Origin: a virus
Reading direction: 5' to 3' (one strand)
Virus record (IMG/VR): IMGVR_UViG_3300042691_024428
Location: 1-61,961 of that record
Length of the DNA: 61,961 nt
Positions 1-61,961 of the stretch are shown piece by piece. How positions within the stretch are numbered: position 1 is the stretch's first letter; each line of letters begins with the position of its first letter. The notes below the pieces were generated by a model that searched no databases, was not told the origin of the DNA, and worked only from the letters and a program-made list of their open reading frames with translations. The translations under genes were made by a program, and so were the position numbers.

Positions 1-566
1 AGAAGGCGTTTCGAACGGCGGTCGCGGCTGCCGGGCTATCGGGCGTCGTCCGATATACGCTGCGGCACACGGCCGCCTCCTGGGCGATCAAGGCCGTTCC
101 GGCGTTCGAGGTCGCCAAGATGCTGGGCAACCGGGTCGCGATGGTCGAGAAGCACTATGCCAAGCTGGCGCCCGAGTATTTGCAAGGCGCCGTCCTGGCG
201 ACGACGCGGGGCATCCGAAACAATCCGAAAGTCCGGCCCCCTGATCCGCCGCCCGATGTGGGCCGCCCACCAGAAAGCCCCGTTTCACCGGGCCGGATGG
301 TGGGCGCTACAGGGATTGAACCTGTGACCCCTACCATGTCAAGGATAGGCGAAGCCGCTACCGAATTGATCGGAGCGGCTTTTTCCTTTTCGGCAAACAG
401 CAAAAACGCCCCACAATTCGCAGGAACGTCGCCCGGCTATCCGAAAGTTTCGGACGCCCGCCTCCGGCTGGTGCCCGGCCGGATCGAAGTCCCGGCAGCG
501 GCGAACGATGGCCCGGCAGGGCCGCCGCCAAGCCCGCCCGCAAGCGGGCTGATGCGCAAGCGATAG
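1..566 (+). CDS. int: Tyrosine integrase, C-terminal part (wraps from 61115)
   Basis: This is the continuation of the integrase gene that starts at 61115; joined across the circle it encodes 447 residues. It carries the end of the catalytic domain: Arg281 of box II (context TLRHTAAS) and the nucleophile Tyr312 (context VEKHYAKL). The usual box II His three residues before Arg281 is Tyr278, a less common variant. Another 135 residues follow Tyr312. That tail is encoded through the attP tRNA sequence and looks low in structure, so it is probably dispensable. The ribosome binding site and start are at the far end of the window. Confidence 0.93.
   Translation, partial: KAFRTAVAAAGLSGVVRYTLRHTAASWAIKAVPAFEVAKMLGNRVAMVEKHYAKLAPEYLQGAVLATTRGIRNNPKVRPPDPPPDVGRPPESPVSPGRMVGATGIEPVTPTMSRIGEAATELIGAAFSFSANSKNAPQFAGTSPGYPKVSDARLRLVPGRIEVPAAANDGPAGPPPSPPASGLMRKR
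298..343 (-). other. attP: attP core: 3' part of a tRNA-Val(GAC) gene
   Basis: Read on the minus strand this stretch runs from a tRNA anticodon loop (TTGACAT, anticodon GAC) through a paired T arm (ACAGG, loop TTCAATC, CCTGT) and acceptor strand AGCGCCC to ACCA. Beyond the anticodon loop the pairing partner is lost (CTATCC opposite GGTAG has a mismatch), so this is only the 3' part of a tRNA gene. Tyrosine integrases commonly use such tRNA 3' ends, because integration then restores a whole tRNA. The location inside the end of int supports attP. The exact crossover points are inferred. Confidence 0.85.
381..397 (-). promoter_or_regulatory. Operator-like 17-mer, site 1
   Basis: TTTTCCTTTTCGGCAAA lies 38 bp past the attP core, inside the tail of the integrase frame. 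The right arm is perfect and the left arm has one change from TTTGCC. It belongs to the distributed family described in the findings. Confidence 0.5.
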
Positions 567-739
567 GGGGGGGGTGTCGAGGGTAGGCTCGACACCCCGG
601 AATGTACCTTGATGTACTTTCGGCCGCCCCACGGGCCGCGCGCGGGCCGTTGCGCGTGGATATGAAAAATCGCCGCCGATTTTTGTTTTTCAGATCAGCT
701 TGGCCGGATAGTGCTGGCGCCTTCCCACAGGAGGCCGCC
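567..739. other. Non-coding gap with two hairpins
   Basis: The gap between int and the next gene holds a perfect 11-bp hairpin at 571-598 (arms GGGGTGTCGAG and CTCGACACCCC, loop of 6). A second hairpin at 665-684 (arms AAAAATCG and CGATTTTT, loop of 4) is followed by GTTTTT. The second resembles a weak intrinsic terminator on the plus strand, although its stem is AT rich. Neither has been assigned a function; either could end integrase transcription. Confidence 0.5.
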
Positions 740-970
740 ATGCCCAGCTACGCAAAAAACACCCCCAAAAACCCCAACTTACTGAACACAAACCAAGCTG
801 CTTTCGAACTTGGTGTGTCGCCAAAAACCCTTTCGTTTTGGCGCTGCACTGACAAAGGCCCGGCATTCATCAAATTGGGCGGCCTTGTTCTTTATCGCCG
901 CACCGATCTGGCCGCCTATGTTGCCGCCAACCGCTTCGATCCTGCGGGCATCCAGATAGCTTCTAAATAG
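740..970 (+). CDS. Small AlpA/MerR-type helix-turn-helix protein
   Basis: The product has 76 residues. The ATG at 740 is preceded by AGGAGG at 729-734. Residues 15-65 (NTNQAAFELGVSPKTLSFWR, then a beta wing ending in LYRRTDLAAYV) form the winged HTH seen in AlpA, excisionase and other helix_turn_helix_17 proteins. It sits just beyond attP, and would be at the prophage end opposite int after integration. A role as excisionase or prophage-end regulator is plausible. A second protein of the same type lies just upstream of int (60942-61307), so which one is Xis is uncertain. Confidence 0.8.
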   Translation: MPSYAKNTPKNPNLLNTNQAAFELGVSPKTLSFWRCTDKGPAFIKLGGLVLYRRTDLAAYVAANRFDPAGIQIASK

Positions 971-1077
971 ATACCGCCGGGCGGCAAGGCGTTGGCTTGC
1001 CAATGGCACGCCGTTGCCGGGGGAATTGCCGGGAAGAAAGCCACAATTTCCGGGCCGCTGGCGCGCGCCCAGCGCCT

Positions 1078-1440
1078 TCAGGTAGGGTTGCCGCCCACCG
1101 CCGCCGCACGCGCGCCCAGCGCCAAATTTTCGGGCAATCCTGCGGCCTTTCGGGCCGGGGATATGGCCCAATACTCGGCCGCCGCTTCGGCGGCATTGAT
1201 CCCCCAGCGCGCCCACCAGCCCGCCTCGTCCCCAGCGGCATGGATTGCCCGGTGGTGAACGGGGCAAACCGGCACGGTCCATTGGTCGCCCGCCTTGAGG
1301 CCGCGCGCCTTGGGCTGGGCGCGCGTCAGGTGGTGGACTTCGACCGGCCGGGCGCCGCAGGCAAGGCAGGCCAGCCCGGCAACGAACCGGAGGTGAGGCC
1401 TCGAACGGATGCGTTCGGGCTTGGGGAGCAGCAGGCTCAC
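1078..1440 (-). CDS. HNH-nuclease-like protein at the end of the lysis cassette
   Basis: The product has 120 residues and a GTG start overlapping the holin stop (GTGA). It has a CxxC (CLAC, about residue 25), then EVHHL, then CPVHHRAIH around residue 80. This Cys-Cys/His-His layout resembles HNH zinc nucleases and the DUF968-like phage family. HNH proteins are common near phage packaging genes, but this one lies at the far end of the late operon. The nuclease role is inferred from the motif only; no target is suggested. Confidence 0.65.
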   Translation of the reverse strand: MSLLLPKPERIRSRPHLRFVAGLACLACGARPVEVHHLTRAQPKARGLKAGDQWTVPVCPVHHRAIHAAGDEAGWWARWGINAAEAAAEYWAISPARKAAGLPENLALGARAAAVGGNPT

Positions 1441-2180
1441 TTGCGCGCCCGCTCGACAGCCGCGCGCAGCCCTTCAAGCGGCATGTCCGGCGGGACATTG
1501 AGCCCGAGCCGCTTTGCCTCTTCCAAAAGCCGCGCGCGCTCGTCCGGGGCCGCCTGGGCGTTGGATAGCGAGAAGCTCTTGGCGACATCATTGATCGCCG
1601 ATGCCGAGGCGATGCTGTTCGCGCGCGCGGACACCGACGACCCGAAGAAGAAGCCGTAGACCGCGTCCGTCTTGGCATTGATGAACCCGGCCAGCATCCC
1701 GACCGCGTTCGCGACCGCGAGCGCGACTTCGATATTGATGATCTTCATGCCGTCCGTGAGGACGGTGTAGTAGCCGTAGATCATCAGCGTATTGATGATG
1801 AAGAACGCGGCGACCGTGACCAGCGCAAGCTTGTCGGTGACGCTTCGCGCCTCCCCGTACATTCCGCGCGCGCCCTGCACGTCAGCAAGCCGCTTCAAAA
1901 TCTCGTCGTGGTCGCGCTGCTTGTTGGCCTGTTCGGCGGCCAGCTTCGCCATCTCCTGCTCGTGCGCAAACTTTGCGAGCGCCGTCTGAAGCTCGAGCAT
2001 CTTGGCCGGGTCGGCTTTTGCGAGCGCCATCTTGAGCGCGTCGGGATCGTTGCCGTCGATGCCAAACAGGCCGCCCGCAATGTCGGCGGCCTTTTGAACG
2101 GCGGAACCCGTCTTGTCGCCGAAGAACAGATTGGCGAGGAACGGAGCGGCTTGGAGGAGGATCGGCGCAAGGGCGAGCAT
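1437..2180 (-). CDS. Holin, 3TM GTA type
   Basis: The product has 247 residues. A long charged, helical N-terminal half (about 30-105) precedes two clear membrane segments (about 115-138, LVTVAAFFIINTLMIYGY, and 150-172, VALAVANAVGMLAGFI). This matches the holin_3TM family first named in gene transfer agents. Holins permeabilise the inner membrane so that endolysin can reach the wall. It lies directly after the M15 endolysin gene, giving a typical lysis cassette. The family call is by pattern recognition, and the third membrane segment is weak. Confidence 0.75.
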   Translation of the reverse strand: MLALAPILLQAAPFLANLFFGDKTGSAVQKAADIAGGLFGIDGNDPDALKMALAKADPAKMLELQTALAKFAHEQEMAKLAAEQANKQRDHDEILKRLADVQGARGMYGEARSVTDKLALVTVAAFFIINTLMIYGYYTVLTDGMKIINIEVALAVANAVGMLAGFINAKTDAVYGFFFGSSVSARANSIASASAINDVAKSFSLSNAQAAPDERARLLEEAKRLGLNVPPDMPLEGLRAAVERARK

Positions 2181-2193
2181 GGGGACGGTCCTT

Positions 2194-2580
2194 TCAGTAA
2201 GACCAGAGATGCGGGCGCGGCTGGTTCTTCTCGTTCGATGCGCAATCGACGTGGATGAAGCGCCCGGCCATCGGGCCGTTCTGCTTCACGCCAATGCCAG
2301 TGAACCCGAGCGCATGCGCGTAGGCGATGATGCGCGTGGCGTCCTGGCCCGAGACGAGAAGATCGGCGGCCTTGCCCTGCAGGTGCGCGCCAGTCGTGCT
2401 GCCATCCTTTTTCTTTTCCTCGGGATGGTTCTCGCAGCGATAGCCGCTCGACACCGACAGCGGGCGGTTCGCCATCTCGCGCAGGCTATCGAGCCGGGCC
2501 ATGAATGCGTCGTCCATGCGGTTCGCGCCGCAGCCGCACTTGCAGCGCATCTCTGCGTCGCTGAAATACTTAGATTGCAT
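2194..2580 (-). CDS. Endolysin, M15 peptidase (D-Ala-D-Ala carboxypeptidase-like)
   Basis: The product has 128 residues, the usual size for a Peptidase_M15_3 domain, and no signal peptide. The zinc site is visible: His66 in GAHLQGKAAD, Asp73, and His110 in RFIHVD. An N-terminal Cys cluster (CKCGCG, residues 13-18) is typical of this family. These enzymes cut peptidoglycan cross-links and here would act after the neighbouring holin opens the membrane. The gene overlaps the upstream membrane protein gene by 11 bases. Confidence 0.88.
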   Translation of the reverse strand: MQSKYFSDAEMRCKCGCGANRMDDAFMARLDSLREMANRPLSVSSGYRCENHPEEKKKDGSTTGAHLQGKAADLLVSGQDATRIIAYAHALGFTGIGVKQNGPMAGRFIHVDCASNEKNQPRPHLWSY

Positions 2581-3217
2581 GGATGGCCCCCATCATCAAA
2601 AGCGCGACCAGCGCGCCGCTTGCCATTTCGGCAAACTCGGTATAGTCGCGCGGAAGCCGTTTCTTCAAGCGCCATGCGAGCCAATAGGCAGGCCCCATCA
2701 GGCCGAGGGCCAGCATCAATTCGCCGCTATAGCCGAGAGCCCAAAGAACGCCGCCGATAAGCGCGCCTCGGATCACGCCTGTTAGCGTCATGCCGACGAG
2801 GTCGTAAAGCGTCGTGCCGTCGCGCAGGAACCCGATGCGCCGCAAGATGATCGCCGTCCGCTCGTTGTCGGCGCGGTCCTCGTCGCCCATGTCCATGTAG
2901 CTGCCCCAGCCAAGCATCGCGACCGCAAGCCAAACGGTCGGCCATAGCGCCAGCAAGCGCCAGTCGATGAGCGCAAGCGGAGCGACCAGCATCAGCATCG
3001 TAACCGCGCGCGTGAATTGCGTGCCCGGTTCGAAGCCATAGCGCAGCGCATCGAACGGCGACTGGACCAACCACCAGAGGCCCGGCACCTGATCCTTGGT
3101 CTTGCCGTGGCGGCACCACGCGCCGAAGCGTCCGCCGCGAGCCCACCACCAAAGCGCGCCCCAGGCCACGAAGCCGATTGCGAACAGGGCCGTGCCCACG
3201 TCGAGATTTATAGTCAC
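2570..3217 (-). CDS. Multi-pass membrane protein in the lysis region
   Basis: The product has 215 residues. The GTG start follows AGGAGAAAGAC. Hydrophobic stretches near residues 7-26 (LFAIGFVAWGALWWWA), 70-85, 87-107, 145-165, 168-182 and 196-212 suggest five or six membrane spans. I do not recognise the family. Its place directly upstream of endolysin and holin suggests a part in lysis (pinholin, antiholin or regulator) or in modifying the envelope. An operator-like site is embedded near its 3' end, just upstream of the endolysin start. Confidence 0.6.
   Translation of the reverse strand: MTINLDVGTALFAIGFVAWGALWWWARGGRFGAWCRHGKTKDQVPGLWWLVQSPFDALRYGFEPGTQFTRAVTMLMLVAPLALIDWRLLALWPTVWLAVAMLGWGSYMDMGDEDRADNERTAIILRRIGFLRDGTTLYDLVGMTLTGVIRGALIGGVLWALGYSGELMLALGLMGPAYWLAWRLKKRLPRDYTEFAEMASGALVALLMMGAIHAI
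2619..2635 (-). promoter_or_regulatory. Operator-like 17-mer, site 2
   Basis: CTTGCCATTTCGGCAAA, one arm change. It lies inside the membrane-protein gene, 39 bp before the endolysin start codon, and is read in that gene as FAEMAS. Confidence 0.55.
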
Positions 3218-3226
3218 GTCTTTCTC

Positions 3227-5611
3227 CTAGCAAGCCGTGGCGAATTTGAAGGGGCACTCGGCAAAGGCGGCGAAGATGTAGGTGCCGCCGCTGGCGTTGT
3301 TTCGCGTATCCAAGTTGCGCGCCTTAAAGCCACCGGCAACAATGTCCAAGAAAAGTCCGCTGCTTTCTGCTGCGCTGCTGTTCGGAGCAAGAATGTTTCC
3401 GACTACGTTTGCGGTGTTAGTGGCGGTGTCCACGACCAACCAGTTATCGCCAGCCGCGTCCACGCGCTTAATCATGATCCAGCGCGGCTTGAACCCACAC
3501 CACACGAACGGCCCATCGGCGTTGCCGTTGCCGGTGTACGAGCCGAACAGGCTGAAGCCGGGGATGCTGGTCCAGAGGTAGGCGATAAACGACGCGCCGT
3601 TCTCGTTGGAGCCAAGCGCGGTGCCGAGACTAAAAACGCTGCTCGTAGGAGCCGTGTTGTTGAAGCGCGTGCTATCCGCTGCGTAGGCCGCAGTCTGGTC
3701 AAGAAACACGCATCCGTTCTGGGGCGTTGCGTTCATGTTGCGGTGATAAGTCGCCCACGAGTAGCTGCCAGCGCCGCCGCTGCGGTATTTGAAGATCATC
3801 ATGTGCGGCACGGCGTTCAGACCGTGGGCAATCGTGCGGTTCGCGCCGTTGCCCGTGTAGCTCACAACATCGCACCCATACGCAGGCCCGATCCGCCACA
3901 TCCAATCGACGAAGTTCTGGCCCGAGGCGTTCGTGCGGCCGAAGCCGCCGCCGAGCGTGTAGCCGTCGGAGTTGAACGCCGTGACGTTGCCGAGCGTGTC
4001 TTCGGCGTTGGTATTGTTGGAGAACAGGTTCCGCGACGGGCCTCGCACCGTGTCGGCGATGTTGTGCCAGTCGGCGGTGTTGCGGCTCTTGGTCCAGACG
4101 ATGTTCGGTGCGAAGCGGCGGTTCGTGACGTTGACGGCAGAATTGCTGCCCGCGCGCGCGACGACATCGAAGCCGTTGTCGCCGCGAAGGATCGTCGGCG
4201 TCGGCAGGTTCTGCGTGCAGATCGCCAGGAAGCCGCTTGGCGGCGTGTTGGCGAACGGGCGCTGGCCGAAGTTGGAATTGCCAGAACTGTTGTTCACCCC
4301 AGCAAAGGGGAAAAACGGGTATTCGCTTGAGGCGATGCCGGAAAAAGCGACGCCCTGGCTTGTCCCGTTTTTGTAAAACGTGATCGTGCCTGCGTCGCAA
4401 TCGAGCGCGTTGCCAATCACATCGCCATTGGTATAGCCAGCGCCATACGCGGTGAGCCCGCCAATTTCCGACCGCTTGTTCCCATCCGACCGATAGACGT
4501 AGTGCTTCATCCCGGCGGGCCAAGCGTTATTGCCTGGGAGTTGAGAAAATCCAATATCGGGGGATTGGGTGATGCTCTCTACTGTGTACTCCCAATACCA
4601 CTTTCCGGTTGTCATGCCGAAAGTGCCGATGGAACTTTCTCCGCTACCGCCGCCGCTGACACGAAGATTTGCGGATGAGAGTGCGGCAACGCCAGACCCC
4701 GACTGTTTGAGCGGGTTCCAGGTGCAGAAGTTGTTTGTCGGCGTGTCCGCCATTTGGTCGAACGTAACGCCAGCCGTGACGCTTACGCCCGGGGACGCCC
4801 AATCGTTCGGCGTACCGCCGCGCGCGGGGTCTGCGTAATCCCAGCCGATTGTTGTCGTGCTTCCTGCATTCGTGAACGGCAGAAAGCACCCGTTCGTGCC
4901 GTAAGTGCCGGTGTAGCGTTTCGAAACCCACTCGCTTGACACCGGGTCGATCTGGCCGAAGCTCGAAGACGAGAGGCGTTGCCCACCGACAAAAGTGAAC
5001 TCTGCCATCAGGCCGTCGAAGTTACGGGAGCCGTCGTAATCGTCCCGACCAATCTCGTGGCGAGTCGCTCGATTGATGCCAAGGTCGGCGTTGAGCGAAG
5101 GGTTGTTGAGCGTCGCAAACGACGTTTCCTGAACGCCATTGACCTCGATACGCACGCGGTCGTTTGCCGTCGCCTGGGTCGTGTCCATCGAGATGCAGAT
5201 GTCATAGAACGCACTTACATCGCGAAACACTCGATTGGTGATGCGCCAAGTGGTAAACCAAGCTGCAACGACAAGCTGGTTGCTATCGTTAAACTGGATA
5301 AGTGCCGCGCTGTTGTCGTCCGACGCATCGTAGACCGACATGATGGCTTGTGAAGCGCCAAGCCGCCCGCGCTTGACGCGAACATTCATCGTCCAGGTTT
5401 TGCGGTCGCCGCCGCTGCCAAACGTGCGCCAGAGGAACGCGCTGTTGCTCGCGCGGAAGCGCAGGGAGTTGAGAATTTTGTGGCCGCCAGCGGAGTATCC
5501 GCCGAACCCGAAAAGATTGCTTACACGCAGCAAGTGAAGCTGCCGCTTGCGAATGATCGAGGCCGGGCCGCTAGGCCAGTTCCCGAACTTGCTGGGGTTC
5601 ATTCGGATCAT
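3227..5611 (-). CDS. Large tail-fibre/appendage protein (LamG-like, SPRY, DUF7483-like)
   Basis: The product has 794 residues. An N-terminal part (about 60-250) resembles a LamG/concanavalin-like beta sandwich. It is followed by a SPRY-like domain (about 300-450, with GKWYWEYTVES and ITFYKNGTSQGVAF). The C-terminal 230 residues have the repeated WTSIPGFSLFGSYTGNG, FVWCGFKPRWIMIKR and IFAAFAECPF patterns of DUF7483 phage tail proteins. Such proteins form distal tail fibres and often bind host glycans. The ATG overlaps the upstream stop (ATGA). Host binding is inferred from fold and position. Confidence 0.75.
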   Translation of the reverse strand: MIRMNPSKFGNWPSGPASIIRKRQLHLLRVSNLFGFGGYSAGGHKILNSLRFRASNSAFLWRTFGSGGDRKTWTMNVRVKRGRLGASQAIMSVYDASDDNSAALIQFNDSNQLVVAAWFTTWRITNRVFRDVSAFYDICISMDTTQATANDRVRIEVNGVQETSFATLNNPSLNADLGINRATRHEIGRDDYDGSRNFDGLMAEFTFVGGQRLSSSSFGQIDPVSSEWVSKRYTGTYGTNGCFLPFTNAGSTTTIGWDYADPARGGTPNDWASPGVSVTAGVTFDQMADTPTNNFCTWNPLKQSGSGVAALSSANLRVSGGGSGESSIGTFGMTTGKWYWEYTVESITQSPDIGFSQLPGNNAWPAGMKHYVYRSDGNKRSEIGGLTAYGAGYTNGDVIGNALDCDAGTITFYKNGTSQGVAFSGIASSEYPFFPFAGVNNSSGNSNFGQRPFANTPPSGFLAICTQNLPTPTILRGDNGFDVVARAGSNSAVNVTNRRFAPNIVWTKSRNTADWHNIADTVRGPSRNLFSNNTNAEDTLGNVTAFNSDGYTLGGGFGRTNASGQNFVDWMWRIGPAYGCDVVSYTGNGANRTIAHGLNAVPHMMIFKYRSGGAGSYSWATYHRNMNATPQNGCVFLDQTAAYAADSTRFNNTAPTSSVFSLGTALGSNENGASFIAYLWTSIPGFSLFGSYTGNGNADGPFVWCGFKPRWIMIKRVDAAGDNWLVVDTATNTANVVGNILAPNSSAAESSGLFLDIVAGGFKARNLDTRNNASGGTYIFAAFAECPFKFATAC

Positions 5612-6444
5612 GCGTCGTTGCCCACGTTGACCGAGTAATAGAGGCGAACGCCCAAAAGCCGCGCCAGCGCCGAGAATGTGTCGGAGCCGTTTGCGGCATC
5701 GCGATAGGCTTGGAACAGAACCGTGTCGAACGCGGCTGGTGAACCGGCGATGGTGATGGCCGACGTTTCGGCGGTCAGGTGCGATTGGTTGGCCGCGAGG
5801 AAGGTGTCGGTCACGGTTTGCGCCGTGCCGTATGCCGCGTCCAAGCTATCGCCGTCCGAAACGGCAACGCCTTGAAGCCCCCAAATCACGTTCCCGGACC
5901 CGCTTGGCGCCGACCATACGAACTGCGCTGTCAACGTCGAGAGGTTCCAAGACTTCGGCATCGCGACGCTGAACTGCAGGAACTGGTTGGTCGCCGCGTC
6001 GAAGTCGTAGCCAGCGACCATGTTGCGGTTCGTTGCCATCTCCGAAGATGCCGACGCCGGAGGATTGGTCGCGCGCGGGATCATGGCGGCAGCCGGAACC
6101 CAGATCGTTTGCTTGCCTTGCCCCAACGGCGCGAAGCCAGCATCCGCGAGCGTTTGGCCGCCGGTACCGGCCCAGATCGCGGCGTTGCCGTTGACCGATG
6201 TTCCCGGCCCGGACGCAAGGCCGGGCACGCCGTCGAGCGGCATCCAATCGAGCCACGCCGAGTTCGCGTTGTTGCGCTTCTTGAGCCGGTTGGCCGTCGT
6301 ATCGCCCCAGAACATATTGGCGAAGGTCGGCGACGGAGCCGTGGCCCCAGAGTTGAGCGTGACGAGCGCGCCCAAGGCCGAATTGATGTCGGCACGAACG
6401 GCAGCGCCGGACCCGTTTGCGACGTCCATGTCATGCTGTGCCAT
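5608..6444 (-). CDS. Tail-fibre-associated structural protein
   Basis: The product has 278 residues and is rich in small and polar residues. The N-terminal 60 residues (NSALGALVTLNSGATAPSPT, then FANMFWGDTTANRLKKRN) resemble the shaft repeat that begins many phage tail fibre proteins. The remaining part looks like a beta-rich head domain, with a paired pattern of tryptophans and serines. It lies between the proline-rich protein and the large appendage protein, so a tail-fibre subunit is likely. No enzymatic motif was seen. Confidence 0.65.
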   Translation of the reverse strand: MAQHDMDVANGSGAAVRADINSALGALVTLNSGATAPSPTFANMFWGDTTANRLKKRNNANSAWLDWMPLDGVPGLASGPGTSVNGNAAIWAGTGGQTLADAGFAPLGQGKQTIWVPAAAMIPRATNPPASASSEMATNRNMVAGYDFDAATNQFLQFSVAMPKSWNLSTLTAQFVWSAPSGSGNVIWGLQGVAVSDGDSLDAAYGTAQTVTDTFLAANQSHLTAETSAITIAGSPAAFDTVLFQAYRDAANGSDTFSALARLLGVRLYYSVNVGNDA

Positions 6445-6447
6445 TGC

Positions 6448-7059
6448 TTATGCTCCCTGCGCGTCGATGGTTTTGCCGTAGGCTTCAATCCAGGCGAGCG
6501 TTACCGGCGGCAAAGGTTTGCCGTCGCGAAAAGCCTTCAGGCCGAGATAGACCGCCAGCGTGGCATCGGGCTGGCCGACAATTTCCTGCTGCTGAAAGGC
6601 AGAGAGGATCGGCACCCATTGCGCGCCAGCCCAGCGATATTTGCCGGGGGCAAGATCGCAGCCCTCGGGCACGACGACGCCATCGGCCTCGGTGCGCTCA
6701 AAGCGAAGCAGCACGCCATTGGCATCGACAATCGCCTTGAAAGGCGGCAAAGGCGGGGTGATTTCCTCCGGGGGCAAAACCGGAGCTACCGCATTGGGAT
6801 CGTTGGGTGCGGGGGTGAGTTCCTCCGGCCCCGGCTCTTCGGCCGTCGGGGGGGGCGCAGGCGCGGGATCGGCCGGGGGCGGGGGATTGGGGGGCTCTGC
6901 CTCGGGCGCCGCCACAGCGCCAGCAGGATCGGGCTGCGGGGCATACGCCGGGGGTTCCTCCGGCGGGGGAGCAGCAACGGGCGCCGGATCGACCGGGGCC
7001 GGATCGGGGTTTGCCGTTTCGGCAAATTCGGGCGGGGCAGAGTTTTGGGGGTCGCTCAT
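6448..7059 (-). CDS. Proline-rich tail-region protein
   Basis: The product has 203 residues. Residues 1-110 are almost entirely Pro, Ala and Glu (PPPEEPP and similar), a rigid extended linker. Residues 110-203 form a compact domain (PFKAIVDANGVLLRFERT, APGKYRWAGAQWVPI, then a helical end with VTLAWIEAYGKTIDAQGA) like the tail-fibre assembly or attachment domains next to J-type genes. It probably links or caps the fibres. An operator-like site is embedded in codons 12-17 and is read as FAETAN. Confidence 0.6.
   Translation of the reverse strand: MSDPQNSAPPEFAETANPDPAPVDPAPVAAPPPEEPPAYAPQPDPAGAVAAPEAEPPNPPPPADPAPAPPPTAEEPGPEELTPAPNDPNAVAPVLPPEEITPPLPPFKAIVDANGVLLRFERTEADGVVVPEGCDLAPGKYRWAGAQWVPILSAFQQQEIVGQPDATLAVYLGLKAFRDGKPLPPVTLAWIEAYGKTIDAQGA
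7010..7026 (-). promoter_or_regulatory. Operator-like 17-mer, site 3 (perfect)
   Basis: TTTGCCGTTTCGGCAAA, the exact consensus on the minus strand, with 7-bp arms around TTT. It lies 33-49 bp inside the start of the proline-rich gene and downstream of the J-like gene. Confidence 0.65.
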
Positions 7060-7065
7060 GTCTCT

Positions 7066-10000
7066 TTATACTCCTTGGCCGAAGCCGTTTGCCAGCCAAT
7101 CGACAGTCCGAACGACGCGCACGCCGCCGTTCCGAACGCAGAACGTAAAGCCCGTCGCCGTCTTGGAGACGAGGTCGATGGTATCGCCGGACTGTTGCGC
7201 ATTGATGGTGAAGCCGACCACGGGCGTTTGCCAAAACCGCTGGCTGAACGTGATCGTCGTATCGGCGCCGCTCGACGTTGCCGTGGTGCCGCTCTGGACG
7301 CGCGAGGGAAGCTCGAGTGTGACGACCATGCTGTTGACCTGGATGTTGTAGGCTTGGTCGGCCGTCGTCAGGACGATGCGGAACTGAAAGCCGCGCGCGC
7401 TGATGTTGGCAGCGATGAAGGGCGTCCACGGCCCCCACGCGGGCGAGCCCACCGGGTCATCTTTGGTCGCGCGGTACTCGACCTGCGCGTTGGCATCCGA
7501 TCCGACGACCGCGCCATCCCAGTTATCCCAATCGTCGATGGTCGCCGAACGCGTGTCGAAGAAGTCGTTCGCAAGGAAGCCGCCGACGTTGATCGCGTGC
7601 GTTGCGCGGATCGTATAGACCGCGCCCAGGTCCACCGTGTTCTGGAACAGATAGACGCCACTCGTCGCGACGCCGCCAATGCTGTCCCACGCGCCCTGGC
7701 TGTCCACCGCGCCCCATGCGTCGATGAGGGTTGCGCCGTCGAGTTTGAGAACGCCATCGACCACCGCGACGTTGGTCTTCGTGCCGGGATAGGTCGGGCT
7801 TTCGGTGATCGTGAGAATTTGCTGCATCGCGACGATGTCTGGGAGGTTTGTCGAGATGCTTGCCGCATTCACAGACACGTTGCCCGTGTTGTCGAGCGCC
7901 TTCACCATGTAAGTGCCGGAGGCCGCCGGGATGCTGACCTCGGTCGCGCTGCCGGAAACACCGCCGGGATTGCCAGAGGCAGGCGGAAACAGGTCGATGC
8001 TGTTTGCCCACGACGCGCCGACCAACAGCGGCGACCATCGCGCCAGAACGCGCCCGCCGATCCGAACGTCGGCATCGGTCACGCGCGCCCAGCGGAGGAA
8101 GTTGCTGCCCATCATCTGGACGAGCGTCAGGCCCGCGATATCCTGGGGCGGGGCATAGAGGCCCAAGACCTCCTTCGTCGTGGCTGGCGAATAGGGAGAG
8201 CGCACATTGATTGAATTGATGGCGCGAACCCGGAAATTGTAGGTCGCCGGGGCAAGGTCGTTCAGCGTGACCGATGTTCCAGATTGCGCGGGCAACCGCG
8301 TCCACGTTGCGCTTTCTGCGTCTTTGAACTCCATCTCATAGCCGACAATGAATGCGTCGGTCGGCACATCCCACGAAACGATGGCGCGCGACTTCGTGCC
8401 GCCGCCGCCGTTCGTCTCGTAGGTTTCCTCGGTGATGAGCGGAGCGCCCGGCGACGCAACCGTCCACGGAAGCGCAAGCTTCGTGTCGGGGGCCGGATCG
8501 TTGACCGTCGCATCGCCGCTACTCCAGTCGTAGGCGACGCTGCTTTCCTCCTGCAGCGTTAGATCGACGACGGCATTGTCCACCAGCTTGCGCGAGATGA
8601 TGCGGAACTCTTTGTCCACGAACCCGAAGGTCGGAAGGTTGAGCCGCACCACTGACCAGACCGCAAGCTTCCCGGCCTTTGCGTTGCAGGGCATGTCGAT
8701 GGTGATGCCTTGCCGCGAGCGCTCAAGCAGGATTTTTGCGAGCCGCTGCGCGCGGATCACCTCGGTTGTGAACGGGAACTCGACATCGACTTGAATTTCG
8801 CGCCCGCCGTCTTGGGCGGCATAGGTCGAGTTTTTGACGATGGGAATGTCGGTCTGCTGCCAGCTATCGGACGGGTCGATGAACGTGCCGCGCACCGAGT
8901 TGTAAAGCTCGCGCCGCGCCATGCGCGGGCGGATCGCGATGTCGCCGCGCAGCCAAGTCGCGTCGAGCGTTTCGATGGCGACCTTCGCAGCGCCCGCATA
9001 GAAAAAGTATTGGCCGTCTTGATAGACGAGAACGCCTGCGCAGCAGGTCATCATGTCCTCGGCAACATCGATAGGCTTCTTCGAAAGATCGAAGCTGCCG
9101 TCCATCGTGTAGCGCGGCTGCGCGTTGCCGGTGAGCGTGATCGTTCCGCTGCCAGCGCTCGTGATGTCGATTGCCGTACCGGCCAGGGCGTTCGCGTAGG
9201 TCGTCGCAAGCTGAACTTGCGAGCGGTCATCCTGCGGGATCGTGAAATAATTCGTCGCCGCAGCAAGGCCGCCGGGGATCGTGCCAGTCGATGTGACCTG
9301 AACGCGCGTGCCGCGCTCGAAGCGGTTTTTATTGTCGGCGAACACGATCTTGTTGCCGCCGGTGTCGACAGACGAAGCCGTCGCCGAAACGCCAGCGATG
9401 GCAACGAACTCGTCGCAGATATTGGCCGCCGCGATAAAGCTGGCCTCGTTGATCTCGTCCGGGTCGGCGCCGATGCCGTAGCTTGCGAGGATGTAATCGC
9501 GTACGCAGAGCGCCGGGTTGCGCGTAAACCGCGTGCCCATATCGCGGGGGTCGTAGACCTTCTTGCCGCGCAGCAGCACCTTGAAATTGGGAATGCCGCT
9601 CGGCCAAACGTCCTGCGAATACTTGAGCCGGGCATAGATGTAGGCGATGCCGCGAAGCTCGTGCGTCGAGGTCCACTTGCTACTTTCGGCCGTTAGGTCG
9701 GTATCGACGGTCTGCGAGGTGGTGCCCAGCTTTTTGTTGATGCGGTAGTAGCCTGAGAACCGGCTGTCCGTTTCGACGGTGTCGCTGAAATAGACGAGGC
9801 CAATGTTTTCGACCTCGTGCCCCGCAAGCGCGATGACGAGGTGCAGGAACTCGTTCGACGAGCCGGTGCTGTCGGCATAGACCAGCGTGCCCGATACGAA
9901 CGCCTCGCCATAGACGATGCGGCGCGGCTGCACCGACGAGCGGATAACGCGCTGCCGGTCGCGCGCCTCTTGCGTCAGTGTCGGATTATCTGCGCTTGCT

Positions 10001-10182
10001 TCTTTTGCCCCGCCAAAGCCGCCGCTGATGGCCGAGAACGCGAGCGAGCCGAGGCCCGCAACGATGGCGCCCGCGAGCGCACCCTCGACCAGGGTGAACC
10101 CGAACAAGATGATGCCGCCAGCCGCATAGGCAGAGCCTGCGGCAAAGACGGCTGTGGCGACTGCTGCTACCGCTGGCGGCAT
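7066..10182 (-). CDS. Central tail-tip / host-specificity protein (J-like)
   Basis: The product has 1038 residues. The start used overlaps the upstream stop (ATGA); a longer frame exists but has no support. The protein opens with a glycine/alanine-rich hydrophobic stretch (about 10-60), typical of TipJ proteins. Next come the QPRRIVYGEAFVSG block and the RYTMDGSFDL and LNLPTFGFVDKEFRI regions of the phage tail hub, a fibronectin-III-like domain (about 600-690), and a C-terminal beta domain. J-like proteins close the tail tip, take part in DNA ejection and choose the receptor. The position after the NlpC-like gene agrees. Confidence 0.85.
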   Translation of the reverse strand: MPPAVAAVATAVFAAGSAYAAGGIILFGFTLVEGALAGAIVAGLGSLAFSAISGGFGGAKEASADNPTLTQEARDRQRVIRSSVQPRRIVYGEAFVSGTLVYADSTGSSNEFLHLVIALAGHEVENIGLVYFSDTVETDSRFSGYYRINKKLGTTSQTVDTDLTAESSKWTSTHELRGIAYIYARLKYSQDVWPSGIPNFKVLLRGKKVYDPRDMGTRFTRNPALCVRDYILASYGIGADPDEINEASFIAAANICDEFVAIAGVSATASSVDTGGNKIVFADNKNRFERGTRVQVTSTGTIPGGLAAATNYFTIPQDDRSQVQLATTYANALAGTAIDITSAGSGTITLTGNAQPRYTMDGSFDLSKKPIDVAEDMMTCCAGVLVYQDGQYFFYAGAAKVAIETLDATWLRGDIAIRPRMARRELYNSVRGTFIDPSDSWQQTDIPIVKNSTYAAQDGGREIQVDVEFPFTTEVIRAQRLAKILLERSRQGITIDMPCNAKAGKLAVWSVVRLNLPTFGFVDKEFRIISRKLVDNAVVDLTLQEESSVAYDWSSGDATVNDPAPDTKLALPWTVASPGAPLITEETYETNGGGGTKSRAIVSWDVPTDAFIVGYEMEFKDAESATWTRLPAQSGTSVTLNDLAPATYNFRVRAINSINVRSPYSPATTKEVLGLYAPPQDIAGLTLVQMMGSNFLRWARVTDADVRIGGRVLARWSPLLVGASWANSIDLFPPASGNPGGVSGSATEVSIPAASGTYMVKALDNTGNVSVNAASISTNLPDIVAMQQILTITESPTYPGTKTNVAVVDGVLKLDGATLIDAWGAVDSQGAWDSIGGVATSGVYLFQNTVDLGAVYTIRATHAINVGGFLANDFFDTRSATIDDWDNWDGAVVGSDANAQVEYRATKDDPVGSPAWGPWTPFIAANISARGFQFRIVLTTADQAYNIQVNSMVVTLELPSRVQSGTTATSSGADTTITFSQRFWQTPVVGFTINAQQSGDTIDLVSKTATGFTFCVRNGGVRVVRTVDWLANGFGQGV

Positions 10183-10601
10183 CAGACCCTCCACGCGGTC
10201 AGGCCATCCGCAAGTGGGATGACGCCCAAGCCAACAGGGGTGACGGCCGCGATTGCTTCGCCGATGCAAATGCCGGTGCCGGGACGGCCTTCGGCATCGC
10301 GATAGAGAACAATGTCGCCGCGCTGCGCCATCAGGACGCTATCCAGGCCGGGGCCAAGCGACGAGTGGAAGACCTCGACGATATCCTTGAAGCCGCTGCG
10401 GCGCAGCGCCAGGAGCGCGCCGTGGGCGGTCGAATAGGTGCCGCGCCACTGCGCCAACGGATCGACGCCCGTCATCTGCTCGACGACGCTTGCCGCAAAC
10501 AGCAAGCAATCATGCTCGCCCCATTCGAACGGCTTGTCGCGCGCGGCCTCAATAGCTGCGTTCAGCCGATGCGGCCAATCCTCGCGCCGGGTAAAGATCA
10601 T
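10182..10601 (-). CDS. DUF6950-type tail-assembly protein (NlpC/P60 position)
   Basis: The product has 139 residues. The ATG at 10601 overlaps the cupin gene stop by 4 bases. The motif FEWGEHDCLLFAASVVEQMTG (Cys near residue 32) and the later RGDIVLYRD block match the DUF6950 family. That family takes the place of the NlpC/P60 cysteine peptidase in many tail-tip clusters. It likely trims peptidoglycan or helps assemble the tip. The candidate Cys is present and a partner His (GTGICIGEAI region) is less clear, so catalysis is uncertain. Confidence 0.75.
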   Translation of the reverse strand: MIFTRREDWPHRLNAAIEAARDKPFEWGEHDCLLFAASVVEQMTGVDPLAQWRGTYSTAHGALLALRRSGFKDIVEVFHSSLGPGLDSVLMAQRGDIVLYRDAEGRPGTGICIGEAIAAVTPVGLGVIPLADGLTAWRV

Positions 10602-11104
10602 GCAGCCCCCCAGCGCGTCTCGTGCGCGGACGAGCAGCCGCGCCCGATCCAGTTGTCGCCGATATGGACCGGAGCGCCGCTGTCCCACCGCTGGAACGAA
10701 AGGAACGCCACGCCCTGCGCGCCGACCTCGACCGAATGCACCTCGTGCTGCTCGATGCGAATTGCCTTGAAACGCGGCGACCAATTGCGGCGCAGCCAGC
10801 GCGCCTCGTATTGCGGCGCCTCGCCATTGATCTTGTAAGCGAGCATGCCGGACACAAGCATCTCGACCGTGTCGACGCCAGGATGGCGATGCTCGGGGAT
10901 GACCGTGCCGGGGGCGAAGATGCAAAGCTCCGTCTGAAACTTGCCATGGCGGTGCATGATGATCGTTTGCGCGCCGGTCGCGGCAAACGATGCGACGCCA
11001 TCGGCGGGCGACGCCGCGAGCATGCGAAAGCGCGCCGCCATATTGTCGGCATACGCCTGCAGGTCGTCGGTCTTGGGATTAAAGCAGATCAATCTCGCCC
11101 CCAT
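10598..11104 (-). CDS. Cupin-fold protein within the tail-tip cluster
   Basis: The product has 168 residues. A single cupin barrel is suggested by VIPEHRHPGVDTVEMLVSGM (about residues 67-86, with His70, His72 and Glu80) and the second strand pair HEVHSVEVGAQGVAFLSFQR. The metal-binding residues of cupin motif 1 (HxH and E) are visible. It overlaps the DUF2163-like gene by 16 bases and the DUF6950 gene by 4, so it is part of tail-tip assembly. Its role is unknown: a structural metal site, sugar binding or an enzyme are all possible. Confidence 0.7.
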   Translation of the reverse strand: MGARLICFNPKTDDLQAYADNMAARFRMLAASPADGVASFAATGAQTIIMHRHGKFQTELCIFAPGTVIPEHRHPGVDTVEMLVSGMLAYKINGEAPQYEARWLRRNWSPRFKAIRIEQHEVHSVEVGAQGVAFLSFQRWDSGAPVHIGDNWIGRGCSSAHETRWGAA

Positions 11105-12204
11105 ACCAGTTCCATCTCGGTCGTCTTGGAAACAAACTCGAGGCCACTGTCGTTCGGGTAGATATCGCGCTGGTCAGCGTCCGTGTACCGACGGATGCGC
11201 GCACGCTCCCAATCGGCAAAGCGGCTCTCGATGGTCGCAACAATCGTTGCCTCTTGCCCGGCGGTGATATCGAGCGTGTCGAGTTGCCCCGAGAATGCGA
11301 CCATCGGCGGATCGAGCAGCGCGTGGTCTGCGTCGAGGAAGCCCAGCCACAGCTTCGTGCGCGTGCCCTGGTAGTATTCGCCAAGCGCAATCGAGATGAT
11401 GCTGGGGTCCATACCCGTCAGCTTGAGCGACACTTTCTGCGACTTCATTTCGGTCGTCTCTTCGACGTTCGAAATTTCGCCCATCGCGCCAACGCCGAGA
11501 AAGTCGATGCCCTCGAACGAGATTGTGTATGGCGTCGTGTTGAGCGCCAGCACGCCGGACGGGAAATTGAATTTGACCGCGCCGAACGGGATAATCTGCG
11601 GGCTTTCCATCTCAGCAGCGATGCGCGCCGACACGTTGCGCTCGGCGCGGTAGATCGAGTAAAGGTCGCTCGCAAACATCAAAGACAGCGTCGGCATAAC
11701 GAACGGCCAGCCGCCAGACGTCACGGTTTGAAGCTGTTGATCCGACATGATGTACGGGAAGTACATGAGCCGCGTGCGCGCGGGCCACGCGCTGGAGGCT
11801 GCTACGTTGTCGCCAATGCGCGTCTGCGTGATCGCGGGCAGGGCGCCAGCGTGCGTCGAAGAAAAGACCGCGCCGCCATTCACGCAACCTTTGAACGATC
11901 CCTGTTTAAACGCGATGGCCCCACGTACAGGGGCGCCATCGGCAACCGTGCCAAGGGTCTGCGAGATAAGCGTCGCGTTCGAAGCCGTGCGCGCGCGCAT
12001 TTGGACGTTTGTTCCACTACGCTCAAGCGAGATACGTTCGGTGTCGGTCCCGTTTTCAATCTGCCAAGCAACGCCGCCGCCGCCAGCCGGGGCGGTGCCT
12101 TCAAAGAACATGGTCCCGCCATTCGCCTGGAACCAGGGCGACAGCGCCGGGATGATCGGAGGCGTGCCGGGCGCAATATCGGAAAGGGTTGTGGTCTGAA
12201 ACAT
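11089..12204 (-). CDS. Tail-tip protein: LamG-like domain plus DUF2163-like end
   Basis: The product has 371 residues. Residues 15-180 resemble a LamG-type lectin fold (FFEGTAPAGGGGVAWQIENG, then MYFPYIMSDQQLQ). Residues 195-371 resemble the baseplate hub protein of DUF2163 position (LGFLDADHALLDPP, AFSGQLDTLDI, ESRFADWERARIRRY). In GTA-like tails the gene order tape measure, DUF2460, DUF2163, NlpC, J is conserved, and this gene fits the third place. The lectin-like N-terminus is an addition that might touch the host surface. Confidence 0.68.
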   Translation of the reverse strand: MFQTTTLSDIAPGTPPIIPALSPWFQANGGTMFFEGTAPAGGGGVAWQIENGTDTERISLERSGTNVQMRARTASNATLISQTLGTVADGAPVRGAIAFKQGSFKGCVNGGAVFSSTHAGALPAITQTRIGDNVAASSAWPARTRLMYFPYIMSDQQLQTVTSGGWPFVMPTLSLMFASDLYSIYRAERNVSARIAAEMESPQIIPFGAVKFNFPSGVLALNTTPYTISFEGIDFLGVGAMGEISNVEETTEMKSQKVSLKLTGMDPSIISIALGEYYQGTRTKLWLGFLDADHALLDPPMVAFSGQLDTLDITAGQEATIVATIESRFADWERARIRRYTDADQRDIYPNDSGLEFVSKTTEMELVWGRD

Positions 12205-12828
12205 CTACTGAAACGCCTCCACAAATTCGAGGTCCATGCCGCCGAGGAGCGGGGGCGTCACGGCATTCTCGCCTTGGGTGTCGTCCTTCAGGCGCATGAT
12301 GCAACTCGGGCTGTTAACCGTCAGAAGCACGTTGTCGGCAGGCGCTGTGCGGATGGGCGGCATGAACGCGAGCGTTGCGTTGCCGCCTGCGTCGCTGTTG
12401 ACGTCAGCGGTGATGATTTTCAATTCACGGCCGAAGCCGCTGTCGAAGTGGAAATAGTCGCCGCGCTTGAGGATGCCGGTCTGCGAAGGCGTCCATCCGT
12501 CCGTGACGAGCGAGCGCCCGGTTTGATTGCTGCCGTTGACCGCAGGCGTGCCGGTTGCAACCCCGCGAGGGACCGCCGCGTGGACCGGCCCGAAATAAAA
12601 CCGACCCGCAGCCCCGGAAAGCTGTGCTTTCCATCCCTCAAGATCGCGCCACTGATACGGCTCCAACGTGTCCCACGTCATAGAGCCATACCAGCGCGCG
12701 CCGGGCATCTCGACGGTTTGCACCGCGCCCACCAGCGGCGACGTAAACGACTGCGTGTTGCCCGACATATTCCAACGGAATGAGGACGGGTTCATGAAGC
12801 CGGGCAGAAAGGAGATTGGCGTCGGCAT
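12205..12828 (-). CDS. Distal tail protein in the DUF2460 position
   Basis: The product has 207 residues. It has an N-terminal beta motif (SFRWNMSGNTQSFTSPLVGA, then VEMPGARWYGSMTW) followed by a second beta domain. It directly follows the tape measure gene, so it is likely the distal tail (Dit-like) protein that joins tail tube to tip. The sequence is not close to the textbook TIGR02217 family as far as I can tell, so the assignment rests mostly on gene order. It ends one base before the start of the next gene. Confidence 0.62.
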   Translation of the reverse strand: MPTPISFLPGFMNPSSFRWNMSGNTQSFTSPLVGAVQTVEMPGARWYGSMTWDTLEPYQWRDLEGWKAQLSGAAGRFYFGPVHAAVPRGVATGTPAVNGSNQTGRSLVTDGWTPSQTGILKRGDYFHFDSGFGRELKIITADVNSDAGGNATLAFMPPIRTAPADNVLLTVNSPSCIMRLKDDTQGENAVTPPLLGGMDLEFVEAFQ

Positions 12829-12834
12829 ATGTTT

Positions 12835-15648
12835 CTACCTCCGGCCCAAGGACTTCGAATACTTGCCGCCACGGTCGGCTTCCGAACTGACGGCAATAAC
12901 CGACGAGCGCACCGCGCGCGCGCGCATGCCCGGCTCCTGCTCGGCGAGGATCATGCGAATACGCCGCTCGACCCCAGCATCCGAACCGCGCGCGTCGATG
13001 TTGTAGACGACCTGGCTGCCGCCGCCGCCGCCGCCGCCGCCGCCGCGCACGCCAAGACGCCCGGAAGCATCGCGAGCCAGCGGCATGATCGCTTCCGGCC
13101 CAGCCTCCCCCATCATGCCGGTGTCGCCATTAGCCATCGGGAAATAGGTCGTGCTGTTCACGACCCCCCCACGCGCGAACGGGACGACGTTTCCGCGATT
13201 GAACACGTTGCCGTTTGCCGATGCGATCAATGCGAAGTCGTCGGCCATGCCGCCCGCGCCATATCCGCCGCCTACTGCGGGACCAAACGCTCCCCCAAGG
13301 CCAAACAGCGAATTGGCCGCCTTCCCCAGCACCCCGCCGAGGCCGCCACTACCGGCCCCGCCGATTGCAGACGTGATCGTCGAGCGAATTTGGATGCGGA
13401 TCAGGTCGGCGATGATGCTGTTCGCCAACGAATTGAAGTCAAGCTTTCCGGTCTGGACGAACTTGACGAGGCTGTCCTCCATCGACTGAAACGTATTGAC
13501 GACGGCATCCTCGACGGTCGAGGCCATGTTGAGCGCCGTGTCTTGGTAGCGCATCAGGCCGCGCTGCGCGCCAGCCGTCCAATCGGCAGCCTCGACGCGC
13601 GTCTTGGTCCGCTCGGCAATGGTGCCAGCGTCGCGATTGCTTTGCTCCTGGTCGAGTTGCGCGTTGACCGCCGCGCGCGCCTTTGCTTCGTCGCCGTATT
13701 TGACGATCATCTCGTCGGTCAGGCGGTTGGCAATCTCAAGCTCGCGATTGCGCACCTCGTAGGCTTTGGTCAGGGTGTTCAATTCGACGGTGAATTGCCC
13801 GGTTGCAGCGGCAACACGGCGCAACTGCTGTTCCTGCTTGGCAATCTCGAGCGCGTTGGTCGCGCGGCGCTGGTCGATGAGCGCTTGCGTCAACTGCTCG
13901 ACGTTGGTCGCCGCGTTCTCGCTCTGCGCGGCCAGGGCTTCGTTCCGCGCCTCAAGCGCGCTGGTGTCGCGCACGCCATCCCGCACGGCATCGACCAGCG
14001 TTTGCGTTGCCGTAACCTGCAGCTTGACGCTCGCAAGCCGCTGCGCAGCACCTTCGCGATTGCGAGAGGCTATCTCGGCCTCTTGCTGTTCGATCTCCTT
14101 GTTCAAGTCCCGCCCATCGCGGAGGACAGCTTGGCGCGCGCGCTCTGCGGCTGTGATCCGGTCGATGGCCGCGTAGTCGCCCTTATTGAACGCAGCAGCG
14201 CGCTCGTCATTGGCGGCCGTGCCGACGTTCTGGATCGAGTACTCGCGCTTGCGTTCGGTATCGGCAATCTGGAACTGCGCGGTGCGCGCGGCGATCAGCG
14301 CGTCGCGCGAGCCGGTCGTGAACGGGTTGTCGACCGTCTTGCCGTCGATCTCGACCTTGCCGCCCGCCTGCGGCAGCTTTCCGGTGCGCGCAAAATTGAT
14401 GAGGTCTGGCGTGTTGAGGCCGGTCTGCGCATCGCCCAACTGCTTGAGCAACTCCGCGACGGTGCCGACAAACGGAGCGAACGACGCCTGCCGCTCAAGC
14501 TGGCCGCGCAACGTCGAAAGCTGCGCGGACGCAGAATTGCGCGTCTCTGCCTTGAAGGGGTCGCCAACCGCAAGCTCGCGGTCCTCCGCGTTCTGGCGCC
14601 GCGTGTACGCAGCAAGATCGCCCGCGCCGCCAACGCCCTGAATGCGGTCGGCTTCGCGGCGCGAGAAATTCGCGGCGCTGTCCAAGCCTTGCGCAAAGGG
14701 CTTTCCGACGAACCGAGAGTAAATGCCCCACAGACTGCCGATAGCATCGCCGACGCTCGGGATCAGTTCGTTTGCCCGCCCCCTCTTGACCTTCTCGCTT
14801 TCGCCGGAGATTGCCGTCAGGAACCGAAGCACCTGCCCCAGCTTGTCGGCAAGATCGGCCGCCTGCTGAATGGCGCTGCCAAAGAGGCCGCCCATAGAAG
14901 CGGAAAGATCGCCGGTGCTGGAAACGGCCGTCGTCATCAGCTTGATCGCGTTGCGCAACGCGTCGTTGAACCCGCCCTCGCCAAACTTGCGAATGGCCCC
15001 GGCGACAGCGTCCTCAAGGTTCGAGAACGCGCCGCCCAGCGTGCGGCTCTGGCGCTCCATCGAACCCGCAAAGTTGTTCTGCGCGAGCCGCTTTAGATAG
15101 CCTTCAATCGACTGCGCGTTCTTCTCGACGAGTTCGGTCGTGCCTTTGAACGTAAACGCGACCTTGTCGCCAGCTTGCGACGCCTGAATGCCGAAAGACT
15201 TGAGGCTCTCATATTCGCCGACCGTCGCCGTACCGACAGCGCGGATAGCATCGCCGACGCTGCGCCCCATCGACGACCCGAGGTCGCCCCAAGCCGTCAG
15301 GCTCGCGATGGATGGGTCGAGGCCACGCGCCTTCAACTGCGTGAATGCTTCGACGACCTCATTGAGTTGGAAGGGCGTAGTGGCGGCAAAGTTTTCGAGC
15401 TTTTCAAACGCAAGGCTTGCGGCTCCAACAGAGCCAGTGACGGTTTCAAGCTGCGCGCCGAGGCGTTCGAACTCGGTGTTTACCTGGATGATCTTCTGGA
15501 CGGAGAGCGCAACGCCAAGCGCGGCAAGGCCGTTGCGCAGCAGATTGGACGCGCTGCTGACGCGCCCAATCGCCCGCTCGATATCGGCGGCACCGGAGGT
15601 GAACCCCCGGCTGTCTAGCCCTGCCCGGACGATGTACTCTTCAGCCAT
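12835..15648 (-). CDS. Tail tape measure protein
   Basis: The product has 937 residues, with a long helical body. It starts with the usual phage TMP pattern (GLDSRGFTSGAADIERAIGR, then ALGVALSVQKIIQVNTEFER). It ends with a region like the lambda tape-measure C-terminal domain: GAGGMADDFALIASANGNVF, GGGVNS, GPEAIMPLARDASGRLGV and a run of glycines encoded by (GCC)n at 13019-13047. TMP length sets tail length; at about 0.15 nm per residue this gives roughly 140 nm. It follows the G/GT chaperone genes as in lambdoid phages. Confidence 0.95.
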   Translation of the reverse strand: MAEEYIVRAGLDSRGFTSGAADIERAIGRVSSASNLLRNGLAALGVALSVQKIIQVNTEFERLGAQLETVTGSVGAASLAFEKLENFAATTPFQLNEVVEAFTQLKARGLDPSIASLTAWGDLGSSMGRSVGDAIRAVGTATVGEYESLKSFGIQASQAGDKVAFTFKGTTELVEKNAQSIEGYLKRLAQNNFAGSMERQSRTLGGAFSNLEDAVAGAIRKFGEGGFNDALRNAIKLMTTAVSSTGDLSASMGGLFGSAIQQAADLADKLGQVLRFLTAISGESEKVKRGRANELIPSVGDAIGSLWGIYSRFVGKPFAQGLDSAANFSRREADRIQGVGGAGDLAAYTRRQNAEDRELAVGDPFKAETRNSASAQLSTLRGQLERQASFAPFVGTVAELLKQLGDAQTGLNTPDLINFARTGKLPQAGGKVEIDGKTVDNPFTTGSRDALIAARTAQFQIADTERKREYSIQNVGTAANDERAAAFNKGDYAAIDRITAAERARQAVLRDGRDLNKEIEQQEAEIASRNREGAAQRLASVKLQVTATQTLVDAVRDGVRDTSALEARNEALAAQSENAATNVEQLTQALIDQRRATNALEIAKQEQQLRRVAAATGQFTVELNTLTKAYEVRNRELEIANRLTDEMIVKYGDEAKARAAVNAQLDQEQSNRDAGTIAERTKTRVEAADWTAGAQRGLMRYQDTALNMASTVEDAVVNTFQSMEDSLVKFVQTGKLDFNSLANSIIADLIRIQIRSTITSAIGGAGSGGLGGVLGKAANSLFGLGGAFGPAVGGGYGAGGMADDFALIASANGNVFNRGNVVPFARGGVVNSTTYFPMANGDTGMMGEAGPEAIMPLARDASGRLGVRGGGGGGGGGSQVVYNIDARGSDAGVERRIRMILAEQEPGMRARAVRSSVIAVSSEADRGGKYSKSLGRR

Positions 15649-15654
15649 GACCGC

Positions 15655-16382
15655 TTACTTTCCCGTGTCCTTAGCCGCGTTTTGAAGCCAAACCCTGTCG
15701 AGTTCCTGAAGCAGAAAGACCCACTCCGACCAGTCGTCGCGCGGCACGCCTTCCATGTGGAGGACGGCCATCGCTTCGCTCACTGCGATTGGAAGCGGCC
15801 CGCCCATCCCATAGGGCCGCGAACGCGAAAGCATGCAGAAGGCTTCCCAAACCGGCGCAAGATAGGGCGAGAGTGCAGGACGCGCGGGGATTGCGACCTG
15901 CTGCCCCGCTTGCGCGGCTGCGGCCTGTAGCCAATCTGCGTCGATGCCTGTTTCGCCATACGCGTGCGTCCAGTTCAGGAAGTCGGTGAGTTTCCCACGG
16001 CGACAGCGACCGCCTCGCGACGGAAGGCGTCGTAGTTGTTTGCGAGCGCAAAAACATCTTCGAGAAAGTCGGGATGCTCGACCAACTGCGCCTCGGCGTT
16101 CTCGGGCGTGTAAGCGTAGGGCTGACCGTTGAGAGAAAAGCCTTCCCACTCGACGATGATCCCCTCTGCGACGATCTTGATGAAGGTGCGCTTGGCCGCG
16201 TCCTCGTCCACCTTGACGCCAGCCATCGACGCCAACGCATTCACGCGCGCGTGCTTGTCCTGGGCCGACTTGTGGCGCTTGCTGTTGAAGCGGGCGAGCT
16301 TGATGCGCCCCGTGCCGAACGGGAACCAGACCCCGCCTTCGCACTTGTCCACGTCGAAATTGTACCGCTGCGAAAAATCCAT
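15655..16382 (-). CDS. Tail assembly chaperone GT fusion (by -1 frameshift)
   Basis: The first part is the G protein; ribosomes that slip back one base at GGGAAAC (15990-15996) continue in the other frame to the stop at 15655. The fusion has about 242 residues. The added T part reads LTDFLNWTHAYGETGIDADW and runs to VWLQNAAKDTGK. In lambda the same arrangement makes gpG and gpGT, which coat the tape measure protein before tube polymerisation. The ratio is set by slippage. The position just before the tape measure gene supports this strongly. Confidence 0.85.
15975..16382 (-). CDS. Tail assembly chaperone G
   Basis: The product has 135 residues and is the unshifted form. It begins MDFSQRYNFDVDKCEGGVWF and contains ARVNALASMAGVKVDEDAAK, typical of DUF-type tail chaperones in siphoviruses. 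It is produced in excess over the GT fusion. The stop TGA is reached seven codons after the slippery heptamer begins. The intergenic DNA upstream of its start carries a GC-rich inverted repeat. Confidence 0.82.
   Translation of the reverse strand: MDFSQRYNFDVDKCEGGVWFPFGTGRIKLARFNSKRHKSAQDKHARVNALASMAGVKVDEDAAKRTFIKIVAEGIIVEWEGFSLNGQPYAYTPENAEAQLVEHPDFLEDVFALANNYDAFRREAVAVAVGNSPTS
15990..15996 (-). other. Slippery heptamer GGGAAAC (-1 frameshift)
   Basis: On the minus strand the zero-frame codons are GTG GGA AAC, so the heptamer is exactly G GGA AAC, the X XXY YYZ form. After slipping, translation reads GGG AAA CTC and enters the long T frame. Lambda uses GGGAAAG at the same place. Confidence 0.88.
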
Positions 16383-16407
16383 GATCGTTCCCTCGTGAGG
16401 TTAGGGC

Positions 16408-16440
16408 GGGGCCGGACCCGCCTCACACGGACCCGGCCCC
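16408..16440 (-). other. GC-rich inverted repeat upstream of chaperone G
   Basis: Arms GGGGCCGG and CCGGCCCC (8 bp, loop 17) lie in the 112-bp gap between the 61-residue gene and chaperone G. No U tract follows, so it is not an obvious terminator. It could reduce expression or act as an mRNA processing site. Confidence 0.4.
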
Positions 16441-16494
16441 AGGTTGCGCAACCCTGTCTTGCTCCCGCGCGCGGGTGAGGACCGCGCGAGGAAC

Positions 16495-16680
16495 CTATGC
16501 GGCCTTGGACGCCTCCTTGCGGCAGTCCGACAGCCATTTGCGCTCGTCCGCGTTGAGCGAACGAAGTCCGTTCTGCAACATCAGCAGGCCGATGATCCGC
16601 TCGTTCTGTTGAACGACGCGGTTCAAGTGCCCGGCGATCTCGCGCAGCAATTCGACCTGCTCTGCGGCACCAAGCGTCAC
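16495..16680 (-). CDS. Small protein between tail tube and chaperone genes
   Basis: The product has 61 residues, starting at GTG that overlaps the tail-tube stop (GTGA). The sequence VTLGAAEQVELLREIAGHLN and the following NERIIGLLMLQNGLRSLN are helical and amphipathic, suggesting a short coiled coil. Function is unknown. Its overlap with the tail tube gene means it is translated along with it, so it probably has a role in tail assembly. Confidence 0.7.
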   Translation of the reverse strand: MTLGAAEQVELLREIAGHLNRVVQQNERIIGLLMLQNGLRSLNADERKWLSDCRKEASKAA

Positions 16681-18152
16681 AGGAAATACTCGACGCGCTG
16701 GATATCGAGTTCGCAGTTCGTGGCCGGATCGCGGATCGCGGTGAAGGTCAGGTCGCACATCACGTCCTGGTTGGCGCCCGACGCGACGATCTTGCCGTCA
16801 TCGAACTTGACCGCCGGAAGCGTGACGATAACGGCCTGCCCGTTCAGCGCATTGATGTTGCTGACCGAGGTCTGCGTGCTGGCCACGTACTTGTCGTAGA
16901 GCGCCTTCGAACCGAAATAGGTCTGCATGCTGCCCTTCACGTCGAAGCGGCCCATGCCAACGCCCGCCAACCCAAGCACCGAAACTGCGGGCTGTTCGCG
17001 CAGATTGTTGACCGCGTTGAACGTCAGGCTCTTGACGAAGTTCGGGCCGGTGACCGCTGCCCCGCCTTCCGAGATGCGCGCGACGTTGGCGACCGCGTTC
17101 ATCACCTGCGAAGTCGTCGCCGCCGCGCCCGCGCCGATTGCCGCCGTGTTGGGGACGTGCGTCGTGCCGAGGAAGCTGAACGACCCGCTGATGATCGAGC
17201 CGGACGCAATCGACATGTTCATGCTGCCGACCTGCATGCCGCGATAGATCGCGTACACCGGGACGGTCAAGTCGAGGAACTGCTTTTCGAGCGTGAACGA
17301 GCGCGCCGCGACCCCGTTGCGCAGGATGTCGCCGAACCACAGACGGATCGTCTTACCCGCGCCCGCATCGACGGCCCAGCCGCTCGGCAGGTTGTCGGCG
17401 GTGATCGTCGTCGCCGTAACGGCCGTGACCCTGATCCAGTCATTGTTTGCCGTATTGGCAAACTGATTGCCGACAACAGTCGAGCCGACCTTGACCCACA
17501 TGCCCGCGACCACGCCGAGGTTGAGGAAGTTCAAGGCCGTGCAGGCGAGGCCGGACGCGGTTGCGGTGATATCGCCAGCAACGCCTTCGCAGCCTACGAC
17601 CTTGAGGCGGGCACCGGCAGGCGGCACCGTTTCGGCAATGAGGCCAAGGGCCGCGCCAACGACCGTGGTGCCGGTCGAGGACGCGACCTTAAACACCTGA
17701 TTGTTGGCCGCGTTCGTGAAGCCCGAGGACTGCACAAGATGCCCCAGGATCATGGCCGTGCCGCCGGAAACAACGGCGAACGTGTTGGCGACAGTGCCTG
17801 CGTCGGTGATCGTCGCGTCGGCGGTGAGGTTGAAGAACTCGGGCGTGTTGGTCCACTGCGCCGCGAGCGCGCTGCCGAACATCTGGTCGAGGAAAGTGCG
17901 TGCGGCCGGGAACGACAGTTCGAAGTTCAGGTCGCCGCCGTTCTGCGCGCCCGTCTGAACGAGCGCCGACACCATGCGGTCGGCGCGCAACTCTGCCGAC
18001 GTGGTGTTGGCGATAGCGAACATGATGCTCTCGCCCGTGATGCGGGCGACGCGGAGCGTCGATTGCGGGGTGCCCGGCTGTGCAATGGCGGGCGTCGTGC
18101 CCGGCGTTGCCTCTTCGATGTACTGAACCTGTACCCGGTTGCTGTCCGACAT
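16677..18152 (-). CDS. Major tail tube protein
   Basis: The product has 491 residues, longer than the usual 200-300. The start MSDSNRVQVQYIEEATPGTT and the blocks SIMFAIANTTSAELRADRMV and GDLNFELSFPAARTFLDQMF are typical of phage_tube_2-like proteins. Two inserted beta modules (about 105-165 and 170-260, with repeated VAGMWVKVGSTV and NTANNDWIRVT patterns) are Ig-like decorations within the tube protein. It follows the tail terminator gene. The length suggests surface-exposed domains on the tail shaft. Confidence 0.85.
   Translation of the reverse strand: MSDSNRVQVQYIEEATPGTTPAIAQPGTPQSTLRVARITGESIMFAIANTTSAELRADRMVSALVQTGAQNGGDLNFELSFPAARTFLDQMFGSALAAQWTNTPEFFNLTADATITDAGTVANTFAVVSGGTAMILGHLVQSSGFTNAANNQVFKVASSTGTTVVGAALGLIAETVPPAGARLKVVGCEGVAGDITATASGLACTALNFLNLGVVAGMWVKVGSTVVGNQFANTANNDWIRVTAVTATTITADNLPSGWAVDAGAGKTIRLWFGDILRNGVAARSFTLEKQFLDLTVPVYAIYRGMQVGSMNMSIASGSIISGSFSFLGTTHVPNTAAIGAGAAATTSQVMNAVANVARISEGGAAVTGPNFVKSLTFNAVNNLREQPAVSVLGLAGVGMGRFDVKGSMQTYFGSKALYDKYVASTQTSVSNINALNGQAVIVTLPAVKFDDGKIVASGANQDVMCDLTFTAIRDPATNCELDIQRVEYFL
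17446..17462 (-). promoter_or_regulatory. Operator-like 17-mer, site 4
   Basis: TTTGCCGTATTGGCAAA has perfect 6-bp arms. It sits in the middle of the tail tube gene, over 600 bp from the gene start, and is read as FANTAN. A mid-gene position fits a stoperator-like role rather than a promoter operator. Confidence 0.6.
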
Positions 18153-18164
18153 GGCGCCCTCCTA

Positions 18165-18560
18165 TTAGGCGAAAATCTCATCCCGCTGGAAAGCGGTCGA
18201 GACGTTGACTTGGAACCAGTCGCCGGACTGCCCGACGATTTGGATGGATGACGAACGGCAGAGGATGCCGTCGAAGGTTTGGTCGCGGAAAATCGCGGCA
18301 GCCGTATCAGCGAGGGTGCGCGCCGCATCCGACCCGCCGCCGAAAGGCACGAAGATTTGGGCCACAATCAGGCCCGCAGCGCGGTGCTGGCGCGTTCCGA
18401 TGGTGATCCGCTGCGTATCCCCGTTCTTGATCGAGAGGCGCGTGTACGGCGTTCCCTGCGCGGGCGTGTAGGCCACATTTTCGAACACGAGGTCGGTCGC
18501 CGAAGCCCAAAGGGTCTGGAACCGGCTTTCGATGGAGGCGCGCTCGCTGGAAAAGCTCAT
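18165..18560 (-). CDS. Tail terminator-like protein (DUF4128 type)
   Basis: The product has 131 residues. It begins MSFSSERASIESRFQTLWAS, has the strand pattern AAGLIVAQIFVPFGGGSDAA, and ends in SGDWFQVNVSTAFQRDE. This is the shape of DUF4128/gpU-like proteins that end the tail tube and join it to the head. It sits between the HK97 gp10-like and tail tube genes, the usual place. Start and stop overlap the neighbour by 4 bases. Confidence 0.75.
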   Translation of the reverse strand: MSFSSERASIESRFQTLWASATDLVFENVAYTPAQGTPYTRLSIKNGDTQRITIGTRQHRAAGLIVAQIFVPFGGGSDAARTLADTAAAIFRDQTFDGILCRSSSIQIVGQSGDWFQVNVSTAFQRDEIFA

Positions 18561-18973
18561 CGCCGCCCCCCGGCGTATTGATTGAGGAACGTACCGACGT
18601 CCGCGATTGCGCGCTTGACCATGCCCTCGGGTGCCTGCTGCGATGTGCCGTCCTCAAGGTTCTTGATGTAGCTCACGCCGTTTTGCAGGAAGAAGATGTC
18701 GCCCGCCTTGCCGGTCGCAACGACCGCTGCGGGCTGGGCCGCCGGGATGTTGACGGCCCCTTCGGGGGCATCGCCCGGATCGACACTCACGCGCGTATTG
18801 ATCGACGGATACCAGTTCGCGCGCGCCCATCCGGTGTCGACCGGGGTGTAGCGGATGATCCCCTCGAACAGGCGCGAGGCGATGTTGCGCACGGCAACAT
18901 CGTTGCGGACGTTGAAGCGATTGGCCCACCCCTGCAGGCCGCGCGAAAACTCCTCGGTGCTGACCGTGATCAT
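18557..18973 (-). CDS. HK97 gp10-like head-tail joining protein
   Basis: The product has 138 residues. ATG at 18973 overlaps the upstream stop. The pattern FSRGLQGWANRFNVRNDVAV, then YTPVDTGWARANWYPSINTR, is the mark of HK97-gp10-like minor tail proteins (the PVDTGxLRxS-type motif). These proteins join the neck to the tail. Operon order (connector, closure, gp10-like, terminator, tube) fits. Confidence 0.83.
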   Translation of the reverse strand: MITVSTEEFSRGLQGWANRFNVRNDVAVRNIASRLFEGIIRYTPVDTGWARANWYPSINTRVSVDPGDAPEGAVNIPAAQPAAVVATGKAGDIFFLQNGVSYIKNLEDGTSQQAPEGMVKRAIADVGTFLNQYAGGRR

Positions 18974-19338
18974 GCGGCCTTCCGAATTTGAAGCTTGTAG
19001 ATGACGGCAACGCCGCCGGGCGCGAGCGGGGCGACGCTGACAATCTGGTGCCGGTCGCCCTGGACGATAAGCAGGTCGCCGTTCGCCTTGGGCGCCGCGA
19101 GCGCCTTGGCCGAGATGGTCGCCTCTTTGTCGCCACGCAGAACCGTCGAGCCGTTCACGCGCTCGTCGTTGATGCCAAAGACGGCGCCGGTCACGGTCGT
19201 GTCCTGCTCGCTGCGCGCGACCACGCCCGTTGCCGGATCGTAGGCGCCATCGGTCACGCGGCGCAGCGTCATGGGCTGGCCGAACTGCTTGAGCAGCGCC
19301 AGTGCATCGTTCTGCAGGCCGAGATAGAAGCCGCTCAC
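18970..19338 (-). CDS. Head closure / head-tail adaptor protein
   Basis: The product has 122 residues with a GTG start inside a GTGA overlap. It has a small beta-barrel pattern (QPMTLRRVTDGAYDPATG, then NGDLLIVQGDRHQIVSVAPL), as in stopper proteins of the gp16/FII type. It lies between the connector and gp10-like genes, the place of the head closure protein. The assignment is by fold pattern and gene order. Confidence 0.68.
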   Translation of the reverse strand: MSGFYLGLQNDALALLKQFGQPMTLRRVTDGAYDPATGVVARSEQDTTVTGAVFGINDERVNGSTVLRGDKEATISAKALAAPKANGDLLIVQGDRHQIVSVAPLAPGGVAVIYKLQIRKAA

Positions 19339-19892
19339 GGGACACCGTTATTGTCGAACATGCCGGTCTTGAAATAGGTGCTGTCGTTGGGCTGCGATGT
19401 GTAGGGGATCGGCTCCTCGTCGGTGTTGCGGATCAACCCCTTGAGCAACCCGGTGATGCCGAACTTCGTTCCGACGTCGATGCCGTCGCCGGTTTCATAG
19501 GTGACGGAAATTTCGCCGACGCTCTGCGACTGGATTTTGCCGCCGCGCGCGAGGTCTTCGACGAGGGCGGTCCCGGCCAGCGCCTTGATCGCCAACTCGG
19601 CGACGGCGCGCTTCAAGACGGACGGGATGGCGTTCGAGGCAATCTCGATCTGCTCTGCACGATCCCAGGCGCCCGTGCGCGGCCACGCGAGTTCCTGCGT
19701 CGAAGAAACGCGCCCGCCGTTGAACGTGTAGCGGCTGTCGATGTAATCGGTCGCCTTGACGACGGCAGCATCCGCGTCGGCACCTGTCGCGAAGTCCAAG
19801 CCGCGCGCGGTCGCATACGCCAGCACATAGGCCGCGTCGCAGTATGCGTTGGCGTTCGGAATGATCGCGCCGGTTTCGACGATGACGGCCAT
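19335..19892 (-). CDS. Head-tail connector (DnaT-like/gp6-like)
   Basis: The product has 185 residues. The sequence PNANAYCDAAYVLAYATARG, then KATDYIDSRYTFNGGRVSST, then QELAWPRTG is typical of the head-tail connector family often called DnaT-like SSB in databases. It assembles below the portal as the adaptor ring. Despite the database name, nothing here suggests a role in replication. The ATG lies four bases inside the end of the coiled-coil membrane gene. Confidence 0.78.
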   Translation of the reverse strand: MAVIVETGAIIPNANAYCDAAYVLAYATARGLDFATGADADAAVVKATDYIDSRYTFNGGRVSSTQELAWPRTGAWDRAEQIEIASNAIPSVLKRAVAELAIKALAGTALVEDLARGGKIQSQSVGEISVTYETGDGIDVGTKFGITGLLKGLIRNTDEEPIPYTSQPNDSTYFKTGMFDNNGVP

Positions 19893-20209
19893 CAGCGCGG
19901 CGCCCCCTGGCGCTGGCTGTTGGCGAGCCGGTCGATGGTGCTGTCCACGCGCGTGAGCGTGCGGTCGATGTTGGTGATGTTGGTTTCGATGCGCGCAAGG
20001 CGTTCGGAAACGGCGCGGTCGTTCGTCGATTGAGCGAGGTCATACGCCTCGAGCTTTTCGACGCGGGACGCAACCGCCGTGAGGGTCGAGCGCAGTTCGC
20101 CGATGAAGATGCCAGCAACGACGGTCTGCACGAAAATTGCGAAGATAAAGGCCAGCGGGACTTTGCGGTCCAAGTGCCAGGGCTCGCGCTGGTTGGTTTG
20201 ATCGGCCAT
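19892..20209 (-). CDS. Small membrane protein with coiled coil
   Basis: The product has 105 residues, starting at 20209. A membrane segment at about 16-38 (VPLAFIFAIFVQTVVAGIFI) is followed by a long amphipathic helix (about 40-95) that looks like a coiled coil. This resembles DUF2730/DUF2746-type phage proteins. It is odd among head-to-tail connector genes. It could be a lysis accessory, a superinfection factor, or a leftover inserted gene. A terminator lies just upstream, so it may begin a separate transcript. Confidence 0.68.
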   Translation of the reverse strand: MADQTNQREPWHLDRKVPLAFIFAIFVQTVVAGIFIGELRSTLTAVASRVEKLEAYDLAQSTNDRAVSERLARIETNITNIDRTLTRVDSTIDRLANSQRQGAPR

Positions 20210-20222
20210 CCGAAGGCTCCTT

Positions 20223-20263
20223 AAAAAAGCGGCGCGCGCCTGACTTTTGCCTGACGCGCGCCG
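20223..20263 (-). terminator. Intrinsic terminator after the capsid genes
   Basis: On the minus strand a stem with 9-bp arms (CGGCGCGCG, 20255-20263, and its complement, 20230-20238) is followed by CTTTTTT. It lies between the 95-residue gene and the coiled-coil membrane gene. It would reduce read-through from capsid genes into tail genes. Confidence 0.72.
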
Positions 20264-20285
20264 GGTCGATCTTCTTCCGAACAGG

Positions 20286-20573
20286 TCAGGCGTTGAGGCC
20301 GATGAACCCGTTCTTGATGCGCCGGTCGAGCATGCCGTCCTTGAACAGCGCGACATCCTTTGCGGTCAGCTTCTGGCCAACTCCGAACGTCCGCTCGTTG
20401 AGCGTGAAGCTCTCCAAGATGACGAACGGCGTTTCTGCTCCGACGCTGGCGACGGCTGCCGGTGCGGCAGGCGGGCTGGTCGGAGCAGCAGCCGGAGAGG
20501 CATCGTCGCCGCCTCCGGCTGCCATCGCGGCTGCCTGGGCGGCGACCGGGTTCGTCTTGTCTTCCTTTGCCAT
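20286..20573 (-). CDS. Small alanine-rich protein with conserved C-terminal domain
   Basis: The product has 95 residues. Residues 1-45 are low complexity (Ala, Pro, Gly). Residues 48-95 (TPFVILESFTLNERTFGVGQ, then LTAKDVALFKDGMLDRRIKN) form a compact domain found downstream of capsid genes in several phages. The function is not known; a head-completion or small decoration protein is possible. An operator-like site and the capsid gene lie just upstream. Confidence 0.62.
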   Translation of the reverse strand: MAKEDKTNPVAAQAAAMAAGGGDDASPAAAPTSPPAAPAAVASVGAETPFVILESFTLNERTFGVGQKLTAKDVALFKDGMLDRRIKNGFIGLNA

Positions 20574-20595
20574 AGGTGCGGCTCCTTGGTTTGCG

Positions 20596-20612
20596 TTTGC
20601 CGTTACAGCAAA
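20596..20612 (-). promoter_or_regulatory. Operator-like 17-mer, site 5
   Basis: TTTGCCGTTACAGCAAA in the 45-bp gap between the capsid gene stop and the next start. One arm change. Confidence 0.6.
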
Positions 20613-20618
20613 CGTAGT

Positions 20619-21563
20619 TTAGGCAACGACGTTGTTGAAGAAGTAGCCCATCGCCGTCGCGACCGTGCGCATGTCGTAGGCCATTTCGCCTTCGATGCGG
20701 TCGGAGGCCAAGTTCTCCATGCGGAACGACTTCGTCCGCATACCGTTCGTCGCGCCGACGAAGCCCGACCACGCGAACGTGTATCCGGCGGTCGGCATCA
20801 TCAGCGACGGGGACGGCGCCGAGTAGCAGAGCAGGGCGTGACGGCCAGCGATGAAGTCGGTCGTCTGCGTGCCGCCTTCCGGGCCGGTCGTGCGAACGGC
20901 GTTCGCGACGAGGTAGCGGTCCACGCCGAACAGGCGTGCCAGGATTTCGGCCTGGACGCTATCCGACGAGGTGTACTTGATGCGCTCGACGATGTCGGCG
21001 TTCGTCTTGAGTGCGGCATGGACGCGCGGGCCGACGACCAGCGTGTTCGGCGCGAAGCCGGTCACGGACTGGATTGCCATGCGGCCGGTTTCGATGTTGG
21101 CGATGGGCGTCGAGGATGCCGCCGACCAGAGCGTGCCGGGGGTGATGTCCGTGCCCCACACGCCGGTCGTGAAGTACGACGACATGAAGCGGCTCTCGCG
21201 ACGGATGAGCAGCTTCTGCGTCACGAACTTGGCCGCGTCGCGGTCCATGTTCAGCGGCTGGTCGGAGTTGGCGCGAACCTGATCGTCCACGTCCTTGTGG
21301 AACGCTTCGACCGTTGCGGCGTATTGCGCGGTCGAAAGGTTGTAGCCGCCGCCAGCGCTCTCGGTGCCGGGGGCTCGCGTGCGGGCCTCGTCGCGAAGGA
21401 AGTCCTCCTTCGAATAGACATAGTAGAGGTCCGACTGCTTCGACACCGGCACGACAGGGAAAACCTTGTCGGCGATGAACGCGCTCTGCTCTTGGACGTA
21501 GGCGACGCTGATGTTGGTCAGCGGGCCGTTGACATGCACATCGCCGGAAGTGGGCTGGGGCAT
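20619..21563 (-). CDS. Major capsid protein
   Basis: The product has 314 residues. Blocks NISVAYVQEQSAFIADKVFP, DLYYVYSKEDFLRDEARTRA, ETGRMAIQSVTGFAPNTLVV and EGEMAYDMRTVATAMGYFFN match HK97-fold capsid proteins of the major capsid E/P22-like group in alphaproteobacterial phages. The upstream decoration and scaffold genes support this. No propeptide region is evident at the N-terminus, and the scaffold and protease are separate genes. Confidence 0.9.
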   Translation of the reverse strand: MPQPTSGDVHVNGPLTNISVAYVQEQSAFIADKVFPVVPVSKQSDLYYVYSKEDFLRDEARTRAPGTESAGGGYNLSTAQYAATVEAFHKDVDDQVRANSDQPLNMDRDAAKFVTQKLLIRRESRFMSSYFTTGVWGTDITPGTLWSAASSTPIANIETGRMAIQSVTGFAPNTLVVGPRVHAALKTNADIVERIKYTSSDSVQAEILARLFGVDRYLVANAVRTTGPEGGTQTTDFIAGRHALLCYSAPSPSLMMPTAGYTFAWSGFVGATNGMRTKSFRMENLASDRIEGEMAYDMRTVATAMGYFFNNVVA

Positions 21564-21600
21564 TTTGCGTTACTCCTGTGAAAAGGGCTGATGCCCGGCC

Positions 21601-21984
21601 TTAGACGATGGCCGCGCCAGCGTTGAGGGCGACGGTGATGACTTCGTTCGCGTTGGCGGCAGCTTCCAAGGCGACGCCGATCACGTTCGAACCGGCCGTG
21701 GCCGCCGTGATGATGCGGCCGTCCGCGCCCGCCATGACTTCGGAGCCAACGGTGATCGCAGCACCGGCAACCGCCTTGCTGACGCCCACCATCACGATGT
21801 CGGCGGGCTGGCCGCTCGCGGGCTTGTTCTGCAGGATGCCGATGGTCGCCTGACCGGCGGCGTTGGTGAGATTGACGGCGAAAGCCGCCGTGACGCGCAC
21901 TGCGCGGAACTGATTGCTTGCAGCCGAAAGATCGGCCGCTGCGGTGCAGATGCCGATATTGATGCCAGGGGTCTGAACAGCCAT
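21601..21984 (-). CDS. Capsid decoration protein (DUF2190-like)
   Basis: The product has 127 residues and is rich in Ala, Val and Gly: MAVQTPGINIGICTAAADLS, IGILQNKPASGQPADIVMVG, VAGAAITVGSEVMAGADGRI. This is the pattern of DUF2190 proteins that trim capsid surfaces, located directly before the capsid gene. It probably stabilises the shell. Confidence 0.85.
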   Translation of the reverse strand: MAVQTPGINIGICTAAADLSAASNQFRAVRVTAAFAVNLTNAAGQATIGILQNKPASGQPADIVMVGVSKAVAGAAITVGSEVMAGADGRIITAATAGSNVIGVALEAAANANEVITVALNAGAAIV

Positions 21985-22011
21985 TTGCGTGGCTCCTTCT
22001 TCGAATGGGGT

Positions 22012-22530
22012 TTAGCGCTGCGCGAGGTACTCGCTGTAAAGCTCCGGGTTGGCGTCGAGCGCCTTGGCGATGGCCTGCGCCGTGGTGAGCGTCGGCTGCG
22101 CGGCCTTGATGACCGCAGCGGCCTTGGCGATGGAGCTATTCGCGTCCCCATCCTTGCCGCCGCCGGTCGCGTCGGCGCCGATCTGCTTCGTGACGGAAGC
22201 GAGCTTGAGGGCTTCGCGCGCCGCATTGAGCGTCTTTTCGAGTGCCGCAGCGCCTTCCGCCGAGATTTCCTTGAGCGACTTGGCGACGACTTCCGCGTCC
22301 ATGCCCGGCAGGCCGTCCACGAGCGTCTTGGCCTTCGCCAAGCGCTCGGCATCGGCACGCTCCGCGCGCTCCTTGTTGATCTCTTCGATCTGGCCGTTCG
22401 CCTTCGCGATGGCTTCGGCGGCGCTCGCGTTCGCCTTCGAGATGGCTTCCGTGGCTTCGGCCTTGGCCTTCGCTACGGCTTCGTCGATCCGCTTCTGGAT
22501 GGCTTCGTCGTTCTTGTTCACGTCGCTCAT
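22012..22530 (-). CDS. Scaffold protein, short form from a nested start
   Basis: The product has 172 residues, from the ATG at 22530 in the same frame. It begins MSDVNKNDEAIQKRIDEAVA and is almost all helix with repeated Ala/Lys/Glu, as for capsid scaffolds. A good Shine-Dalgarno (AAGGAG at 22539-22544) lies 8 bases before this ATG inside the longer gene. This is established biology in lambda (Nu3 inside C), and here it is inferred from the RBS and the change in composition. Confidence 0.7.
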   Translation of the reverse strand: MSDVNKNDEAIQKRIDEAVAKAKAEATEAISKANASAAEAIAKANGQIEEINKERAERADAERLAKAKTLVDGLPGMDAEVVAKSLKEISAEGAAALEKTLNAAREALKLASVTKQIGADATGGGKDGDANSSIAKAAAVIKAAQPTLTTAQAIAKALDANPELYSEYLAQR

Positions 22531-23061
22531 GGCGCACGCTCCTTTTTCTTTGCAAACCTTCGGTTCGGCGCAGTCGGCGCAGGGCTTCATGGCCTTCTCC
22601 AATTCGGTTTCGGGATCGGGTTCTTCGCCGTTGCTCAACTCGTCCTGAACAGCGGCGACAAACTGCTGGACGGTTTCTTCGACGGCGGCGGTCGTGTCTT
22701 TGATCGCCGGGTCGGTAAAGATTTCGCGGATCGAAGTGCCAAGCGCGTAGACCATCGTCTGCAACTCGCGCGTCGCCTCGTAGGCTTCCTGGACCGCCTC
22801 GTCCTCGGCGATGACCTCGTCGAAGTCGCGTGCCTTCAACTTGGGCGCGGCCTTCTGGATGGCATCGTCGAACGCAAAAAGGCCGACGTCGGGGATACCG
22901 TCGTCGACCAGAGCCTTGCGAACATCATGGTAGGGATTTGCTGTTTCGGCAAACTGATCGGAGGCACGCCGCTTGAACAATGCGACACGCGCGCCGGGGC
23001 TGGCGGGTTCATCCACCAGCGAGATTTCGTCCAGTTGCATGTCCTTGAGCAGCTTCGGCAT
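22012..23061 (-). CDS. Scaffold protein, long form
   Basis: The product has 349 residues. The N-terminal part (MQLDEISLVDEPASPGARVA) resembles the start of XkdF/prohead-protease-type proteins; the central part is acidic and contains a Cys cluster (CADCAEPKVCKEKGAC, about 160-175). The C-terminal 170 residues are helical, alanine- and lysine-rich scaffold. A second start inside the frame makes the C-terminal half alone, as with lambda C and Nu3. Probably it is the internal scaffold around which the capsid assembles. An operator-like site is embedded at codons 37-42. Confidence 0.78.
   Translation of the reverse strand: MPKLLKDMQLDEISLVDEPASPGARVALFKRRASDQFAETANPYHDVRKALVDDGIPDVGLFAFDDAIQKAAPKLKARDFDEVIAEDEAVQEAYEATRELQTMVYALGTSIREIFTDPAIKDTTAAVEETVQQFVAAVQDELSNGEEPDPETELEKAMKPCADCAEPKVCKEKGACAMSDVNKNDEAIQKRIDEAVAKAKAEATEAISKANASAAEAIAKANGQIEEINKERAERADAERLAKAKTLVDGLPGMDAEVVAKSLKEISAEGAAALEKTLNAAREALKLASVTKQIGADATGGGKDGDANSSIAKAAAVIKAAQPTLTTAQAIAKALDANPELYSEYLAQR
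22539..22544 (-). promoter_or_regulatory. Internal ribosome binding site for the short scaffold
   Basis: AAGGAG on the minus strand, 8 bases before the ATG at 22530, in a locally A-rich context (AAAGAAAAAGGAG). It stands out because it interrupts a coding sequence. Confidence 0.7.
22937..22953 (-). promoter_or_regulatory. Operator-like 17-mer, site 6
   Basis: TTTGCTGTTTCGGCAAA, one arm change, within codons 37-42 of the long scaffold gene, read as FAETAN. Confidence 0.62.
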
Positions 23062-23082
23062 GTCTCTCGCTATGACACGAGA

Positions 23083-23099
23083 TTTGCCGTTTCGGCAAG
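23083..23099 (-). promoter_or_regulatory. Operator-like 17-mer, site 7
   Basis: TTTGCCGTTTCGGCAAG, 22 bp upstream of the scaffold start and downstream of a terminator, so it sits at the head of the capsid transcript. Confidence 0.65.
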
Positions 23100-23120
23100 A
23101 TGATTTTTTACCCTAGACAC

Positions 23121-23144
23121 AAAAGAGGGGGGCCGAAGCCCCCC
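23121..23144 (-). terminator. Intrinsic terminator before the capsid transcript
   Basis: On the minus strand GGGGGGC TTCG GCCCCCC is followed by TCTTTT, a classic tetraloop terminator. It ends the portal-to-protease transcript 28 bp after the protease stop. Confidence 0.82.
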
Positions 23145-23171
23145 TGCACCTACCGGATGCTGTGTGTTTTG

Positions 23172-23588
23172 CTATGCCGCCGGGGCGTCAACGCGCTTGC
23201 CGGACCCGCCGATGCTGAACGCCTTGAGCTTGCCGGACTTGACCAGCGCCCACGTTGCGTCGTCGTGAACCTTGAAGCCGACCCACCAGCCCTGCATCGG
23301 CATCGTATCTGGCATCGCGACGCCCATCGACTTGAGCAGTGCCTCGAACCCGCCGCCCTTGGTAACGACGATGCTCTCGACCAACTCGGCGACCTTCGGA
23401 CCATCGTGCATCGCCTTGCCCACGCGCGCGGTCGCGACATAGCCGTGCGCGGCCTTGGCGAGTTCTGTAGGCTCGATCATGTCGCCCTGGTGGTCGACCA
23501 CGATCTTTCCGCCCTTTTCGATCACAGAGGCCCAGCCCCAAACGATGCGCTGGTCTTCGCTTTTCAGAATGATCTCGCAGTCAGCCAT
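23172..23588 (-). CDS. Prohead protease, XkdF-like (Peptidase_S78_2)
   Basis: The product has 138 residues. RIVWGWASVIEKGGKIVVDH, QGDMIEPTELAKAAHGYVAT, GWWVGFKVHDDATWALVKSG and KLKAFSIGGSGKR match XkdF-type putative phage serine proteases. They mature the capsid and scaffold. The gene is placed immediately upstream of scaffold, decoration and capsid genes. A terminator follows it, so protease and scaffold may be separate transcripts. Confidence 0.85.
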   Translation of the reverse strand: MADCEIILKSEDQRIVWGWASVIEKGGKIVVDHQGDMIEPTELAKAAHGYVATARVGKAMHDGPKVAELVESIVVTKGGGFEALLKSMGVAMPDTMPMQGWWVGFKVHDDATWALVKSGKLKAFSIGGSGKRVDAPAA

Positions 23589-23593
23589 GGCGC

Positions 23594-23773
23594 CTACTCC
23601 TTGGGTTCAGGGATGCGGTCGCGGATATGGCGCAGCGTTGCTGCGGCTTCGGCCGCGATCTTGATCCGCTCATCGATCTTGAAATACCAGAGGATGAACG
23701 GCCGGAAAATCAGCGCCACGACAAGCGCGATGGTGCCGAAGATCAAAAACGATGCGATGACATACTCATCCAT
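23594..23773 (-). CDS. Small single-pass membrane protein
   Basis: The product has 59 residues. The N-terminal membrane segment (VIASFLIFGTIALVVALIF, about 5-24) is followed by a basic, helical tail ending IRDRIPEPKE. The stop is 5 bases before the protease start. Function unknown; small membrane proteins of this size in head operons may be lysis or exclusion factors. Confidence 0.66.
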   Translation of the reverse strand: MDEYVIASFLIFGTIALVVALIFRPFILWYFKIDERIKIAAEAAATLRHIRDRIPEPKE

Positions 23774-23782
23774 GTTGCACCA

Positions 23783-24013
23783 TCAATTTACAGGCTGCGT
23801 AGGATCGGGATCGGGAACGAGGCCAGCCTTGCGCTTCTCTTCGTCGGCGATATCCGCGTCGCCCGGCCATTCCTCTTGCCCAAGCTGATAGTCGTGAATG
23901 CTGGGGCCGCTGGCCTCGAAGTCAGCGAGGTCTTCGGCCATTGCATCGACGATGCCGGGTGGGCGTTTGCCCTCCGGCCAATCGCGGTCGTAAACGGTGC
24001 GTTTTTGCGGCAT
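23783..24013 (-). CDS. Small acidic protein of unknown function
   Basis: The product has 76 residues, starts MPQKRTVYDRDWPEGKRPPG and then becomes acidic (DADIADEEKR) with a proline-rich tail. I do not recognise a family. It is tightly packed between the GNAT-like gene and the small membrane protein, 2 and 9 bases away, which supports translation. Confidence 0.62.
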   Translation of the reverse strand: MPQKRTVYDRDWPEGKRPPGIVDAMAEDLADFEASGPSIHDYQLGQEEWPGDADIADEEKRKAGLVPDPDPTQPVN

Positions 24014-24015
24014 AG

Positions 24016-25833
24016 CTACCTTCCTCCTTGGGTGGGGCGGGTAACATAGTCGGTGTAGCGCCGCATCGCCACCGCATCATCGGTCTTGATTGTGCCGGAC
24101 CAAGACGGGCCGCCAAGGATGAGTTCCTTGCCGATGCTGCGGTCCCCGGTTTTTGCGTCGGCAAGCTTCCACATCGAGCGCGGATCGTTCGACGACAGGA
24201 TTGACCGAAGCTTCGCCGCGTCGGCAGCCATGATATCGCTTCCCGAGCGCGACATTTGAAGGCTGCGCAATTTTGCAGCTGCGTGTTCTTTAACGCGTCG
24301 CCAGCCAGCTTGCTCAGGAGTGAAGCCGTACTTGGCCCAAGCATACATGCCCACGTCAATGTTGGCCGTAACGCCAACCTCCTTCACGCCGAGCGATTGG
24401 TAGACGCCCATCGACGTGCGAAAGAACTCCTTGCCCGCGCCGTTGCCCTGGCGCCCCGCCTTGAAATAGGCGTGATAGACCGTGAGTTCGCCAGCGTTGT
24501 TTCGGGAGAAGGTGCGACGGATCGACGTGCCATCGCGCCCCTGGAACGAAATGGCCGCTTCGCGTTCGGTGACGGTCATGCTCATAGCGAACGTAGTGCC
24601 CGGATAGTCGGCAATCATCGTCTCGCCAAGGCGCCGCAGCGTGTTCTTGTCGTGACTATCGCCGAACATCCGCATCACATGTAGGTCCGAGCCTGTGACC
24701 TTTACGGCGTGAATGTTGGCGCCGACCACTGCGCGCGTGCGGAATGCCTTGTTCGAGTTCAACTCCGCATCGACACGCGCGTTTGCCGATGCGCGCCCTT
24801 CGGCTTCGCGTTGCAGTGCTTTTGCCGCGCGCACCTTGGCCTCCGCGCGCATGCGCTCCGCGTTCGCACGCATCTCGGGCGTGTTGAGGTGCGCGATAGC
24901 CGCGTCCGCGTAGGCGTTGACCTCCTTCGAGTTGCGGCCAGACGATGCGGGGCGGGCGTTTGCACGCACAGCGGCAAGGTCGCCTGCCTCCAGCGCAGCC
25001 TTGATCCGGTTTGCGCGCGCGAGCGCTGCCGGGTTCTTAATGCCGAGAGGCATCCGAGGAGCTTCCCCGACGCGGTTGGCCGCCGGGCTAATTTCCGGGG
25101 TAACGGCAGGGGGCGGTGCAGCCGCCGCCCGTGCTTGGCTTGCTTGAAGCTGGGCCGCTGCGCTGGCCGCGTTGCGCGATGCCATCGCGGCAAGGTTTTG
25201 GTCGTCTTCGATGCGCTGGACGTTGCGCGGCCCGCGCGTGTTCGTAACCGGCGGGGATGTGCCCGCCATGCCAGCCGCATTCAACAGCGCCTGCTTATAG
25301 TCGTCGGCACGGGTCTGATATGTGTTCGACCGCGACGTAGGGATTGCCTGGATGGCTGCGATATCGCCGCGTTCGGCGTGCGTGCGCAGCGCGCGCATCT
25401 TGTTGACGGCCGAGCGCCCGGCGGTCTGCTGGCCCCAGGCCGCAGTATCGGGCTTGGCAACGGCCAGCATGCGCGCGTGGGCATCGGGGTGGGGCATACG
25501 GCTTGCCGCCGCCCGGTCGGCGTTGTGGGGCATCCCGCCGGGCGCTGTGGCCCCGCCAGAGCCACCCATGTTGCCAAGGCCGTCGCTGATTGAGGTGCGC
25601 GGCCCACCGCCCCCGCCGCCAGCGGTCCACTTGCCGTCCGCGTCGCGGGGCTGTTCGGCGTTGAAGCCCTTGCGCATGTCGGCCAGCGCATCGTCGAAGG
25701 ACTTGGCCGTTCGAACGGTCTGCTCCGCGCGCACCTGGGCGAACGTCCGCGCCTTGCGCTTGCCGCCGCCGGGCACATGCACGTCGCTGAGGCCAGCATC
25801 CTTGAGGACTTCGTTGAACATCCGAGCGGTCAT
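24016..25833 (-). CDS. Structural protein with C-terminal acetyltransferase-like (GNAT) fold
   Basis: The product has 605 residues; the ATG at 25833 overlaps the upstream stop (ATGA). The N-terminal part is basic and low complexity (PGGGKRKARTF, then SDGLGNMGGSGGATAPGG), the middle (about 100-400) is helical and Ala/Arg-rich. Residues 430-555 carry a GNAT-like pattern: AYFKAGRQGNGAGKEFFRTS (acetyl-CoA loop type QxxGxG), then GVTANIDVGMYAWAKYGFTP. It lies between the MuF and protease genes. A virion-borne acetyltransferase or an ejected protein are possible. Catalysis is not shown. Confidence 0.6.
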   Translation of the reverse strand: MTARMFNEVLKDAGLSDVHVPGGGKRKARTFAQVRAEQTVRTAKSFDDALADMRKGFNAEQPRDADGKWTAGGGGGGPRTSISDGLGNMGGSGGATAPGGMPHNADRAAASRMPHPDAHARMLAVAKPDTAAWGQQTAGRSAVNKMRALRTHAERGDIAAIQAIPTSRSNTYQTRADDYKQALLNAAGMAGTSPPVTNTRGPRNVQRIEDDQNLAAMASRNAASAAAQLQASQARAAAAPPPAVTPEISPAANRVGEAPRMPLGIKNPAALARANRIKAALEAGDLAAVRANARPASSGRNSKEVNAYADAAIAHLNTPEMRANAERMRAEAKVRAAKALQREAEGRASANARVDAELNSNKAFRTRAVVGANIHAVKVTGSDLHVMRMFGDSHDKNTLRRLGETMIADYPGTTFAMSMTVTEREAAISFQGRDGTSIRRTFSRNNAGELTVYHAYFKAGRQGNGAGKEFFRTSMGVYQSLGVKEVGVTANIDVGMYAWAKYGFTPEQAGWRRVKEHAAAKLRSLQMSRSGSDIMAADAAKLRSILSSNDPRSMWKLADAKTGDRSIGKELILGGPSWSGTIKTDDAVAMRRYTDYVTRPTQGGR

Positions 25834-26018
25834 TGGCCGGTCCATTTTGCGAGGTGAGGCAAGAGCAGAACGAGCGCTGCGCCCGCCGCGACGTAAGCGA
25901 TGCGCGAGCCAACCGCTTCGCACCATCCAACCCAACGGCCAGCCGCGAAGCCGCCGCGCCATCCTTTCGAGTAGGAGTGGATCGTGTCGAGCCGGGGCGG
26001 GATCGGTTCGTGGTTCAT
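25830..26018 (-). CDS. Small membrane protein
   Basis: The product has 62 residues with one membrane segment at about 38-55 (IAYVAAGAALVLLLPHL). Overlaps by 4 bases with genes on both sides, showing it is translated as part of the operon. Function unknown. Confidence 0.63.
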   Translation of the reverse strand: MNHEPIPPRLDTIHSYSKGWRGGFAAGRWVGWCEAVGSRIAYVAAGAALVLLLPHLAKWTGQ

Positions 26019-27181
26019 TGGCGAGGCATGATCGAGCGGCCAGCGCCCGGCATGAATTGCGGGATGCCGCTGTCCAGCTCTTCGATGCGAACGACGACGG
26101 CGCAGCGGCAGTTGATCGTCTCGCCGCCAGGGGCTTCGGGGTCGTGCGGGTGCATGATCGTGCCGCCGCCGGGCAGCTTGAACGGCTCGTCAATCCCAAC
26201 GCCGCCCGCATTGATCGACGGCATATCGCGATGGCTATCGCGCGTGCGGCCATCGTCTGTCGAAACCCAATACCGGCGGAATGCGCCGGGCGCCACGTTG
26301 CTGCCGCGCGCGACTTGCCGCCAAGCCTCGGCTGCGCCGTTCGACACCGCGCGCATGCTTTCCGTTCGGGCGATTGTTTCCGAGCGCATGCGCAACAGCC
26401 GCTGGCGATAGCCCTCGACCAACTTGTCGACCTTGGCCGGGTCCATCGCCTCGCCGATCCGGGCCGTCGCATTGATGCTGCGCTCTGCGTTGCCGCCGAT
26501 GCTGTACGACGCGGCCTGCCCCCACTTGCCGTTGACCAGCGCCTTGCGATAGTTCGCGAGCGCCTTGGCCTGCTGCGGGGTGAGGCCGATCACCTGCTTG
26601 ATTTGGCGTGCGGTCGTGCGCGGGTTGTCGCCGCTGATGCTTTGCGCGCCGATGACCTCGCGGATGGCGCCTTGCGTCTGCCGCGAGATGTTCGTGATGA
26701 GGTCGTAAGCATAGGCTCGAGCGTATTCCGTCGCGCGCGGGTTCATCGGATCGAAACGCACCGCAACCTTCAAGCCGGTGAGGCCGGACGCCGCCTGCTG
26801 CGCAGTGAGCGTGCCCGCCGCTTGCCAGTTCTCGTTGATGGCGTCGATCATGCCGCCAAGCTCGACCTCGAACTTGTCGAGGCCGGTCGCCGCAAGCACG
26901 AACTCCCAACGCCCGGTCGCGATGGCATCGGCGAGCGTGTTCAGGCCCGCCTCGTCTTGGATAGCGTTCACAGCCCGAATGAATGCGTTGCGGATTTTGG
27001 GTTCGAACTTTTGCCCGAGCGCGAGCAGCGCGTCCTGCTGCGCCTTGAACGATGGCGATACCTTGAAGATTGCTTCGAGTGTGCTGGTGGAGTGGCGGGC
27101 CGCAACCGCCACTCCACCACGCCGTCCAAGGGCGGTCCCCTCACCCTTCACGACGACGCTTGCGCTGGGAACTCGGATCAT
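26015..27181 (-). CDS. Head morphogenesis protein (SPP1 gp7 / MuF type)
   Basis: The product has 388 residues from the ATG at 27181 (a GTG three codons upstream is possible). The C-terminal region has the family mark: TIARTESMRAVSNGAAEAWR, RYWVSTDDGRTRDSHRDM, HPHDPEAPGGETINCRCAVV. MuF proteins are minor head proteins found in the portal region and are often ejected with DNA. Here seven other structural genes separate it from portal, which is not the usual order. Confidence 0.88.
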   Translation of the reverse strand: MIRVPSASVVVKGEGTALGRRGGVAVAARHSTSTLEAIFKVSPSFKAQQDALLALGQKFEPKIRNAFIRAVNAIQDEAGLNTLADAIATGRWEFVLAATGLDKFEVELGGMIDAINENWQAAGTLTAQQAASGLTGLKVAVRFDPMNPRATEYARAYAYDLITNISRQTQGAIREVIGAQSISGDNPRTTARQIKQVIGLTPQQAKALANYRKALVNGKWGQAASYSIGGNAERSINATARIGEAMDPAKVDKLVEGYRQRLLRMRSETIARTESMRAVSNGAAEAWRQVARGSNVAPGAFRRYWVSTDDGRTRDSHRDMPSINAGGVGIDEPFKLPGGGTIMHPHDPEAPGGETINCRCAVVVRIEELDSGIPQFMPGAGRSIMPRQ

Positions 27182-27389
27182 CGACTGCACCTTGCTGCGA
27201 CGGCAAAAGAAAACGGGGCGGGCATTGCGTGACGCGGCCAGAGGCCACGGCTTCGTCTATAAGTCTTTTTTCGTCCTCTGGCGAGATGGCCGTGAGTTTC
27301 TTTTTGCCGGAACGGTAAAACGCGCCAAGCCATCGCCCCTTTATTTCGGCGACGGCCGCCGCGCGCTTGTCGGTCATCGGCTTCGCCAC
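27141..27389 (-). CDS. Small basic protein overlapping the MuF gene start
   Basis: The product has 82 residues, start GTG at 27389 (ATG at 27377 is an alternative). The core (AAAVAEIKGRWLGAFYRSGK, then ISPEDEKRLIDEAVASGRV) is helical; the end is basic (SSQRKRRREG). It overlaps the MuF gene by 41 bases. Function unknown. An operator-like site is embedded in it. Confidence 0.6.
   Translation of the reverse strand: MAKPMTDKRAAAVAEIKGRWLGAFYRSGKKKLTAISPEDEKRLIDEAVASGRVTQCPPRFLLPSQQGAVDDPSSQRKRRREG
27303..27319 (+). promoter_or_regulatory. Operator-like 17-mer, site 8
   Basis: TTTGCCGGAACGGTAAA, one arm change, inside the 82-residue gene, upstream of MuF. Unlike most leftward sites its centre is A-side on the plus strand and its frame in the gene differs from the others. 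Confidence 0.5.
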
Positions 27390-27393
27390 AATG

Positions 27394-27744
27394 CTATGCG
27401 ATCAACGCCTGCACGATGGTTGCGGTCCCGACCAGAACCGTCGACTTCTTGCCCGCCGCATCGACCAACTCGGCTTCGTGGTAGTAGGCCCCGGCCGCAA
27501 TAGTCGGGGTGTCCCCTTGCGCGATAGTGACCTCGAACACGCCCGTGAGCGGGGCGGCGTTCGTGATCCCCGCGCCGAGCGTCTTGGACAGCAATGCCGT
27601 CCCCTTGGCGGCCTTGGCCATCGCCCACTTGATCGACGAGGCCCCGGTCAAATCCTTGACGGTTCCGTCCGGGTTTTTGACGGTCACTTGCAGGACAAGA
27701 TCGTCGCCCTGATAGAGCGTGAAATTTTGGCTGGTGGCTGTCAT
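27394..27744 (-). CDS. BppU-like N-terminal-domain structural protein
   Basis: The product has 116 residues from the ATG at 27744. The pattern FTLYQGDDLVLQVTVKNPDG, LTGASSIKWAMAK, VTIAQGDTPTIAAGAYYHEA matches the N-terminal domain of phage baseplate upper proteins, an Ig-like fold. In lactococcal phages BppU holds receptor-binding proteins. Here it is in the head gene region, between portal and MuF, so a head fibre anchor may be more likely. Confidence 0.66.
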   Translation of the reverse strand: MTATSQNFTLYQGDDLVLQVTVKNPDGTVKDLTGASSIKWAMAKAAKGTALLSKTLGAGITNAAPLTGVFEVTIAQGDTPTIAAGAYYHEAELVDAAGKKSTVLVGTATIVQALIA

Positions 27745-28196
27745 AGCGCGCCCTTTGCTTCGCCTGAGAGTTGGGTTGCCGTGCTGAATGTCCCGACCAG
27801 CGAGACCGGCGGGTTGAATAGGCCCGCCAAAGCGGAAGTCGGCCCCGCCTGCGCGGTCAGGGAGGCGGGTGCGCCAACCGTACCGGCCAGCGCCCGCGCG
27901 CGCGTGTGCGCCCCGGAAAGCGCCACGGCGACCCCGAATTGCCCGGCCAATGCGACCCGGATAGCCGGGGAGCCGCCAAGGCCCAACGCCGCCGCGCCCC
28001 GGAAGCCGCCAAGGGCCGCCGCCGTAGGGGCGAAGGTGCCCGTCAACGCCGCGCGCAAGGGCGACAGCGACGCCTGCAAGGCGACGACTTGCCGGAAGGT
28101 GCCCGCGATAGCCTGCTTGAAAATTGCGGCCGCACTGGCAATCCGGCCAAGCCAACTGCCGAGGCTGTTGCCCTGATATCGGCCAAAGTAGCTCAC
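27741..28196 (-). CDS. Structural protein of short repeats
   Basis: The product has 151 residues with a GTG start in a GTGA overlap. After an N-terminal MSYFGRYQGNSLGSWLG-like piece (first residue V-coded) it consists of about nine imperfect 13-16 residue repeats of the form ALxGxFxxxxAL (for example AALTGTFAPTAAALGGF). Such repeats form beta solenoids or triple-stranded fibre shafts. It probably belongs to a fibre with its neighbours. No family recognised. Confidence 0.62.
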   Translation of the reverse strand: MSYFGRYQGNSLGSWLGRIASAAAIFKQAIAGTFRQVVALQASLSPLRAALTGTFAPTAAALGGFRGAAALGLGGSPAIRVALAGQFGVAVALSGAHTRARALAGTVGAPASLTAQAGPTSALAGLFNPPVSLVGTFSTATQLSGEAKGAL

Positions 28197-29053
28197 GACG
28201 CATCCACCAGCGTAATCGTGCGCGTGCCCGCGTTATAGGTTGCCGTCACGCGGGTGATCGTGCCGTCCTTGGACTTGAACGTCATGGTCGAGCCTTCCAG
28301 CCCTTCGCCGTTGCCCAGCAGGACGGCGCGCAAGAGGCGCATCGTTTCGCGGAGCGTTTCGCCGTCCTCGATAATGCCAAGCAGCGGGTCGCCCGCAGCG
28401 CCCGCCGCGTTCAGCTTCTCGCCCATCGAACCGGCCACGTCGTTTTCAGACGCGAGGCTGTTCCAGACGGCCTTCGCGATGCCGGTAGGGGTAAGGCCGC
28501 TTTCTTCGGTCGTGGCGACGATGCTGCCGTAGCCCTGAGATTGGGCCGAGGCATTGACCGTCACGACCGCGCTTGCGACGCCGTTCAGTGTAGCGCTGGG
28601 GACAACCGATGCCGTGAATGCGATGGCTGCGTTCGCAACGCCGCTGCGGAGTGCCGCCGGAGCAGCGGACGCGGAGAAAGCGATGGTCGCGTTCGCAACG
28701 CCCGCCGCGATCAACTGGCCTGCGGCCACGCCCGTGATCGTTACCGTTGCTGTCGCCGCCGAGCTACGCCCTTGCGACGACACCGCGCTTGCGTTGACGT
28801 CGATCCGGCTTGCGCGCGACTTGATGGCACCTCCGACGATCCCAAGGGACCAAGAGGTCGGCGCACGCGAACCGGAGGGCCGCCCGAACGGACGCGATTG
28901 CGCAACGTCGGCGACCTGAACCGCCGCGTTGGCATGGAAGTTCCGCATCTGCCCGGCCGAATGGAACGCGGCACGATTGGCCCCGTATGCCCCGCCGAAC
29001 CGAAAGGCGTAAGGACCACCGCCCCCACGCATGCCGTTGCCGATCAATGCCAT
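28193..29053 (-). CDS. Glycine-rich, repeat-bearing structural (fibre) protein
   Basis: The product has 286 residues. The N-terminus is rich in Gly and aromatic residues; residues 105-165 are three 20-residue repeats (GVANATIAFSASAAP and variants). The C-terminus (GIAKAVWNSLASENDVAGSM, then MTFKSKDGTITRVTATY) is a small beta module seen in many phage structural proteins. The repeats are visible as a 60-bp direct repeat in the DNA. Probably a fibre or decoration on head or neck. Confidence 0.65.
   Translation of the reverse strand: MALIGNGMRGGGGPYAFRFGGAYGANRAAFHSAGQMRNFHANAAVQVADVAQSRPFGRPSGSRAPTSWSLGIVGGAIKSRASRIDVNASAVSSQGRSSAATATVTITGVAAGQLIAAGVANATIAFSASAAPAALRSGVANAAIAFTASVVPSATLNGVASAVVTVNASAQSQGYGSIVATTEESGLTPTGIAKAVWNSLASENDVAGSMGEKLNAAGAAGDPLLGIIEDGETLRETMRLLRAVLLGNGEGLEGSTMTFKSKDGTITRVTATYNAGTRTITLVDAS
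28561..28740 (-). repeat. Three tandem 60-bp direct repeats
   Basis: Copies begin at 28561, 28621 and 28681; the first 22 bases of the last two differ at two positions (CGATGGCTGCGTTCGCAACG and CGATGGTCGCGTTCGCAACG). They encode 20-residue beta repeats. Such repeats may change in number by recombination and alter fibre length. Confidence 0.72.
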
Positions 29054-29220
29054 CAGGGTTGGCTCCTGATTTGGTCGGCAAGCTCCTGCTGGCCTGCCTC
29101 CTCGATCTTTTGCAGGGTCTCGTCGCGCTGCGCTTCGGCGATGATCGTCGCGAGCGCGTACGAGTTGCCGCGCCAGCGCGGATAGTCGTCAACGATTGCC
29201 TTGAGGTCTTTGGCGTTCAT
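29053..29220 (-). CDS. Small helical protein
   Basis: The product has 55 residues: MNAKDLKAIVDDYPRWRGNS, then ALATIIAEAQRDETLQKIEE. Both ends overlap neighbours by 4 or 3 bases (ATGA form), so it is translated in the operon. Function unknown; possibly a small chaperone or adaptor for the neighbouring structural genes. Confidence 0.65.
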   Translation of the reverse strand: MNAKDLKAIVDDYPRWRGNSYALATIIAEAQRDETLQKIEEAGQQELADQIRSQP

Positions 29221-30386
29221 CATGCCCACCCTACGTCGAGGTTCGCTGTGAACGGGGAGTTCGCGCTGGTCGCGCCGGTCGAATAGATCAAGAAGCCGAG
29301 ACAGGCGTTGTCCGGCACCTCGGGGAACGACGGGAACTGGTTCACGAAGTCGCGTTCCGAGTACATGCCGGATGCCGGAATGAGAACGTCCCCGAGCGAC
29401 TTAACGATGCACAGCGCGCCAACGCCCGTCCCCGTGTAGGCAGTGCCGCCCGACCACGTGAAGCTCTGGATGGACTGAATGCCGGTGTCGGCACCCTGAC
29501 GCGGCAGGTATGGGCCATAACGACCAGCCGCGTTGCCCGAGTGCAGGATGCGCGTGGCGTAGGCGTCGGCCGTAGCCCCGAGAGTGACGCCGCCCTGGAA
29601 CGCACGGCCGGGGGTTCCGGCCGTGTTTGTGTAGCTGGACGCCGAAAGGGTCGGGCCGCCTGCGGTCGGCTGCGTCTGCGCGACAAACATCGCCTCGCAG
29701 CCTACGCCGTTTTGATAGCGCGGGTTCTGGATTGCCATCGTGTGCGTGCCAGTGCCCGCATCGGTAAAGGCAATGGTCGCGCCCGCGACGGCGTTCTCCA
29801 GCGACGTTGCAACGCGACCAGTCGTTGCGCCTGCGCGCACCAGCCAATAGTCCGTCGCAAGAGCAAGGCCCGTAGGGAGTGCGCCGCCCGAGTTGGTGAA
29901 CCGGACCTTGGAGAGGTTCGTGAAGTCGTTTGCGTACGTCAGCAAGAGGCCAGCCGACGACGATGCGACGACCGTGTTCGAGTTGATGAGGACGCGAGAG
30001 CCGGTGCCGGTGATGTTCGCGCCGGAGAGCCGGTAATAGCCGACCAGATCGACGATCTTGACCTGCCACGGCGCTCCGGCAGCGGCGATGATGTTCGCGC
30101 CGAAGTTCAGGCACAGCTTCTTGGCGGAAGGCCCGACGAGACCGTTGTGCTGCGGGCCAATGAACACCGTGCCGTCGCCCGCGAGTTCGGACGGCGACTG
30201 CAGCACGAGGTCTTGCGCTGCCGGAAACGTGCCCGCGTTTGGATAGCCAGGAAGGGTGAACGTCGCGTGCCATCCAGCCGTCGCGGTGTGCGCCGGGTTG
30301 ATGAGCTTGTTCATCTCGATCCGCTTGTACTGGCCAAGCTGGGTGATCTTGGAGATGAGTTCGTCTTGAGAGCCATAGCCGGGCAT
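29220..30386 (-). CDS. Structural protein of unknown type
   Basis: The product has 388 residues from ATG at 30386. Begins MPGYGSQDELISKITQLGQY. The body has beta-rich, Gly/Thr/Ser patterns, with SRVLINSNTVVASSSAGLLL and GTGTHTMAIQNPRYQNGVGC. It is the largest of the inserted structural block between portal and MuF. Its pairing with the next gene (30388-31251) suggests the two form a complex. Family not recognised. Confidence 0.68.
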   Translation of the reverse strand: MPGYGSQDELISKITQLGQYKRIEMNKLINPAHTATAGWHATFTLPGYPNAGTFPAAQDLVLQSPSELAGDGTVFIGPQHNGLVGPSAKKLCLNFGANIIAAAGAPWQVKIVDLVGYYRLSGANITGTGSRVLINSNTVVASSSAGLLLTYANDFTNLSKVRFTNSGGALPTGLALATDYWLVRAGATTGRVATSLENAVAGATIAFTDAGTGTHTMAIQNPRYQNGVGCEAMFVAQTQPTAGGPTLSASSYTNTAGTPGRAFQGGVTLGATADAYATRILHSGNAAGRYGPYLPRQGADTGIQSIQSFTWSGGTAYTGTGVGALCIVKSLGDVLIPASGMYSERDFVNQFPSFPEVPDNACLGFLIYSTGATSANSPFTANLDVGWA

Positions 30387-30387
30387 T

Positions 30388-31251
30388 TTATTTGCTCCAT
30401 GCGAAGTGGGCGTTGCCGGTGAAGATGCCGCCAGCAACCGATCCGGCGGGATTGCCGATGAAGTTCAAGAAAGCACCGTCAAAGACGCGCGGGAGGCCCG
30501 GCTTCATCGTGACGTACTCAAGCTCGTAGGGCGTATTGACCTCGCGCATCACCGTCGAGCCGAGCGCGTTGACCAGCACCAGCGAGAACAAGCCGCCGAT
30601 GGGCGTGATGACCTCCACATCCGTGATGCGCCGAACCCCATTGCCGTCGCCCCCCATCGGAAGAAACGGCGCACCGTTCGACGCGCTGTTCGGGTCGCCT
30701 GTAAGGCACGATGCGATGTTCGTGATCGCCGTGTTGACATTGATGATCGGGCTGACCTGCGCCACGCCGTTTGCGTCGTCGTAGTAATAACGGAACGATC
30801 CGCCGCCGGTCGTCGGGGCCGAGACGATAGCCATCACGCGCACGCCGAGGCCATCGGTTGAACGCGTCAAAGGCATTGCGCTTGGGTTCGTGAGGGTTTG
30901 AATTTCACCTGCTGCGTCGCCGTCGATGAACGGGTAGAACATCAAGTAATCCAAGAGAGTTACAGGCCCCAGCATCGCAGCCGTCGGCGTGACGACGAGC
31001 AGCTTGGCGAGGTGCTTTGAATAGGGAGCTTTGTCGTCGCCGTGGAATACACCCTTAAACGGGTCAAGGAACGACGCCTCGAACGGAGACGCAGCATAGA
31101 AGTTCGGGACCGGGTTCCCGCCAGCCATAGAATAGTCGACCCAGCCGTTCGCGGTGGACGCCTGCGACGGCACCTTGCGGAAGGTGCAGAAGCTGGTGCG
31201 CCCCTCGCGTTCGGCCTCACCGAGTTCGTTGAGCGACAGGAACCCAACCAT
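30388..31251 (-). CDS. Structural protein, partner of the preceding gene
   Basis: The product has 287 residues. It begins MVGFLSLNELGEAEREGRTS and has an extended beta-rich middle (LLDYLMFYPFIDGDAAGEIQ, GGSFRYYYDDANGVAQVSPI). The stop is one base from the next start, and the ATG overlaps the upstream stop. Gene order and composition suggest a virion component; no motif for an enzyme. Family not recognised. Confidence 0.66.
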   Translation of the reverse strand: MVGFLSLNELGEAEREGRTSFCTFRKVPSQASTANGWVDYSMAGGNPVPNFYAASPFEASFLDPFKGVFHGDDKAPYSKHLAKLLVVTPTAAMLGPVTLLDYLMFYPFIDGDAAGEIQTLTNPSAMPLTRSTDGLGVRVMAIVSAPTTGGGSFRYYYDDANGVAQVSPIINVNTAITNIASCLTGDPNSASNGAPFLPMGGDGNGVRRITDVEVITPIGGLFSLVLVNALGSTVMREVNTPYELEYVTMKPGLPRVFDGAFLNFIGNPAGSVAGGIFTGNAHFAWSK

Positions 31252-31661
31252 CAGACGACCGTGATCGTCAGGTCGCCAGCGGCGACGATGGGCGTGATGT
31301 TCAGCGAGATATCAAGGTCGTCGACCATGTCGGCAAGGATTGCCATGTTGACCGCGCCCGAGGGCGTATCGCAAATGATGACGTGCGTCGCGGTCTGCGT
31401 TGCCCCGGCATCCGTGCGCTTGCCCCATTGAAGCTGGTTTGCATTGCTGCGCGTGGCGCCAGTGCCTGAATACGCGGACGCTTTCGTGAGGGGGATGCGC
31501 GCGTAGCCGGTGTAATTGCACTCGCCCGTCATCGGCGCGGCTTCGTTCTCCGCGCCTTGAATGAGGGCCGCATACGCCGTTGCGCCAGCGCGCCACGACG
31601 GGTCCGTGCCCTTGAGGAGCATGTCGATAGTCGCGCTTTCGGCTGCATTGTCGAGGCTCAT
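31251..31661 (-). CDS. Small tail-fibre-like structural protein
   Basis: The product has 136 residues. The blocks LIQGAENEAAPMTGECNYTG, YARIPLTKAS and NQLQWGK resemble a small family often annotated as phage tail fibre protein, a beta module with a YxGY-type motif. It sits just after the portal gene. Likely a virion surface component (see finding on the structural block). Confidence 0.66.
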   Translation of the reverse strand: MSLDNAAESATIDMLLKGTDPSWRAGATAYAALIQGAENEAAPMTGECNYTGYARIPLTKASAYSGTGATRSNANQLQWGKRTDAGATQTATHVIICDTPSGAVNMAILADMVDDLDISLNITPIVAAGDLTITVV

Positions 31662-31667
31662 GGTCTG

Positions 31668-33080
31668 CTACTCCTTTTGAGTTCCGTTCTTGGGCGCGGC
31701 CGTACCGGGGGCCGCGATGGGTTCGGGCTTGTCGTCGGTCGGCTTGGCTTCCGTCTTGCCCGCGCCGGTGCCCGCCTCGGGCGTTGCGGACGGATCGGGT
31801 TCGGGAAGGTTGCCAGCGTCGCGCAGATACTTTTCGGTCGCCGGGTCAGGGAACAGCGGCATGCCCGCCGCCGAGAGCGCCTGGACGTAGGCGCCGAGTT
31901 CGGCAAGGTTCGGCTTCTCGATATCGCCGTGCGTCAAGATGGGCGTCGCGTTGACCTTGAGGCCGTTCAGCTTGAGCAAGCGAGGGATGGCGTGGCGGTT
32001 GAAGATGTCGCACACGCTATCGAGGAACGATCCGATGGCCGTCGCGAAGATATCGGTCTTGTCCGACGAGAGGGCGAACGACCCGACCTTCTCGTGGCCC
32101 AGCAGGATGAAGTCGGCGAGCATCGTCATTGCGATGCGCTGGTCGTACCGCTGGATGATCTTGTCGACGTCGAACTGGCGCGAGCCGCCGGACGACATGA
32201 GCGTCAGGTCGAAGAGCGGCTTGCCGTTCTTGTCCACGTCCGAAGGCAGCACGATGCCCTCGCCCTCGTCGCGTTTTACCGAGCGGACGATGCCCTTCAT
32301 GATGTTGTAGACGACCCGCTGCTCCGGCGTGGCCGAGCGGCTCATGTACGCCGAGGGCACGCGCGCGACGGGCAGGCCGGCAAGATCGCGCTCCGCGCCG
32401 ATGGCCTCGACTTCGAGCAGCTTTTTTTGGAAGAGGTACGGGACCGCCGCGTTGCGCAGGATCGACCGGCCCTCGGGGTTGTTCTTGGCCGTCGATGCGC
32501 GGAACAGCAGCCCGCGTTCGATGGGGATGATGCGGATGCCGCCGGTCCACGGCTGCTGGACGAAGCCGCGCACGCCGCCGTCCTCGTCGATGATCCAGCG
32601 CAGCAGCGTGTCTTGGCTGCGCCCGGCGATCTTGCGCCAGCCGATCTTGCCGTCGTTGTAGCGCGAGCGCTTGGACGGGTCTTGCTGTTCGGGGCCGCGC
32701 CGTTCTTTGTAGACCAACTCGTGAAACGCGAAGCCATAGTCGAGGAACGTAAAAATCTCGGCGATGGTGTCGTCCCAGGATGCGGACATATCGTCCATGC
32801 ACTCCTGCAGGAATTGCGCGTTCGCCCGGTCATCCGGCTTGTCGCTCGCGGCTTCGATGCGCCACGGCACCTGCCGCATCAACATGCGAATGGCGAACAG
32901 CGTCGCGCCAACGACCGGATGGTTGTCGCGCATCTCCATGTAGACGCGCTGGCCCTTGGTCCCGATAAGCTGCGAAAGGAACTCTTCGCTGATCGTGCCG
33001 GAGAAGCGACGGAGGCCGGTATCGCCAAGCTCCGCGAGGATATCCTTCGCGACGTCTTGCTGATTGATGGTCTCGGACAT
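31668..33080 (-). CDS. Portal protein
   Basis: The product has 470 residues. MFAIRMLMRQVPWRIE-type stem region (LFAIRMLMRQVPWRIEAASD), YGFAFHELVYKERRG, GLLFRASTAKNNPEGRSILR, and the QRVVYNIMKGIVRSVKRDEG block match DUF935/Mu gp29-like portals. The C-terminal 50 residues are Pro/Glu rich and disordered. It follows the terminase large gene directly with a single-base gap. Confidence 0.88.
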   Translation of the reverse strand: MSETINQQDVAKDILAELGDTGLRRFSGTISEEFLSQLIGTKGQRVYMEMRDNHPVVGATLFAIRMLMRQVPWRIEAASDKPDDRANAQFLQECMDDMSASWDDTIAEIFTFLDYGFAFHELVYKERRGPEQQDPSKRSRYNDGKIGWRKIAGRSQDTLLRWIIDEDGGVRGFVQQPWTGGIRIIPIERGLLFRASTAKNNPEGRSILRNAAVPYLFQKKLLEVEAIGAERDLAGLPVARVPSAYMSRSATPEQRVVYNIMKGIVRSVKRDEGEGIVLPSDVDKNGKPLFDLTLMSSGGSRQFDVDKIIQRYDQRIAMTMLADFILLGHEKVGSFALSSDKTDIFATAIGSFLDSVCDIFNRHAIPRLLKLNGLKVNATPILTHGDIEKPNLAELGAYVQALSAAGMPLFPDPATEKYLRDAGNLPEPDPSATPEAGTGAGKTEAKPTDDKPEPIAAPGTAAPKNGTQKE

Positions 33081-34448
33081 TTAGCTGATCCTCCAATTGG
33101 ACGGCTCGATATCGATGTGCGGAGCGAAGTCGCTCGCAAGGTTGTCGTCGAGCATCAATTCGGTGAGCGCCCACACCAGCGCGTCCATGCGGTCGGGCGA
33201 CTTGTTGCCCGGCACGTAGGTCGTCATCTGGTCTTCGAGCGGGCCGTGCATCCCGATGTGGTGGACGCGGCCTTGTTCGTAGAGGGCAGCAATCGGTTCG
33301 GCGCGCGTGATCTTGCCCTTCGACGCATGCACGCCGGTGTAGCTGATCGACTTGTTGACGGTGCGGATGACGTATTCGACCATCTCGCCGCCCTGGTTGA
33401 CCTCGGCGATGACGCGGTCGGCGCGATAGCGCTGGTACACGCCGTTGACCTCCTTGCCCCACTCGTCTGGGGTTCCGGTCAGCGATGCGTCCTCCCAAAC
33501 GTAGGCGTGGCCGTCGATGCCCTTGCCCGCGACGACGATGCCGCACTCGGGCAGCTTGTCCATGTCCTGGTTCTCTTTGCCGGACGTGGCGGGCGGGTCG
33601 ACGCCGATCACGATCCGCTGCATCGGCGGAACCTTCTTCGGATCTCCGATGCGGTTGCTTTCGATCAGGCCGCGCGTCCAGAGCGCGCCGGGCGTGTCAT
33701 TGATAAGCTCGCCCATCAATTCTTGGCGGCCAAGGTTCGTGCCCTCGTACTTGAGCAGCATCTTGCGCAAGAACGACCCGGCGAGGTTCCCCTTGTTCGC
33801 GTAGGTGGACGACCGGGTGATAACGGTCATGCCCAGCGCGTTCGAGACAAGCTCGCGCAGCACGGGCGTCGGCCGGGGCGTCGTCGTCACAAGGCATTGC
33901 GGGTTGTCGCCAAGGCGCAGACCGAACTGCAGCATGTCCCAGGTGCGGACCTGATATTTCCAGGAGCCGACCTCGTCGCACCAAGACCAGTGATGGTTCG
34001 GGCCGCGCAAGCGTTCGGGTTCCTCGGCCGAGAACAGGAGCGCGACGCTGCCGTTCGACGGAAAGGTGATCTTACGCTTCGAGGGTTCATAGATCGGGCG
34101 TTCGTGGGGCGGGAACACCGACAGCAAGCCCGCAGGGCCTTCCACCATGATATCGCGCCCGTCGCCCGCCGTTGCCGCTACCAGCGCGCCACGGGTGGGC
34201 TTTGTGCCTTTGCGGACCTTCTTGCGCACCCACTCCGATCCCGAGCGGGTCTTGCCCGAGCCGCGACCGGCGATGTTGCCCCAAAACTGCCAATCACCAG
34301 CCGGGGGGAGTTGGTCGGGCCGCGCCCAAAAATTCCAGTCGTAGAGCAGGCTTGCCGGATCGAGGGACGCGAGGATGCGCGCGCGCTCGTCCGGCGGCAG
34401 CAAGGCTACCTGGGTAGCAAGCGAAAGGGCGCTGCCGCCGTCAGGCAT
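33081..34448 (-). CDS. terL: Terminase large subunit
   Basis: The product has 455 residues. The ATPase Walker A is GRGSGKT (61-67); the Walker B-like acidic pair is Asp158-Glu159 in HHWSWCDEVGSW. The nuclease domain has VIGVDPPATS (Asp284), VIAEVNQGGEMV and DRMDALVWALTEL. This is a complete HK97-type TerL. It packages DNA from the concatemer into proheads. No cos site could be identified, so headful or cohesive-end packaging remains open. Confidence 0.95.
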   Translation of the reverse strand: MPDGGSALSLATQVALLPPDERARILASLDPASLLYDWNFWARPDQLPPAGDWQFWGNIAGRGSGKTRSGSEWVRKKVRKGTKPTRGALVAATAGDGRDIMVEGPAGLLSVFPPHERPIYEPSKRKITFPSNGSVALLFSAEEPERLRGPNHHWSWCDEVGSWKYQVRTWDMLQFGLRLGDNPQCLVTTTPRPTPVLRELVSNALGMTVITRSSTYANKGNLAGSFLRKMLLKYEGTNLGRQELMGELINDTPGALWTRGLIESNRIGDPKKVPPMQRIVIGVDPPATSGKENQDMDKLPECGIVVAGKGIDGHAYVWEDASLTGTPDEWGKEVNGVYQRYRADRVIAEVNQGGEMVEYVIRTVNKSISYTGVHASKGKITRAEPIAALYEQGRVHHIGMHGPLEDQMTTYVPGNKSPDRMDALVWALTELMLDDNLASDFAPHIDIEPSNWRIS

Positions 34449-34836
34449 CGAACGAGGCTTTCGCCGCTGCGATCTTGCGTCCGCGCGTCAGGTGGATGGC
34501 GAGCGAGATGTTCGCCGTCTCGTCGGGCCGGGGATTGGCGGGTGCGTGCCAGCGGTGAAAGCGCTTCGCCCCCTCGCTATCGCTATCGACGCCCGGCTGG
34601 AAGACGGACAAGCGCCAAGGGAACTGCGTGTACTCGATGCCGTAAGCCGCGTCGCCGCAAGCCTTGAGGGCAAGGGCCGCAAAGTCATCCGGGTGCATCG
34701 AGGTGCAATGCGAGCAGACGCGGTCGCCATTCGGACGCACATCCCAGGTGTCGGGCGTCGGATCGTCCGAAGCATGCGGGTGATGGCGCGTGCCGACGGG
34801 CGGACGGTTCGTGCAACGATGGCGTTCAGTCGTCAC
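34441..34836 (-). CDS. Small protein with Cys/His cluster between terminase genes
   Basis: The product has 131 residues, starting with GTG in a GTGA overlap. It has His-rich N-terminus (TRHHPHAS) and CSHC near residue 40, perhaps part of a zinc site. The later part (GIEYTQFPWRLSVFQPGVDS, then AKRFHRWHAPANPRPDETAN) is conserved-looking. Location between TerS and TerL suggests a role in packaging; HNH-like accessory proteins often occupy this place, but a full HNH motif is missing. Confidence 0.6.
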   Translation of the reverse strand: MTTERHRCTNRPPVGTRHHPHASDDPTPDTWDVRPNGDRVCSHCTSMHPDDFAALALKACGDAAYGIEYTQFPWRLSVFQPGVDSDSEGAKRFHRWHAPANPRPDETANISLAIHLTRGRKIAAAKASFDA

Positions 34837-35291
34837 GATCCGCCCTCCTGGTCCTTGGGCGCGTGCGCGGCAGCGAGTTGCGCGAGGCGTTCGGCAATGA
34901 TCGACGCCGGGTCGGCCGTAACGTCCTCGGTCTGGATCGGGCCGCCGTCTTTGCCGGTGACCTCTTGGACGTTTGTCTCCTTCCAGCCCATGCGGGTCTT
35001 GGCCCAAAAGATGGCGGCCTGCATGTTGCCGTTGCGACCGGCGTTGAAGATCGAACCGCCGATGACCGCGTTCGCCTTAATCGCGCCGGTGTCGAGTTCG
35101 GTACGGAAATACTTGTGCAGGGTCGGCAAGGAGATGCCGAGCGCGACGCACATTTCGTCCTGGCCGATGCCCACGGCTGCGTATTGCAGAACGTCGCGGC
35201 GCTGCTGATCGGTCGGCTTAAAAGAAGGGCGCCCGCCTTTGTCCTTGGGCGGCCGTTTCTTTTTGAACTTGATGGTCGGACGAGCGGGCAT
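34833..35291 (-). CDS. terS: Terminase small subunit
   Basis: The product has 152 residues. A basic N-terminus (PTIKFKKKRPPKDKGG) precedes an HTH (YAAVGIGQDEMCVALGISLP, then LHKYFRTELDTG), the usual TerS DNA-binding part, and an oligomerisation region NAGRNGNMQAAIFWAKTRMG. It binds the packaging start site. First gene of the leftward late operon, with an operator-like site 23 bp upstream of its ATG. Confidence 0.85.
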   Translation of the reverse strand: MPARPTIKFKKKRPPKDKGGRPSFKPTDQQRRDVLQYAAVGIGQDEMCVALGISLPTLHKYFRTELDTGAIKANAVIGGSIFNAGRNGNMQAAIFWAKTRMGWKETNVQEVTGKDGGPIQTEDVTADPASIIAERLAQLAAAHAPKDQEGGS

Positions 35292-35313
35292 CCTGGGGCC
35301 TAAAAAATCCGGT

Positions 35314-35330
35314 TTTGCTGTTTCGGCAAG
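35314..35330 (-). promoter_or_regulatory. Operator-like 17-mer, site 9
   Basis: TTTGCTGTTTCGGCAAG, 23 bp upstream of the terminase small start. It is oriented with the late operon. Confidence 0.65.
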
Positions 35331-35418
35331 CTATCACGCGCCGCACGTCCGCACAACGCCCGCAAATTATTGGGCTTTTTGCCTTGTCATAAAATCCTGT
35401 ATTTACTTTCTTTTTGGG

Positions 35419-35446
35419 TTGCGTCTGTAACTCCACGGAGTTACAA
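35419..35446 (+). promoter_or_regulatory. Predicted promoter with palindrome, copy A
   Basis: A TTGCGT-like -35 and TTACAA -10 lie 16-17 bases apart. A perfect 20-bp palindrome TGTAACTCCACGGAGTTACA (35426-35445) covers the spacer and most of the -10. It is 56 bp before the start of the rightward operon. Promoter strength is a guess; the palindrome is certain. Confidence 0.6.
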
Positions 35447-35472
35447 CACTGGTCATGGACGAGCCGCCCAGG

Positions 35473-35489
35473 CTTGCCGAAACGGAAAA
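35473..35489 (+). promoter_or_regulatory. Operator-like 17-mer, site 10
   Basis: CTTGCCGAAACGGAAAA, 12 bp upstream of the ATG at 35502; the right arm GGAAAA overlaps the likely Shine-Dalgarno. Confidence 0.58.
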
Positions 35490-35501
35490 GGACAAACCGC
35501 G

Positions 35502-35735
35502 ATGAACGCCGAGCGCCGCAAACAGATCGCCAAGGCCGTTGCGATGATTGAAGAGGCCCGCGGCATCTTGGAGACGGTGCGGGACGAAGAGCAAGAAGCC
35601 TACGACAACATGCCGGAGAGCTTCCAAGGCGGCGAAAAGGGCGAGAAGGCACAGGAGTGCATCAGCGCCATTGAGGACGCCATCAGCAGCCTTGAGGACG
35701 CCGAGGGCCGCGACGGCGACATGAAGGGCGAATAG
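35502..35735 (+). CDS. Small acidic helical protein
   Basis: The product has 77 residues: MNAERRKQIAKAVAMIEEAR, then two further helices with many Glu and Asp. I do not recognise the family confidently, although similar short helical proteins are common in phages of alphaproteobacteria. First gene of the rightward middle operon. Confidence 0.7.
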   Translation: MNAERRKQIAKAVAMIEEARGILETVRDEEQEAYDNMPESFQGGEKGEKAQECISAIEDAISSLEDAEGRDGDMKGE

Positions 35736-35820
35736 CCGCTCGCCGCCCCACCAGCCCCGCCGGGAAGCCGAGCGGGGCTTAGGGCCGTACCGGGGCATCC
35801 CGCCCCAAGGAGTTTTCCCG

Positions 35821-36327
35821 ATGACCGTCCCATTCAACCCGAGCAAAGCCTGGGCCGCCAAAATCGCCAAGGCCGACAAGATGTGGATGAGCGATGGCTT
35901 GCCGCGCGAGCAAATTGCCCGCCTTCGCGACGCCGAGGCCGTCGAATATCTTGAGCGCCACCTTCAGGGCTGGATCAAGCAAGGGACCGACACGCGCAAG
36001 GCCCTTGCCGAAAAGATCGCGGCGAACCCGCACGACGCGATGTACGCGATCAGTTGGGTGGTCGGCAAGACCGAGGATATTGCCCGCGAAAAGCTTGCGA
36101 CCGACCTTTTGAAGGTGGTCAAGAAAACGGGCGTGACGGAGCTATTCCGCAAGGCTGCGGTCTATCGGCTGGCGATCATGGGGATGCGCGACACGCTCAT
36201 TCGCGGCACGAAGTACCCGGCCAATCGGTCGAGCAGCCCGAGCAGCAACATGGCCGAGGACGCCGAGCGGGCCGCCATTGCCGACTTCCTGGGATACGCA
36301 CGCGCGCTTGGGGAGGATCGGGAATGA
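35821..36327 (+). CDS. Protein of unknown function, 168 aa
   Basis: Start ATG follows AAGGAGTTTTCCCG. The sequence is helical: NPSKAWAAKIAKADKMWMSD, LPREQIARLRDAEAVEYLER, ending in AERAAIADFLGYARALGEDR. No family recognised. It ends in a 4-base overlap with the next gene, so it is part of the operon. Confidence 0.7.
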   Translation: MTVPFNPSKAWAAKIAKADKMWMSDGLPREQIARLRDAEAVEYLERHLQGWIKQGTDTRKALAEKIAANPHDAMYAISWVVGKTEDIAREKLATDLLKVVKKTGVTELFRKAAVYRLAIMGMRDTLIRGTKYPANRSSSPSSNMAEDAERAAIADFLGYARALGEDRE

Positions 36328-36548
36328 CGCGCGCAACGCAACGAAGCTGGCAGTGCCCGGCGTGCAAAATCACCGGCTGGACGTCGAACGGCCGGATACC
36401 GCCGCACGACCGCGCCGATGGCCGATCCTGCCGCCCTTCCGGGCAAGTGTCCGAGGCCGACATAAAACGCCGCGTCGATACGGCGATCAAGCAGGCCGAC
36501 ATTGCAACCCTCCATGCCGAGCGCAAGGCGCGCGGATGGGAAGCCTGA
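36324..36548 (+). CDS. Small zinc-ribbon-like protein
   Basis: The product has 74 residues; ATGA overlap with the gene before. CPACKITG near residue 10 and GRSC near 33 may form a zinc site (with His26). The second half is a charged helix. Possibly a nucleic-acid binding accessory. Function unknown. Confidence 0.62.
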   Translation: MTRATQRSWQCPACKITGWTSNGRIPPHDRADGRSCRPSGQVSEADIKRRVDTAIKQADIATLHAERKARGWEA

Positions 36549-36560
36549 AAGGATCACCAA

Positions 36561-36965
36561 ATGGACGCCGAGGTGCTTGCCGCGCTCAAGCGGCTATCCC
36601 AGGCGGCATCTAGCCGCGAAACAATCATGGGCGACGTCTCGTCGCTGCTCGATGCAAAAGCCGAACTCGCCGCAGCGCGCAAAGCTGCGGACGCGGTCAT
36701 CACCAAGAACAGCATGACGCAGAACGAGATTGCCCGCCTGAACGCTTTGCTCGACGAGTGCCGCGTTGCGCTCAAGCCGCTTGCCGATAAGTGGCTGCAC
36801 CCCGACGACATCGACAAAGACATGTCGCCGGGCGCGCGCATCGCGGATGAAGATGATTTCGATCTGCAGGCGAACGATGGGCAGGTCGACGACGTCTGGA
36901 TCAAGCGCGCCGATATTCGCCGCGCCCGCAACGTCCTTGCCAAGCTGGGTGAAAAGGCGACTTGA
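36561..36965 (+). CDS. Coiled-coil protein of unknown function
   Basis: The product has 134 residues. Residues 1-70 are a heptad-like helix (DVSSLLDAKAELAAARKAAD), followed by a short acidic domain (HPDDIDKDMSPGARIADEDD). No family recognised. An operator-like site follows. Confidence 0.66.
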   Translation: MDAEVLAALKRLSQAASSRETIMGDVSSLLDAKAELAAARKAADAVITKNSMTQNEIARLNALLDECRVALKPLADKWLHPDDIDKDMSPGARIADEDDFDLQANDGQVDDVWIKRADIRRARNVLAKLGEKAT

Positions 36966-36994
36966 CGCCAGCCCGTTCATTTGCCCATTCTGGT

Positions 36995-37011
36995 TTTGCC
37001 AAAACAGCAAA
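36995..37011 (+). promoter_or_regulatory. Operator-like 17-mer, site 11
   Basis: TTTGCCAAAACAGCAAA, 11 bp before the ATG at 37023; its last bases run into the AAGGAGG ribosome binding site. Confidence 0.62.
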
Positions 37012-37022
37012 AGGAGGAACGA

Positions 37023-37757
37023 ATGAGAAAGTACGTCACGGGATACGAGGCCGAACTGAACCGCCGAAGCAGATCTTTCGTCGTCTCGATGCGCCCGGAC
37101 GGCGACGGCAAGCTTAGGCGCGTGGCGACAGCAACATGCGGATGCGGAGCAACGCACGACGTCGGCATGGTCACATCAGTCCCGCCCGAGATACTGCTCA
37201 AAAAATTCGGGCAAGCGGGCTGGTACTTCGCAAGCCGGGGCGACGCAACGTGTCCCACTTGCCAGCGCACACCGCGCGCCAAGCCGACCCTGACGGTCGT
37301 GCCCCCCACCCCGGCCGCAGTGCCCGCCACAGCCCCGCCGCCGCCGCCAGCAAAGCCCACCCTACCGCAACCGATCCCCACTGAAACGGCCGCACCGCAG
37401 CCGCCCAAGGAGCCAACAAAGATGACCGCAAGCGCCGCCAAGATGACCGCCCAAAGCCTCCCGATCTCGCTGATGCGTCGGATTATCGGGATGCTTGAGG
37501 AGCGGTTCGACACCACATCGGGGCAATACGCAACCGGGTGGAGCGACCAGAAGATCGCGGAAATTGCGGGCGTCCCGAGGTCTGTCGTGACCGAGGTTCG
37601 CGACGATGGCTTTGGCCCGATCAAAGCCGACGTCGAGATGCAGGCGATGCAGGCCGAGCAGGCGCGCATCGGCAAGGCCCTCGAAAAGCTGCTGGACGAT
37701 CACGTCGCCATCGGCCGCCGCATGGAAACCTACGCAATCAAGATGGGGGTCAAGTAA
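37023..37757 (+). CDS. Zinc-finger / HTH two-domain protein
   Basis: The product has 244 residues with a strong RBS (AAAGGAGG). The N-terminal 85 residues carry CGCG and CPTCQR, a probable zinc finger; then a proline-rich linker (about 90-125); then a C-terminal HTH-like part (GWSDQKIAEIAGVPRSVVTE) and a coiled coil. A DNA-binding regulator is a reasonable guess. With its own operator-like site it is a candidate for the middle or late regulator. Family not recognised. Confidence 0.68.
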   Translation: MRKYVTGYEAELNRRSRSFVVSMRPDGDGKLRRVATATCGCGATHDVGMVTSVPPEILLKKFGQAGWYFASRGDATCPTCQRTPRAKPTLTVVPPTPAAVPATAPPPPPAKPTLPQPIPTETAAPQPPKEPTKMTASAAKMTAQSLPISLMRRIIGMLEERFDTTSGQYATGWSDQKIAEIAGVPRSVVTEVRDDGFGPIKADVEMQAMQAEQARIGKALEKLLDDHVAIGRRMETYAIKMGVK

Positions 37758-38038
37758 TGGCCGACGATCCGAACGAGAGCGCGCTGCGCGACGCCCTTTT
37801 CACGGGCGTCATCATGCAGCTTGCGGTCAAGCACGCTCGCGAGCTTGGCGTCCCGAAGGCCGACATTCCGAACCTGCTTGCCAGGACCGGGGCCGTGTTC
37901 GCAATGCACAACTGCCCGAGCGGACAAGAGCGGCAAACGTTCGTCGCCTACCGCGAGAGGGTGGACGCCGAACTCGCCATCGGTCTGCGAGTTTGGGATG
38001 AGCGCGTTCGCATGGAGACGCAGGAGGGACGCCGATGA
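37757..38038 (+). CDS. Protein of unknown function, 93 aa
   Basis: ATG overlaps the previous stop by one base (TAATG). The sequence is helical (LFTGVIMQLAVKHARELGVP, then RQTFVAYRERVDAELAIGLR). Tail overlaps the next start. No family recognised. Confidence 0.66.
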   Translation: MADDPNESALRDALFTGVIMQLAVKHARELGVPKADIPNLLARTGAVFAMHNCPSGQERQTFVAYRERVDAELAIGLRVWDERVRMETQEGRR

Positions 38039-38247
38039 AGCCCGCGATCTTTGTGGCCGCCGCCTGCCTGGGCGTCATCCTTGTTCTGTCGGCAGCAAGA
38101 GGACAGACGCCCCCGCCCGGCACGCAATTCGAGTGCCGACAGACCTGGGGGCACCTGCTCGTTTGCCGCGACCGCAAGACGGGCAAGGTCGTGTCCGAGT
38201 GCCGCTTGAACAACATGACCAACCGATGGGAGTGCGTATCGCGATGA
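38035..38247 (+). CDS. Small secreted cysteine-containing protein
   Basis: The product has 70 residues. The N-terminus (MKPAIFVAAACLGVILVLSA) is a clear signal peptide, likely cut after AARG or RGQ. The exported part has four Cys, enough for two disulfides (CRQTWGHLLVCRDRK, then CRLNNMTNRWEC). Exported phage proteins of this size often act in superinfection exclusion or modify the envelope. Function is inferred from the signal only. Confidence 0.72.
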   Translation: MKPAIFVAAACLGVILVLSAARGQTPPPGTQFECRQTWGHLLVCRDRKTGKVVSECRLNNMTNRWECVSR

Positions 38248-38627
38248 CCAAGCCGCTCAAAGTCACCGAGGCGTGGGAGGCAATCGGGCGCGCGATCTGC
38301 ACCGAGACTTGCGCCAATAGGGGCGAGCCGCCGTGCCACTCTTTGCAGGGCCAATGGCCGCCGCCCGCGTGCGGCGAGCCGGGCTGCAAGGCGCTCGCGC
38401 AAGCGGTCGTCGCGTCCTTCCCGCCCATCGACCCGGACCCGCGCAACATCACCCTGATCACGTCGGTGTATCTCGGCCGGAAAAAGCTGGCGGTCGAGAG
38501 CAAGATAGACCGCACGAGGTCGCCGCCTGGGGCGGGCGTCATTGCCGACATCGACTTGCGACTGCAGGAGATGGGGTACGCCGTTTGCAAGCACCTTCAA
38601 GCAGAGGCCCAAAATGACAAAGGCTGA
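38244..38627 (+). CDS. Cysteine-containing protein of unknown function, 127 aa
   Basis: ATGA overlap with the signal-peptide gene. Contains several Cys (CTETCANRGEPPC, then CGEPGC), perhaps a metal site. A beta region (NITLITSVYLGRKKLAVESK) follows. Family not recognised. Confidence 0.64.
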   Translation: MTKPLKVTEAWEAIGRAICTETCANRGEPPCHSLQGQWPPPACGEPGCKALAQAVVASFPPIDPDPRNITLITSVYLGRKKLAVESKIDRTRSPPGAGVIADIDLRLQEMGYAVCKHLQAEAQNDKG

Positions 38628-39054
38628 CGCAAAGCCGTCGTGGCCGAGCGAGTTCACGAAGATCGAACACGCGCAGGGCTATTCGTACGGCGCATATGGA
38701 GGCTTGAACGGTCGCCCCTATGTCGCGGGAAAATGCTGCGAGACCGTCTTGCCTCGCGACAGCTTTGGGCACAGTCACCAATGCACGCGAAAAAACGGCT
38801 TTGGCCCCGCCGGTCTGTTCTGCAAGGCGCACGACCCGATTGCCCGCAAGGCAAAGGACGAGGCGGAAAGAGCCAAGCGGGAAGCGGAATGGGAGGCAGA
38901 GAAACTCCGCAACAAGATGGACGCGCTCGCGTTCGATATTGCCGAGATGTGCGTCAAAGTTTTTGCCCAGCAACAACCGTTCGAAAAGCTGGAACAGATG
39001 ACGGCAGCTTACAAAGACCTGCGCGACAAAGTCGAAAAGGACGGCGCGTCGTGA
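38614..39054 (+). CDS. Protein of unknown function, 146 aa
   Basis: Overlaps the previous gene by 14 bases. The first half has CCETVLPRDSFGHSHQC, then CKAHD; the second half is a charged helix (AKRKAKDEAERAKREAEW-type). It may be a zinc-binding adaptor. Not recognised. Confidence 0.63.
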   Translation: MTKADAKPSWPSEFTKIEHAQGYSYGAYGGLNGRPYVAGKCCETVLPRDSFGHSHQCTRKNGFGPAGLFCKAHDPIARKAKDEAERAKREAEWEAEKLRNKMDALAFDIAEMCVKVFAQQQPFEKLEQMTAAYKDLRDKVEKDGAS

Positions 39055-39338
39055 GCCGCTCCGACATATCGAAGCTGGGCGGCACGCACAGTTCGATGCC
39101 GAAAGGGACGCGCGAGGTTTTCGCGTGGCTCAACAAGCAGCCGTGCGTGAAGCGGTTCTCGATTGGCGCGACCATCGGGACAAAGCCGCGCGTGCCGTGG
39201 CGATTGAAGCCGCAGCGGATCATCAATGGCGCCGTGCTTGTTCACGTTCGCGGCGACGACGTCTTGATGATGGCCCGCGTCTATTCCGATCAGCCGGACG
39301 TCCTTTGGGCCGCAATCGTTGCCGAATGGGCGGCCTGA
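39051..39338 (+). CDS. Protein of unknown function, 95 aa
   Basis: GTG start in a GTGA overlap. Compact alpha/beta pattern (REVFAWLNKQPCVKRFSIGA, then GAVLVHVRGDDVLMMARVYS). Last gene of this coupled cluster; a palindrome-bearing promoter follows at 39347. Confidence 0.63.
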   Translation: MSRSDISKLGGTHSSMPKGTREVFAWLNKQPCVKRFSIGATIGTKPRVPWRLKPQRIINGAVLVHVRGDDVLMMARVYSDQPDVLWAAIVAEWAA

Positions 39339-39346
39339 CAAAAGAC

Positions 39347-39375
39347 TTGACGCCTGTAACACCACGGAGTTACAC
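39347..39375 (+). promoter_or_regulatory. Predicted promoter with palindrome, copy B
   Basis: TTGACG -35, 17-bp spacer and TTACAC -10. The palindrome TGTAACACCACGGAGTTACA (39355-39374) covers the spacer and -10. It lies 47 bp upstream of the H1-like gene. Confidence 0.65.
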
Positions 39376-39421
39376 GTCCTCAACGCTTGGGGATTGGCCC
39401 CGGCGAAACAGGAGAGCCAAG

Positions 39422-40030
39422 ATGAGCAAGAAGATCGGTGCGAAAGAAGCTGCGGCCAAGGCCGCCCGCGAAGCCAAAGCCGCCAAGGCAACCAAGCCGG
39501 TGTCCGCGCCTAAGACCAAGGCGCCGAAGCCCGCCAAGACCCCGGCCTCGAAGCCCGCCAAAGCCAAGAAAGCCAAGTCGGTCGAGATGGACGCGGCGGA
39601 AGAGGCGAAGCTGGCCGCTGCCAACAAGAAAGCCGCCGAGCGCGCCGCAGCCAAGGCCGCCAAGAAGCAGCCGACCGTTGCAGCGACCAAGGCCGCCAAG
39701 CCCTCCCAGGCGCCCGCCACAGCCCTTGCGCTGCCGGATGGCGACCCCGCATCGGTGATCGCCGGGATGGCCCCCGCAGCCGCCCCCGCCAAGCCGAAGA
39801 GCGCCAAGGCCGCCAAGCCGGTCAAGCCGCCCCGCGATTGGACGGTCAAGCCGGTGATCGCATCGGCCACGAATAAGGCCGCGCAGCAACTCATCGACCG
39901 GATCGAAGAGGCATCGCTGGGCGACAACCCGAAGAAGGCGCTGACCGATCTCCTGGCGACCTTCAAGCCCTGCAACACCTACTACAAAATGGCGCACCGC
40001 TACGGGACGGCGCTGGTCGCCGCCCTGTAA
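39422..40030 (+). CDS. Histone H1-like lysine/alanine-rich protein
   Basis: The product has 202 residues. The first 145 are mostly Lys, Ala and Pro with KAAKPAK-type repeats (KAPKPAKTPASKPAKAKKAK), as in bacterial H1-like/AlgP-type DNA-binding tails. The last 55 (TNKAAQQLIDRIEEASLGDN, then KPCNTYYKMAHRYGTALVAA) form a small folded domain. It likely coats DNA or competes with host nucleoid proteins. Followed by an operator-like site and a terminator; it has its own promoter. Confidence 0.78.
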   Translation: MSKKIGAKEAAAKAAREAKAAKATKPVSAPKTKAPKPAKTPASKPAKAKKAKSVEMDAAEEAKLAAANKKAAERAAAKAAKKQPTVAATKAAKPSQAPATALALPDGDPASVIAGMAPAAAPAKPKSAKAAKPVKPPRDWTVKPVIASATNKAAQQLIDRIEEASLGDNPKKALTDLLATFKPCNTYYKMAHRYGTALVAAL

Positions 40031-40048
40031 AATCGCGCTTGCACGACG

Positions 40049-40065
40049 TTTGCCGAACTGGCAAA
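40049..40065 (+). promoter_or_regulatory. Operator-like 17-mer, site 12
   Basis: TTTGCCGAACTGGCAAA with perfect arms, 18 bp after the H1-like gene stop and upstream of a terminator; no gene start is close, so it fits a stop site. Confidence 0.62.
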
Positions 40066-40142
40066 CAGAAAGCGTCTCGCAGCCAAAACTCGAGGCGCCC
40101 CTCCGGCGAAAGCAGCGGAGGGTGGGCGTTTCCTCCCTAAAC

Positions 40143-40175
40143 TGGCCCCGTCCCCCCGGATGGGGCCATTTTTTT
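40143..40175 (+). terminator. Intrinsic terminator after the H1-like gene
   Basis: Stem TGGCCCC / GGGGCCA (7 bp, 12-nt loop) is followed by TTTTTTT. Only 13 bases separate it from the tRNA-fMet. Confidence 0.85.
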
Positions 40176-40188
40176 GAGAGGTCGCTGA

Positions 40189-40265
40189 TGCGGGATAGAG
40201 CAGTCCGGTAGCTCGTCAGGCCCATAACCTGAAGGTCGTCGGTTCAAATCCGTCTCCCGCTCCCA
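40189..40265 (+). tRNA. tRNA-fMet (CAT), initiator type
   Basis: 77 nt that fold as a tRNA: acceptor TGCGGGA / TCCCGCT with T1-T72 unpaired, D stem GAGC / GCTC, anticodon stem TCAGG / CCTGA around CCCATAA (anticodon CAT), T arm GTCGG TTCAAAT CCGTC, and encoded CCA (after a C discriminator). The unpaired 1-72 position and A11-T24 pair are marks of the bacterial initiator tRNA. T50-T64 is mismatched and only two of three usual GC pairs are in the anticodon stem. It may be functional, or a degenerate copy. Confidence 0.85.
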
Positions 40266-40295
40266 GCGCTTTATCGGCTGTCCAATAGGCGAGGC

Positions 40296-40312
40296 TTTTC
40301 TTTTTCGGCAAA
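40296..40312 (-). promoter_or_regulatory. Operator-like 17-mer, site 13 (weaker)
   Basis: TTTTCTTTTTCGGCAAA: right arm perfect, left arm two changes. It sits 30 bp after the tRNA. Confidence 0.45.
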
Positions 40313-40417
40313 AGCGCGCAAGCTTTGGCCTCCTACTTGTCCAAACAAGAGGAGGCAGACATGCGCTAGATCGACAGAAAAAATCCATTCTGCATGAATG
40401 GTACTCGGTGCATTTTG

Positions 40418-40456
40418 AACCCCTCGCGACGTCAAGCGCGAGGGGTTCTGCGTTTT
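40418..40456 (+). terminator. Hairpin/terminator upstream of the HNH gene
   Basis: Perfect arms AACCCCTCGCG / CGCGAGGGGTT (40418-40428, 40437-40447) with an 8-nt loop, followed by CTGCGTTTTC. The U run is not immediate, so efficiency is uncertain. Confidence 0.6.
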
Positions 40457-40498
40457 CGCCTATTGCTTAGACGTCGAGTTCGGGTTTACCGGGTAAAT

Positions 40499-41110
40499 AT
40501 GAAACAGGTTCTTTCGCGCCGCCGTCGTGTTGAATTGAATTGTCAAAAATGCGGCAGTGCATTCTGGACGCACGCGTTCAGGGCGAATACGGCAAAATTC
40601 TGCAGCAAAGCGTGCTGGTCGGATAGAAAGCAAATGGTCGCGTGCGCTGGCTGCGGCGCAATGTTCAAGCCTCGCGAAGGAGACCGGGTCAAGTACTGCT
40701 CCACAGCTTGTGTGTATCGGCACCGCGTTGGCCCAGCCGCCCCGGCGTGGAAAGGTGGGGCAACCCTCATCAACGACCGAAAGCGGTCATCGCAAGCATT
40801 GGCAAGGTGGAGACGCGCTGTTTTTCAGCGCGACAAATACACCTGCCAAAAATGCGGGGCGTCAAAATGCGCTCTTAACGCTCACCACGTTCTTTTTTTT
40901 TCAGAGCATCCCGATCTTCGGTTTGATCTTTCAAATGGCGTGACGCTTTGCGTCCCGTGCCACGGGCTTGCTCATGGTCGTGACTTTTCGAACCGCAGGA
41001 CGAAGTCTTGTCCGCATTGCGGTTGCAAAACGGATGGCCGAGGCGTTGGAGGAAGATGCAAACCGTGCGGGATTAAGGCTTCGCGCGCGCAGGCTTCTTC
41101 TTCTCCTTGA
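40499..41110 (+). CDS. HNH endonuclease (homing-type, zinc fingers)
   Basis: The product has 203 residues. Two N-terminal zinc fingers (CQKCGSAFWTHAFRANTAKF, then C; and CAGCGAMFKPREGDRVKYC) precede the HNH core YTCQKCGASKCALNAHHVLF, then GVTLCVPCHGLAH. A last pair, CPHCGC and CKPCG, may add a third finger. This fits free-standing HNH homing endonucleases of phages. Its DNA is lower in GC than its surroundings, suggesting recent arrival. The 3' end overlaps the convergent methyltransferase gene by 38 bases. Confidence 0.88.
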   Translation: MKQVLSRRRRVELNCQKCGSAFWTHAFRANTAKFCSKACWSDRKQMVACAGCGAMFKPREGDRVKYCSTACVYRHRVGPAAPAWKGGATLINDRKRSSQALARWRRAVFQRDKYTCQKCGASKCALNAHHVLFFSEHPDLRFDLSNGVTLCVPCHGLAHGRDFSNRRTKSCPHCGCKTDGRGVGGRCKPCGIKASRAQASSSP

Positions 41111-42389
41111 CCTGAAGATCAACGGACGGAACCTTCACACCGCGCGCCTTAGCAGTTGCCTTAAAAGTCTCTCCGGTGCCGTCGAGAACCGCCTCCTCTC
41201 CGGTGAACGCCTCCCAGCGCATCACTGCAACGTCGACATATTTTTCGGCAAGCTCCATCGCGTAGACGCAGCGGTCGACCTGCTCGCCCGCCATGATCGT
41301 CGTGCCAGATCCACTGAAAGGCTCGTAGACGATCTGGCCGGGCGACGAGTTGTTCTCGATGGGCTTGCGCATGCACTCGACGGGCTTTTGCGTGCCGTGA
41401 CCCGTCTCGGACTTGAGGTGCGCAATCGGCCAAATGGTCGTCTGCTTGCGGTCCCCAAACCAGTGCCCCTTGCCGCCCTTGCGGACGGCATACCAGCACG
41501 GCTCGTGCTGCCAGTGATAGTCGCCGCGACCGATCACAAGGCGCGTCTTGTCCCAAATGATCTGCGAGCGAACATTGAAGCCCGCGTCGCGCAGGCTTTT
41601 CTCGACCTCGCCGGAGTGCAGCGCGCCGTGCCAAACGTAGGCGACCTCGCCGGGAAACAACGCCCACGCCTCCGTCCAGTCTGCCTTGTCGTCGTTCATC
41701 ACCTTGCCGGTTGCGCGCGCCGCAACCCGCGACCCATCCTCGCGCAGCACTCGATTGCGCCACGCCGGATCGTAGTTCACGCCGTAGGGCGGATCGGTCA
41801 CCATGAGCAGCGGCTTCGTGCCGTTGAGCAACCGCTCGACGTCGGTCGCGACGATGGACGATCCGCAAAGCAGGCGGTGCTTGCCGAGTATCCAGAGGTC
41901 TCCCGGTCGCGAGACAGGATTGACCGGCTCCGGCGGTGCGTCGTCTGCGTCCGTGAGGCCGGTGCGCAACTCGCCCATGATGCCGTTCAATTCCTTGTCG
42001 CTGAACCCGATCATGTTCAGATCGAAGCCCTCGGTCTGCAACTCGCCGAGTTCGACCTTGAGCATGTCGAAGTCCCAGCCCGCGTTCAGCGCCAGCTTGT
42101 TGTCGGCGATGATGTAGGCTTTCTTTTGCGCAGGCGTCATGTCGTTGCGCTCGACGACCGGCACCTCCGTGATGCCAAGCTTGCGCGCCGCAAGCACGCG
42201 CCCGTGCCCGGCGATGATCCCCGCGTCGCCGTCCACGATCACGGGGTTCGTCCATCCGAACTCCTTGATCGACGCCGCAAGCTGCGCGACCTGCACATCG
42301 CTGTGCGTTCGGCTGTTGCGCGCGTAGGGGATGAGCGTGTCGATAGGGACGTACTTGATCGCAAGCGGCTGAGGTTTTTTGTCGGGCAT
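41073..42389 (-). CDS. ParB-like domain plus DNA methyltransferase fusion
   Basis: The product has 438 residues, start ATG at 42389 after AAGGAGG. Residues 10-110 are a ParB/Srx nuclease-like domain (NPVIVDGDAGIIAGHGRVLA). Residues 165-430 are an N6-adenine/N4-cytosine methyltransferase with DPPYGV (catalytic) and the FxGxG SAM site as EPFSGSGTTIMAGE near the C-terminus (permuted order). Such enzymes protect phage DNA from restriction. It stands alone on the minus strand in a plus-strand region and has its own upstream control site. Confidence 0.9.
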   Translation of the reverse strand: MPDKKPQPLAIKYVPIDTLIPYARNSRTHSDVQVAQLAASIKEFGWTNPVIVDGDAGIIAGHGRVLAARKLGITEVPVVERNDMTPAQKKAYIIADNKLALNAGWDFDMLKVELGELQTEGFDLNMIGFSDKELNGIMGELRTGLTDADDAPPEPVNPVSRPGDLWILGKHRLLCGSSIVATDVERLLNGTKPLLMVTDPPYGVNYDPAWRNRVLREDGSRVAARATGKVMNDDKADWTEAWALFPGEVAYVWHGALHSGEVEKSLRDAGFNVRSQIIWDKTRLVIGRGDYHWQHEPCWYAVRKGGKGHWFGDRKQTTIWPIAHLKSETGHGTQKPVECMRKPIENNSSPGQIVYEPFSGSGTTIMAGEQVDRCVYAMELAEKYVDVAVMRWEAFTGEEAVLDGTGETFKATAKARGVKVPSVDLQVKEKKKPARAKP

Positions 42390-42415
42390 GGGGGCCTCCT
42401 TGGGGCTGGCCGGAG

Positions 42416-42432
42416 TTTGCCGAAAAGGCAAA
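42416..42432. promoter_or_regulatory. Operator-like 17-mer, site 14
   Basis: TTTGCCGAAAAGGCAAA with perfect arms, 27 bp upstream of the methyltransferase ATG, in the divergent gap. Confidence 0.65.
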
Positions 42433-42504
42433 GCCGACACAAGGCCGCCAAAACCCCCGGCTTTTCGGGCTTCGTGCTCATCTAACTTTTTTCAAAATAA
42501 TCGC

Positions 42505-42533
42505 TGGACTTCAGTAATACCGTGGAGTTACAC
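42505..42533 (+). promoter_or_regulatory. Predicted promoter with palindrome, copy C
   Basis: TGGACT -35, 17-bp spacer and TTACAC -10. The imperfect palindrome AGTAATACCGTGGAGTTACA (42513-42532) lies at the same place relative to the -10 as in the other two copies. Confidence 0.62.
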
Positions 42534-42538
42534 CTTGT

Positions 42539-42555
42539 CTTGCCAAAACGGCAAA
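42539..42555 (+). promoter_or_regulatory. Operator-like 17-mer, site 15
   Basis: CTTGCCAAAACGGCAAA, starting 6 bp after the predicted -10 and so covering the transcription start; 52 bp upstream of the DUF932 gene. Confidence 0.65.
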
Positions 42556-42607
42556 AGGCCCCCGATCCCCGGAGGCAACGCCGCCAGAGGCAAACGGAGC
42601 AAACAAC

Positions 42608-43834
42608 ATGGACGGCAGCACGATCACACTGAACCCCGCCCCGGCCGCAGGCCCGGCGGTCACAGAAGCTTTCAAGGTGGACACCTCGCGCGGTGGGCAC
42701 AACGGCGTTTTGAACCGCCAATGGGCGACCCGCCCGGATGACCAGCGCTTCCTTTCGCTCGACGAACTGATGGCCTCGGTCAAGCAACGCGCCGAACCCT
42801 GCAAGGCAACGGTGGTCGAAACGCGCAGCCTCAAGGTCAACGCAAGCCGCGACAACCCGGATGCGCTCACCATCGGCGGCATCGACGACGAGACCCCCTA
42901 TTCGATGAGCCACTGGACCTTCAGCCAGATCTGCCAGCGCGCCCAAGCCCCGGCCGGGTTCTTGCGCCGCCAGCCCGCCTTCCTCGCCGCCCTGAACATG
43001 CAATGGGGGCTGGCAACGCAGGCAAACGAACTGGTGCAAGCCTACCGCAACCCGACCACGGGCGAGGAACAGCTGCACGCGGTCACCGGCCCGGAATACG
43101 GGCGCATCTACGATCACGAACTGGTCAGCGCGGTGCAAAAGTTTGCAGGCAACGGCACGGGCGACACGCGCTGGAAGGTGCCGGGCATGCTCGATTGGGG
43201 CGCGGGCAAATACAACCCCTTTGTCGACATCACGAAGGACACCACGACGCTCTACGCCAGCGACCGGGACGTTTTCATGTTTTTGGTGGACGACACGCAT
43301 CCCATCGAAATTGGCAAGCTTGCGGATGGCTCGCCCGACTTGGTCTTCCGGGGCTTCTACGCTTACAACTCGGAAGTGGGCAGCAAGACGCTCGGGCTGG
43401 CGACTTTCCTCCTGCGCGGGGTCTGCATGAACCGCAACCTTTGGGGCGTTGAGGGCTTCGAAGAACTCTCGATCCGCCACAGCAAGAACGCGCCCGACCG
43501 CTTCATTGCCGAAGCCGCCCCGGCCCTCCTGCGCTACACGGAGGCATCGACGGCCGGAGTGATTGCGGGGATCGGCGCGGCGAAGGCCGCCATCGTTGCC
43601 AAGAACGAGGACGACCGCCGCGAATGGCTCGCCAACCAGGGCTTCGCCAAGGGGATGGTCACGAAGATCATCACGGCGGTCGAGAACGAAGAAGGGCACA
43701 CCGCGCAGAGCGTATGGGACATGGTCCAGGGCATCACCGCAGTTGCCCGCTCGATCCCGCACCAGGACGAACGCCTCGACCTCGAACGCAAGGCGGGCAA
43801 GCTGCTCGCCAAGGCCGCGCAGCGCGCAGCCTGA
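42608..43834 (+). CDS. DUF932 phage/plasmid protein (TIGR03299 type)
   Basis: The product has 408 residues. NLNAGVLNRQW-like start region, RFLSLDELMASVKQRAEPCK, GRIYDHELVSAVQKFAGNGT, RDVFMFLVDDTHPIEIGKLA, FRGFYAYNSEVGSKTLGLAT and LRGVCMNRNLWGVEGFEELS are the DUF932 pattern. The family is widespread in phages and plasmids; its function is not well established, possibly linked with DNA replication or recombination. It has its own promoter, so it may be regulated separately. Confidence 0.85.
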   Translation: MDGSTITLNPAPAAGPAVTEAFKVDTSRGGHNGVLNRQWATRPDDQRFLSLDELMASVKQRAEPCKATVVETRSLKVNASRDNPDALTIGGIDDETPYSMSHWTFSQICQRAQAPAGFLRRQPAFLAALNMQWGLATQANELVQAYRNPTTGEEQLHAVTGPEYGRIYDHELVSAVQKFAGNGTGDTRWKVPGMLDWGAGKYNPFVDITKDTTTLYASDRDVFMFLVDDTHPIEIGKLADGSPDLVFRGFYAYNSEVGSKTLGLATFLLRGVCMNRNLWGVEGFEELSIRHSKNAPDRFIAEAAPALLRYTEASTAGVIAGIGAAKAAIVAKNEDDRREWLANQGFAKGMVTKIITAVENEEGHTAQSVWDMVQGITAVARSIPHQDERLDLERKAGKLLAKAAQRAA

Positions 43835-43874
43835 TCCGACGACCGGGCGCGGGGAAACTCGCGCCCGGACTGCT

Positions 43875-43891
43875 TTTGCCAAAACGGAAAA
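43875..43891 (+). promoter_or_regulatory. Operator-like 17-mer, site 16
   Basis: TTTGCCAAAACGGAAAA, 12 bp upstream of the ATG at 43904 and directly before CAGGAGG. Confidence 0.6.
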
Positions 43892-43903
43892 CAGGAGGAC
43901 GCA

Positions 43904-44185
43904 ATGCGTCAACCCATGAAGATCGAGAACATCAAGCTTGCCTATCACCGCAACGGGGTCAGCGGCGAAGGCTTCCACGTTGCCACATTCAACTGGCTCG
44001 ACACCGACCACTCCCCGGCGATCAATCGCAACATGACGGCGGTCGTTTTCGAGGGCAGCGGCCGGTGCGCGGTTTTCGACCGCGACATGCTCAAGGACGC
44101 GAACATCGAGTTCGGCAACGGCAACTCTTGGCGCGGCGACAACTTCGAAACGCTACTGCGCGACGCGATCAAGGAGCGAGGCTGA
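43904..44185 (+). CDS. Protein of unknown function, 93 aa
   Basis: Begins MRQPMKIENIKLAYHRNGVS; mostly beta (GFHVATFNWLDTDHSPAINR, then FEGSGRCAVFDRDML). Similar small proteins often follow DUF932 genes. Stop overlaps the next start by one base. Confidence 0.68.
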   Translation: MRQPMKIENIKLAYHRNGVSGEGFHVATFNWLDTDHSPAINRNMTAVVFEGSGRCAVFDRDMLKDANIEFGNGNSWRGDNFETLLRDAIKERG

Positions 44186-44283
44186 TGCGCAAGCACCCTC
44201 GCACCTATTCCGAAATAGCCGCCGACGTCATCGGATGGCTCACGCTTTTTGGGGCGGGAATTTTCGCCCTGCATCTTTTCTAG
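44185..44283 (+). CDS. Very small membrane protein
   Basis: 32 residues; MRKHPRTYSEIAADVIGWLT, then LFGAGIFALHLF: one membrane segment. It starts in a TGATG overlap and fits between two operon genes. Function unknown. Confidence 0.55.
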   Translation: MRKHPRTYSEIAADVIGWLTLFGAGIFALHLF

Positions 44284-44295
44284 GAGGGACAACGC

Positions 44296-44790
44296 ATGTG
44301 GGTCTTTCTGAACAACTCCTTCTTCTCTGCCGTTGCGCATCCGACCAAACCCCGGCTGCTCGTTGTGCGCGGACGCCTGCGCGGCGATCTGCAGGCGATC
44401 TGGCCCGGCCGCAAGGTCTACGAGACACCGGGCCGCGACTATCGCTTCCGCGTTTTCATCGACCGCGACGTCCTTGCCAAGACGCTGGCAGAAGCTGCGC
44501 GCAACATCAGCTACGGGAACTTTAAGGACAGCGTCAAAGACCGGAAGCGGCATGACGCCTACCTGGGGGTTTGGGGCGTGATGGCGCGGGCGCAGGACGA
44601 CGAGAACCGGCCCGCCCGGCAACCGGCCTTCAGCTACGACCCGAACGATGGCCTGGGGTTCGACTTCGACGGCAAGATCGCCAGCCGCCCCAAGCCCAAG
44701 AAGCGGGGCAAGCGCAAGGCGGCCAAGGGGGGCGACCAGGGCGATTGGAACGGGCCTATTCACCGCCAGCCCCTCTCGGTGCCCTTCTAA
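44296..44790 (+). CDS. Conserved phage protein of unknown function, 164 aa
   Basis: Begins MWVFLNNSFFSAVAHPTKPR, a start pattern shared by many phage hypothetical proteins. The first 95 residues are a folded domain (LLVVRGRLRGDLQAIWPGRK, YRFRVFIDRDVLAKTLAEAA); the end is disordered and basic (KPKKRGKRKAAKGG). It closes the DUF932 operon; a terminator follows. Confidence 0.72.
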   Translation: MWVFLNNSFFSAVAHPTKPRLLVVRGRLRGDLQAIWPGRKVYETPGRDYRFRVFIDRDVLAKTLAEAARNISYGNFKDSVKDRKRHDAYLGVWGVMARAQDDENRPARQPAFSYDPNDGLGFDFDGKIASRPKPKKRGKRKAAKGGDQGDWNGPIHRQPLSVPF

Positions 44791-44877
44791 TCCCGCCGCT
44801 AGGGCGGATTTCCGGGCCGCTGGTGCGCGAGCCGCCCGCCCAGGCTATAACCCCCGCCCAAGGGGGCCTCGATTGAA

Positions 44878-44905
44878 CCCCGCCCGATCTTTGGGCGGGG
44901 TTTTT
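44878..44905 (+). terminator. Intrinsic terminator after the DUF932 operon
   Basis: Perfect 8-bp stem CCCCGCCC / GGGCGGGG, 7-nt loop, followed by TTTTT. Confidence 0.85.
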
Positions 44906-44972
44906 CGTGCCAGTTTAACTTTGCGCACGTCGCTGTTGCAGGCGCGAACACCAGCGGGTTACGTTCCCGGCC

Positions 44973-45242
44973 ATGAAACCGACCGAATTGCACAAAGCGC
45001 TTGAAACCCTTGGGCTGAACCAGCCCGAGTTCGCCGCCGCCCTGAACGACGCGACGGGCCGATCCCACGTCCGGCAGCACGTCAACGCCTGGCTGAATGG
45101 ACGTCGGCCGATCCCCGACGCGGTCGCGATGTTTGTCGCATTTAAGCTTGCGTCCAGGAGCAAGCCCGCCAAAAGCCGGGCAAGCAACCCCGCCAAGATC
45201 AAGCCGGTCGCTCGCCGCAAATCGGTTCGAGCCAAGCCGTAG
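44973..45242 (+). CDS. Small Cro/XRE-like HTH protein with basic tail
   Basis: The product has 89 residues. Residues 1-60 have the XRE-like helix order (KALETLGLNQPEFAAALND, then HVRQHVNAWLNGRRPIPDAV); the last 25 are basic. A third small HTH regulator in the genome. It is convergent with, and overlaps by 44 bases, the end of the leftward replication operon, so it could also limit that transcript. Confidence 0.72.
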   Translation: MKPTELHKALETLGLNQPEFAAALNDATGRSHVRQHVNAWLNGRRPIPDAVAMFVAFKLASRSKPAKSRASNPAKIKPVARRKSVRAKP

Positions 45243-45396
45243 AGCCGTCCGCGTCTGCACGGCTGTTCCAAACGGCCGCCTCGGAAAAGCCAAGGTGGCG
45301 AGCAATCGCATCCGTTCCGAACCTTCCACGCCGCCAAATCCGGGCCGCCTGGATAGCCTGCGCGCGGGGCAGGCGGGGTTTGCCGCCATAGGCCAT
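45199..45396 (-). CDS. Small HTH protein at the end of the replication operon
   Basis: The product has 65 residues, ATGA overlap with the gene before it. GGKPRLPRAQAIQAARIWRR, then ARHLGFSEAAVWNSR, looks like a resolvase-type HTH. It might be a small regulator of early genes. Overlaps the convergent HTH gene. Confidence 0.62.
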   Translation of the reverse strand: MAYGGKPRLPRAQAIQAARIWRRGRFGTDAIARHLGFSEAAVWNSRADADGSTAWLEPICGERPA

Positions 45397-46328
45397 CAGC
45401 GCCCGCCCTTGGCCGCCGCAGCCGGTTTGGCTTCGGGGCGCGGCCCCCAAATATCGAGCCAGACCCCGGTGCGGCCAAACGATGCCAGCCGCTCGGCCGC
45501 CTCGTCCTTGAGCGTGTAGATCGGGGCCGGGGGTCCGTTTGCCGAAACAGCAAACTGCATCGGGGCAGCCGAACGGTCGTCCATCGCCGCCTTGAGGCAA
45601 TACGACAAGGCGCCGGGCGGTCCCTTGGCCATGACCGCGAGCCGCCCCATCACCTTGAGGCAAGTCGCTTTGAAGACGGGCGCCGAGATGCCAAGCGACA
45701 AAAGCTGCTGTGCGGTCTCCGGGTCGCCGCCCGCAGGCCGACGACGACGCGCCCCCTCTCCCCACGTCGTGACAATCGCATCGTCGAACGCAGTGATCAT
45801 CTCCATCTGTCCATCCGTCAAAACGTAAGCCGCCCTCGGCGGTGCCTCCGGTTCCAAGATTGGTGATGACGGATGCTGTTCTTTCTTCTCTAGTCTCTGG
45901 TCTCTAGCCTCTATGGGTTTATCCGGTTGGTTATCCAAGGGGGAATTTTCCGTTGTTTTTCTAAGGGCTGGGTTCCCCCCTTTGCTCCCATTTATCTTCA
46001 ATTTATCTCGGCGTTTCGCATCCCGTATCATCCGGCGGGAGGTGATTGTGCCCGCCCGATTGCGGTCGCAAACCTGCCAGTTTTCGAGTTCGGCAAGCGC
46101 CGCCTCGACCGCCTCGATGGGGGCGCCGACGATGGCCGAAAGCTCTTGCGCGCCGACCGGCTTCCCCTTGACCACGAGGTGACCGTAGGGCTCTGCCTCG
46201 TGCATGACGCCCAGCATCTCGATCCATAGACCGCGCGCGGCAAGCGAACACATCCGCAGCCCGGCATCGCCCCGCCAATCCTGCGGGTGGAATTTGAGCC
46301 AGGGCAGTTTGTCGAGTTTGGCCGCCAT
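45396..46328 (-). CDS. Replication initiator-like protein (phage O/DUF1376 type)
   Basis: The product has 310 residues; ATG at 46328 overlaps the DnaB stop. The N-terminus (LPWLKFHPQDWRGDAGLRMC, then ARGLWIEMLGVMHEAEPYGH) is the winged-helix start of phage replication proteins of the DUF1376/YdaU group. KINGSKGGNP is a typical hinge. The C-terminal part may bind the DnaB-type helicase encoded next to it. Probably marks or recognises the phage origin. An operator-like site is embedded near its end. Confidence 0.78.
   Translation of the reverse strand: MAAKLDKLPWLKFHPQDWRGDAGLRMCSLAARGLWIEMLGVMHEAEPYGHLVVKGKPVGAQELSAIVGAPIEAVEAALAELENWQVCDRNRAGTITSRRMIRDAKRRDKLKINGSKGGNPALRKTTENSPLDNQPDKPIEARDQRLEKKEQHPSSPILEPEAPPRAAYVLTDGQMEMITAFDDAIVTTWGEGARRRRPAGGDPETAQQLLSLGISAPVFKATCLKVMGRLAVMAKGPPGALSYCLKAAMDDRSAAPMQFAVSANGPPAPIYTLKDEAAERLASFGRTGVWLDIWGPRPEAKPAAAAKGGR
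45538..45554 (+). promoter_or_regulatory. Operator-like 17-mer, site 17
   Basis: TTTGCCGAAACAGCAAA, inside the replication initiator-like gene near its 3' end; read on the minus strand as FAVSAN. Its A-side faces against transcription of this gene. Confidence 0.6.
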
Positions 46329-47788
46329 CAAGACGCGTCCTTCGCGAGGCTGGAAAACCGGACCATTTGACCGTCGAAGTGCATGCTGATGTCTTTCACA
46401 GGGCCATTGCGCTGCTTGGCGATCAATACCTCGCCCAAGTCTTTGACGTGATCAAGGGCCTGCGCCCAATTGTCGAACCGCTCGTTCCACTTCGCATCGT
46501 TCTCGCCGGGCTGGCGCTCCGGCTTAGATCGCTCGAGATAGTAGGCGTGCCGATAGCAAAACATCACGACGTCTGCGTCTTGCTCGATGGTGCCGCTATC
46601 GCGAAGGTCCGAAAGCTGGGGCCGCTTGTTCTCGCGGCTCTCGACGGTGCGTGAAAGCTGCGAAAGCGCGACGACCGGCACGTTCAATTCCTTTGCGAGT
46701 TGCTTTAGACCGGCCGTGATCTCGGATACGACAGCAAGGCGCCCCTGCTTGAAAGCCTCGCGGCTCGCGTGCATCAGGCCGATGTGATCGACAACGATAA
46801 GCCCCAGCCCCTTGCGCCGCTTCATGGCCCGTGCGCGCGCGCGGATCGTCGAGATGCTTTGCGCAGGCGTTTGGTCGATGTTGAGGTTCACGCCCCTAAA
46901 CGCTTGCCGCGCTTCGGCAAGGCGCGTGAAGTCCTCCATGTTCGTTTTGCCGGTTCGCATGTTGAAGGGCGGCACTCCGGCCAGGGGGCCAAGCAAGCGG
47001 TAGCCGAACTCAACCGTCGTCATCTCAAGCGACGCAAAATAGACGCCCGCGCCGGGCTTGCTTTCCTTGTCCCACGGCACGGGATTGTTCGCCATCCACC
47101 GGCCAGCCTGCCAAGCCATCCAAAGCGCAAGCGCCGACTTGCCCATCGACGGCCGCCCGGCGACCACATAAACGGCCCCCGGTTCGAGGCCGCCCATCGC
47201 CTCGTCGATGTCGATGAACCCGGTCGGAATACCGATCAGGCCGCCGCCACGCTTATGCGCCTCGTCGGCCATCTCGTAGCCGCTCTCCATCGCGGCATCG
47301 ATACTCGCAAGTGCGCCCGTCTCGCTGCTCGACCGAACATCTTCAAGGTCGAGCATCACCTGCTCGATCAGTTCGTCGGCGCTACTGTCGAAGACCGGGG
47401 CAGCGGCCGTCGCTTTCAGATCCACGGCCAAACTCATGAGGGTTCGCCGCTGCCAAAGGTCGCGCAGCATTGCGGCATAGTCCTCGACGTTTATGAGCGT
47501 CACGGCAGACGCCTGCAGCCTCGCGAGATACTCGGTGCCGCCAATGTCGGCAAGCGTGCCGCTCGCATCAAAGTACGTCTTGAGGGTCGCCGCGTTCACC
47601 TGCTTGCCTTTGATCGAAAGCGTGGCGATGGCCTCGTAGATAGCTTGATGGCGGTCGTCTGCAAAATGCTCGACCTGGGTCGTGTTGCAGATACGGTCGA
47701 ACGCGCGCGGCGATGACATAAGCGCGGCAAGCAACCCCATCTCGATCTCGAAGTTATGCGGAGGCGTCGGCTCGAACATTCGGGTCAT
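46328..47788 (-). CDS. dnaB: Replicative DNA helicase, DnaB type
   Basis: The product has 486 residues, full length. N-terminal domain: PPHNFEIEMGLLAALMSSPR; linker and ATPase: GLIGIPTGFIDIDEAMGGLE, Walker A AGRPSMGKSALAL, FASLEMTTVEFGYRLLGPLA, GLIVVDHIGLMHASR, ALSQLSRTVESR. Unwinds DNA at the phage fork. Its own initiator-like partner follows; no loader gene is seen, so the phage initiator may load it. Confidence 0.96.
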   Translation of the reverse strand: MTRMFEPTPPHNFEIEMGLLAALMSSPRAFDRICNTTQVEHFADDRHQAIYEAIATLSIKGKQVNAATLKTYFDASGTLADIGGTEYLARLQASAVTLINVEDYAAMLRDLWQRRTLMSLAVDLKATAAAPVFDSSADELIEQVMLDLEDVRSSSETGALASIDAAMESGYEMADEAHKRGGGLIGIPTGFIDIDEAMGGLEPGAVYVVAGRPSMGKSALALWMAWQAGRWMANNPVPWDKESKPGAGVYFASLEMTTVEFGYRLLGPLAGVPPFNMRTGKTNMEDFTRLAEARQAFRGVNLNIDQTPAQSISTIRARARAMKRRKGLGLIVVDHIGLMHASREAFKQGRLAVVSEITAGLKQLAKELNVPVVALSQLSRTVESRENKRPQLSDLRDSGTIEQDADVVMFCYRHAYYLERSKPERQPGENDAKWNERFDNWAQALDHVKDLGEVLIAKQRNGPVKDISMHFDGQMVRFSSLAKDAS

Positions 47789-47999
47789 CCTTTTTGCAGT
47801 GTTTCACGTACACGCCGACCGCCCGCGTTCTATTGGCGCGCGTTTCCGGCGTGGGGTTCTTTCGGTAGTCAGCGTGCGCCCGGACCATTTGGTCCCAGGC
47901 CATCTCGGCTATCGCGATAGACGCGACGCTTTCGAGAGAGAGCATCCCGTTCCGGCATCGACGGTGAAAGCCGCCAACCGGGAACGGGATTATGGTCAT
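47754..47999 (-). CDS. Protein of unknown function, 81 aa
   Basis: ATG at 47999 overlaps the RusA stop by 4 bases, and the end overlaps DnaB by 35. Helical (LSLESVASIAIAEMAWDQMV), basic end (RAVGVYVKHCKKDDP). Likely an operon member, function unknown. Confidence 0.62.
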   Translation of the reverse strand: MTIIPFPVGGFHRRCRNGMLSLESVASIAIAEMAWDQMVRAHADYRKNPTPETRANRTRAVGVYVKHCKKDDPNVRADASA

Positions 48000-48442
48000 T
48001 CGGTAAGCGCTGTGATTGTGACGTGGATACAGCCGACCGCCGCGTAAAATTTGCGCGCGGTGAGAAACGCGACTTGGCTGTCGTCGGCGTAGGCGATCTT
48101 GTTCATCGCGTCGCCGACCGCCTTGACCATGTTGTCGAGGTCCGGCTTGCTCGTCGGCAGGAGAGTGCGGTTCAGCGCATCGGCGCGCTTGCGCTTCGAC
48201 CAAGACGGCGGGATCGGCACGTCGAACTGAATGACAAGCTCGACCGCCCCGGCAAACGGCTTGCGACCCTTGAACGCCGACCGCGCGAACATTGCGATCA
48301 TCCGCTCAAGGTCGGCGGTCTTGGTCGGGGTATAGTTGCCTCGTGCGGTGATCCGCGCGCGGGCTTTGCCAAAAGGGGTGATGGGCACCGTGAAGGCGAG
48401 CGGAAGGCGCGGCAATTTTGCCGCCGGGGCGCCGGACGTCAT
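47996..48442 (-). CDS. rusA: Holliday junction resolvase, RusA type
   Basis: The product has 148 residues from ATG at 48442 (longer frames lack support). Pattern FTVPITPFGKARARITARGN, KTADLERMIAMFARSAFKGR, and the active region SKPDLDNMVKAVGDAMNKIA, then YADDSQVAFLTARK, with the catalytic Asp residues. It cuts four-way junctions formed during replication and recombination, and frees DNA for packaging. It follows the Cro-like gene by ATGA overlap. Confidence 0.88.
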   Translation of the reverse strand: MTSGAPAAKLPRLPLAFTVPITPFGKARARITARGNYTPTKTADLERMIAMFARSAFKGRKPFAGAVELVIQFDVPIPPSWSKRKRADALNRTLLPTSKPDLDNMVKAVGDAMNKIAYADDSQVAFLTARKFYAAVGCIHVTITALTE

Positions 48443-48648
48443 TGGGCTGCCTTCCTCCAATCGAAAAGAGCCGTCCACTTGACGGCGTTTTTTGTGACCT
48501 TGGCGACACGTTTGGCAAACGCGACCGAGGGCGGGCGCTCGCCGCGAATGACGCGATTTATGACCGAGACATGCAGACCCGAACGCTTGGCAAAGGCGTT
48601 CTGGCTTTCTTTGCGGCTCGATAAGTATTTTCCGAGGGGGTGCTTCAT
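48439..48648 (-). CDS. Cro-like XRE-family repressor
   Basis: The product has 69 residues from the ATG at 48648. HTH: ESQNAFAKRSGLHVSVINRV, then IRGERPPSVAFAKRVAKVT. Position as first gene of the leftward early operon, divergent from the S24 repressor and with replication genes behind it, is that of lambda cro. It probably represses the S24 gene and its own promoter in lytic growth. Confidence 0.85.
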   Translation of the reverse strand: MKHPLGKYLSSRKESQNAFAKRSGLHVSVINRVIRGERPPSVAFAKRVAKVTKNAVKWTALFDWRKAAQ

Positions 48649-48657
48649 GGTCGGCAA

Positions 48658-48686
48658 CTATTTGCCGAATTGGCAAAGCAATGCAA
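48658..48686 (-). promoter_or_regulatory. Predicted leftward early promoter
   Basis: On the minus strand TTGCAT (48681-48686), 17-bp spacer and AAATAG (48658-48663). The 17-mer operator fills most of the spacer and overlaps the -10, so binding would block polymerase. Confidence 0.6.
48661..48677. promoter_or_regulatory. Operator-like 17-mer, site 18
   Basis: TTTGCCGAATTGGCAAA with perfect arms and a symmetric GAATT-like centre. It covers the leftward promoter 13 bp before the Cro-like start. Confidence 0.78.
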
Positions 48687-48733
48687 GAGCAATGATAAAA
48701 TGCTTGGAAATTCAGCTAACGAGGCCGTCTAAT

Positions 48734-48750
48734 TTTGCCAAAACGGTAAT
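48734..48750 (+). promoter_or_regulatory. Operator-like 17-mer, site 19
   Basis: TTTGCCAAAACGGTAAT, two changes in the right arm, 68 bp upstream of the S24 repressor start. With site 18 it makes a pair of operators about 73 bp apart, centre to centre. Confidence 0.68.
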
Positions 48751-48818
48751 TGCTGGACGCCGAAGTCAGTGGTTTAAATTACCGCGCCCGCAGCCCTTTG
48801 GAAAAAAGAAGCACTCAC

Positions 48819-49493
48819 ATGGCAAGCAAAACACCATCGAGTTCAGCCTTCCCCAACAAGCTACGAGAATGGCGCGAGCGCCGCAAAATGACGCTTGAGG
48901 TCGTTGCGGAAAAATCCGGCTTTGGCCTTACTAAAGTACATCGTCTAGAGGTAGGAACGCGTCGTTTGAAAGTTGACGATGCAGAAATTTTATCTACAAT
49001 CTTCGGCGTTCCCGCTCACGCTCTTATGTCCGAAGAAGCCGCTGGTGGGACCACATCGCCCTTGGAGACGATCATGGTCACTCAACAAGCGCACGCGGGA
49101 GTTTGGCTGGCATCGGCTGAACTCGACAGCAAAGATTGGAACGTTCTCACCATCCCGCGCGCAAGGATCGCAGCGCATAAAAATCGCTACGGCGTTATCG
49201 TTGCCGACGACAGCATGGATATGATTTATCCGGCTGGATCGGTTGCGATTGTCACGCCGATCAAAGGGCACACGCCGCAAGCAGGACAGAGGGTCGTTGT
49301 GCGCAGGACGCGCGGCGACGGCAAGATCGAACTGACCGTTCGCGAATACCAGCCTGCAAAAGACGGTCGAGCGCTTCTTTGGCCCCGCTCGACACGCCCC
49401 GAGTATCAGCAGCCCTTTACTGCCGGAACGCATGCCGATACGACGACGGTGATCGAAGCGCTGGTCGTCGGCGCGTACCGCTCCGAAGAATAG
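48819..49493 (+). CDS. Prophage repressor, HTH plus S24 (LexA-like) domain
   Basis: The product has 224 residues from ATG at 48819. Residues 15-70 form an XRE HTH (MTLEVVAEKSGFGLTKVHRL). After a linker the S24 domain runs from HAGVW (91-96, Ala93-Gly94 like the cleavage site) with Ser132 in DDSM and ends in LLWPRSTRPEYQQPF. The second catalytic residue, normally Lys in TVK, is Arg175 (TVREY), so self-cleavage may be impaired. It sits between four operator-like sites and is the best candidate to bind them. Confidence 0.9.
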   Translation: MASKTPSSSAFPNKLREWRERRKMTLEVVAEKSGFGLTKVHRLEVGTRRLKVDDAEILSTIFGVPAHALMSEEAAGGTTSPLETIMVTQQAHAGVWLASAELDSKDWNVLTIPRARIAAHKNRYGVIVADDSMDMIYPAGSVAIVTPIKGHTPQAGQRVVVRRTRGDGKIELTVREYQPAKDGRALLWPRSTRPEYQQPFTAGTHADTTTVIEALVVGAYRSEE

Positions 49494-49523
49494 ACGTTCA
49501 TTCCTGCAAATTTCTGGATGGCT

Positions 49524-49540
49524 TTGGCCGTCTTGGCAAA
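49524..49540. promoter_or_regulatory. Operator-like 17-mer, site 20
   Basis: TTGGCCGTCTTGGCAAA, one arm change, 31 bp after the repressor stop. Confidence 0.52.
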
Positions 49541-49558
49541 AAATTGAGTTGCGCTCGC

Positions 49559-49575
49559 TTTGCCAAACCGGCAAA
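49559..49575 (+). promoter_or_regulatory. Operator-like 17-mer, site 21
   Basis: TTTGCCAAACCGGCAAA with perfect arms, 10 bp upstream of the ATG of the rightward early operon. Its centre lies 35 bp from that of site 20 (about 3.3 DNA turns). Confidence 0.72.
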
Positions 49576-49584
49576 GTCGAGCCG

Positions 49585-49950
49585 ATGGAACGCAAGCCTT
49601 ATGTCCCCTCTGGTCGCCGCGCAGAAAACCCGCGCGCCGTCAATGATCCCGAAGCCGGTCACTACCTGATCCGCCTTATTCGCGGTGGCGTTAGGGTTCC
49701 GGCGCAGATCATTTTTGAGGACGGCAAGTGGTCGGCAACCATCGGCGGGGTGTTACAGGGCGAGCCGCACGCTGATCCTGTTCACGCCGCCAAGGTGTTG
49801 TCTATTTGGTGGTACGGCGAACGCATCGACAAAACGGAACACGACTTTCAGGTCTCCGTGATCGAACACGTAAAAAAGCACCAACCCGACCACCCGGCAG
49901 CAAACCCTCGCCAGCCTATCGACCTCACGAAGATGAAGCCCCTCTTTTAA
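49585..49950 (+). CDS. Protein of unknown function, first gene of the early operon
   Basis: The product has 121 residues. Beta-rich middle (HYLIRLIRGGVRVPAQIIFE, then ATIGGVLQGEPHADPVHA), then a basic helix. Similar proteins lie ahead of recT-type genes in other phages, but I do not know their function. Confidence 0.72.
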   Translation: MERKPYVPSGRRAENPRAVNDPEAGHYLIRLIRGGVRVPAQIIFEDGKWSATIGGVLQGEPHADPVHAAKVLSIWWYGERIDKTEHDFQVSVIEHVKKHQPDHPAANPRQPIDLTKMKPLF

Positions 49951-49961
49951 GGAGTTCCCCA

Positions 49962-50816
49962 ATGCCCGAAGACCGCTCACCGCCCCAAATGGGGCACAAT
50001 CTCCCGGCCGCCCTCGACCCGGACATGCTGCGCGAGCAGCTTGCCCTCGATCACTCCGAACTGATCGACCGCGCACAAGACCTGCTCGCGGGCGTCGACC
50101 GCTTCGTCGAGAACCATTCGGAAATTAACGACGACGACGTCAACGGCCGCGCAGGCGATTTTGTGAAGCAGATCACGACGCATGCAAAGGCGGTCGATCA
50201 GGCCCGCGAAGCTGCCAAGCGGCCCTACAACGTCGCTGGCGACACGGTCCAGGCTTTCTTCAAGAAAGGCATGCTCGACAATCTCATGGTCGGCGCCGAC
50301 CGCGTTCGCAAGGCGATGACCTCCTACGCGGTGCGCAAGGAGGAAGCCGCACGCCGGGCCGCAGCCGAAGAGGCCCAGCGCAAAGCAAACGAAGCGCGCG
50401 CTGCCGAGGCCGAGGCCCGACGCCTCGCGCAGATCGCGGCCGACGAAGAGGCCGCGCGCCGGGCGGCCGACGCCCCGGCCCCGGCTCCGGCCGTTGCCGA
50501 GGCTGCGCATGAAGCGGTCGGCAAGCAACTCGACGTCGCCGCATCGGCTTACAACGATGCCGAACGCGCGCAGGAGCGGGCGCTCGCCAAGCCCGCAGAA
50601 TTGTCCCGCACGCGCGGCGACCTTGGCAGCGTTTCCTCGCTCCGCGCCGAATGGAAGTTCGAGGTCGAGGACGTTTCCAAGGTGCCGGTCGGCTTCATCC
50701 AGGTCAACGAAGCGATGGTCAAGGCGCACATGAAGTCGAACCGCGACGCGAACGGCATCCCGCAAGCGGTGCCCGGCATCCGGTTCTTCGAGACGAAGAA
50801 GATCGCCATCCGCTGA
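49962..50816 (+). CDS. Coiled-coil protein upstream of RecT
   Basis: The product has 284 residues, AAGGAG RBS. Residues 20-95 and 100-175 are long helices rich in Ala, Glu and Arg (AEEAQRKANEARAAEAEARR). The C-terminal 90 residues fold as a small domain (LGSVSSLRAEWKFEVEDVSK, VPVGFIQVNEAMVKAHMKSN, VPGIRFFETKKIAI). The same C-terminal domain occurs beside RecT/SSB genes in other phages, so it may work in recombination, perhaps as a DNA-end or SSAP partner. Role uncertain. Confidence 0.75.
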   Translation: MPEDRSPPQMGHNLPAALDPDMLREQLALDHSELIDRAQDLLAGVDRFVENHSEINDDDVNGRAGDFVKQITTHAKAVDQAREAAKRPYNVAGDTVQAFFKKGMLDNLMVGADRVRKAMTSYAVRKEEAARRAAAEEAQRKANEARAAEAEARRLAQIAADEEAARRAADAPAPAPAVAEAAHEAVGKQLDVAASAYNDAERAQERALAKPAELSRTRGDLGSVSSLRAEWKFEVEDVSKVPVGFIQVNEAMVKAHMKSNRDANGIPQAVPGIRFFETKKIAIR

Positions 50817-50836
50817 TTTTTTGTGTCCAAAAGCTG

Positions 50837-50853
50837 TTTGCCAAAAAGGAAAA
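50837..50853 (+). promoter_or_regulatory. Operator-like 17-mer, site 22
   Basis: TTTGCCAAAAAGGAAAA, only 3 bp before the recT ATG, so the right arm itself is the ribosome binding site (AAGGAAAA). Confidence 0.6.
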
Positions 50854-50856
50854 CAC

Positions 50857-52371
50857 ATGACGACAAGCAATAGCGTCGCAACGATGCCGACCCGCGCATC
50901 CGTTGCCCCCCTCAAGGACGTGAAAACGATCCGCGAGGCTCTTGCCCATCCCGAACTGATCGAGCGCGTCAAAGCCGCCTTGCCCCGGCACCTCTCGCCG
51001 GAACGCATGCTTCGCGTCTTCGCGCTCTCGGTCCAGAAGACACCCAAGCTGGCCGAGTGCGATCTTTGGACGCTGCTGGGCGCGATGCTCTCGCTGGCGT
51101 CCTTGGGCCTCGAACCGAACACGCCGCTGGGGCACGCCTACCTCATACCGTTTGAAAAGCGCAAGAAGATCGACGGCGAGTGGGTGACGGAAAAGGTCGA
51201 GTGCAACGTCGTGATTGGCTATCGCGGCTACCTGGATCTGATGCGTCGCAGCGGCGACATGAAGGCTATCCACGCCGACGTCGTTTACGATGGCGACGAG
51301 TTCTCCTTCGAATACGGCAGCAACATGCACCTGCGGCACGTCCCGACCGGGTCGCGCGAGGGACGCAAGCCGTTGTGGGCATACGCGCACGTCTCTTTGT
51401 CGGACGGGCAGGCGTTCGAGGTGTTGCCCTATCCCGAGGTGATGCGCGTTCGCGACAACAGCGAGGGCTATAAGTCGGCCCTGCGCTCGCGCGACAACAA
51501 GGGCGCTCGCGGCGAAAGCGCCTTCCTCAAGAACCCCTGGGTCGCCTTCGAACACGAGATGGCGGCAAAGACGATGATCCGCCGGATGGCAAAGACGGTG
51601 CCCATGAGCATCGAGTTCGCGAACGCCGCAGCGCTCGACAGCATGTCGGAAGCCGGACGCGCCGACCTCGCGTCCATCGGGCACATGCAGGTGGTCGATC
51701 TTGCCGCGCTCGAAGCCCCGACCGACACGCCGGTGGATTTCTCGCCCCAGCAGGACCAGCCCAAGCAGGAGGTCGCGGCAACCGCCCAGGCCCCCGCCGC
51801 AAGCCCCCCGGCAGCGGGCCTCCCGCCCCACCCGGCTGTCCAGGTTGCCAAGGCGGCCGAACCCACCCCGACCAAGGCAGAGGCCAAGCAGCAGCCCGCG
51901 CAAGCGGAACCGCAGCAGCCCCAGCCGGGCACGTTCGACCTGATCGACGAAGAGGGCGAATATGTCGACGTCAAGCCGACCGCGCTCGAGTTCGCAAAGT
52001 GGCTGGTCGAGAAGCACGCCAAGTCGCGCGACCCGTCGCTGCTGTTGGAGAACAACCAGCAGCAGGCCAACGAAGTGATGGCCGACCCGGACGGCGGCGA
52101 AGCGGCCGTCTTGCTGCAGGCGCTCTACGGCGGCACGGCGGTGGTGGACGCGGCTATCGAGATGCCGATGCGCAACAATAAGCCGCACCTCGTTGCCTAC
52201 GTCGAGGCTTACACGGCTGCGCTTGCCGAGGCCAAGTCGGAAGCCGACATGGACGTCGTCATCAAGGCGAACGCCAAGACGGTCGAGGCTTTGCCCGGCG
52301 GCACGCGCGTTGCGATCTTGCGCGCGGTCGCAGCCCGCAAGCAGGCCCTCGGCATCCCGCAGGCCGAATAG
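50857..52371 (+). CDS. recT: RecT family single-strand annealing protein with C-terminal extension
   Basis: The product has 504 residues. The RecT core (about 30-270) has RMLRVFALSVQKTPKLAECD, GLEPNTPLGHAYLIPFEKRK, VIGYRGYLDLMRRSGDMKAI and KNPWVAFEHEMAAKTMIRRM. A Pro/Gln/Ala linker (275-370) joins a second helical domain (375-504), longer than usual RecT (about 270-300). RecT pairs complementary strands during phage recombination. No exonuclease partner (RecE or lambda Exo) was recognised. SSB is encoded downstream. Confidence 0.93.
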   Translation: MTTSNSVATMPTRASVAPLKDVKTIREALAHPELIERVKAALPRHLSPERMLRVFALSVQKTPKLAECDLWTLLGAMLSLASLGLEPNTPLGHAYLIPFEKRKKIDGEWVTEKVECNVVIGYRGYLDLMRRSGDMKAIHADVVYDGDEFSFEYGSNMHLRHVPTGSREGRKPLWAYAHVSLSDGQAFEVLPYPEVMRVRDNSEGYKSALRSRDNKGARGESAFLKNPWVAFEHEMAAKTMIRRMAKTVPMSIEFANAAALDSMSEAGRADLASIGHMQVVDLAALEAPTDTPVDFSPQQDQPKQEVAATAQAPAASPPAAGLPPHPAVQVAKAAEPTPTKAEAKQQPAQAEPQQPQPGTFDLIDEEGEYVDVKPTALEFAKWLVEKHAKSRDPSLLLENNQQQANEVMADPDGGEAAVLLQALYGGTAVVDAAIEMPMRNNKPHLVAYVEAYTAALAEAKSEADMDVVIKANAKTVEALPGGTRVAILRAVAARKQALGIPQAE

Positions 52372-52372
52372 C

Positions 52373-52684
52373 ATGGCCGAGCAGTTCGACCTGCTCGCGT
52401 ATCCCGCATCGCCGGGGGTGAAGTCGAAAGGCGACACCTCCGGCGAGGCCGCTACGGCATCGCAAAAGCGTGCCGCGACCTTGCGCGATGCCGTCTACGA
52501 CGTTCTGAAGCGGTGCCCTTGCACGGCCGACGAGGTCGCTGGGCACCTGCGCGAAAACATCCTCTCGATCCGCCCCCGGCTCTCGGAACTCGTCGCAATG
52601 AGCCGGATCACAGACACGGGGCTCCGCCGCAAGAACAAGTCCGGCCGCTCCGCTGTCGTTTGGAAGGTGACCGTCGATGCTTGA
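52373..52684 (+). CDS. Winged-helix protein of unknown function
   Basis: The product has 103 residues. TLRDAVYDVLKRCPCTADEV, HLRENILSIRPRLSELVAMS, ending RSAVVWKV, is a winged HTH typical of small phage regulators. Follows recT by a single base. Could act in gene control or DNA binding. Confidence 0.75.
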   Translation: MAEQFDLLAYPASPGVKSKGDTSGEAATASQKRAATLRDAVYDVLKRCPCTADEVAGHLRENILSIRPRLSELVAMSRITDTGLRRKNKSGRSAVVWKVTVDA

Positions 52685-52874
52685 AACTCTGCTGTGGATT
52701 GTCGGGGCTGTCTGGTTCGTCGGGTTCTGGATGATGCTCTGGTTCTGCCCGTGGGGCCGCTTGAGCCGCACGGACGATCCGCTTGTTCGCTTCAGCCAAT
52801 ACGTCGGCGCGCTCGTATCCTCCGCGCTGTGGTTCATCTTCCCCATTTTCATTTTGCTGAAACGGCAAAAGTAG
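52677..52874 (+). CDS. Small two-span membrane protein
   Basis: The product has 65 residues. Membrane segments at about 4-23 (LLWIVGAVWFVGFWMMLWF) and 43-60 (ALVSSALWFIFPIFILL). Overlaps the previous gene by 8 bases. An operator-like site lies across its 3' end. Function unknown; superinfection exclusion is possible. Confidence 0.7.
   Translation: MLETLLWIVGAVWFVGFWMMLWFCPWGRLSRTDDPLVRFSQYVGALVSSALWFIFPIFILLKRQK
52853..52869 (+). promoter_or_regulatory. Operator-like 17-mer, site 23
   Basis: TTTGCTGAAACGGCAAA, one arm change, spanning the last codons of the membrane-protein gene. Confidence 0.62.
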
Positions 52875-52931
52875 GTAAGCTGAAATTCAATCGAACCGCG
52901 TCGCCGCAATCGACGCAGAAACGTCCCAAAA

Positions 52932-53297
52932 ATGAACGACCATCGGTATCGCAACCACGACGGCGACCTCGACCCGAACGTCATCGCCCACGAACTGGAC
53001 GAGGCGGGCAAAGCGTACGCGCATGCCAAGCACGCGGCAGACTTGCTCGAAGGGACCAACGCCGCCGTCCGCGCGCAGCTTACGAACGAAAAGCGCCGCG
53101 AGAACCCGGACGCCTCGCGCAAGGAGTGCGAGGACATGGCCCTCGGCTCGCCGGAATGGACGACCCACGTTTACGCGACCGCCGACGCGGTGCGCGAAAA
53201 GAACATCGCCCTGGCCCGCTGGAAAGCGGTGCAGGCGCGCTTTGAAGCGATGCGGACAGCCGAAAGCACCCGGCGCGCACAGATGAACATGCGGTAG
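52932..53297 (+). CDS. Helical protein of unknown function, 121 aa
   Basis: Begins MNDHRYRNHDGDLDPNVIAH and is helical throughout (AKHAADLLEGTNAAVRAQLT). The middle SPEWTTHVYATADAVREKNI and basic tail resemble DNA-processing accessory proteins found near recT, but no known family. Function unknown. Confidence 0.7.
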   Translation: MNDHRYRNHDGDLDPNVIAHELDEAGKAYAHAKHAADLLEGTNAAVRAQLTNEKRRENPDASRKECEDMALGSPEWTTHVYATADAVREKNIALARWKAVQARFEAMRTAESTRRAQMNMR

Positions 53298-53337
53298 GAG
53301 GACCGCACGCCAGCAGGAGACGCACGCCTAAACCACG

Positions 53338-53354
53338 CTTGCCAGAAAGGAAAA
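53338..53354 (+). promoter_or_regulatory. Operator-like 17-mer, site 24
   Basis: CTTGCCAGAAAGGAAAA, 2 bp before the ATG at 53357; its right arm is the ribosome binding site. Confidence 0.5.
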
Positions 53355-53356
53355 CC

Positions 53357-53602
53357 ATGACCGAACAAACGCATTCCGGCCTTCCCGTCTCGGGATACCG
53401 GCCCCAATCCGAAGGCGCGGTCGCGCTGGTCAACGCCAACAAGGACGCCGAAGAGCGCGTGCTGCGCATCCTCGACGCTTTGAAGGACGCTCCCGATATC
53501 GACCAGCGCTGGCTGGCTATCGGCCGCACCCACATCGAGCAGGGGTTCATGGCGGTCAACCGCGCCGTGTTCAAGCCCGCTCGCTTTACCCCGAAGGAGT
53601 AA
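53357..53602 (+). CDS. Acb2-like anti-defence cyclic-nucleotide sponge (probable)
   Basis: The product has 81 residues. The pattern GYRPQSEGAVALVNANKDAE, then DQRWLAIGRTHIEQGFMAVN, then RAVFKP is the mark of the Acb2/Tad1-type family (also called DUF7681), small helical hexamers that bind cyclic di- and trinucleotides. They block CBASS and, in some members, Thoeris signalling. Length and charge fit. Functional assignment is by recalled sequence pattern only, no search was done. Confidence 0.75.
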   Translation: MTEQTHSGLPVSGYRPQSEGAVALVNANKDAEERVLRILDALKDAPDIDQRWLAIGRTHIEQGFMAVNRAVFKPARFTPKE

Positions 53603-53610
53603 CAGCGCCC

Positions 53611-53979
53611 ATGTCCGAAACGAACACCACGCCGCCGCCGATGCGAACGCTCGCTGCGGTTCTCGCGGCCATCGACGATGGCGTCTTTCACAACGATGCC
53701 ACCGACAAGCTGAAGGCTTTGCTGGCCGACATGTCGAACCACCAGCAGGAGTTCGGCGGCAAGGTTGGCGGCATCATGACCATCAATCTCGGGTTCACGC
53801 TCGACGGCGGATTGGTCGATGTTGTCGCCAAGGTCGAAACCAAGGCGCCGAAGAAGCCCAACGCGCGGACAGTCATGTACCTGACGCCCGAGAACAACCT
53901 TTCCGCGTCCAACCCGAAGCAGCGGAACCTGCCGTTCCGCGACGTGACCGAGCCGAAGGGCGAAGTCGTCGCGGTCTAA
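53611..53979 (+). CDS. Conserved phage protein upstream of DUF2303
   Basis: The product has 122 residues; helical start, then strands (GGIMTINLGFTLDGGLVDVV), and NARTVMYLTPENNLSASNPK. It usually occurs next to DUF2303 genes. Function unknown. Confidence 0.72.
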   Translation: MSETNTTPPPMRTLAAVLAAIDDGVFHNDATDKLKALLADMSNHQQEFGGKVGGIMTINLGFTLDGGLVDVVAKVETKAPKKPNARTVMYLTPENNLSASNPKQRNLPFRDVTEPKGEVVAV

Positions 53980-54003
53980 CCGCACTCAAAACAGGAGCCA
54001 AAG

Positions 54004-54990
54004 ATGGCCGACAAAAAAACCACCCCGAAAGACGAACCCACCGACGTTTTGATGCCCGGCGTGATCGGCGCCGCACCTCTCGCCGAAGTGGACCTGGGCG
54101 CGATGTTCACGTTCGCCGAAAAGCACCAGGGCGCCCGGCTGCTCACGCTGCCGGACGGCTTCGACAAGAGCATCCTGCTGGCGGAAATTCCGACCGGCAA
54201 CGGCCAGCGCGCGATCATCTCGCTCAAGGACAAGGTCGATCAATTCCGCCTTCGCCCGGAGCATCGCCAGGGCACGGCCAAGTTCGAAACGCTGCAGTCG
54301 TTCATCGACCACGTCAACCGCTTCAAGACGCCGGACACGGTGATCTTTGCGACGGCCGGTGAGGACAAGCGCACGCCGAAGCTGACGTCGGTGATCGACT
54401 ATCACTCGGCGGGCGCCGAAGGCGCGGGAAACTGGCGCAAGCACATGGGCGTCTACCCTTTCCCGCTCTCGGACGAATACATCGCCTGGGATGCAAAGGA
54501 CGGCGAATGGATGAACCAGTCCGAGTTCGCGGTGTTCCTCGAAGAGCGCATCCTCGACGTTTCCGAGGTGCCGCAATCGCTCGACGAAAAGCTGGCCGAT
54601 ATCGTCCGCACGCTCGACGGCCGCCTTTCTGGGCCGACCAAGCTGATGGAACTGTCGCGCGGCATGCAGGTGAACGTCGGCGGGGTCGTCAAGGGCGCGG
54701 TCAATATCTCGTCGGGCGAAGCGACGATCATGTTCATCGAGCAGCACGCCGACGAGAACGGAACGCCGCTCAAGGTGCCGAGCCTGTTCCTGATCGCTGT
54801 GCCGATCTTCCGCAACGACGTTGCCTACCGGATCGTCGTTCGCCTTCGCTATCGCGTCAGCGGCCAGCGGGTGATGTGGAGCTATTCCATGTACCAGCCC
54901 GAGCGCGCGTTCGATCACGCGTTCAGCGAAGCGGCGACCAAAGCGCAGGTCGGCACCAAGGTGCCCTTGCTGTTCGGAACCGCCGAGTAA
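54004..54990 (+). CDS. DUF2303 family protein (YfdQ-like)
   Basis: The product has 328 residues. SLKDKVDQFRLRPEHRQGTA, SVIDYHSAGAEGAGNWRKHM, GVYPFPLSDEYIAWDAKDGE and PSLFLIAVPIFRNDVAYRIV, then VRLRYRV, match DUF2303. The family is common in phages near recT and SSB genes, but its function has not been determined as far as I know. Confidence 0.88.
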   Translation: MADKKTTPKDEPTDVLMPGVIGAAPLAEVDLGAMFTFAEKHQGARLLTLPDGFDKSILLAEIPTGNGQRAIISLKDKVDQFRLRPEHRQGTAKFETLQSFIDHVNRFKTPDTVIFATAGEDKRTPKLTSVIDYHSAGAEGAGNWRKHMGVYPFPLSDEYIAWDAKDGEWMNQSEFAVFLEERILDVSEVPQSLDEKLADIVRTLDGRLSGPTKLMELSRGMQVNVGGVVKGAVNISSGEATIMFIEQHADENGTPLKVPSLFLIAVPIFRNDVAYRIVVRLRYRVSGQRVMWSYSMYQPERAFDHAFSEAATKAQVGTKVPLLFGTAE

Positions 54991-55044
54991 CTACCACCAG
55001 CGTCCCGGCGGTTGCCGCAACGACCGCCGGGCGAGAGGCCCACC

Positions 55045-55641
55045 ATGACAGAAGCGTTCCCCCTGTATTGGCCGGAAGGCCGCCCACGAACCCCGAACGA
55101 CAAGCGCATTGCCGCCCGGTTCGACACCGGCTTCGGTGCGGCATGCCGGGCGGTTTACGAAGAAATTCGCCGCCTCGGCGGGCAATCGCCCGTCCTCTCA
55201 ACGAACGTGCCGCTGCGTCGCGACGGGCTGCCGCTGGCCGCAGCCAAGCGGCCAAACGATGTCGGAGCCGCAGCATACTTTTTCTACAAAAATCGCCAGA
55301 TGGCATTCGCTTGCGACAAGTGGACCATCGTCGAGGACAACATCTACGCCATCGCGAAAACCATCGGCGCCATGCGCGGCATCGCTCGCTGGGGCACCGG
55401 AGATATGGTCGATGCGGCATTCAGCGGGTTCACATCCTTGCCGCCGCCCAAATCCGCCAAACGCAATTGGCGCGATGTTCTGAACCTCCCGCACAATGTG
55501 TGGCACACGCGATCTGCCATCATTATTGAGTACAAAACCCTTGCATCCCGCCTGCACCCTGACGCGGGCGGGACGCATGAAGCAATGTCTGAATTGAATG
55601 CAGCGCGCGACGAAGCCCTGCGCGAGAAGGAAGGCGGCTGA
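55045..55641 (+). CDS. J-domain protein (DnaJ-like)
   Basis: The product has 198 residues from ATG at 55045. The first 150 residues are a phage-specific domain (PLYWPEGRPRTPNDKRIAAR, PVLSTNVPLRRDGLPLAAAK, MAFACDKWTIVEDNIYAIAK, TIGAMRGIARWGTGDMV). The last 45 (IEYKTLASRLHPDAGGTHEA) are a J-domain with HPD. It may call host DnaK for replication or head assembly. The combination is frequent in Sphingomonas- and Rhizobium-type phages. Confidence 0.85.
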   Translation: MTEAFPLYWPEGRPRTPNDKRIAARFDTGFGAACRAVYEEIRRLGGQSPVLSTNVPLRRDGLPLAAAKRPNDVGAAAYFFYKNRQMAFACDKWTIVEDNIYAIAKTIGAMRGIARWGTGDMVDAAFSGFTSLPPPKSAKRNWRDVLNLPHNVWHTRSAIIIEYKTLASRLHPDAGGTHEAMSELNAARDEALREKEGG

Positions 55642-55898
55642 TGGACGCGGTTCCCGCCCCCTATTGCCTGCCGTTCGAATACGACAGCGCCATCGCTCTC
55701 AAGAACAACCTGGGCGTCTGCTATCGGCACTCGGGCACCGAGAAGATGCGCGACGGCAGCAGCGTCGAAATTTGGAACCGCTCGCCGGACGCAAGCCGGA
55801 CGGAGTGCGGTCCCGTTCCCCGCATGATGCTGCACGTCCGTAAGGACCGCAGCGCCTGCATCTATTTCAAGGTCTACATCGAAAAGGAAACGCCATGA
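55641..55898 (+). CDS. Protein of unknown function, 85 aa
   Basis: One-base overlap with the J-domain gene. Beta-rich (SSVEIWNRSPDASRTECGPV, RMMLHVRKDRSACIYFKVYI). No family recognised. Confidence 0.68.
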   Translation: MDAVPAPYCLPFEYDSAIALKNNLGVCYRHSGTEKMRDGSSVEIWNRSPDASRTECGPVPRMMLHVRKDRSACIYFKVYIEKETP

Positions 55899-56116
55899 CC
55901 GAACCAACCTGCCGCAACTGCGATCATGTGTACCGCGAAGACATGCAAACGCTTCGTTGTCGTCGGTATCCGCCGGTGTCGCAGTCCTTCCTGATCCCGC
56001 CGCAAGTCGTCGGCGGGCAGCCGGGACAAATATTCGCAGTCCACTTCCCGCAGGTGCACGGCATTTGGTCTTGCGGCGAGCACAAGCCGCGCCCGAACTT
56101 CGACAGCATCAATTAG
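55895..56116 (+). CDS. Small zinc-binding protein
   Basis: The product has 73 residues. CRNCDHVY near the start, CRRYPPVS, then HGIWSCGEHKP: four Cys/His groups expected to bind zinc. Similar short proteins are frequent in phages. Function unknown. Confidence 0.7.
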   Translation: MTEPTCRNCDHVYREDMQTLRCRRYPPVSQSFLIPPQVVGGQPGQIFAVHFPQVHGIWSCGEHKPRPNFDSIN

Positions 56117-56127
56117 GAGGACGACGC

Positions 56128-56976
56128 ATGGCCGAGAAGACAGGAATTGCTTGGACGACCTCGACGTTCAACGCATGGATTGGCTGCACAAAAGTCGGGC
56201 CGGGCTGCGACAATTGCTACGCCGAGGCAACGGACAAGCTGCGCCGCTGGGGCGGCGCCACGCATTGGGGGCCGGGCGTACCGCGCAAGGTGATGGCCGA
56301 CAGCTATTGGACTGCACCGCCCAAGTGGAACAAGGCCGCGAAAGAAAGCGGCCAGCCGCACCGCGTGTTCTGCTCGTCGCTCGCCGACGTGTTCGACAAC
56401 GAAGCGCCCGAGGGCCAACGCGAGCGGCTTTGGGCAATGATCCGCGCGACGCCTTACCTGACTTGGCAGTTGGTCACGAAGCGCATCGGCAACGCGGCAA
56501 GCATGCTCCCGCCGGATTGGGGCGCGGGCTATCCGAACGTCCACCTGCTTGCGACCATCGTCAATCAGGAAGAGGCCGACCGCGATATTTTCAAGCTGCT
56601 TTCCTTGCCCGCGCGTGTGCGGGGCGTCTCCTACGAACCGGCTCTCGGCCCGGTAAACTGGATGCCGTATCTGACGTCGGGATGCTTGCACTGGATCATC
56701 GTCGGCGGCGAGAGCAAGCAAGAAAGCAGCGGCAAGCGCGGGCTTGCGCGGTTCAACGTCGGCTGGGCCATCGACACCATCGACCAGTGCAAGGCGACGC
56801 ACGTTCCGGTGTTCATCAAGCAGCTTGGCGCAGCCCCCTATGTCGAGGACGCCCTTGGGGAACACCTCAACATTGTTCTCAAGGACACGCAGGCCGGGGC
56901 CGATATCGACGAGTGGCCGCCCGGTCTCAAGCTGCGCGAGTTCCCGCCGACCTATCGCCCGCAGGAGCTTATCTGA
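56128..56976 (+). CDS. DUF5131 (phage Gp37/Gp68) family protein
   Basis: The product has 282 residues. TGIAWTTSTFNAWIGCTKVG, PGCDNCYAE, WGPGVPRKVM, RVFCSSLADVFDNEAP, WQLVTKRI and WIIVGGESKQES are the family pattern. The CxxxxxxCxxC at the start (Cys20, Cys27, Cys30) resembles a radical-SAM iron-sulfur site. Members lie in phages and are suspected to modify nucleic acid or reverse modifications, but this is not established. Confidence 0.88.
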   Translation: MAEKTGIAWTTSTFNAWIGCTKVGPGCDNCYAEATDKLRRWGGATHWGPGVPRKVMADSYWTAPPKWNKAAKESGQPHRVFCSSLADVFDNEAPEGQRERLWAMIRATPYLTWQLVTKRIGNAASMLPPDWGAGYPNVHLLATIVNQEEADRDIFKLLSLPARVRGVSYEPALGPVNWMPYLTSGCLHWIIVGGESKQESSGKRGLARFNVGWAIDTIDQCKATHVPVFIKQLGAAPYVEDALGEHLNIVLKDTQAGADIDEWPPGLKLREFPPTYRPQELI

Positions 56977-57092
56977 TGGCCTACCTTGCCGCCGCCGCGT
57001 GCTTTATCGCAGCGGCATCCCCGTTCATCGAACCTGGGTTCAGCAGCGTCGGCCTCGCCTTGATGGGGCTGGTGATCTTTTTTTCCGCATAG
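56976..57092 (+). CDS. Very small membrane protein
   Basis: 38 residues; overlaps the DUF5131 stop (TGATG). MAYLAAAACFIAAASPFIEP, then VGLALMGLVIFFSA: two possible hydrophobic helices. Function unknown. Confidence 0.55.
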   Translation: MAYLAAAACFIAAASPFIEPGFSSVGLALMGLVIFFSA

Positions 57093-57101
57093 GAGAGCCG
57101 C

Positions 57102-57449
57102 ATGCTTCTTGTGATCGTCGAAAGCCCCTACGCGGGCGAAGTAGAAAAGAACCTCGCATATGCCCGCGCGTGCGTCCGTGATTGCATCCTTCGCGGAGAG
57201 GCGCCCATCGCGTCGCACCTGTTGCTCACGCAGCAGGGCATCCTCGACGATACGATCCCCGAGGAACGCGCGATGGGGATATGCGCTGGCATAGAATGGT
57301 ACCGGGCGGCCGGGCTTTCGGCCGTCTACGTGGATCGGGGCATATCGAACGGGATGCGGATGGGCATGGCCGCCGCGATGCGCGCGCGCGTTCCGATAGA
57401 AGAGCGCGCGCTGGGCGGTGAATGGGTGCGCGAACGCTTCGCTGGATAG
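57102..57449 (+). CDS. DUF4406/DUF7768-like nucleoside-binding protein
   Basis: The product has 115 residues. MLLVIVESPYAGEVEKNLAY, ILRGEAPIASHLLLTQQGIL, YRAAGLSAVYVDRGISNGMR is a Rossmann-like fold near nucleoside 2-deoxyribosyltransferase and DUF4406. It is common in phage early regions. May act on nucleotides or bind cyclic messengers, but neither is shown. Confidence 0.78.
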   Translation: MLLVIVESPYAGEVEKNLAYARACVRDCILRGEAPIASHLLLTQQGILDDTIPEERAMGICAGIEWYRAAGLSAVYVDRGISNGMRMGMAAAMRARVPIEERALGGEWVRERFAG

Positions 57450-57470
57450 ACAGCGCGTGACTTTTTTAGG

Positions 57471-57487
57471 ATTGCCGAAACGGCAAA
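57471..57487 (+). promoter_or_regulatory. Operator-like 17-mer, site 25
   Basis: ATTGCCGAAACGGCAAA, one arm change, 10 bp before the SSB start and followed directly by GGAGAGAG, the ribosome binding site. Confidence 0.65.
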
Positions 57488-57497
57488 GGAGAGAGAA

Positions 57498-57977
57498 ATG
57501 TCGGGTAGCGTCAACAAAGTAATTTTGGTCGGCAACTTGGGGAAAGACCCCGAGGTCCGGTCTCTGCAAAGCGGCGGCAAGGTCGTGAACCTTTCGCTCG
57601 CGACGTCGGAAAGCTGGAAAGACAAGACGACCGGCGAGCGGCAAGAAAAGGTCGAGTGGCATCGCGTTGTCATCTTCAACGAGCAGATTGCCGACGTCGC
57701 AGAAAAGTATCTGCGCAAGGGCGGCAAGATCTACATCGAAGGCGCCTTGCAAACCCGCAAGTGGACCGACAACGACGGCAACGACCGCTACAGCACGGAG
57801 GTTGTCCTGCAGCGCTTCCGAGGCGCGCTGGTCATGCTTTCGGACGGCGGCAAAGGCCGCGACGCTGGCGACGGCTACGGCGGCGACGATCCGAACGGCG
57901 ACCAATTCGCCAACAAGACCCCCGCACCCGGCGGGCGCAAGCCTGCTGGCCCCATCGACGACGACATTCCGTTTTGA
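57498..57977 (+). CDS. ssb: Single-stranded DNA-binding protein
   Basis: The product has 159 residues. OB-fold: [80 protein letters not shown]. The Gly/Asp-rich tail ends with DDDIPF, the protein-interaction tip. Covers single strands in phage replication and recombination with RecT. Confidence 0.96.
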
Positions 57978-57988
57978 GGGAGACAGCA

Positions 57989-58201
57989 ATGGCAATCAAA
58001 ACCAAAAAGCAGGCGTTCGAGATTGTTGCGAAGTCGCTGCGCGAGTTCGGCTATCCCGACGCAACGGCGCAAATGGTGTCTGACACGTGGGACGCCATGC
58101 AAGAGGGCAAGCCCGAAGACGCGATGCCGCACGGCATCATTGGCGGCTTTGCCTACGCTCAACTCAACGAAGTGAAAGAGGCGCTGGCGAAGCTGTCGTA
58201 A
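57989..58201 (+). CDS. Small protein of unknown function, 70 aa
   Basis: MAIKTKKQAFEIVAKSLREF, then QMVSDTWDAMQEGKPEDAMP: helical. Gene spacing supports translation. No family recognised. Confidence 0.68.
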   Translation: MAIKTKKQAFEIVAKSLREFGYPDATAQMVSDTWDAMQEGKPEDAMPHGIIGGFAYAQLNEVKEALAKLS

Positions 58202-58234
58202 GCGACCGCCTGCATCAAACAACGAGGACACGAC

Positions 58235-58864
58235 ATGCTTAAAGCGTTTTTTGGAAACCTGATCATCGCCGCGCTGATTGCGTCGATCCACTTTGCACCC
58301 CAGCCGGTCGTTCTGATCGCAGAGTTTGTCGGAACAGCGTACGGCCTCATCGTGACGCCGATCTTGTTTTTGATGGGGGGCGTTCTCCTTTTCAAAGAGC
58401 CGGTGCGAAAGAAACACGCGACGTCCGTTGTCGAACTTCGGCAGGCGGTTCGCTTTCTTGATCTTCGCCGCTGGCTGTATCGCCTCGGCTTTGTTTTGGT
58501 GATCCTTGCGGGCGTGTCCGTTGGGTGGACGGAATGGGCGGGCTGGATGGCCTGCGGGTTCGCGATGATGCTGGTGGGCTTTTATGTCCTCGCCGTATCC
58601 GCCGACAAGCTGGAAGCCGAACTCAAGCGGCTGCGCGAGGAAAACGAAATTCTGCGCGCCGACGAAGAATGGCGCACCATCGACAGCGCGCCGGACGACC
58701 ACTTTCCCGTGCAGGTCTGGTCGATAGCTTTCGGCCAGTGCGTTGCGTTTCGGGACGTCAATTGGACGTGGTTTCCGGTCCCGGCAACAGAGCCTTTGCC
58801 CCAGCCCCCGAGCCATTGGGCGCCCCTCGCCCTTGGCCGCCCCAAAGACGCACCCGCGAAATAG
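58235..58864 (+). CDS. Four-span membrane protein with coiled coil and cytoplasmic tail
   Basis: The product has 209 residues. Membrane segments near 5-25, 30-50, 80-97 and 101-120; coiled coil (ADKLEAELKRLREENEILRA) at 122-145; C-terminal segment with EWRTIDSAPDDHFPVQVWSI resembles the DUF551-like domain of phage early genes. Function unknown. Confidence 0.72.
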   Translation: MLKAFFGNLIIAALIASIHFAPQPVVLIAEFVGTAYGLIVTPILFLMGGVLLFKEPVRKKHATSVVELRQAVRFLDLRRWLYRLGFVLVILAGVSVGWTEWAGWMACGFAMMLVGFYVLAVSADKLEAELKRLREENEILRADEEWRTIDSAPDDHFPVQVWSIAFGQCVAFRDVNWTWFPVPATEPLPQPPSHWAPLALGRPKDAPAK

Positions 58865-58873
58865 GAGCGCATC

Positions 58874-59071
58874 GTGAAGTTCTTTGCCTGGGCAGACAAT
58901 ACGTGGTGCCGGTTCGAATACGATTGGCAAGACGCGACGACGACCGCGCAAACGCTCTTCGTCTTAGCCCGCATGACGGCAGCCGGGTTCGTGATCTTTC
59001 CGGTGTTTGCCGCAGGCGTGTGCGTCCTCGGCTTCCCCTTCGTCCTCATCATCGCAATCGCACGGAACTAG
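58874..59071 (+). CDS. Small membrane protein
   Basis: The product has 65 residues with a GTG start after AGGAGCGC. One long hydrophobic stretch (AGFVIFPVFAAGVCVLGFPF, about 36-62). Function unknown. Confidence 0.64.
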   Translation: MKFFAWADNTWCRFEYDWQDATTTAQTLFVLARMTAAGFVIFPVFAAGVCVLGFPFVLIIAIARN

Positions 59072-59080
59072 GAGAACACC

Positions 59081-59245
59081 ATGAAAGTCTACGTCGACAA
59101 GAAAGCCACGGGAAAAGCACTCGAGCGCGCCAAGGTCGTGGCATCGCTCGCCGCAAACCGGGGCAAGCCCTACGACGTCAAAAAGCCCGGCGCCAAGACG
59201 CTCTCGCGCATCGCGCGGGCCAAGGGGAACGCGCCCAATGGATAA
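59081..59245 (+). CDS. Small basic protein
   Basis: 54 residues: MKVYVDKKATGKALERAKVV, then GKPYDVKKPGAKTLSRIARA. Strongly basic; may bind nucleic acid. AGGAG lies at 59070-59074. Overlaps the next gene by 8 bases. Confidence 0.6.
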   Translation: MKVYVDKKATGKALERAKVVASLAANRGKPYDVKKPGAKTLSRIARAKGNAPNG

Positions 59246-59447
59246 CCCCCTCAAGCCGCCGGTCGCGCTGCTTGCCAAGATCGGCAGCATCGTCGGACAC
59301 GCAGAAGAAGGCTTGTCCCACGACGCGCATCAATTCGACTTCGATGCGCTCTGCACGCTGATTGCCGACCCCGAGGTCAAAGCCTGGATGCAGGAGATGC
59401 GCGCGATGGCGCTTGTCCCGCTGCCGCGCAACGCAGGGCGCGGTTGA
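59238..59447 (+). CDS. Small protein of unknown function, 69 aa
   Basis: MDNPLKPPVALLAKIGSIVG, then FDFDALCTLIADPEVKAWMQ. Helical, hydrophobic core. Overlaps both neighbours. Confidence 0.65.
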   Translation: MDNPLKPPVALLAKIGSIVGHAEEGLSHDAHQFDFDALCTLIADPEVKAWMQEMRAMALVPLPRNAGRG

Positions 59448-59770
59448 TGAGTTGCCGGTACTACGCGCCCGACAAAAACGGCCACGCCTTCGTGCGCGCC
59501 GATTGGGAGTTCACCTGCCACGCGTGCCCGGTGCAGGCCGAGGGCTTCATCCACAGCCAGGACGGCAGCAAGCCGTTTTATTTCCGCTCGCGCGGGCGCC
59601 GCTGGTCCCTCGGCATCGGCGGCGAGCCGGTGATGGAGCCGGAGTGGTTTCATCAAGAGAACTACGGCGCCGACTATGAGGCTGGATGGATCACGCTCGA
59701 AGAAGCCAGCGCGTTCATCCTGCAGGCCATCAAGCGGTACGACGCTTTTCTGGTGACGCATGTCGAATGA
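59447..59770 (+). CDS. Protein of unknown function, 107 aa
   Basis: ATG at 59447 overlaps the previous stop. CHACPVQAEGF may be a zinc-like CxxC; then SRGRRWSLGIGGEPVMEPEW. The end is helical (EEASAFILQAIKRYDAFLV). No family recognised. Confidence 0.66.
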   Translation: MSCRYYAPDKNGHAFVRADWEFTCHACPVQAEGFIHSQDGSKPFYFRSRGRRWSLGIGGEPVMEPEWFHQENYGADYEAGWITLEEASAFILQAIKRYDAFLVTHVE

Positions 59771-59969
59771 ACTTTTGCGCGAGTATCGCGACGGCCGCCC
59801 GCTGCTCAAGTATTGTCCGTTTTGCGACAATCGCGCGGAAGTTCGCGTTCGTAAGTCGCTCTTCAAAAAGCCCCGCCACAGCGTCCGATGCACTCATTGC
59901 GAGGTTGAAACCCCCGCATATTTCGACGTGCATTTTGCCATCGAGACGTGGAACAGGAGAACGCCATGA
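59760..59969 (+). CDS. lar: Restriction alleviation protein, Lar-like
   Basis: The product has 69 residues. LKYCPFCDNRAEVRVRK, VRCTHCEVETPAY, and the end FAIETWNRRTP (W-N-R-R) are the Lar family mark: a small zinc-ribbon protein. Lar reduces restriction of phage DNA by type I enzymes, in E. coli Rac by promoting methylation. Role here by family likeness; overlaps both neighbours. Confidence 0.72.
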   Translation: MSNELLREYRDGRPLLKYCPFCDNRAEVRVRKSLFKKPRHSVRCTHCEVETPAYFDVHFAIETWNRRTP

Positions 59970-60772
59970 CCGACAAGCTGACGCCGACACTTGAGGCCGC
60001 GGTTTTGCGGCTGGTTGCCGACCATGCAGACGACGCAGAGTTAAATCTGTTTGCGGCGGTCCTGCGCGACAACGCTTTCAAACGCGAAGAAGCCGCCCGC
60101 CGCGAGGCCGAATGCGGCGACGGCAAGACGCGGGACGCTGGCAACGTGGCGCCCATGCCGCGCGAAGGTCTGGGCAGCGCCGCCGCTATTCCAACCGTCC
60201 GCTTCGACACGACGGATGCGCTGATTACTGCGCTTGTTCACGCCGCAATGGATAAGCAGCGGCTTGTTTTGCGCGACGCCGAAACCGTTGACGAGTGGGC
60301 TGAAGATACGAAGGCGGCGATGGTTAAATTTGATGCCGCATCGCAAGCCCTCCGCGCCCGCCTCACCGCAGGCGACGCGGCGATAAAGCGCGTGGCGGAG
60401 TTGAGCGAAGCTGTCGAGCTTTTGCGGCAGGATCATGCGGCGATGAACGCGCGCCTTGTTGGTGCCTTGGACGACCTCGCCGCCGCGCGCGCCGAAAACG
60501 ACCGGCTGCGGGCCGTGGTCAATATCTGCATCACGCGGATCGACCAGCCGAATATGTCGCCGGACGCAAACTATGTGCTTGAGGTTGCGCGCGCCGTTGC
60601 ATCGCCGCGCTTGACCTCGACGTATTTAGGCAGCGAGCAAGACGCGCTGTCCGTCGAAGCGCCCTCCCTTGAGGTGGGGCTGCAGATCGACCGTGCGCAA
60701 GCCGAAAAGATTAAAGCGCTGTGCGACGAGCTTGCTCAAGAGTTGCTCGGCCCCAAGGAGGACAGGGCATGA
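59966..60772 (+). CDS. Long helical protein of unknown function
   Basis: The product has 268 residues; ATGA overlap with the Lar-like gene. First 75 residues acidic and helical; 140-180 looks like a coiled coil (KRVAELSEAVELLRQDHAAM); end LGPKEDRA. No family recognised. Likely an early regulatory or structural accessory protein. Confidence 0.7.
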   Translation: MTDKLTPTLEAAVLRLVADHADDAELNLFAAVLRDNAFKREEAARREAECGDGKTRDAGNVAPMPREGLGSAAAIPTVRFDTTDALITALVHAAMDKQRLVLRDAETVDEWAEDTKAAMVKFDAASQALRARLTAGDAAIKRVAELSEAVELLRQDHAAMNARLVGALDDLAAARAENDRLRAVVNICITRIDQPNMSPDANYVLEVARAVASPRLTSTYLGSEQDALSVEAPSLEVGLQIDRAQAEKIKALCDELAQELLGPKEDRA

Positions 60773-60945
60773 CGCATATGACCTTTACCCGATGGGACGA
60801 CCAGCAGCGCCAGCGATTGAAGGCGCTTTGGCAACTCGACAAGACCGTCGAGGAAATTGCGGCGCTCATGAGCCGAACGCCCAAAGCAATCGAGAACCGG
60901 CTCTACAAGCTGGCCCTGAAACCAAAATGGGAGTGCCGCCCATGA
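60769..60945 (+). CDS. Small GcrA/SANT-like DNA-binding protein
   Basis: The product has 58 residues. FTRWDDQQRQRLKALWQLDK, then TVEEIAALMSRTPKAIENRL is an HTH like the start of GcrA and SANT/Myb-type proteins. GcrA is an alphaproteobacterial cell-cycle regulator that reads methylated DNA. A phage version might alter host transcription; this is speculative. The short size leaves no room for the GcrA sigma-binding half. Confidence 0.66.
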   Translation: MTHMTFTRWDDQQRQRLKALWQLDKTVEEIAALMSRTPKAIENRLYKLALKPKWECRP

Positions 60946-61307
60946 ACAACGATCCGATGCTGACAGACGGCGAAGCAGCAAAGCTGCTCCGCTGCTCGCG
61001 CGCAACGATCCGGCGAGAACGACTTGATGGACGCCTGGGGTTCGTTCAGGTTCGCGGGCGCTTCTTCTATTTGCGCTCGCACGTCGACAGCTACATCCAG
61101 CAGCAGAGTGTTCAATGCAATTCCGCCTCATCCGCCTTGATCGTAGTCCAAACTGGTATGTCACCTGGACCGAAGGCGGCTCCCGGTACGTCAGCACTCG
61201 CACGGCAGATCGCAAAGAAGCTGAAGCGTTCCTCCTCGCGTTCCGCCTCGAATACTCGGCCCCCGAGGAAATATCGGCCGACCGCCTCACCGTCGCAGCC
61301 GTCCTAG
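60942..61307 (+). CDS. Excisionase-like winged HTH protein, overlapping int
   Basis: The product has 121 residues. Residues 8-55 (GEAAKLLRCSRATIRRERLD, then LGFVQVRGRFFYLRSHVDSY) form an AlpA/excisionase-type HTH. The remaining 65 residues lie over the start of the integrase gene in another frame and look random, so the functional part may be short. An overlap of 193 bases with int is unusual and could couple the two genes. Confidence 0.72.
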   Translation: MNNDPMLTDGEAAKLLRCSRATIRRERLDGRLGFVQVRGRFFYLRSHVDSYIQQQSVQCNSASSALIVVQTGMSPGPKAAPGTSALARQIAKKLKRSSSRSASNTRPPRKYRPTASPSQPS

Positions 61308-61961
61308 ACGACTATTTCCTGCACCACGCGTCGAAGCTGGCGAGCGGGCCGCAGGCCAAGATCGCGCTGAAGCACCTCAAAGGGTTCTTTGGCGCGTCGC
61401 CTGTCTCGGCAATCACGCCGCACGCGCACGAGCGATACGCCGAGCATCGGGCTGGCGTTTCGAACGACACGATCAATCGCGAGCGGATGGTCCTGCGCGC
61501 CGCGCTCAATCGGGCGGTCAAGATGGGCTGGCTTCGCTTCGCCCCCGACGTGCCGACGCTCGAAGCGAACGCGCCGCGCGAGCGGTTCATGTCCCGCACC
61601 GAGGCCGGGCGTCTGCTGTGGGCTGCGCGGCGCCGTCCGCACCTCGCCATGTTCATCCGGCTTGGCCTTTACACGGGCGCGCGGCCGGGCGCGATCCTCG
61701 ACCTGACCTGGGACCGCGTGGACTTCGAGAACGGGCTGATCGAGTATCCGCTGCCCAAGCGGACGACCGGCCGCAAGCGACGCGCTACGGTCCCGTTCAT
61801 GGGCGCCCTCGCGCGCGCGCTGCGCTGCGCCAAGGCCCGAGCCAAGACCGACCACGTTGTCGAGTATCAGGGCGAGCCGGTGAAGGGGATCAAGAAGGCG
61901 TTTCGAACGGCGGTCGCGGCTGCCGGGCTATCGGGCGTCGTCCGATATACGCTGCGGCACA
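61115..61961 (+). CDS. int: Tyrosine integrase, N-terminal part (continues at base 1)
   Basis: ATG at 61115, which begins MQFRLIRLDRSPNWYVTWTE, the usual start of a SAM-like/AP2-type arm-binding domain. The core-binding domain follows (about 70-150) and then the catalytic domain with Arg190 in YTGARPGAIL. The gene reads through the 69-bp overlap at the window end and continues at base 1 to 566. It integrates the phage into a host tRNA-Val gene. Confidence 0.93.
   Translation, partial: MQFRLIRLDRSPNWYVTWTEGGSRYVSTRTADRKEAEAFLLAFRLEYSAPEEISADRLTVAAVLDDYFLHHASKLASGPQAKIALKHLKGFFGASPVSAITPHAHERYAEHRAGVSNDTINRERMVLRAALNRAVKMGWLRFAPDVPTLEANAPRERFMSRTEAGRLLWAARRRPHLAMFIRLGLYTGARPGAILDLTWDRVDFENGLIEYPLPKRTTGRKRRATVPFMGALARALRCAKARAKTDHVVEYQGEPVKGIKKAFRTAVAAAGLSGVVRYTLRH
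61893..61961. repeat. 69-bp terminal overlap identical to bases 1-69
   Basis: The last 69 bases equal the first 69. Because the integrase frame crosses this junction without a break, the overlap most simply shows that the sequence is circular, with a 61,892-bp unit. Confidence 0.92.

Follow-up and report, generated by a model that had tools for sequence, protein, structure and literature searches.

A conserved portal-linked gene cassette predicted to encode an accessory neck fibre in a siphophage genome

Seven additional genes between portal and MuF

What do seven genes encode that stand between the portal and the MuF gene of a siphophage, and where on the particle would their products sit? 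The question was raised by a complete IMG/VR virus record of 61,961 bp, of siphophage type, which was analysed over its whole length (hereafter, the window). On the minus strand, the genes follow each other in the order small terminase, large terminase, Mu-type portal, A to G, H and MuF; then come a GNAT-like protein (recognised by eye), a protease-like protein, a protein in scaffold position, a decoration- or scaffold-like protein and the major capsid protein. Ad1, Hc1, Neck1, the tail terminator and a tail tube or minor tail protein are next, and the series ends with the chaperone, the tape measure, Dit, a tail protein, J and the distal fibres. The terminases were assigned from position and sequence. 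All open reading frames that the initial annotation had placed between portal and MuF, seven genes plus one of 82 aa, were present on the minus strand. The features of the locus are as follows.

31668 to 33080, minus strand: Mu-type portal, upstream border (Portal_Mu PF06074, E=3e-34; phrog_113, E=3e-86)
31251 to 31661, minus strand: gene A, 136 aa, homologue of the GP4 fibre I bead (PF23140, E=6.2e-12; 8jou_a, E=3.7e-12)
30388 to 31251, minus strand: gene B, 287 aa, beta protein, cassette member and paralogue of C (AlphaFold2 pLDDT 91, pTM 0.90)
29220 to 30386, minus strand: gene C, 388 aa, paralogue of B with an inserted domain (in the cassette at 43/47 loci)
29739 to 29996, minus strand: optional inserted domain of C, residues 131-216 (phrog_30390, E=1.9e-4)
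29053 to 29220, minus strand: gene D, 55 aa, helper (rarely conserved)
28193 to 29053, minus strand: gene E, 286 aa, repeat protein, proposed rope (20-residue period)
28520 to 28819, minus strand: five 20-residue units of E, residues 79-178 (protein periodicity; 60-bp DNA repeats)
27741 to 28196, minus strand: gene F, 151 aa, second repeat protein (10/20-residue period)
27394 to 27744, minus strand: gene G, 116 aa, small BppU-N-like beta domain, candidate anchor (phrog_1084, E=1.5e-14)
27141 to 27389, minus strand: gene H, 82 aa (no match in the family libraries searched; membership of the module unsure)
26015 to 27190, minus strand: MuF-type head morphogenesis protein, downstream border (Phage_Mu_F PF04233, E=2.8e-10; phrog_3517, E=6e-66)

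The start codon of C was set to 30386 (388 aa) instead of the mechanical TTG, and that of G to 27744 (116 aa), within a longer open reading frame, 27394-28203. Gene A is separated from the portal by 6 bp, A/B and D/E overlap by 1 base, and E/F and F/G by 4. With overlaps of 1 to 4 bases, or gaps of a few bases, between neighbours, the block has the appearance of a single operon that includes portal and MuF.

Portal and MuF genes had been described as usually adjacent. This held for the Microbacterium phage ValentiniPuff, a relative by its portal, where the two overlap directly, but not for RDJL Phi1 and R6L, relatives by MuF, where two small genes lie between them. Ad1 was recognised among the intervening genes of both, Hc1 in RDJL only of these two, and P106B carries Ad1 and Hc1 upstream of MuF. 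In the window, Ad1 and Hc1 come after the major capsid gene. With respect to the relatives compared, the seven genes are thus additional.

Gene A is related to the bead of a podophage fibre

By its sequence, gene A is a homologue of gp80 of the Ralstonia podophage GP4, the bead of the chain-like fibre I. It matched the Pfam family PF23140, "Podophage GP4 fiber I protein gp80", at E=6.2e-12, scoring above the curated cut-off, and a profile made of seven A relatives matched the GP4 virion-associated protein 8jou_a of the PDB (E=3.7e-12). An alignment query was needed to find relatives of A in viral contigs, none being found by a single-protein scan.

According to what is reported of the GP4 structure study, fibre I consists of gp80 dimers that a rope protein links into a chain, and a 15-fold adaptor fixes it to the tail vertex. 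Entry 8JOU contains 10 chains of gp80 and 3 of gp77, the fibre-tail adaptor, which we read as one fifth of a 15-mer ring bearing one fibre of five gp80 dimers. The 15:12 collar of GP4 is confirmed by the work on phage DEV (PMC10925440), and the GP4 protein is described in the LSH1 study as a dimeric fibril joining an adhesin to the tail-nozzle collar (PMC13243795). In the GP4-like Burkholderia phage BcepMigl, gp56 is the gp80 homologue and gp59 the gp77 homologue (PF23148, 8jou_D).

A, B, C and E form a cassette found in many viruses

At least 290 IMG/VR loci encode an A relative, as revealed by a profile scan. The best 80 of these were kept, and family profiles were built for A, B, C and E. 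Counts were based on the 47 loci that contain A and at least 4.5 kb downstream of it: B, C and E were all present with A at 43 of them, and at all 43 in the order A, B, C, E on one strand. Once near-duplicates were removed, the cassette was complete at 16 of 20 loci. Carriers include the 45-kb podophage MW202692, the 642-kb uncultured phage LR756502, a 197-kb phage (L009) with four copies of C, and an alphaproteobacterial contig (L102); the Pseudanabaena phage PA-SR01 and Pam2 are carriers available in culture. For the helper D, only two relatives were found (L017 and L032).

A checked portal was located at most three genes upstream of A at 16 loci, in five PHROG portal families, and A started -3 to 14 bp from the portal stop at 14 of these 16. 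These are only 16 of the 51 loci with enough upstream sequence; the remaining loci have no assignable portal, so that portal linkage is common, not universal. The portal adjoins A in L044, and a connector/portal-type protein (phrog_332) is encoded two genes upstream of A in L037. In a tree of B, portal types were intermixed on well supported branches, which points to exchange of the cassette between phages.

Judged from these comparisons, A, B, C and E are a conserved cassette, often placed directly behind the portal, in phages with unrelated portals. The literature searched contained no description of this cassette, of the B/C family or of the 20-residue repeat family. The block thus supplies a conserved four-gene core, and functions can be proposed for three families to which the searched libraries attach no annotation. 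It further suggests that phages of differing architecture exchange neck fibres as they do tail fibres, a point relevant to how phages make contact with their hosts.

B and C are paralogous beta proteins

The two proteins are paralogues of each other. The AlphaFold2 model of B is mostly beta and of high confidence (pLDDT 91, pTM 0.90), and the folds closest to it, with TM up to 0.95, are proteins of uncultured phages. A Foldseek search of the PDB returned viral jelly-roll capsids with low E-values but TM of at most 0.24, and they were rejected as homologues; as the PDB gives only these jelly-roll capsids, with TM near 0.2, B has no known solved relative. No credible match was obtained in a PDB sequence search with the B, C, E and G families. 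A single-protein scan of genome contigs found one relative of B.

The length of B is nearly constant, most members having 276-297 aa, and that of C is variable, most having 288-442 aa. A phrog_30390 domain occupies residues 131-216 of C (E=1.9e-4) and is also present in the tail-tip protein J (E=2.2e-10). Being variable and accepting domains, C is a candidate for the distal, host-facing tip.

E and F are periodic

Repeats of 60 bp had been noticed in the glycine-rich gene, E, and were confirmed as three copies at 60-bp spacing. In the protein, a period of 20 residues was detected (z=3.7, p=0.008), with five units spanning residues 79-178. This period was significant in 41 of 57 E relatives; among 300 other phage proteins encoded at these loci, 4 showed it. 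The repeat region measures about 100 residues, that is about five units, in 19 of 22 relatives; the outliers have 41, 127 and 154 residues, of which the first two correspond to approximately 2 and 6 units. For F, autocorrelation gave 10 as the best lag (z=4.9), followed by 20 (z=3.1). No F homologue was found beyond the same virus, and F is possibly a shaft or a second rope.

Proteins encoded beside other bead genes are periodic too: BcepMigl gp57 and PBC5 orf12 have a 20-residue period, and phiM5 gp18 a 10/20-residue period. E and BcepMigl gp57 have this period in common and no profile similarity; an early weak score suggesting homology was lost in profile comparison. Likewise, F and phiM5 gp18 did not align, though their N-termini are alike by eye. 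A role of E as a rope is therefore supported by the common repeat pattern, not by homology.

A period of 20 residues is also typical of beta-solenoid coils. E could then be a trimeric beta-solenoid or spike, each repeat forming a coil, an explanation that concerns E only and is compatible with a neck fibre. A trimer would be missed by a single-chain model. In the single-chain AlphaFold2 model, pLDDT was 44 overall and 25-32 across the repeats, which speaks against a solenoid that folds by itself as a single chain and is compatible with a chain that would become ordered only on a partner. The constancy of the repeat region, near 100 residues in most relatives and close to whole units in two of the three outliers, argues in the same direction. 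We therefore rate the solenoid as rather unlikely, and retain the flexible rope for E.

G is a candidate anchor

G belongs to phrog_1084 (E=1.5e-14) and also matches a protein of a haloarchaeal virus that carries the annotation BppU N-terminal domain. The label "BppU-like" given initially is borne out to that extent, but no Pfam model, including that of the BppU N-terminal domain, matched G. A scan for G with A9 returned the same virus only. G-like domains were found near a bead gene in L043, L009 and PA-SR01 (profile comparison E=4e-5, probability 70%); in all three, a short or collagen-like gene separates the G-like domain from the bead. This recurring layout, small beta domain, linker, bead and payload, suggests that G is an anchor, and makes it a candidate for attachment to the neck. 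It is not a gp77 homologue, as the hhalign probability between the G and gp77 families was 0.5%, nor did any protein of the block match the gp77-type adaptor family (PF23148) in Pfam.

Proposed fibre and known counterparts

The evidence for a fibre role of the block is good. We consider it probable that its genes specify a composite fibre similar in kind to GP4 fibre I, an accessory structure mounted where head and tail join. In such a fibre, A would form the repeating beads, and E, perhaps with F, a flexible rope, five 20-residue units long, that threads the bead dimers together. B and C would be beta-rich subunits of the outer part, C, which accepts extra domains, being the likely tip contacting host or glycan. 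G, the small beta domain, probably clamps the fibre to the neck. Packing in one operon with portal and MuF would allow fibre and portal vertex to be produced together.

The bead itself, and the idea of a neck fibre, are already known. In comparison with GP4 fibre I (8JOU; Zheng 2023, J Mol Biol 435:168258), the block shares the homologous bead but has no gp77 homologue, and it is found in a siphophage-type genome with a Mu-type portal; the GP4-like region of BcepMigl gave no match to families B, C and E. Detailed knowledge of GP4-type fibres comes from one podophage.

A similar three-part module, gp34-gp35-gp36, was reported in the virion of the Alishewanella siphophage LSH1: it comprises a GP4-like bead, an Ig-like small protein and a payload with a poorly predicted stretch, and is optional in relatives (PMC13243795). 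By description, this parts list agrees in kind with ours. In LSH1, however, the module stands behind the lysis genes and has a lyase-like beta-helix as payload, whereas here it is linked to the portal, two paralogous beta proteins are the payload and the repeat protein is a separate gene. The authors had no explanation for this "extra structural module", whose poorly predicted stretch puzzled them (PMC13243795). Slicko01 genes were considered as LSH1-like partners and discarded, being the wrong genes and giving no signal.

The neck fibre of the Anabaena myophage A-1(L), gp82-gp81-gp80, works in a way similar to the fibre proposed here: it has an anchor, repeated beads and a larger terminal bead, is present as five fibres on a 15-fold neck ring, and self-assembles before docking (PMC10966104). 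Its beads are modelled as trimers, a difference from the dimers proposed here. Homology with the block was rejected, as no significant match to gp80, gp81 or gp82 was found with either the family profiles or the proteins of the window. A model for the possible role of G is provided, by description, by phage DEV (Schitoviridae), in which 15 gp53 N-terminal beta-barrels form a collar carrying five fibres (PMC10925440); there the collar domain is fused to a long fibre, unlike the separate gene G.

The probable site of attachment

Position between portal and MuF had been taken to indicate head or neck fibres as opposed to tail fibres. Gene position is no proof of a fibre's site: wider relatives of gp80 sit after minor tail genes in the mycobacteriophage Oline, and the LSH1 module follows the lysis genes. 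For this reason attachment to the neck is what we infer.

The same fibre could be mounted on the tail tip or baseplate, G acting like a BppU N-terminal domain that binds the distal tail protein. The resemblance of G to proteins annotated with that domain, and the Oline gene order, would fit such a mounting. However, the window has a full set of siphophage tail genes at another place, and the block (27394-31661), packed with portal and MuF, is distant from Dit (12205-12828) and J (7066-10188), although siphophage tail-tip fibre genes are expected beside these two, at the end of the tail module. In addition, the cassette accompanies the portal in various phage types unrelated to each other, podophages with no long tail among them, and GP4 fibre I itself is anchored at the tail vertex. 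Mounting on the tail tip is therefore distinctly unlikely.

Fibres on the head surface, with A as a capsid decoration (cement) protein and the rest of the block as head fibres, are less plausible still, and we think them very unlikely. A weak match of A to phrog_240, labelled head protein, and the annotation of some gp80 relatives as "head protein" or "major capsid protein" are in their favour. Against them, GP4 gp80, the homologue with a solved structure, belongs to a fibre (PF23140), a separate decoration-like gene exists at 21601-21984 (weak match to phrog_122), and the order of the cassette and its repeat partner suit a chain-like fibre. Thus, of the head or neck location first suggested, the neck (collar) is favoured, by the homology of A with gp80 and by a cassette that follows the portal, and the head proper is not.

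Finally, that the block is a set of passenger or anti-defence genes acting outside the virion, as might be imagined for a virus known from its genes alone and for D, F and H, which have no functional relatives, is scarcely credible, given that the virion contains a homologue or counterpart of A in GP4 (solved structure), in phiM5 (detected in the particle proteome according to the record note) and in LSH1 (mass spectrometry, PMC13243795), and that the gene order is conserved and tied to head genes.

Possible benefit and length of the proposed fibre

A neck fibre of this kind would probably give the particle more reach, or more surface contact, than the tail fibres alone provide. The tip of the A-1(L) neck fibre does not bind to its host, which speaks against taking such a role for granted.

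A more general proposal is tentative and, in our estimate, doubtful: that A-B-C-(D)-E is a neck-fibre cassette, widespread and exchanged among phages whose portals are unrelated, in which B and C constitute a tip family that acquires domains, duplicates and has no solved relative, and in which the number of E units sets the number of bead dimers strung, and hence fibre length, as a molecular ruler. The five repeat units of E compare with the five gp80 dimers read from 8JOU. The prediction can be counted: the number of rope repeat units should equal that of bead pairs per fibre.

Related loci in other records

GP4 gp80-like proteins, wider relatives of the bead family, occur in 392 records from Mycobacterium phages. 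In one of these, phage Oline, the corresponding gene is located after the minor tail genes:

Mycobacterium phage Oline, 7980-8369: gp80-like gene, annotated as hypothetical
Roseobacter phage CRP-6, 5808-9537: fibre set behind the portal
L009, a 197-kb phage, 5894-10344: gene B and four C-type copies

The CRP-6 segment is a further portal-linked fibre set. It has a related portal, immediately followed by a gene for a 123-aa protein, then by two fibre genes, one of them collagen-like. By eye, the C-terminus of the 123-aa protein resembles the bead family; the bead profile did not match this protein.

The payload family has expanded locally in L009: a bead gene and a rope gene enclose B and the four C-type copies, which lie in succession.

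The F-to-MuF end of the block is also covered by a 9.4-kb contig from a separate IMG/VR sample (3300008108), whose MuF is 100% identical in protein sequence to that of the window. This contig is a second record of the same virus.

Other features of the window

120-970: tyrosine recombinase C-terminus-like, then small excisionase-like protein (by eye)
9130-9387: phrog_30390 inserted domain, within the tail-tip J protein
about 24016-25730: long alanine-rich protein with terminal GNAT-like domain (by eye)
29739-29996: phrog_30390 inserted domain, within neck-block gene C
40189-40265, plus strand: tRNA-Met (CAT)

The phrog_30390 domain is common to the J protein and gene C of one virus, a hint that two host-contact sites of a single virion have exchanged domains.

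The apparent recombinase end and the excisionase-like protein next to it, with which the record opens, suggest that the phage is temperate and that its end coincides with an attachment site.

The alanine-rich protein, encoded between MuF and a protease-like gene, is unusual for a head operon. The tRNA-Met is encoded by the phage itself.
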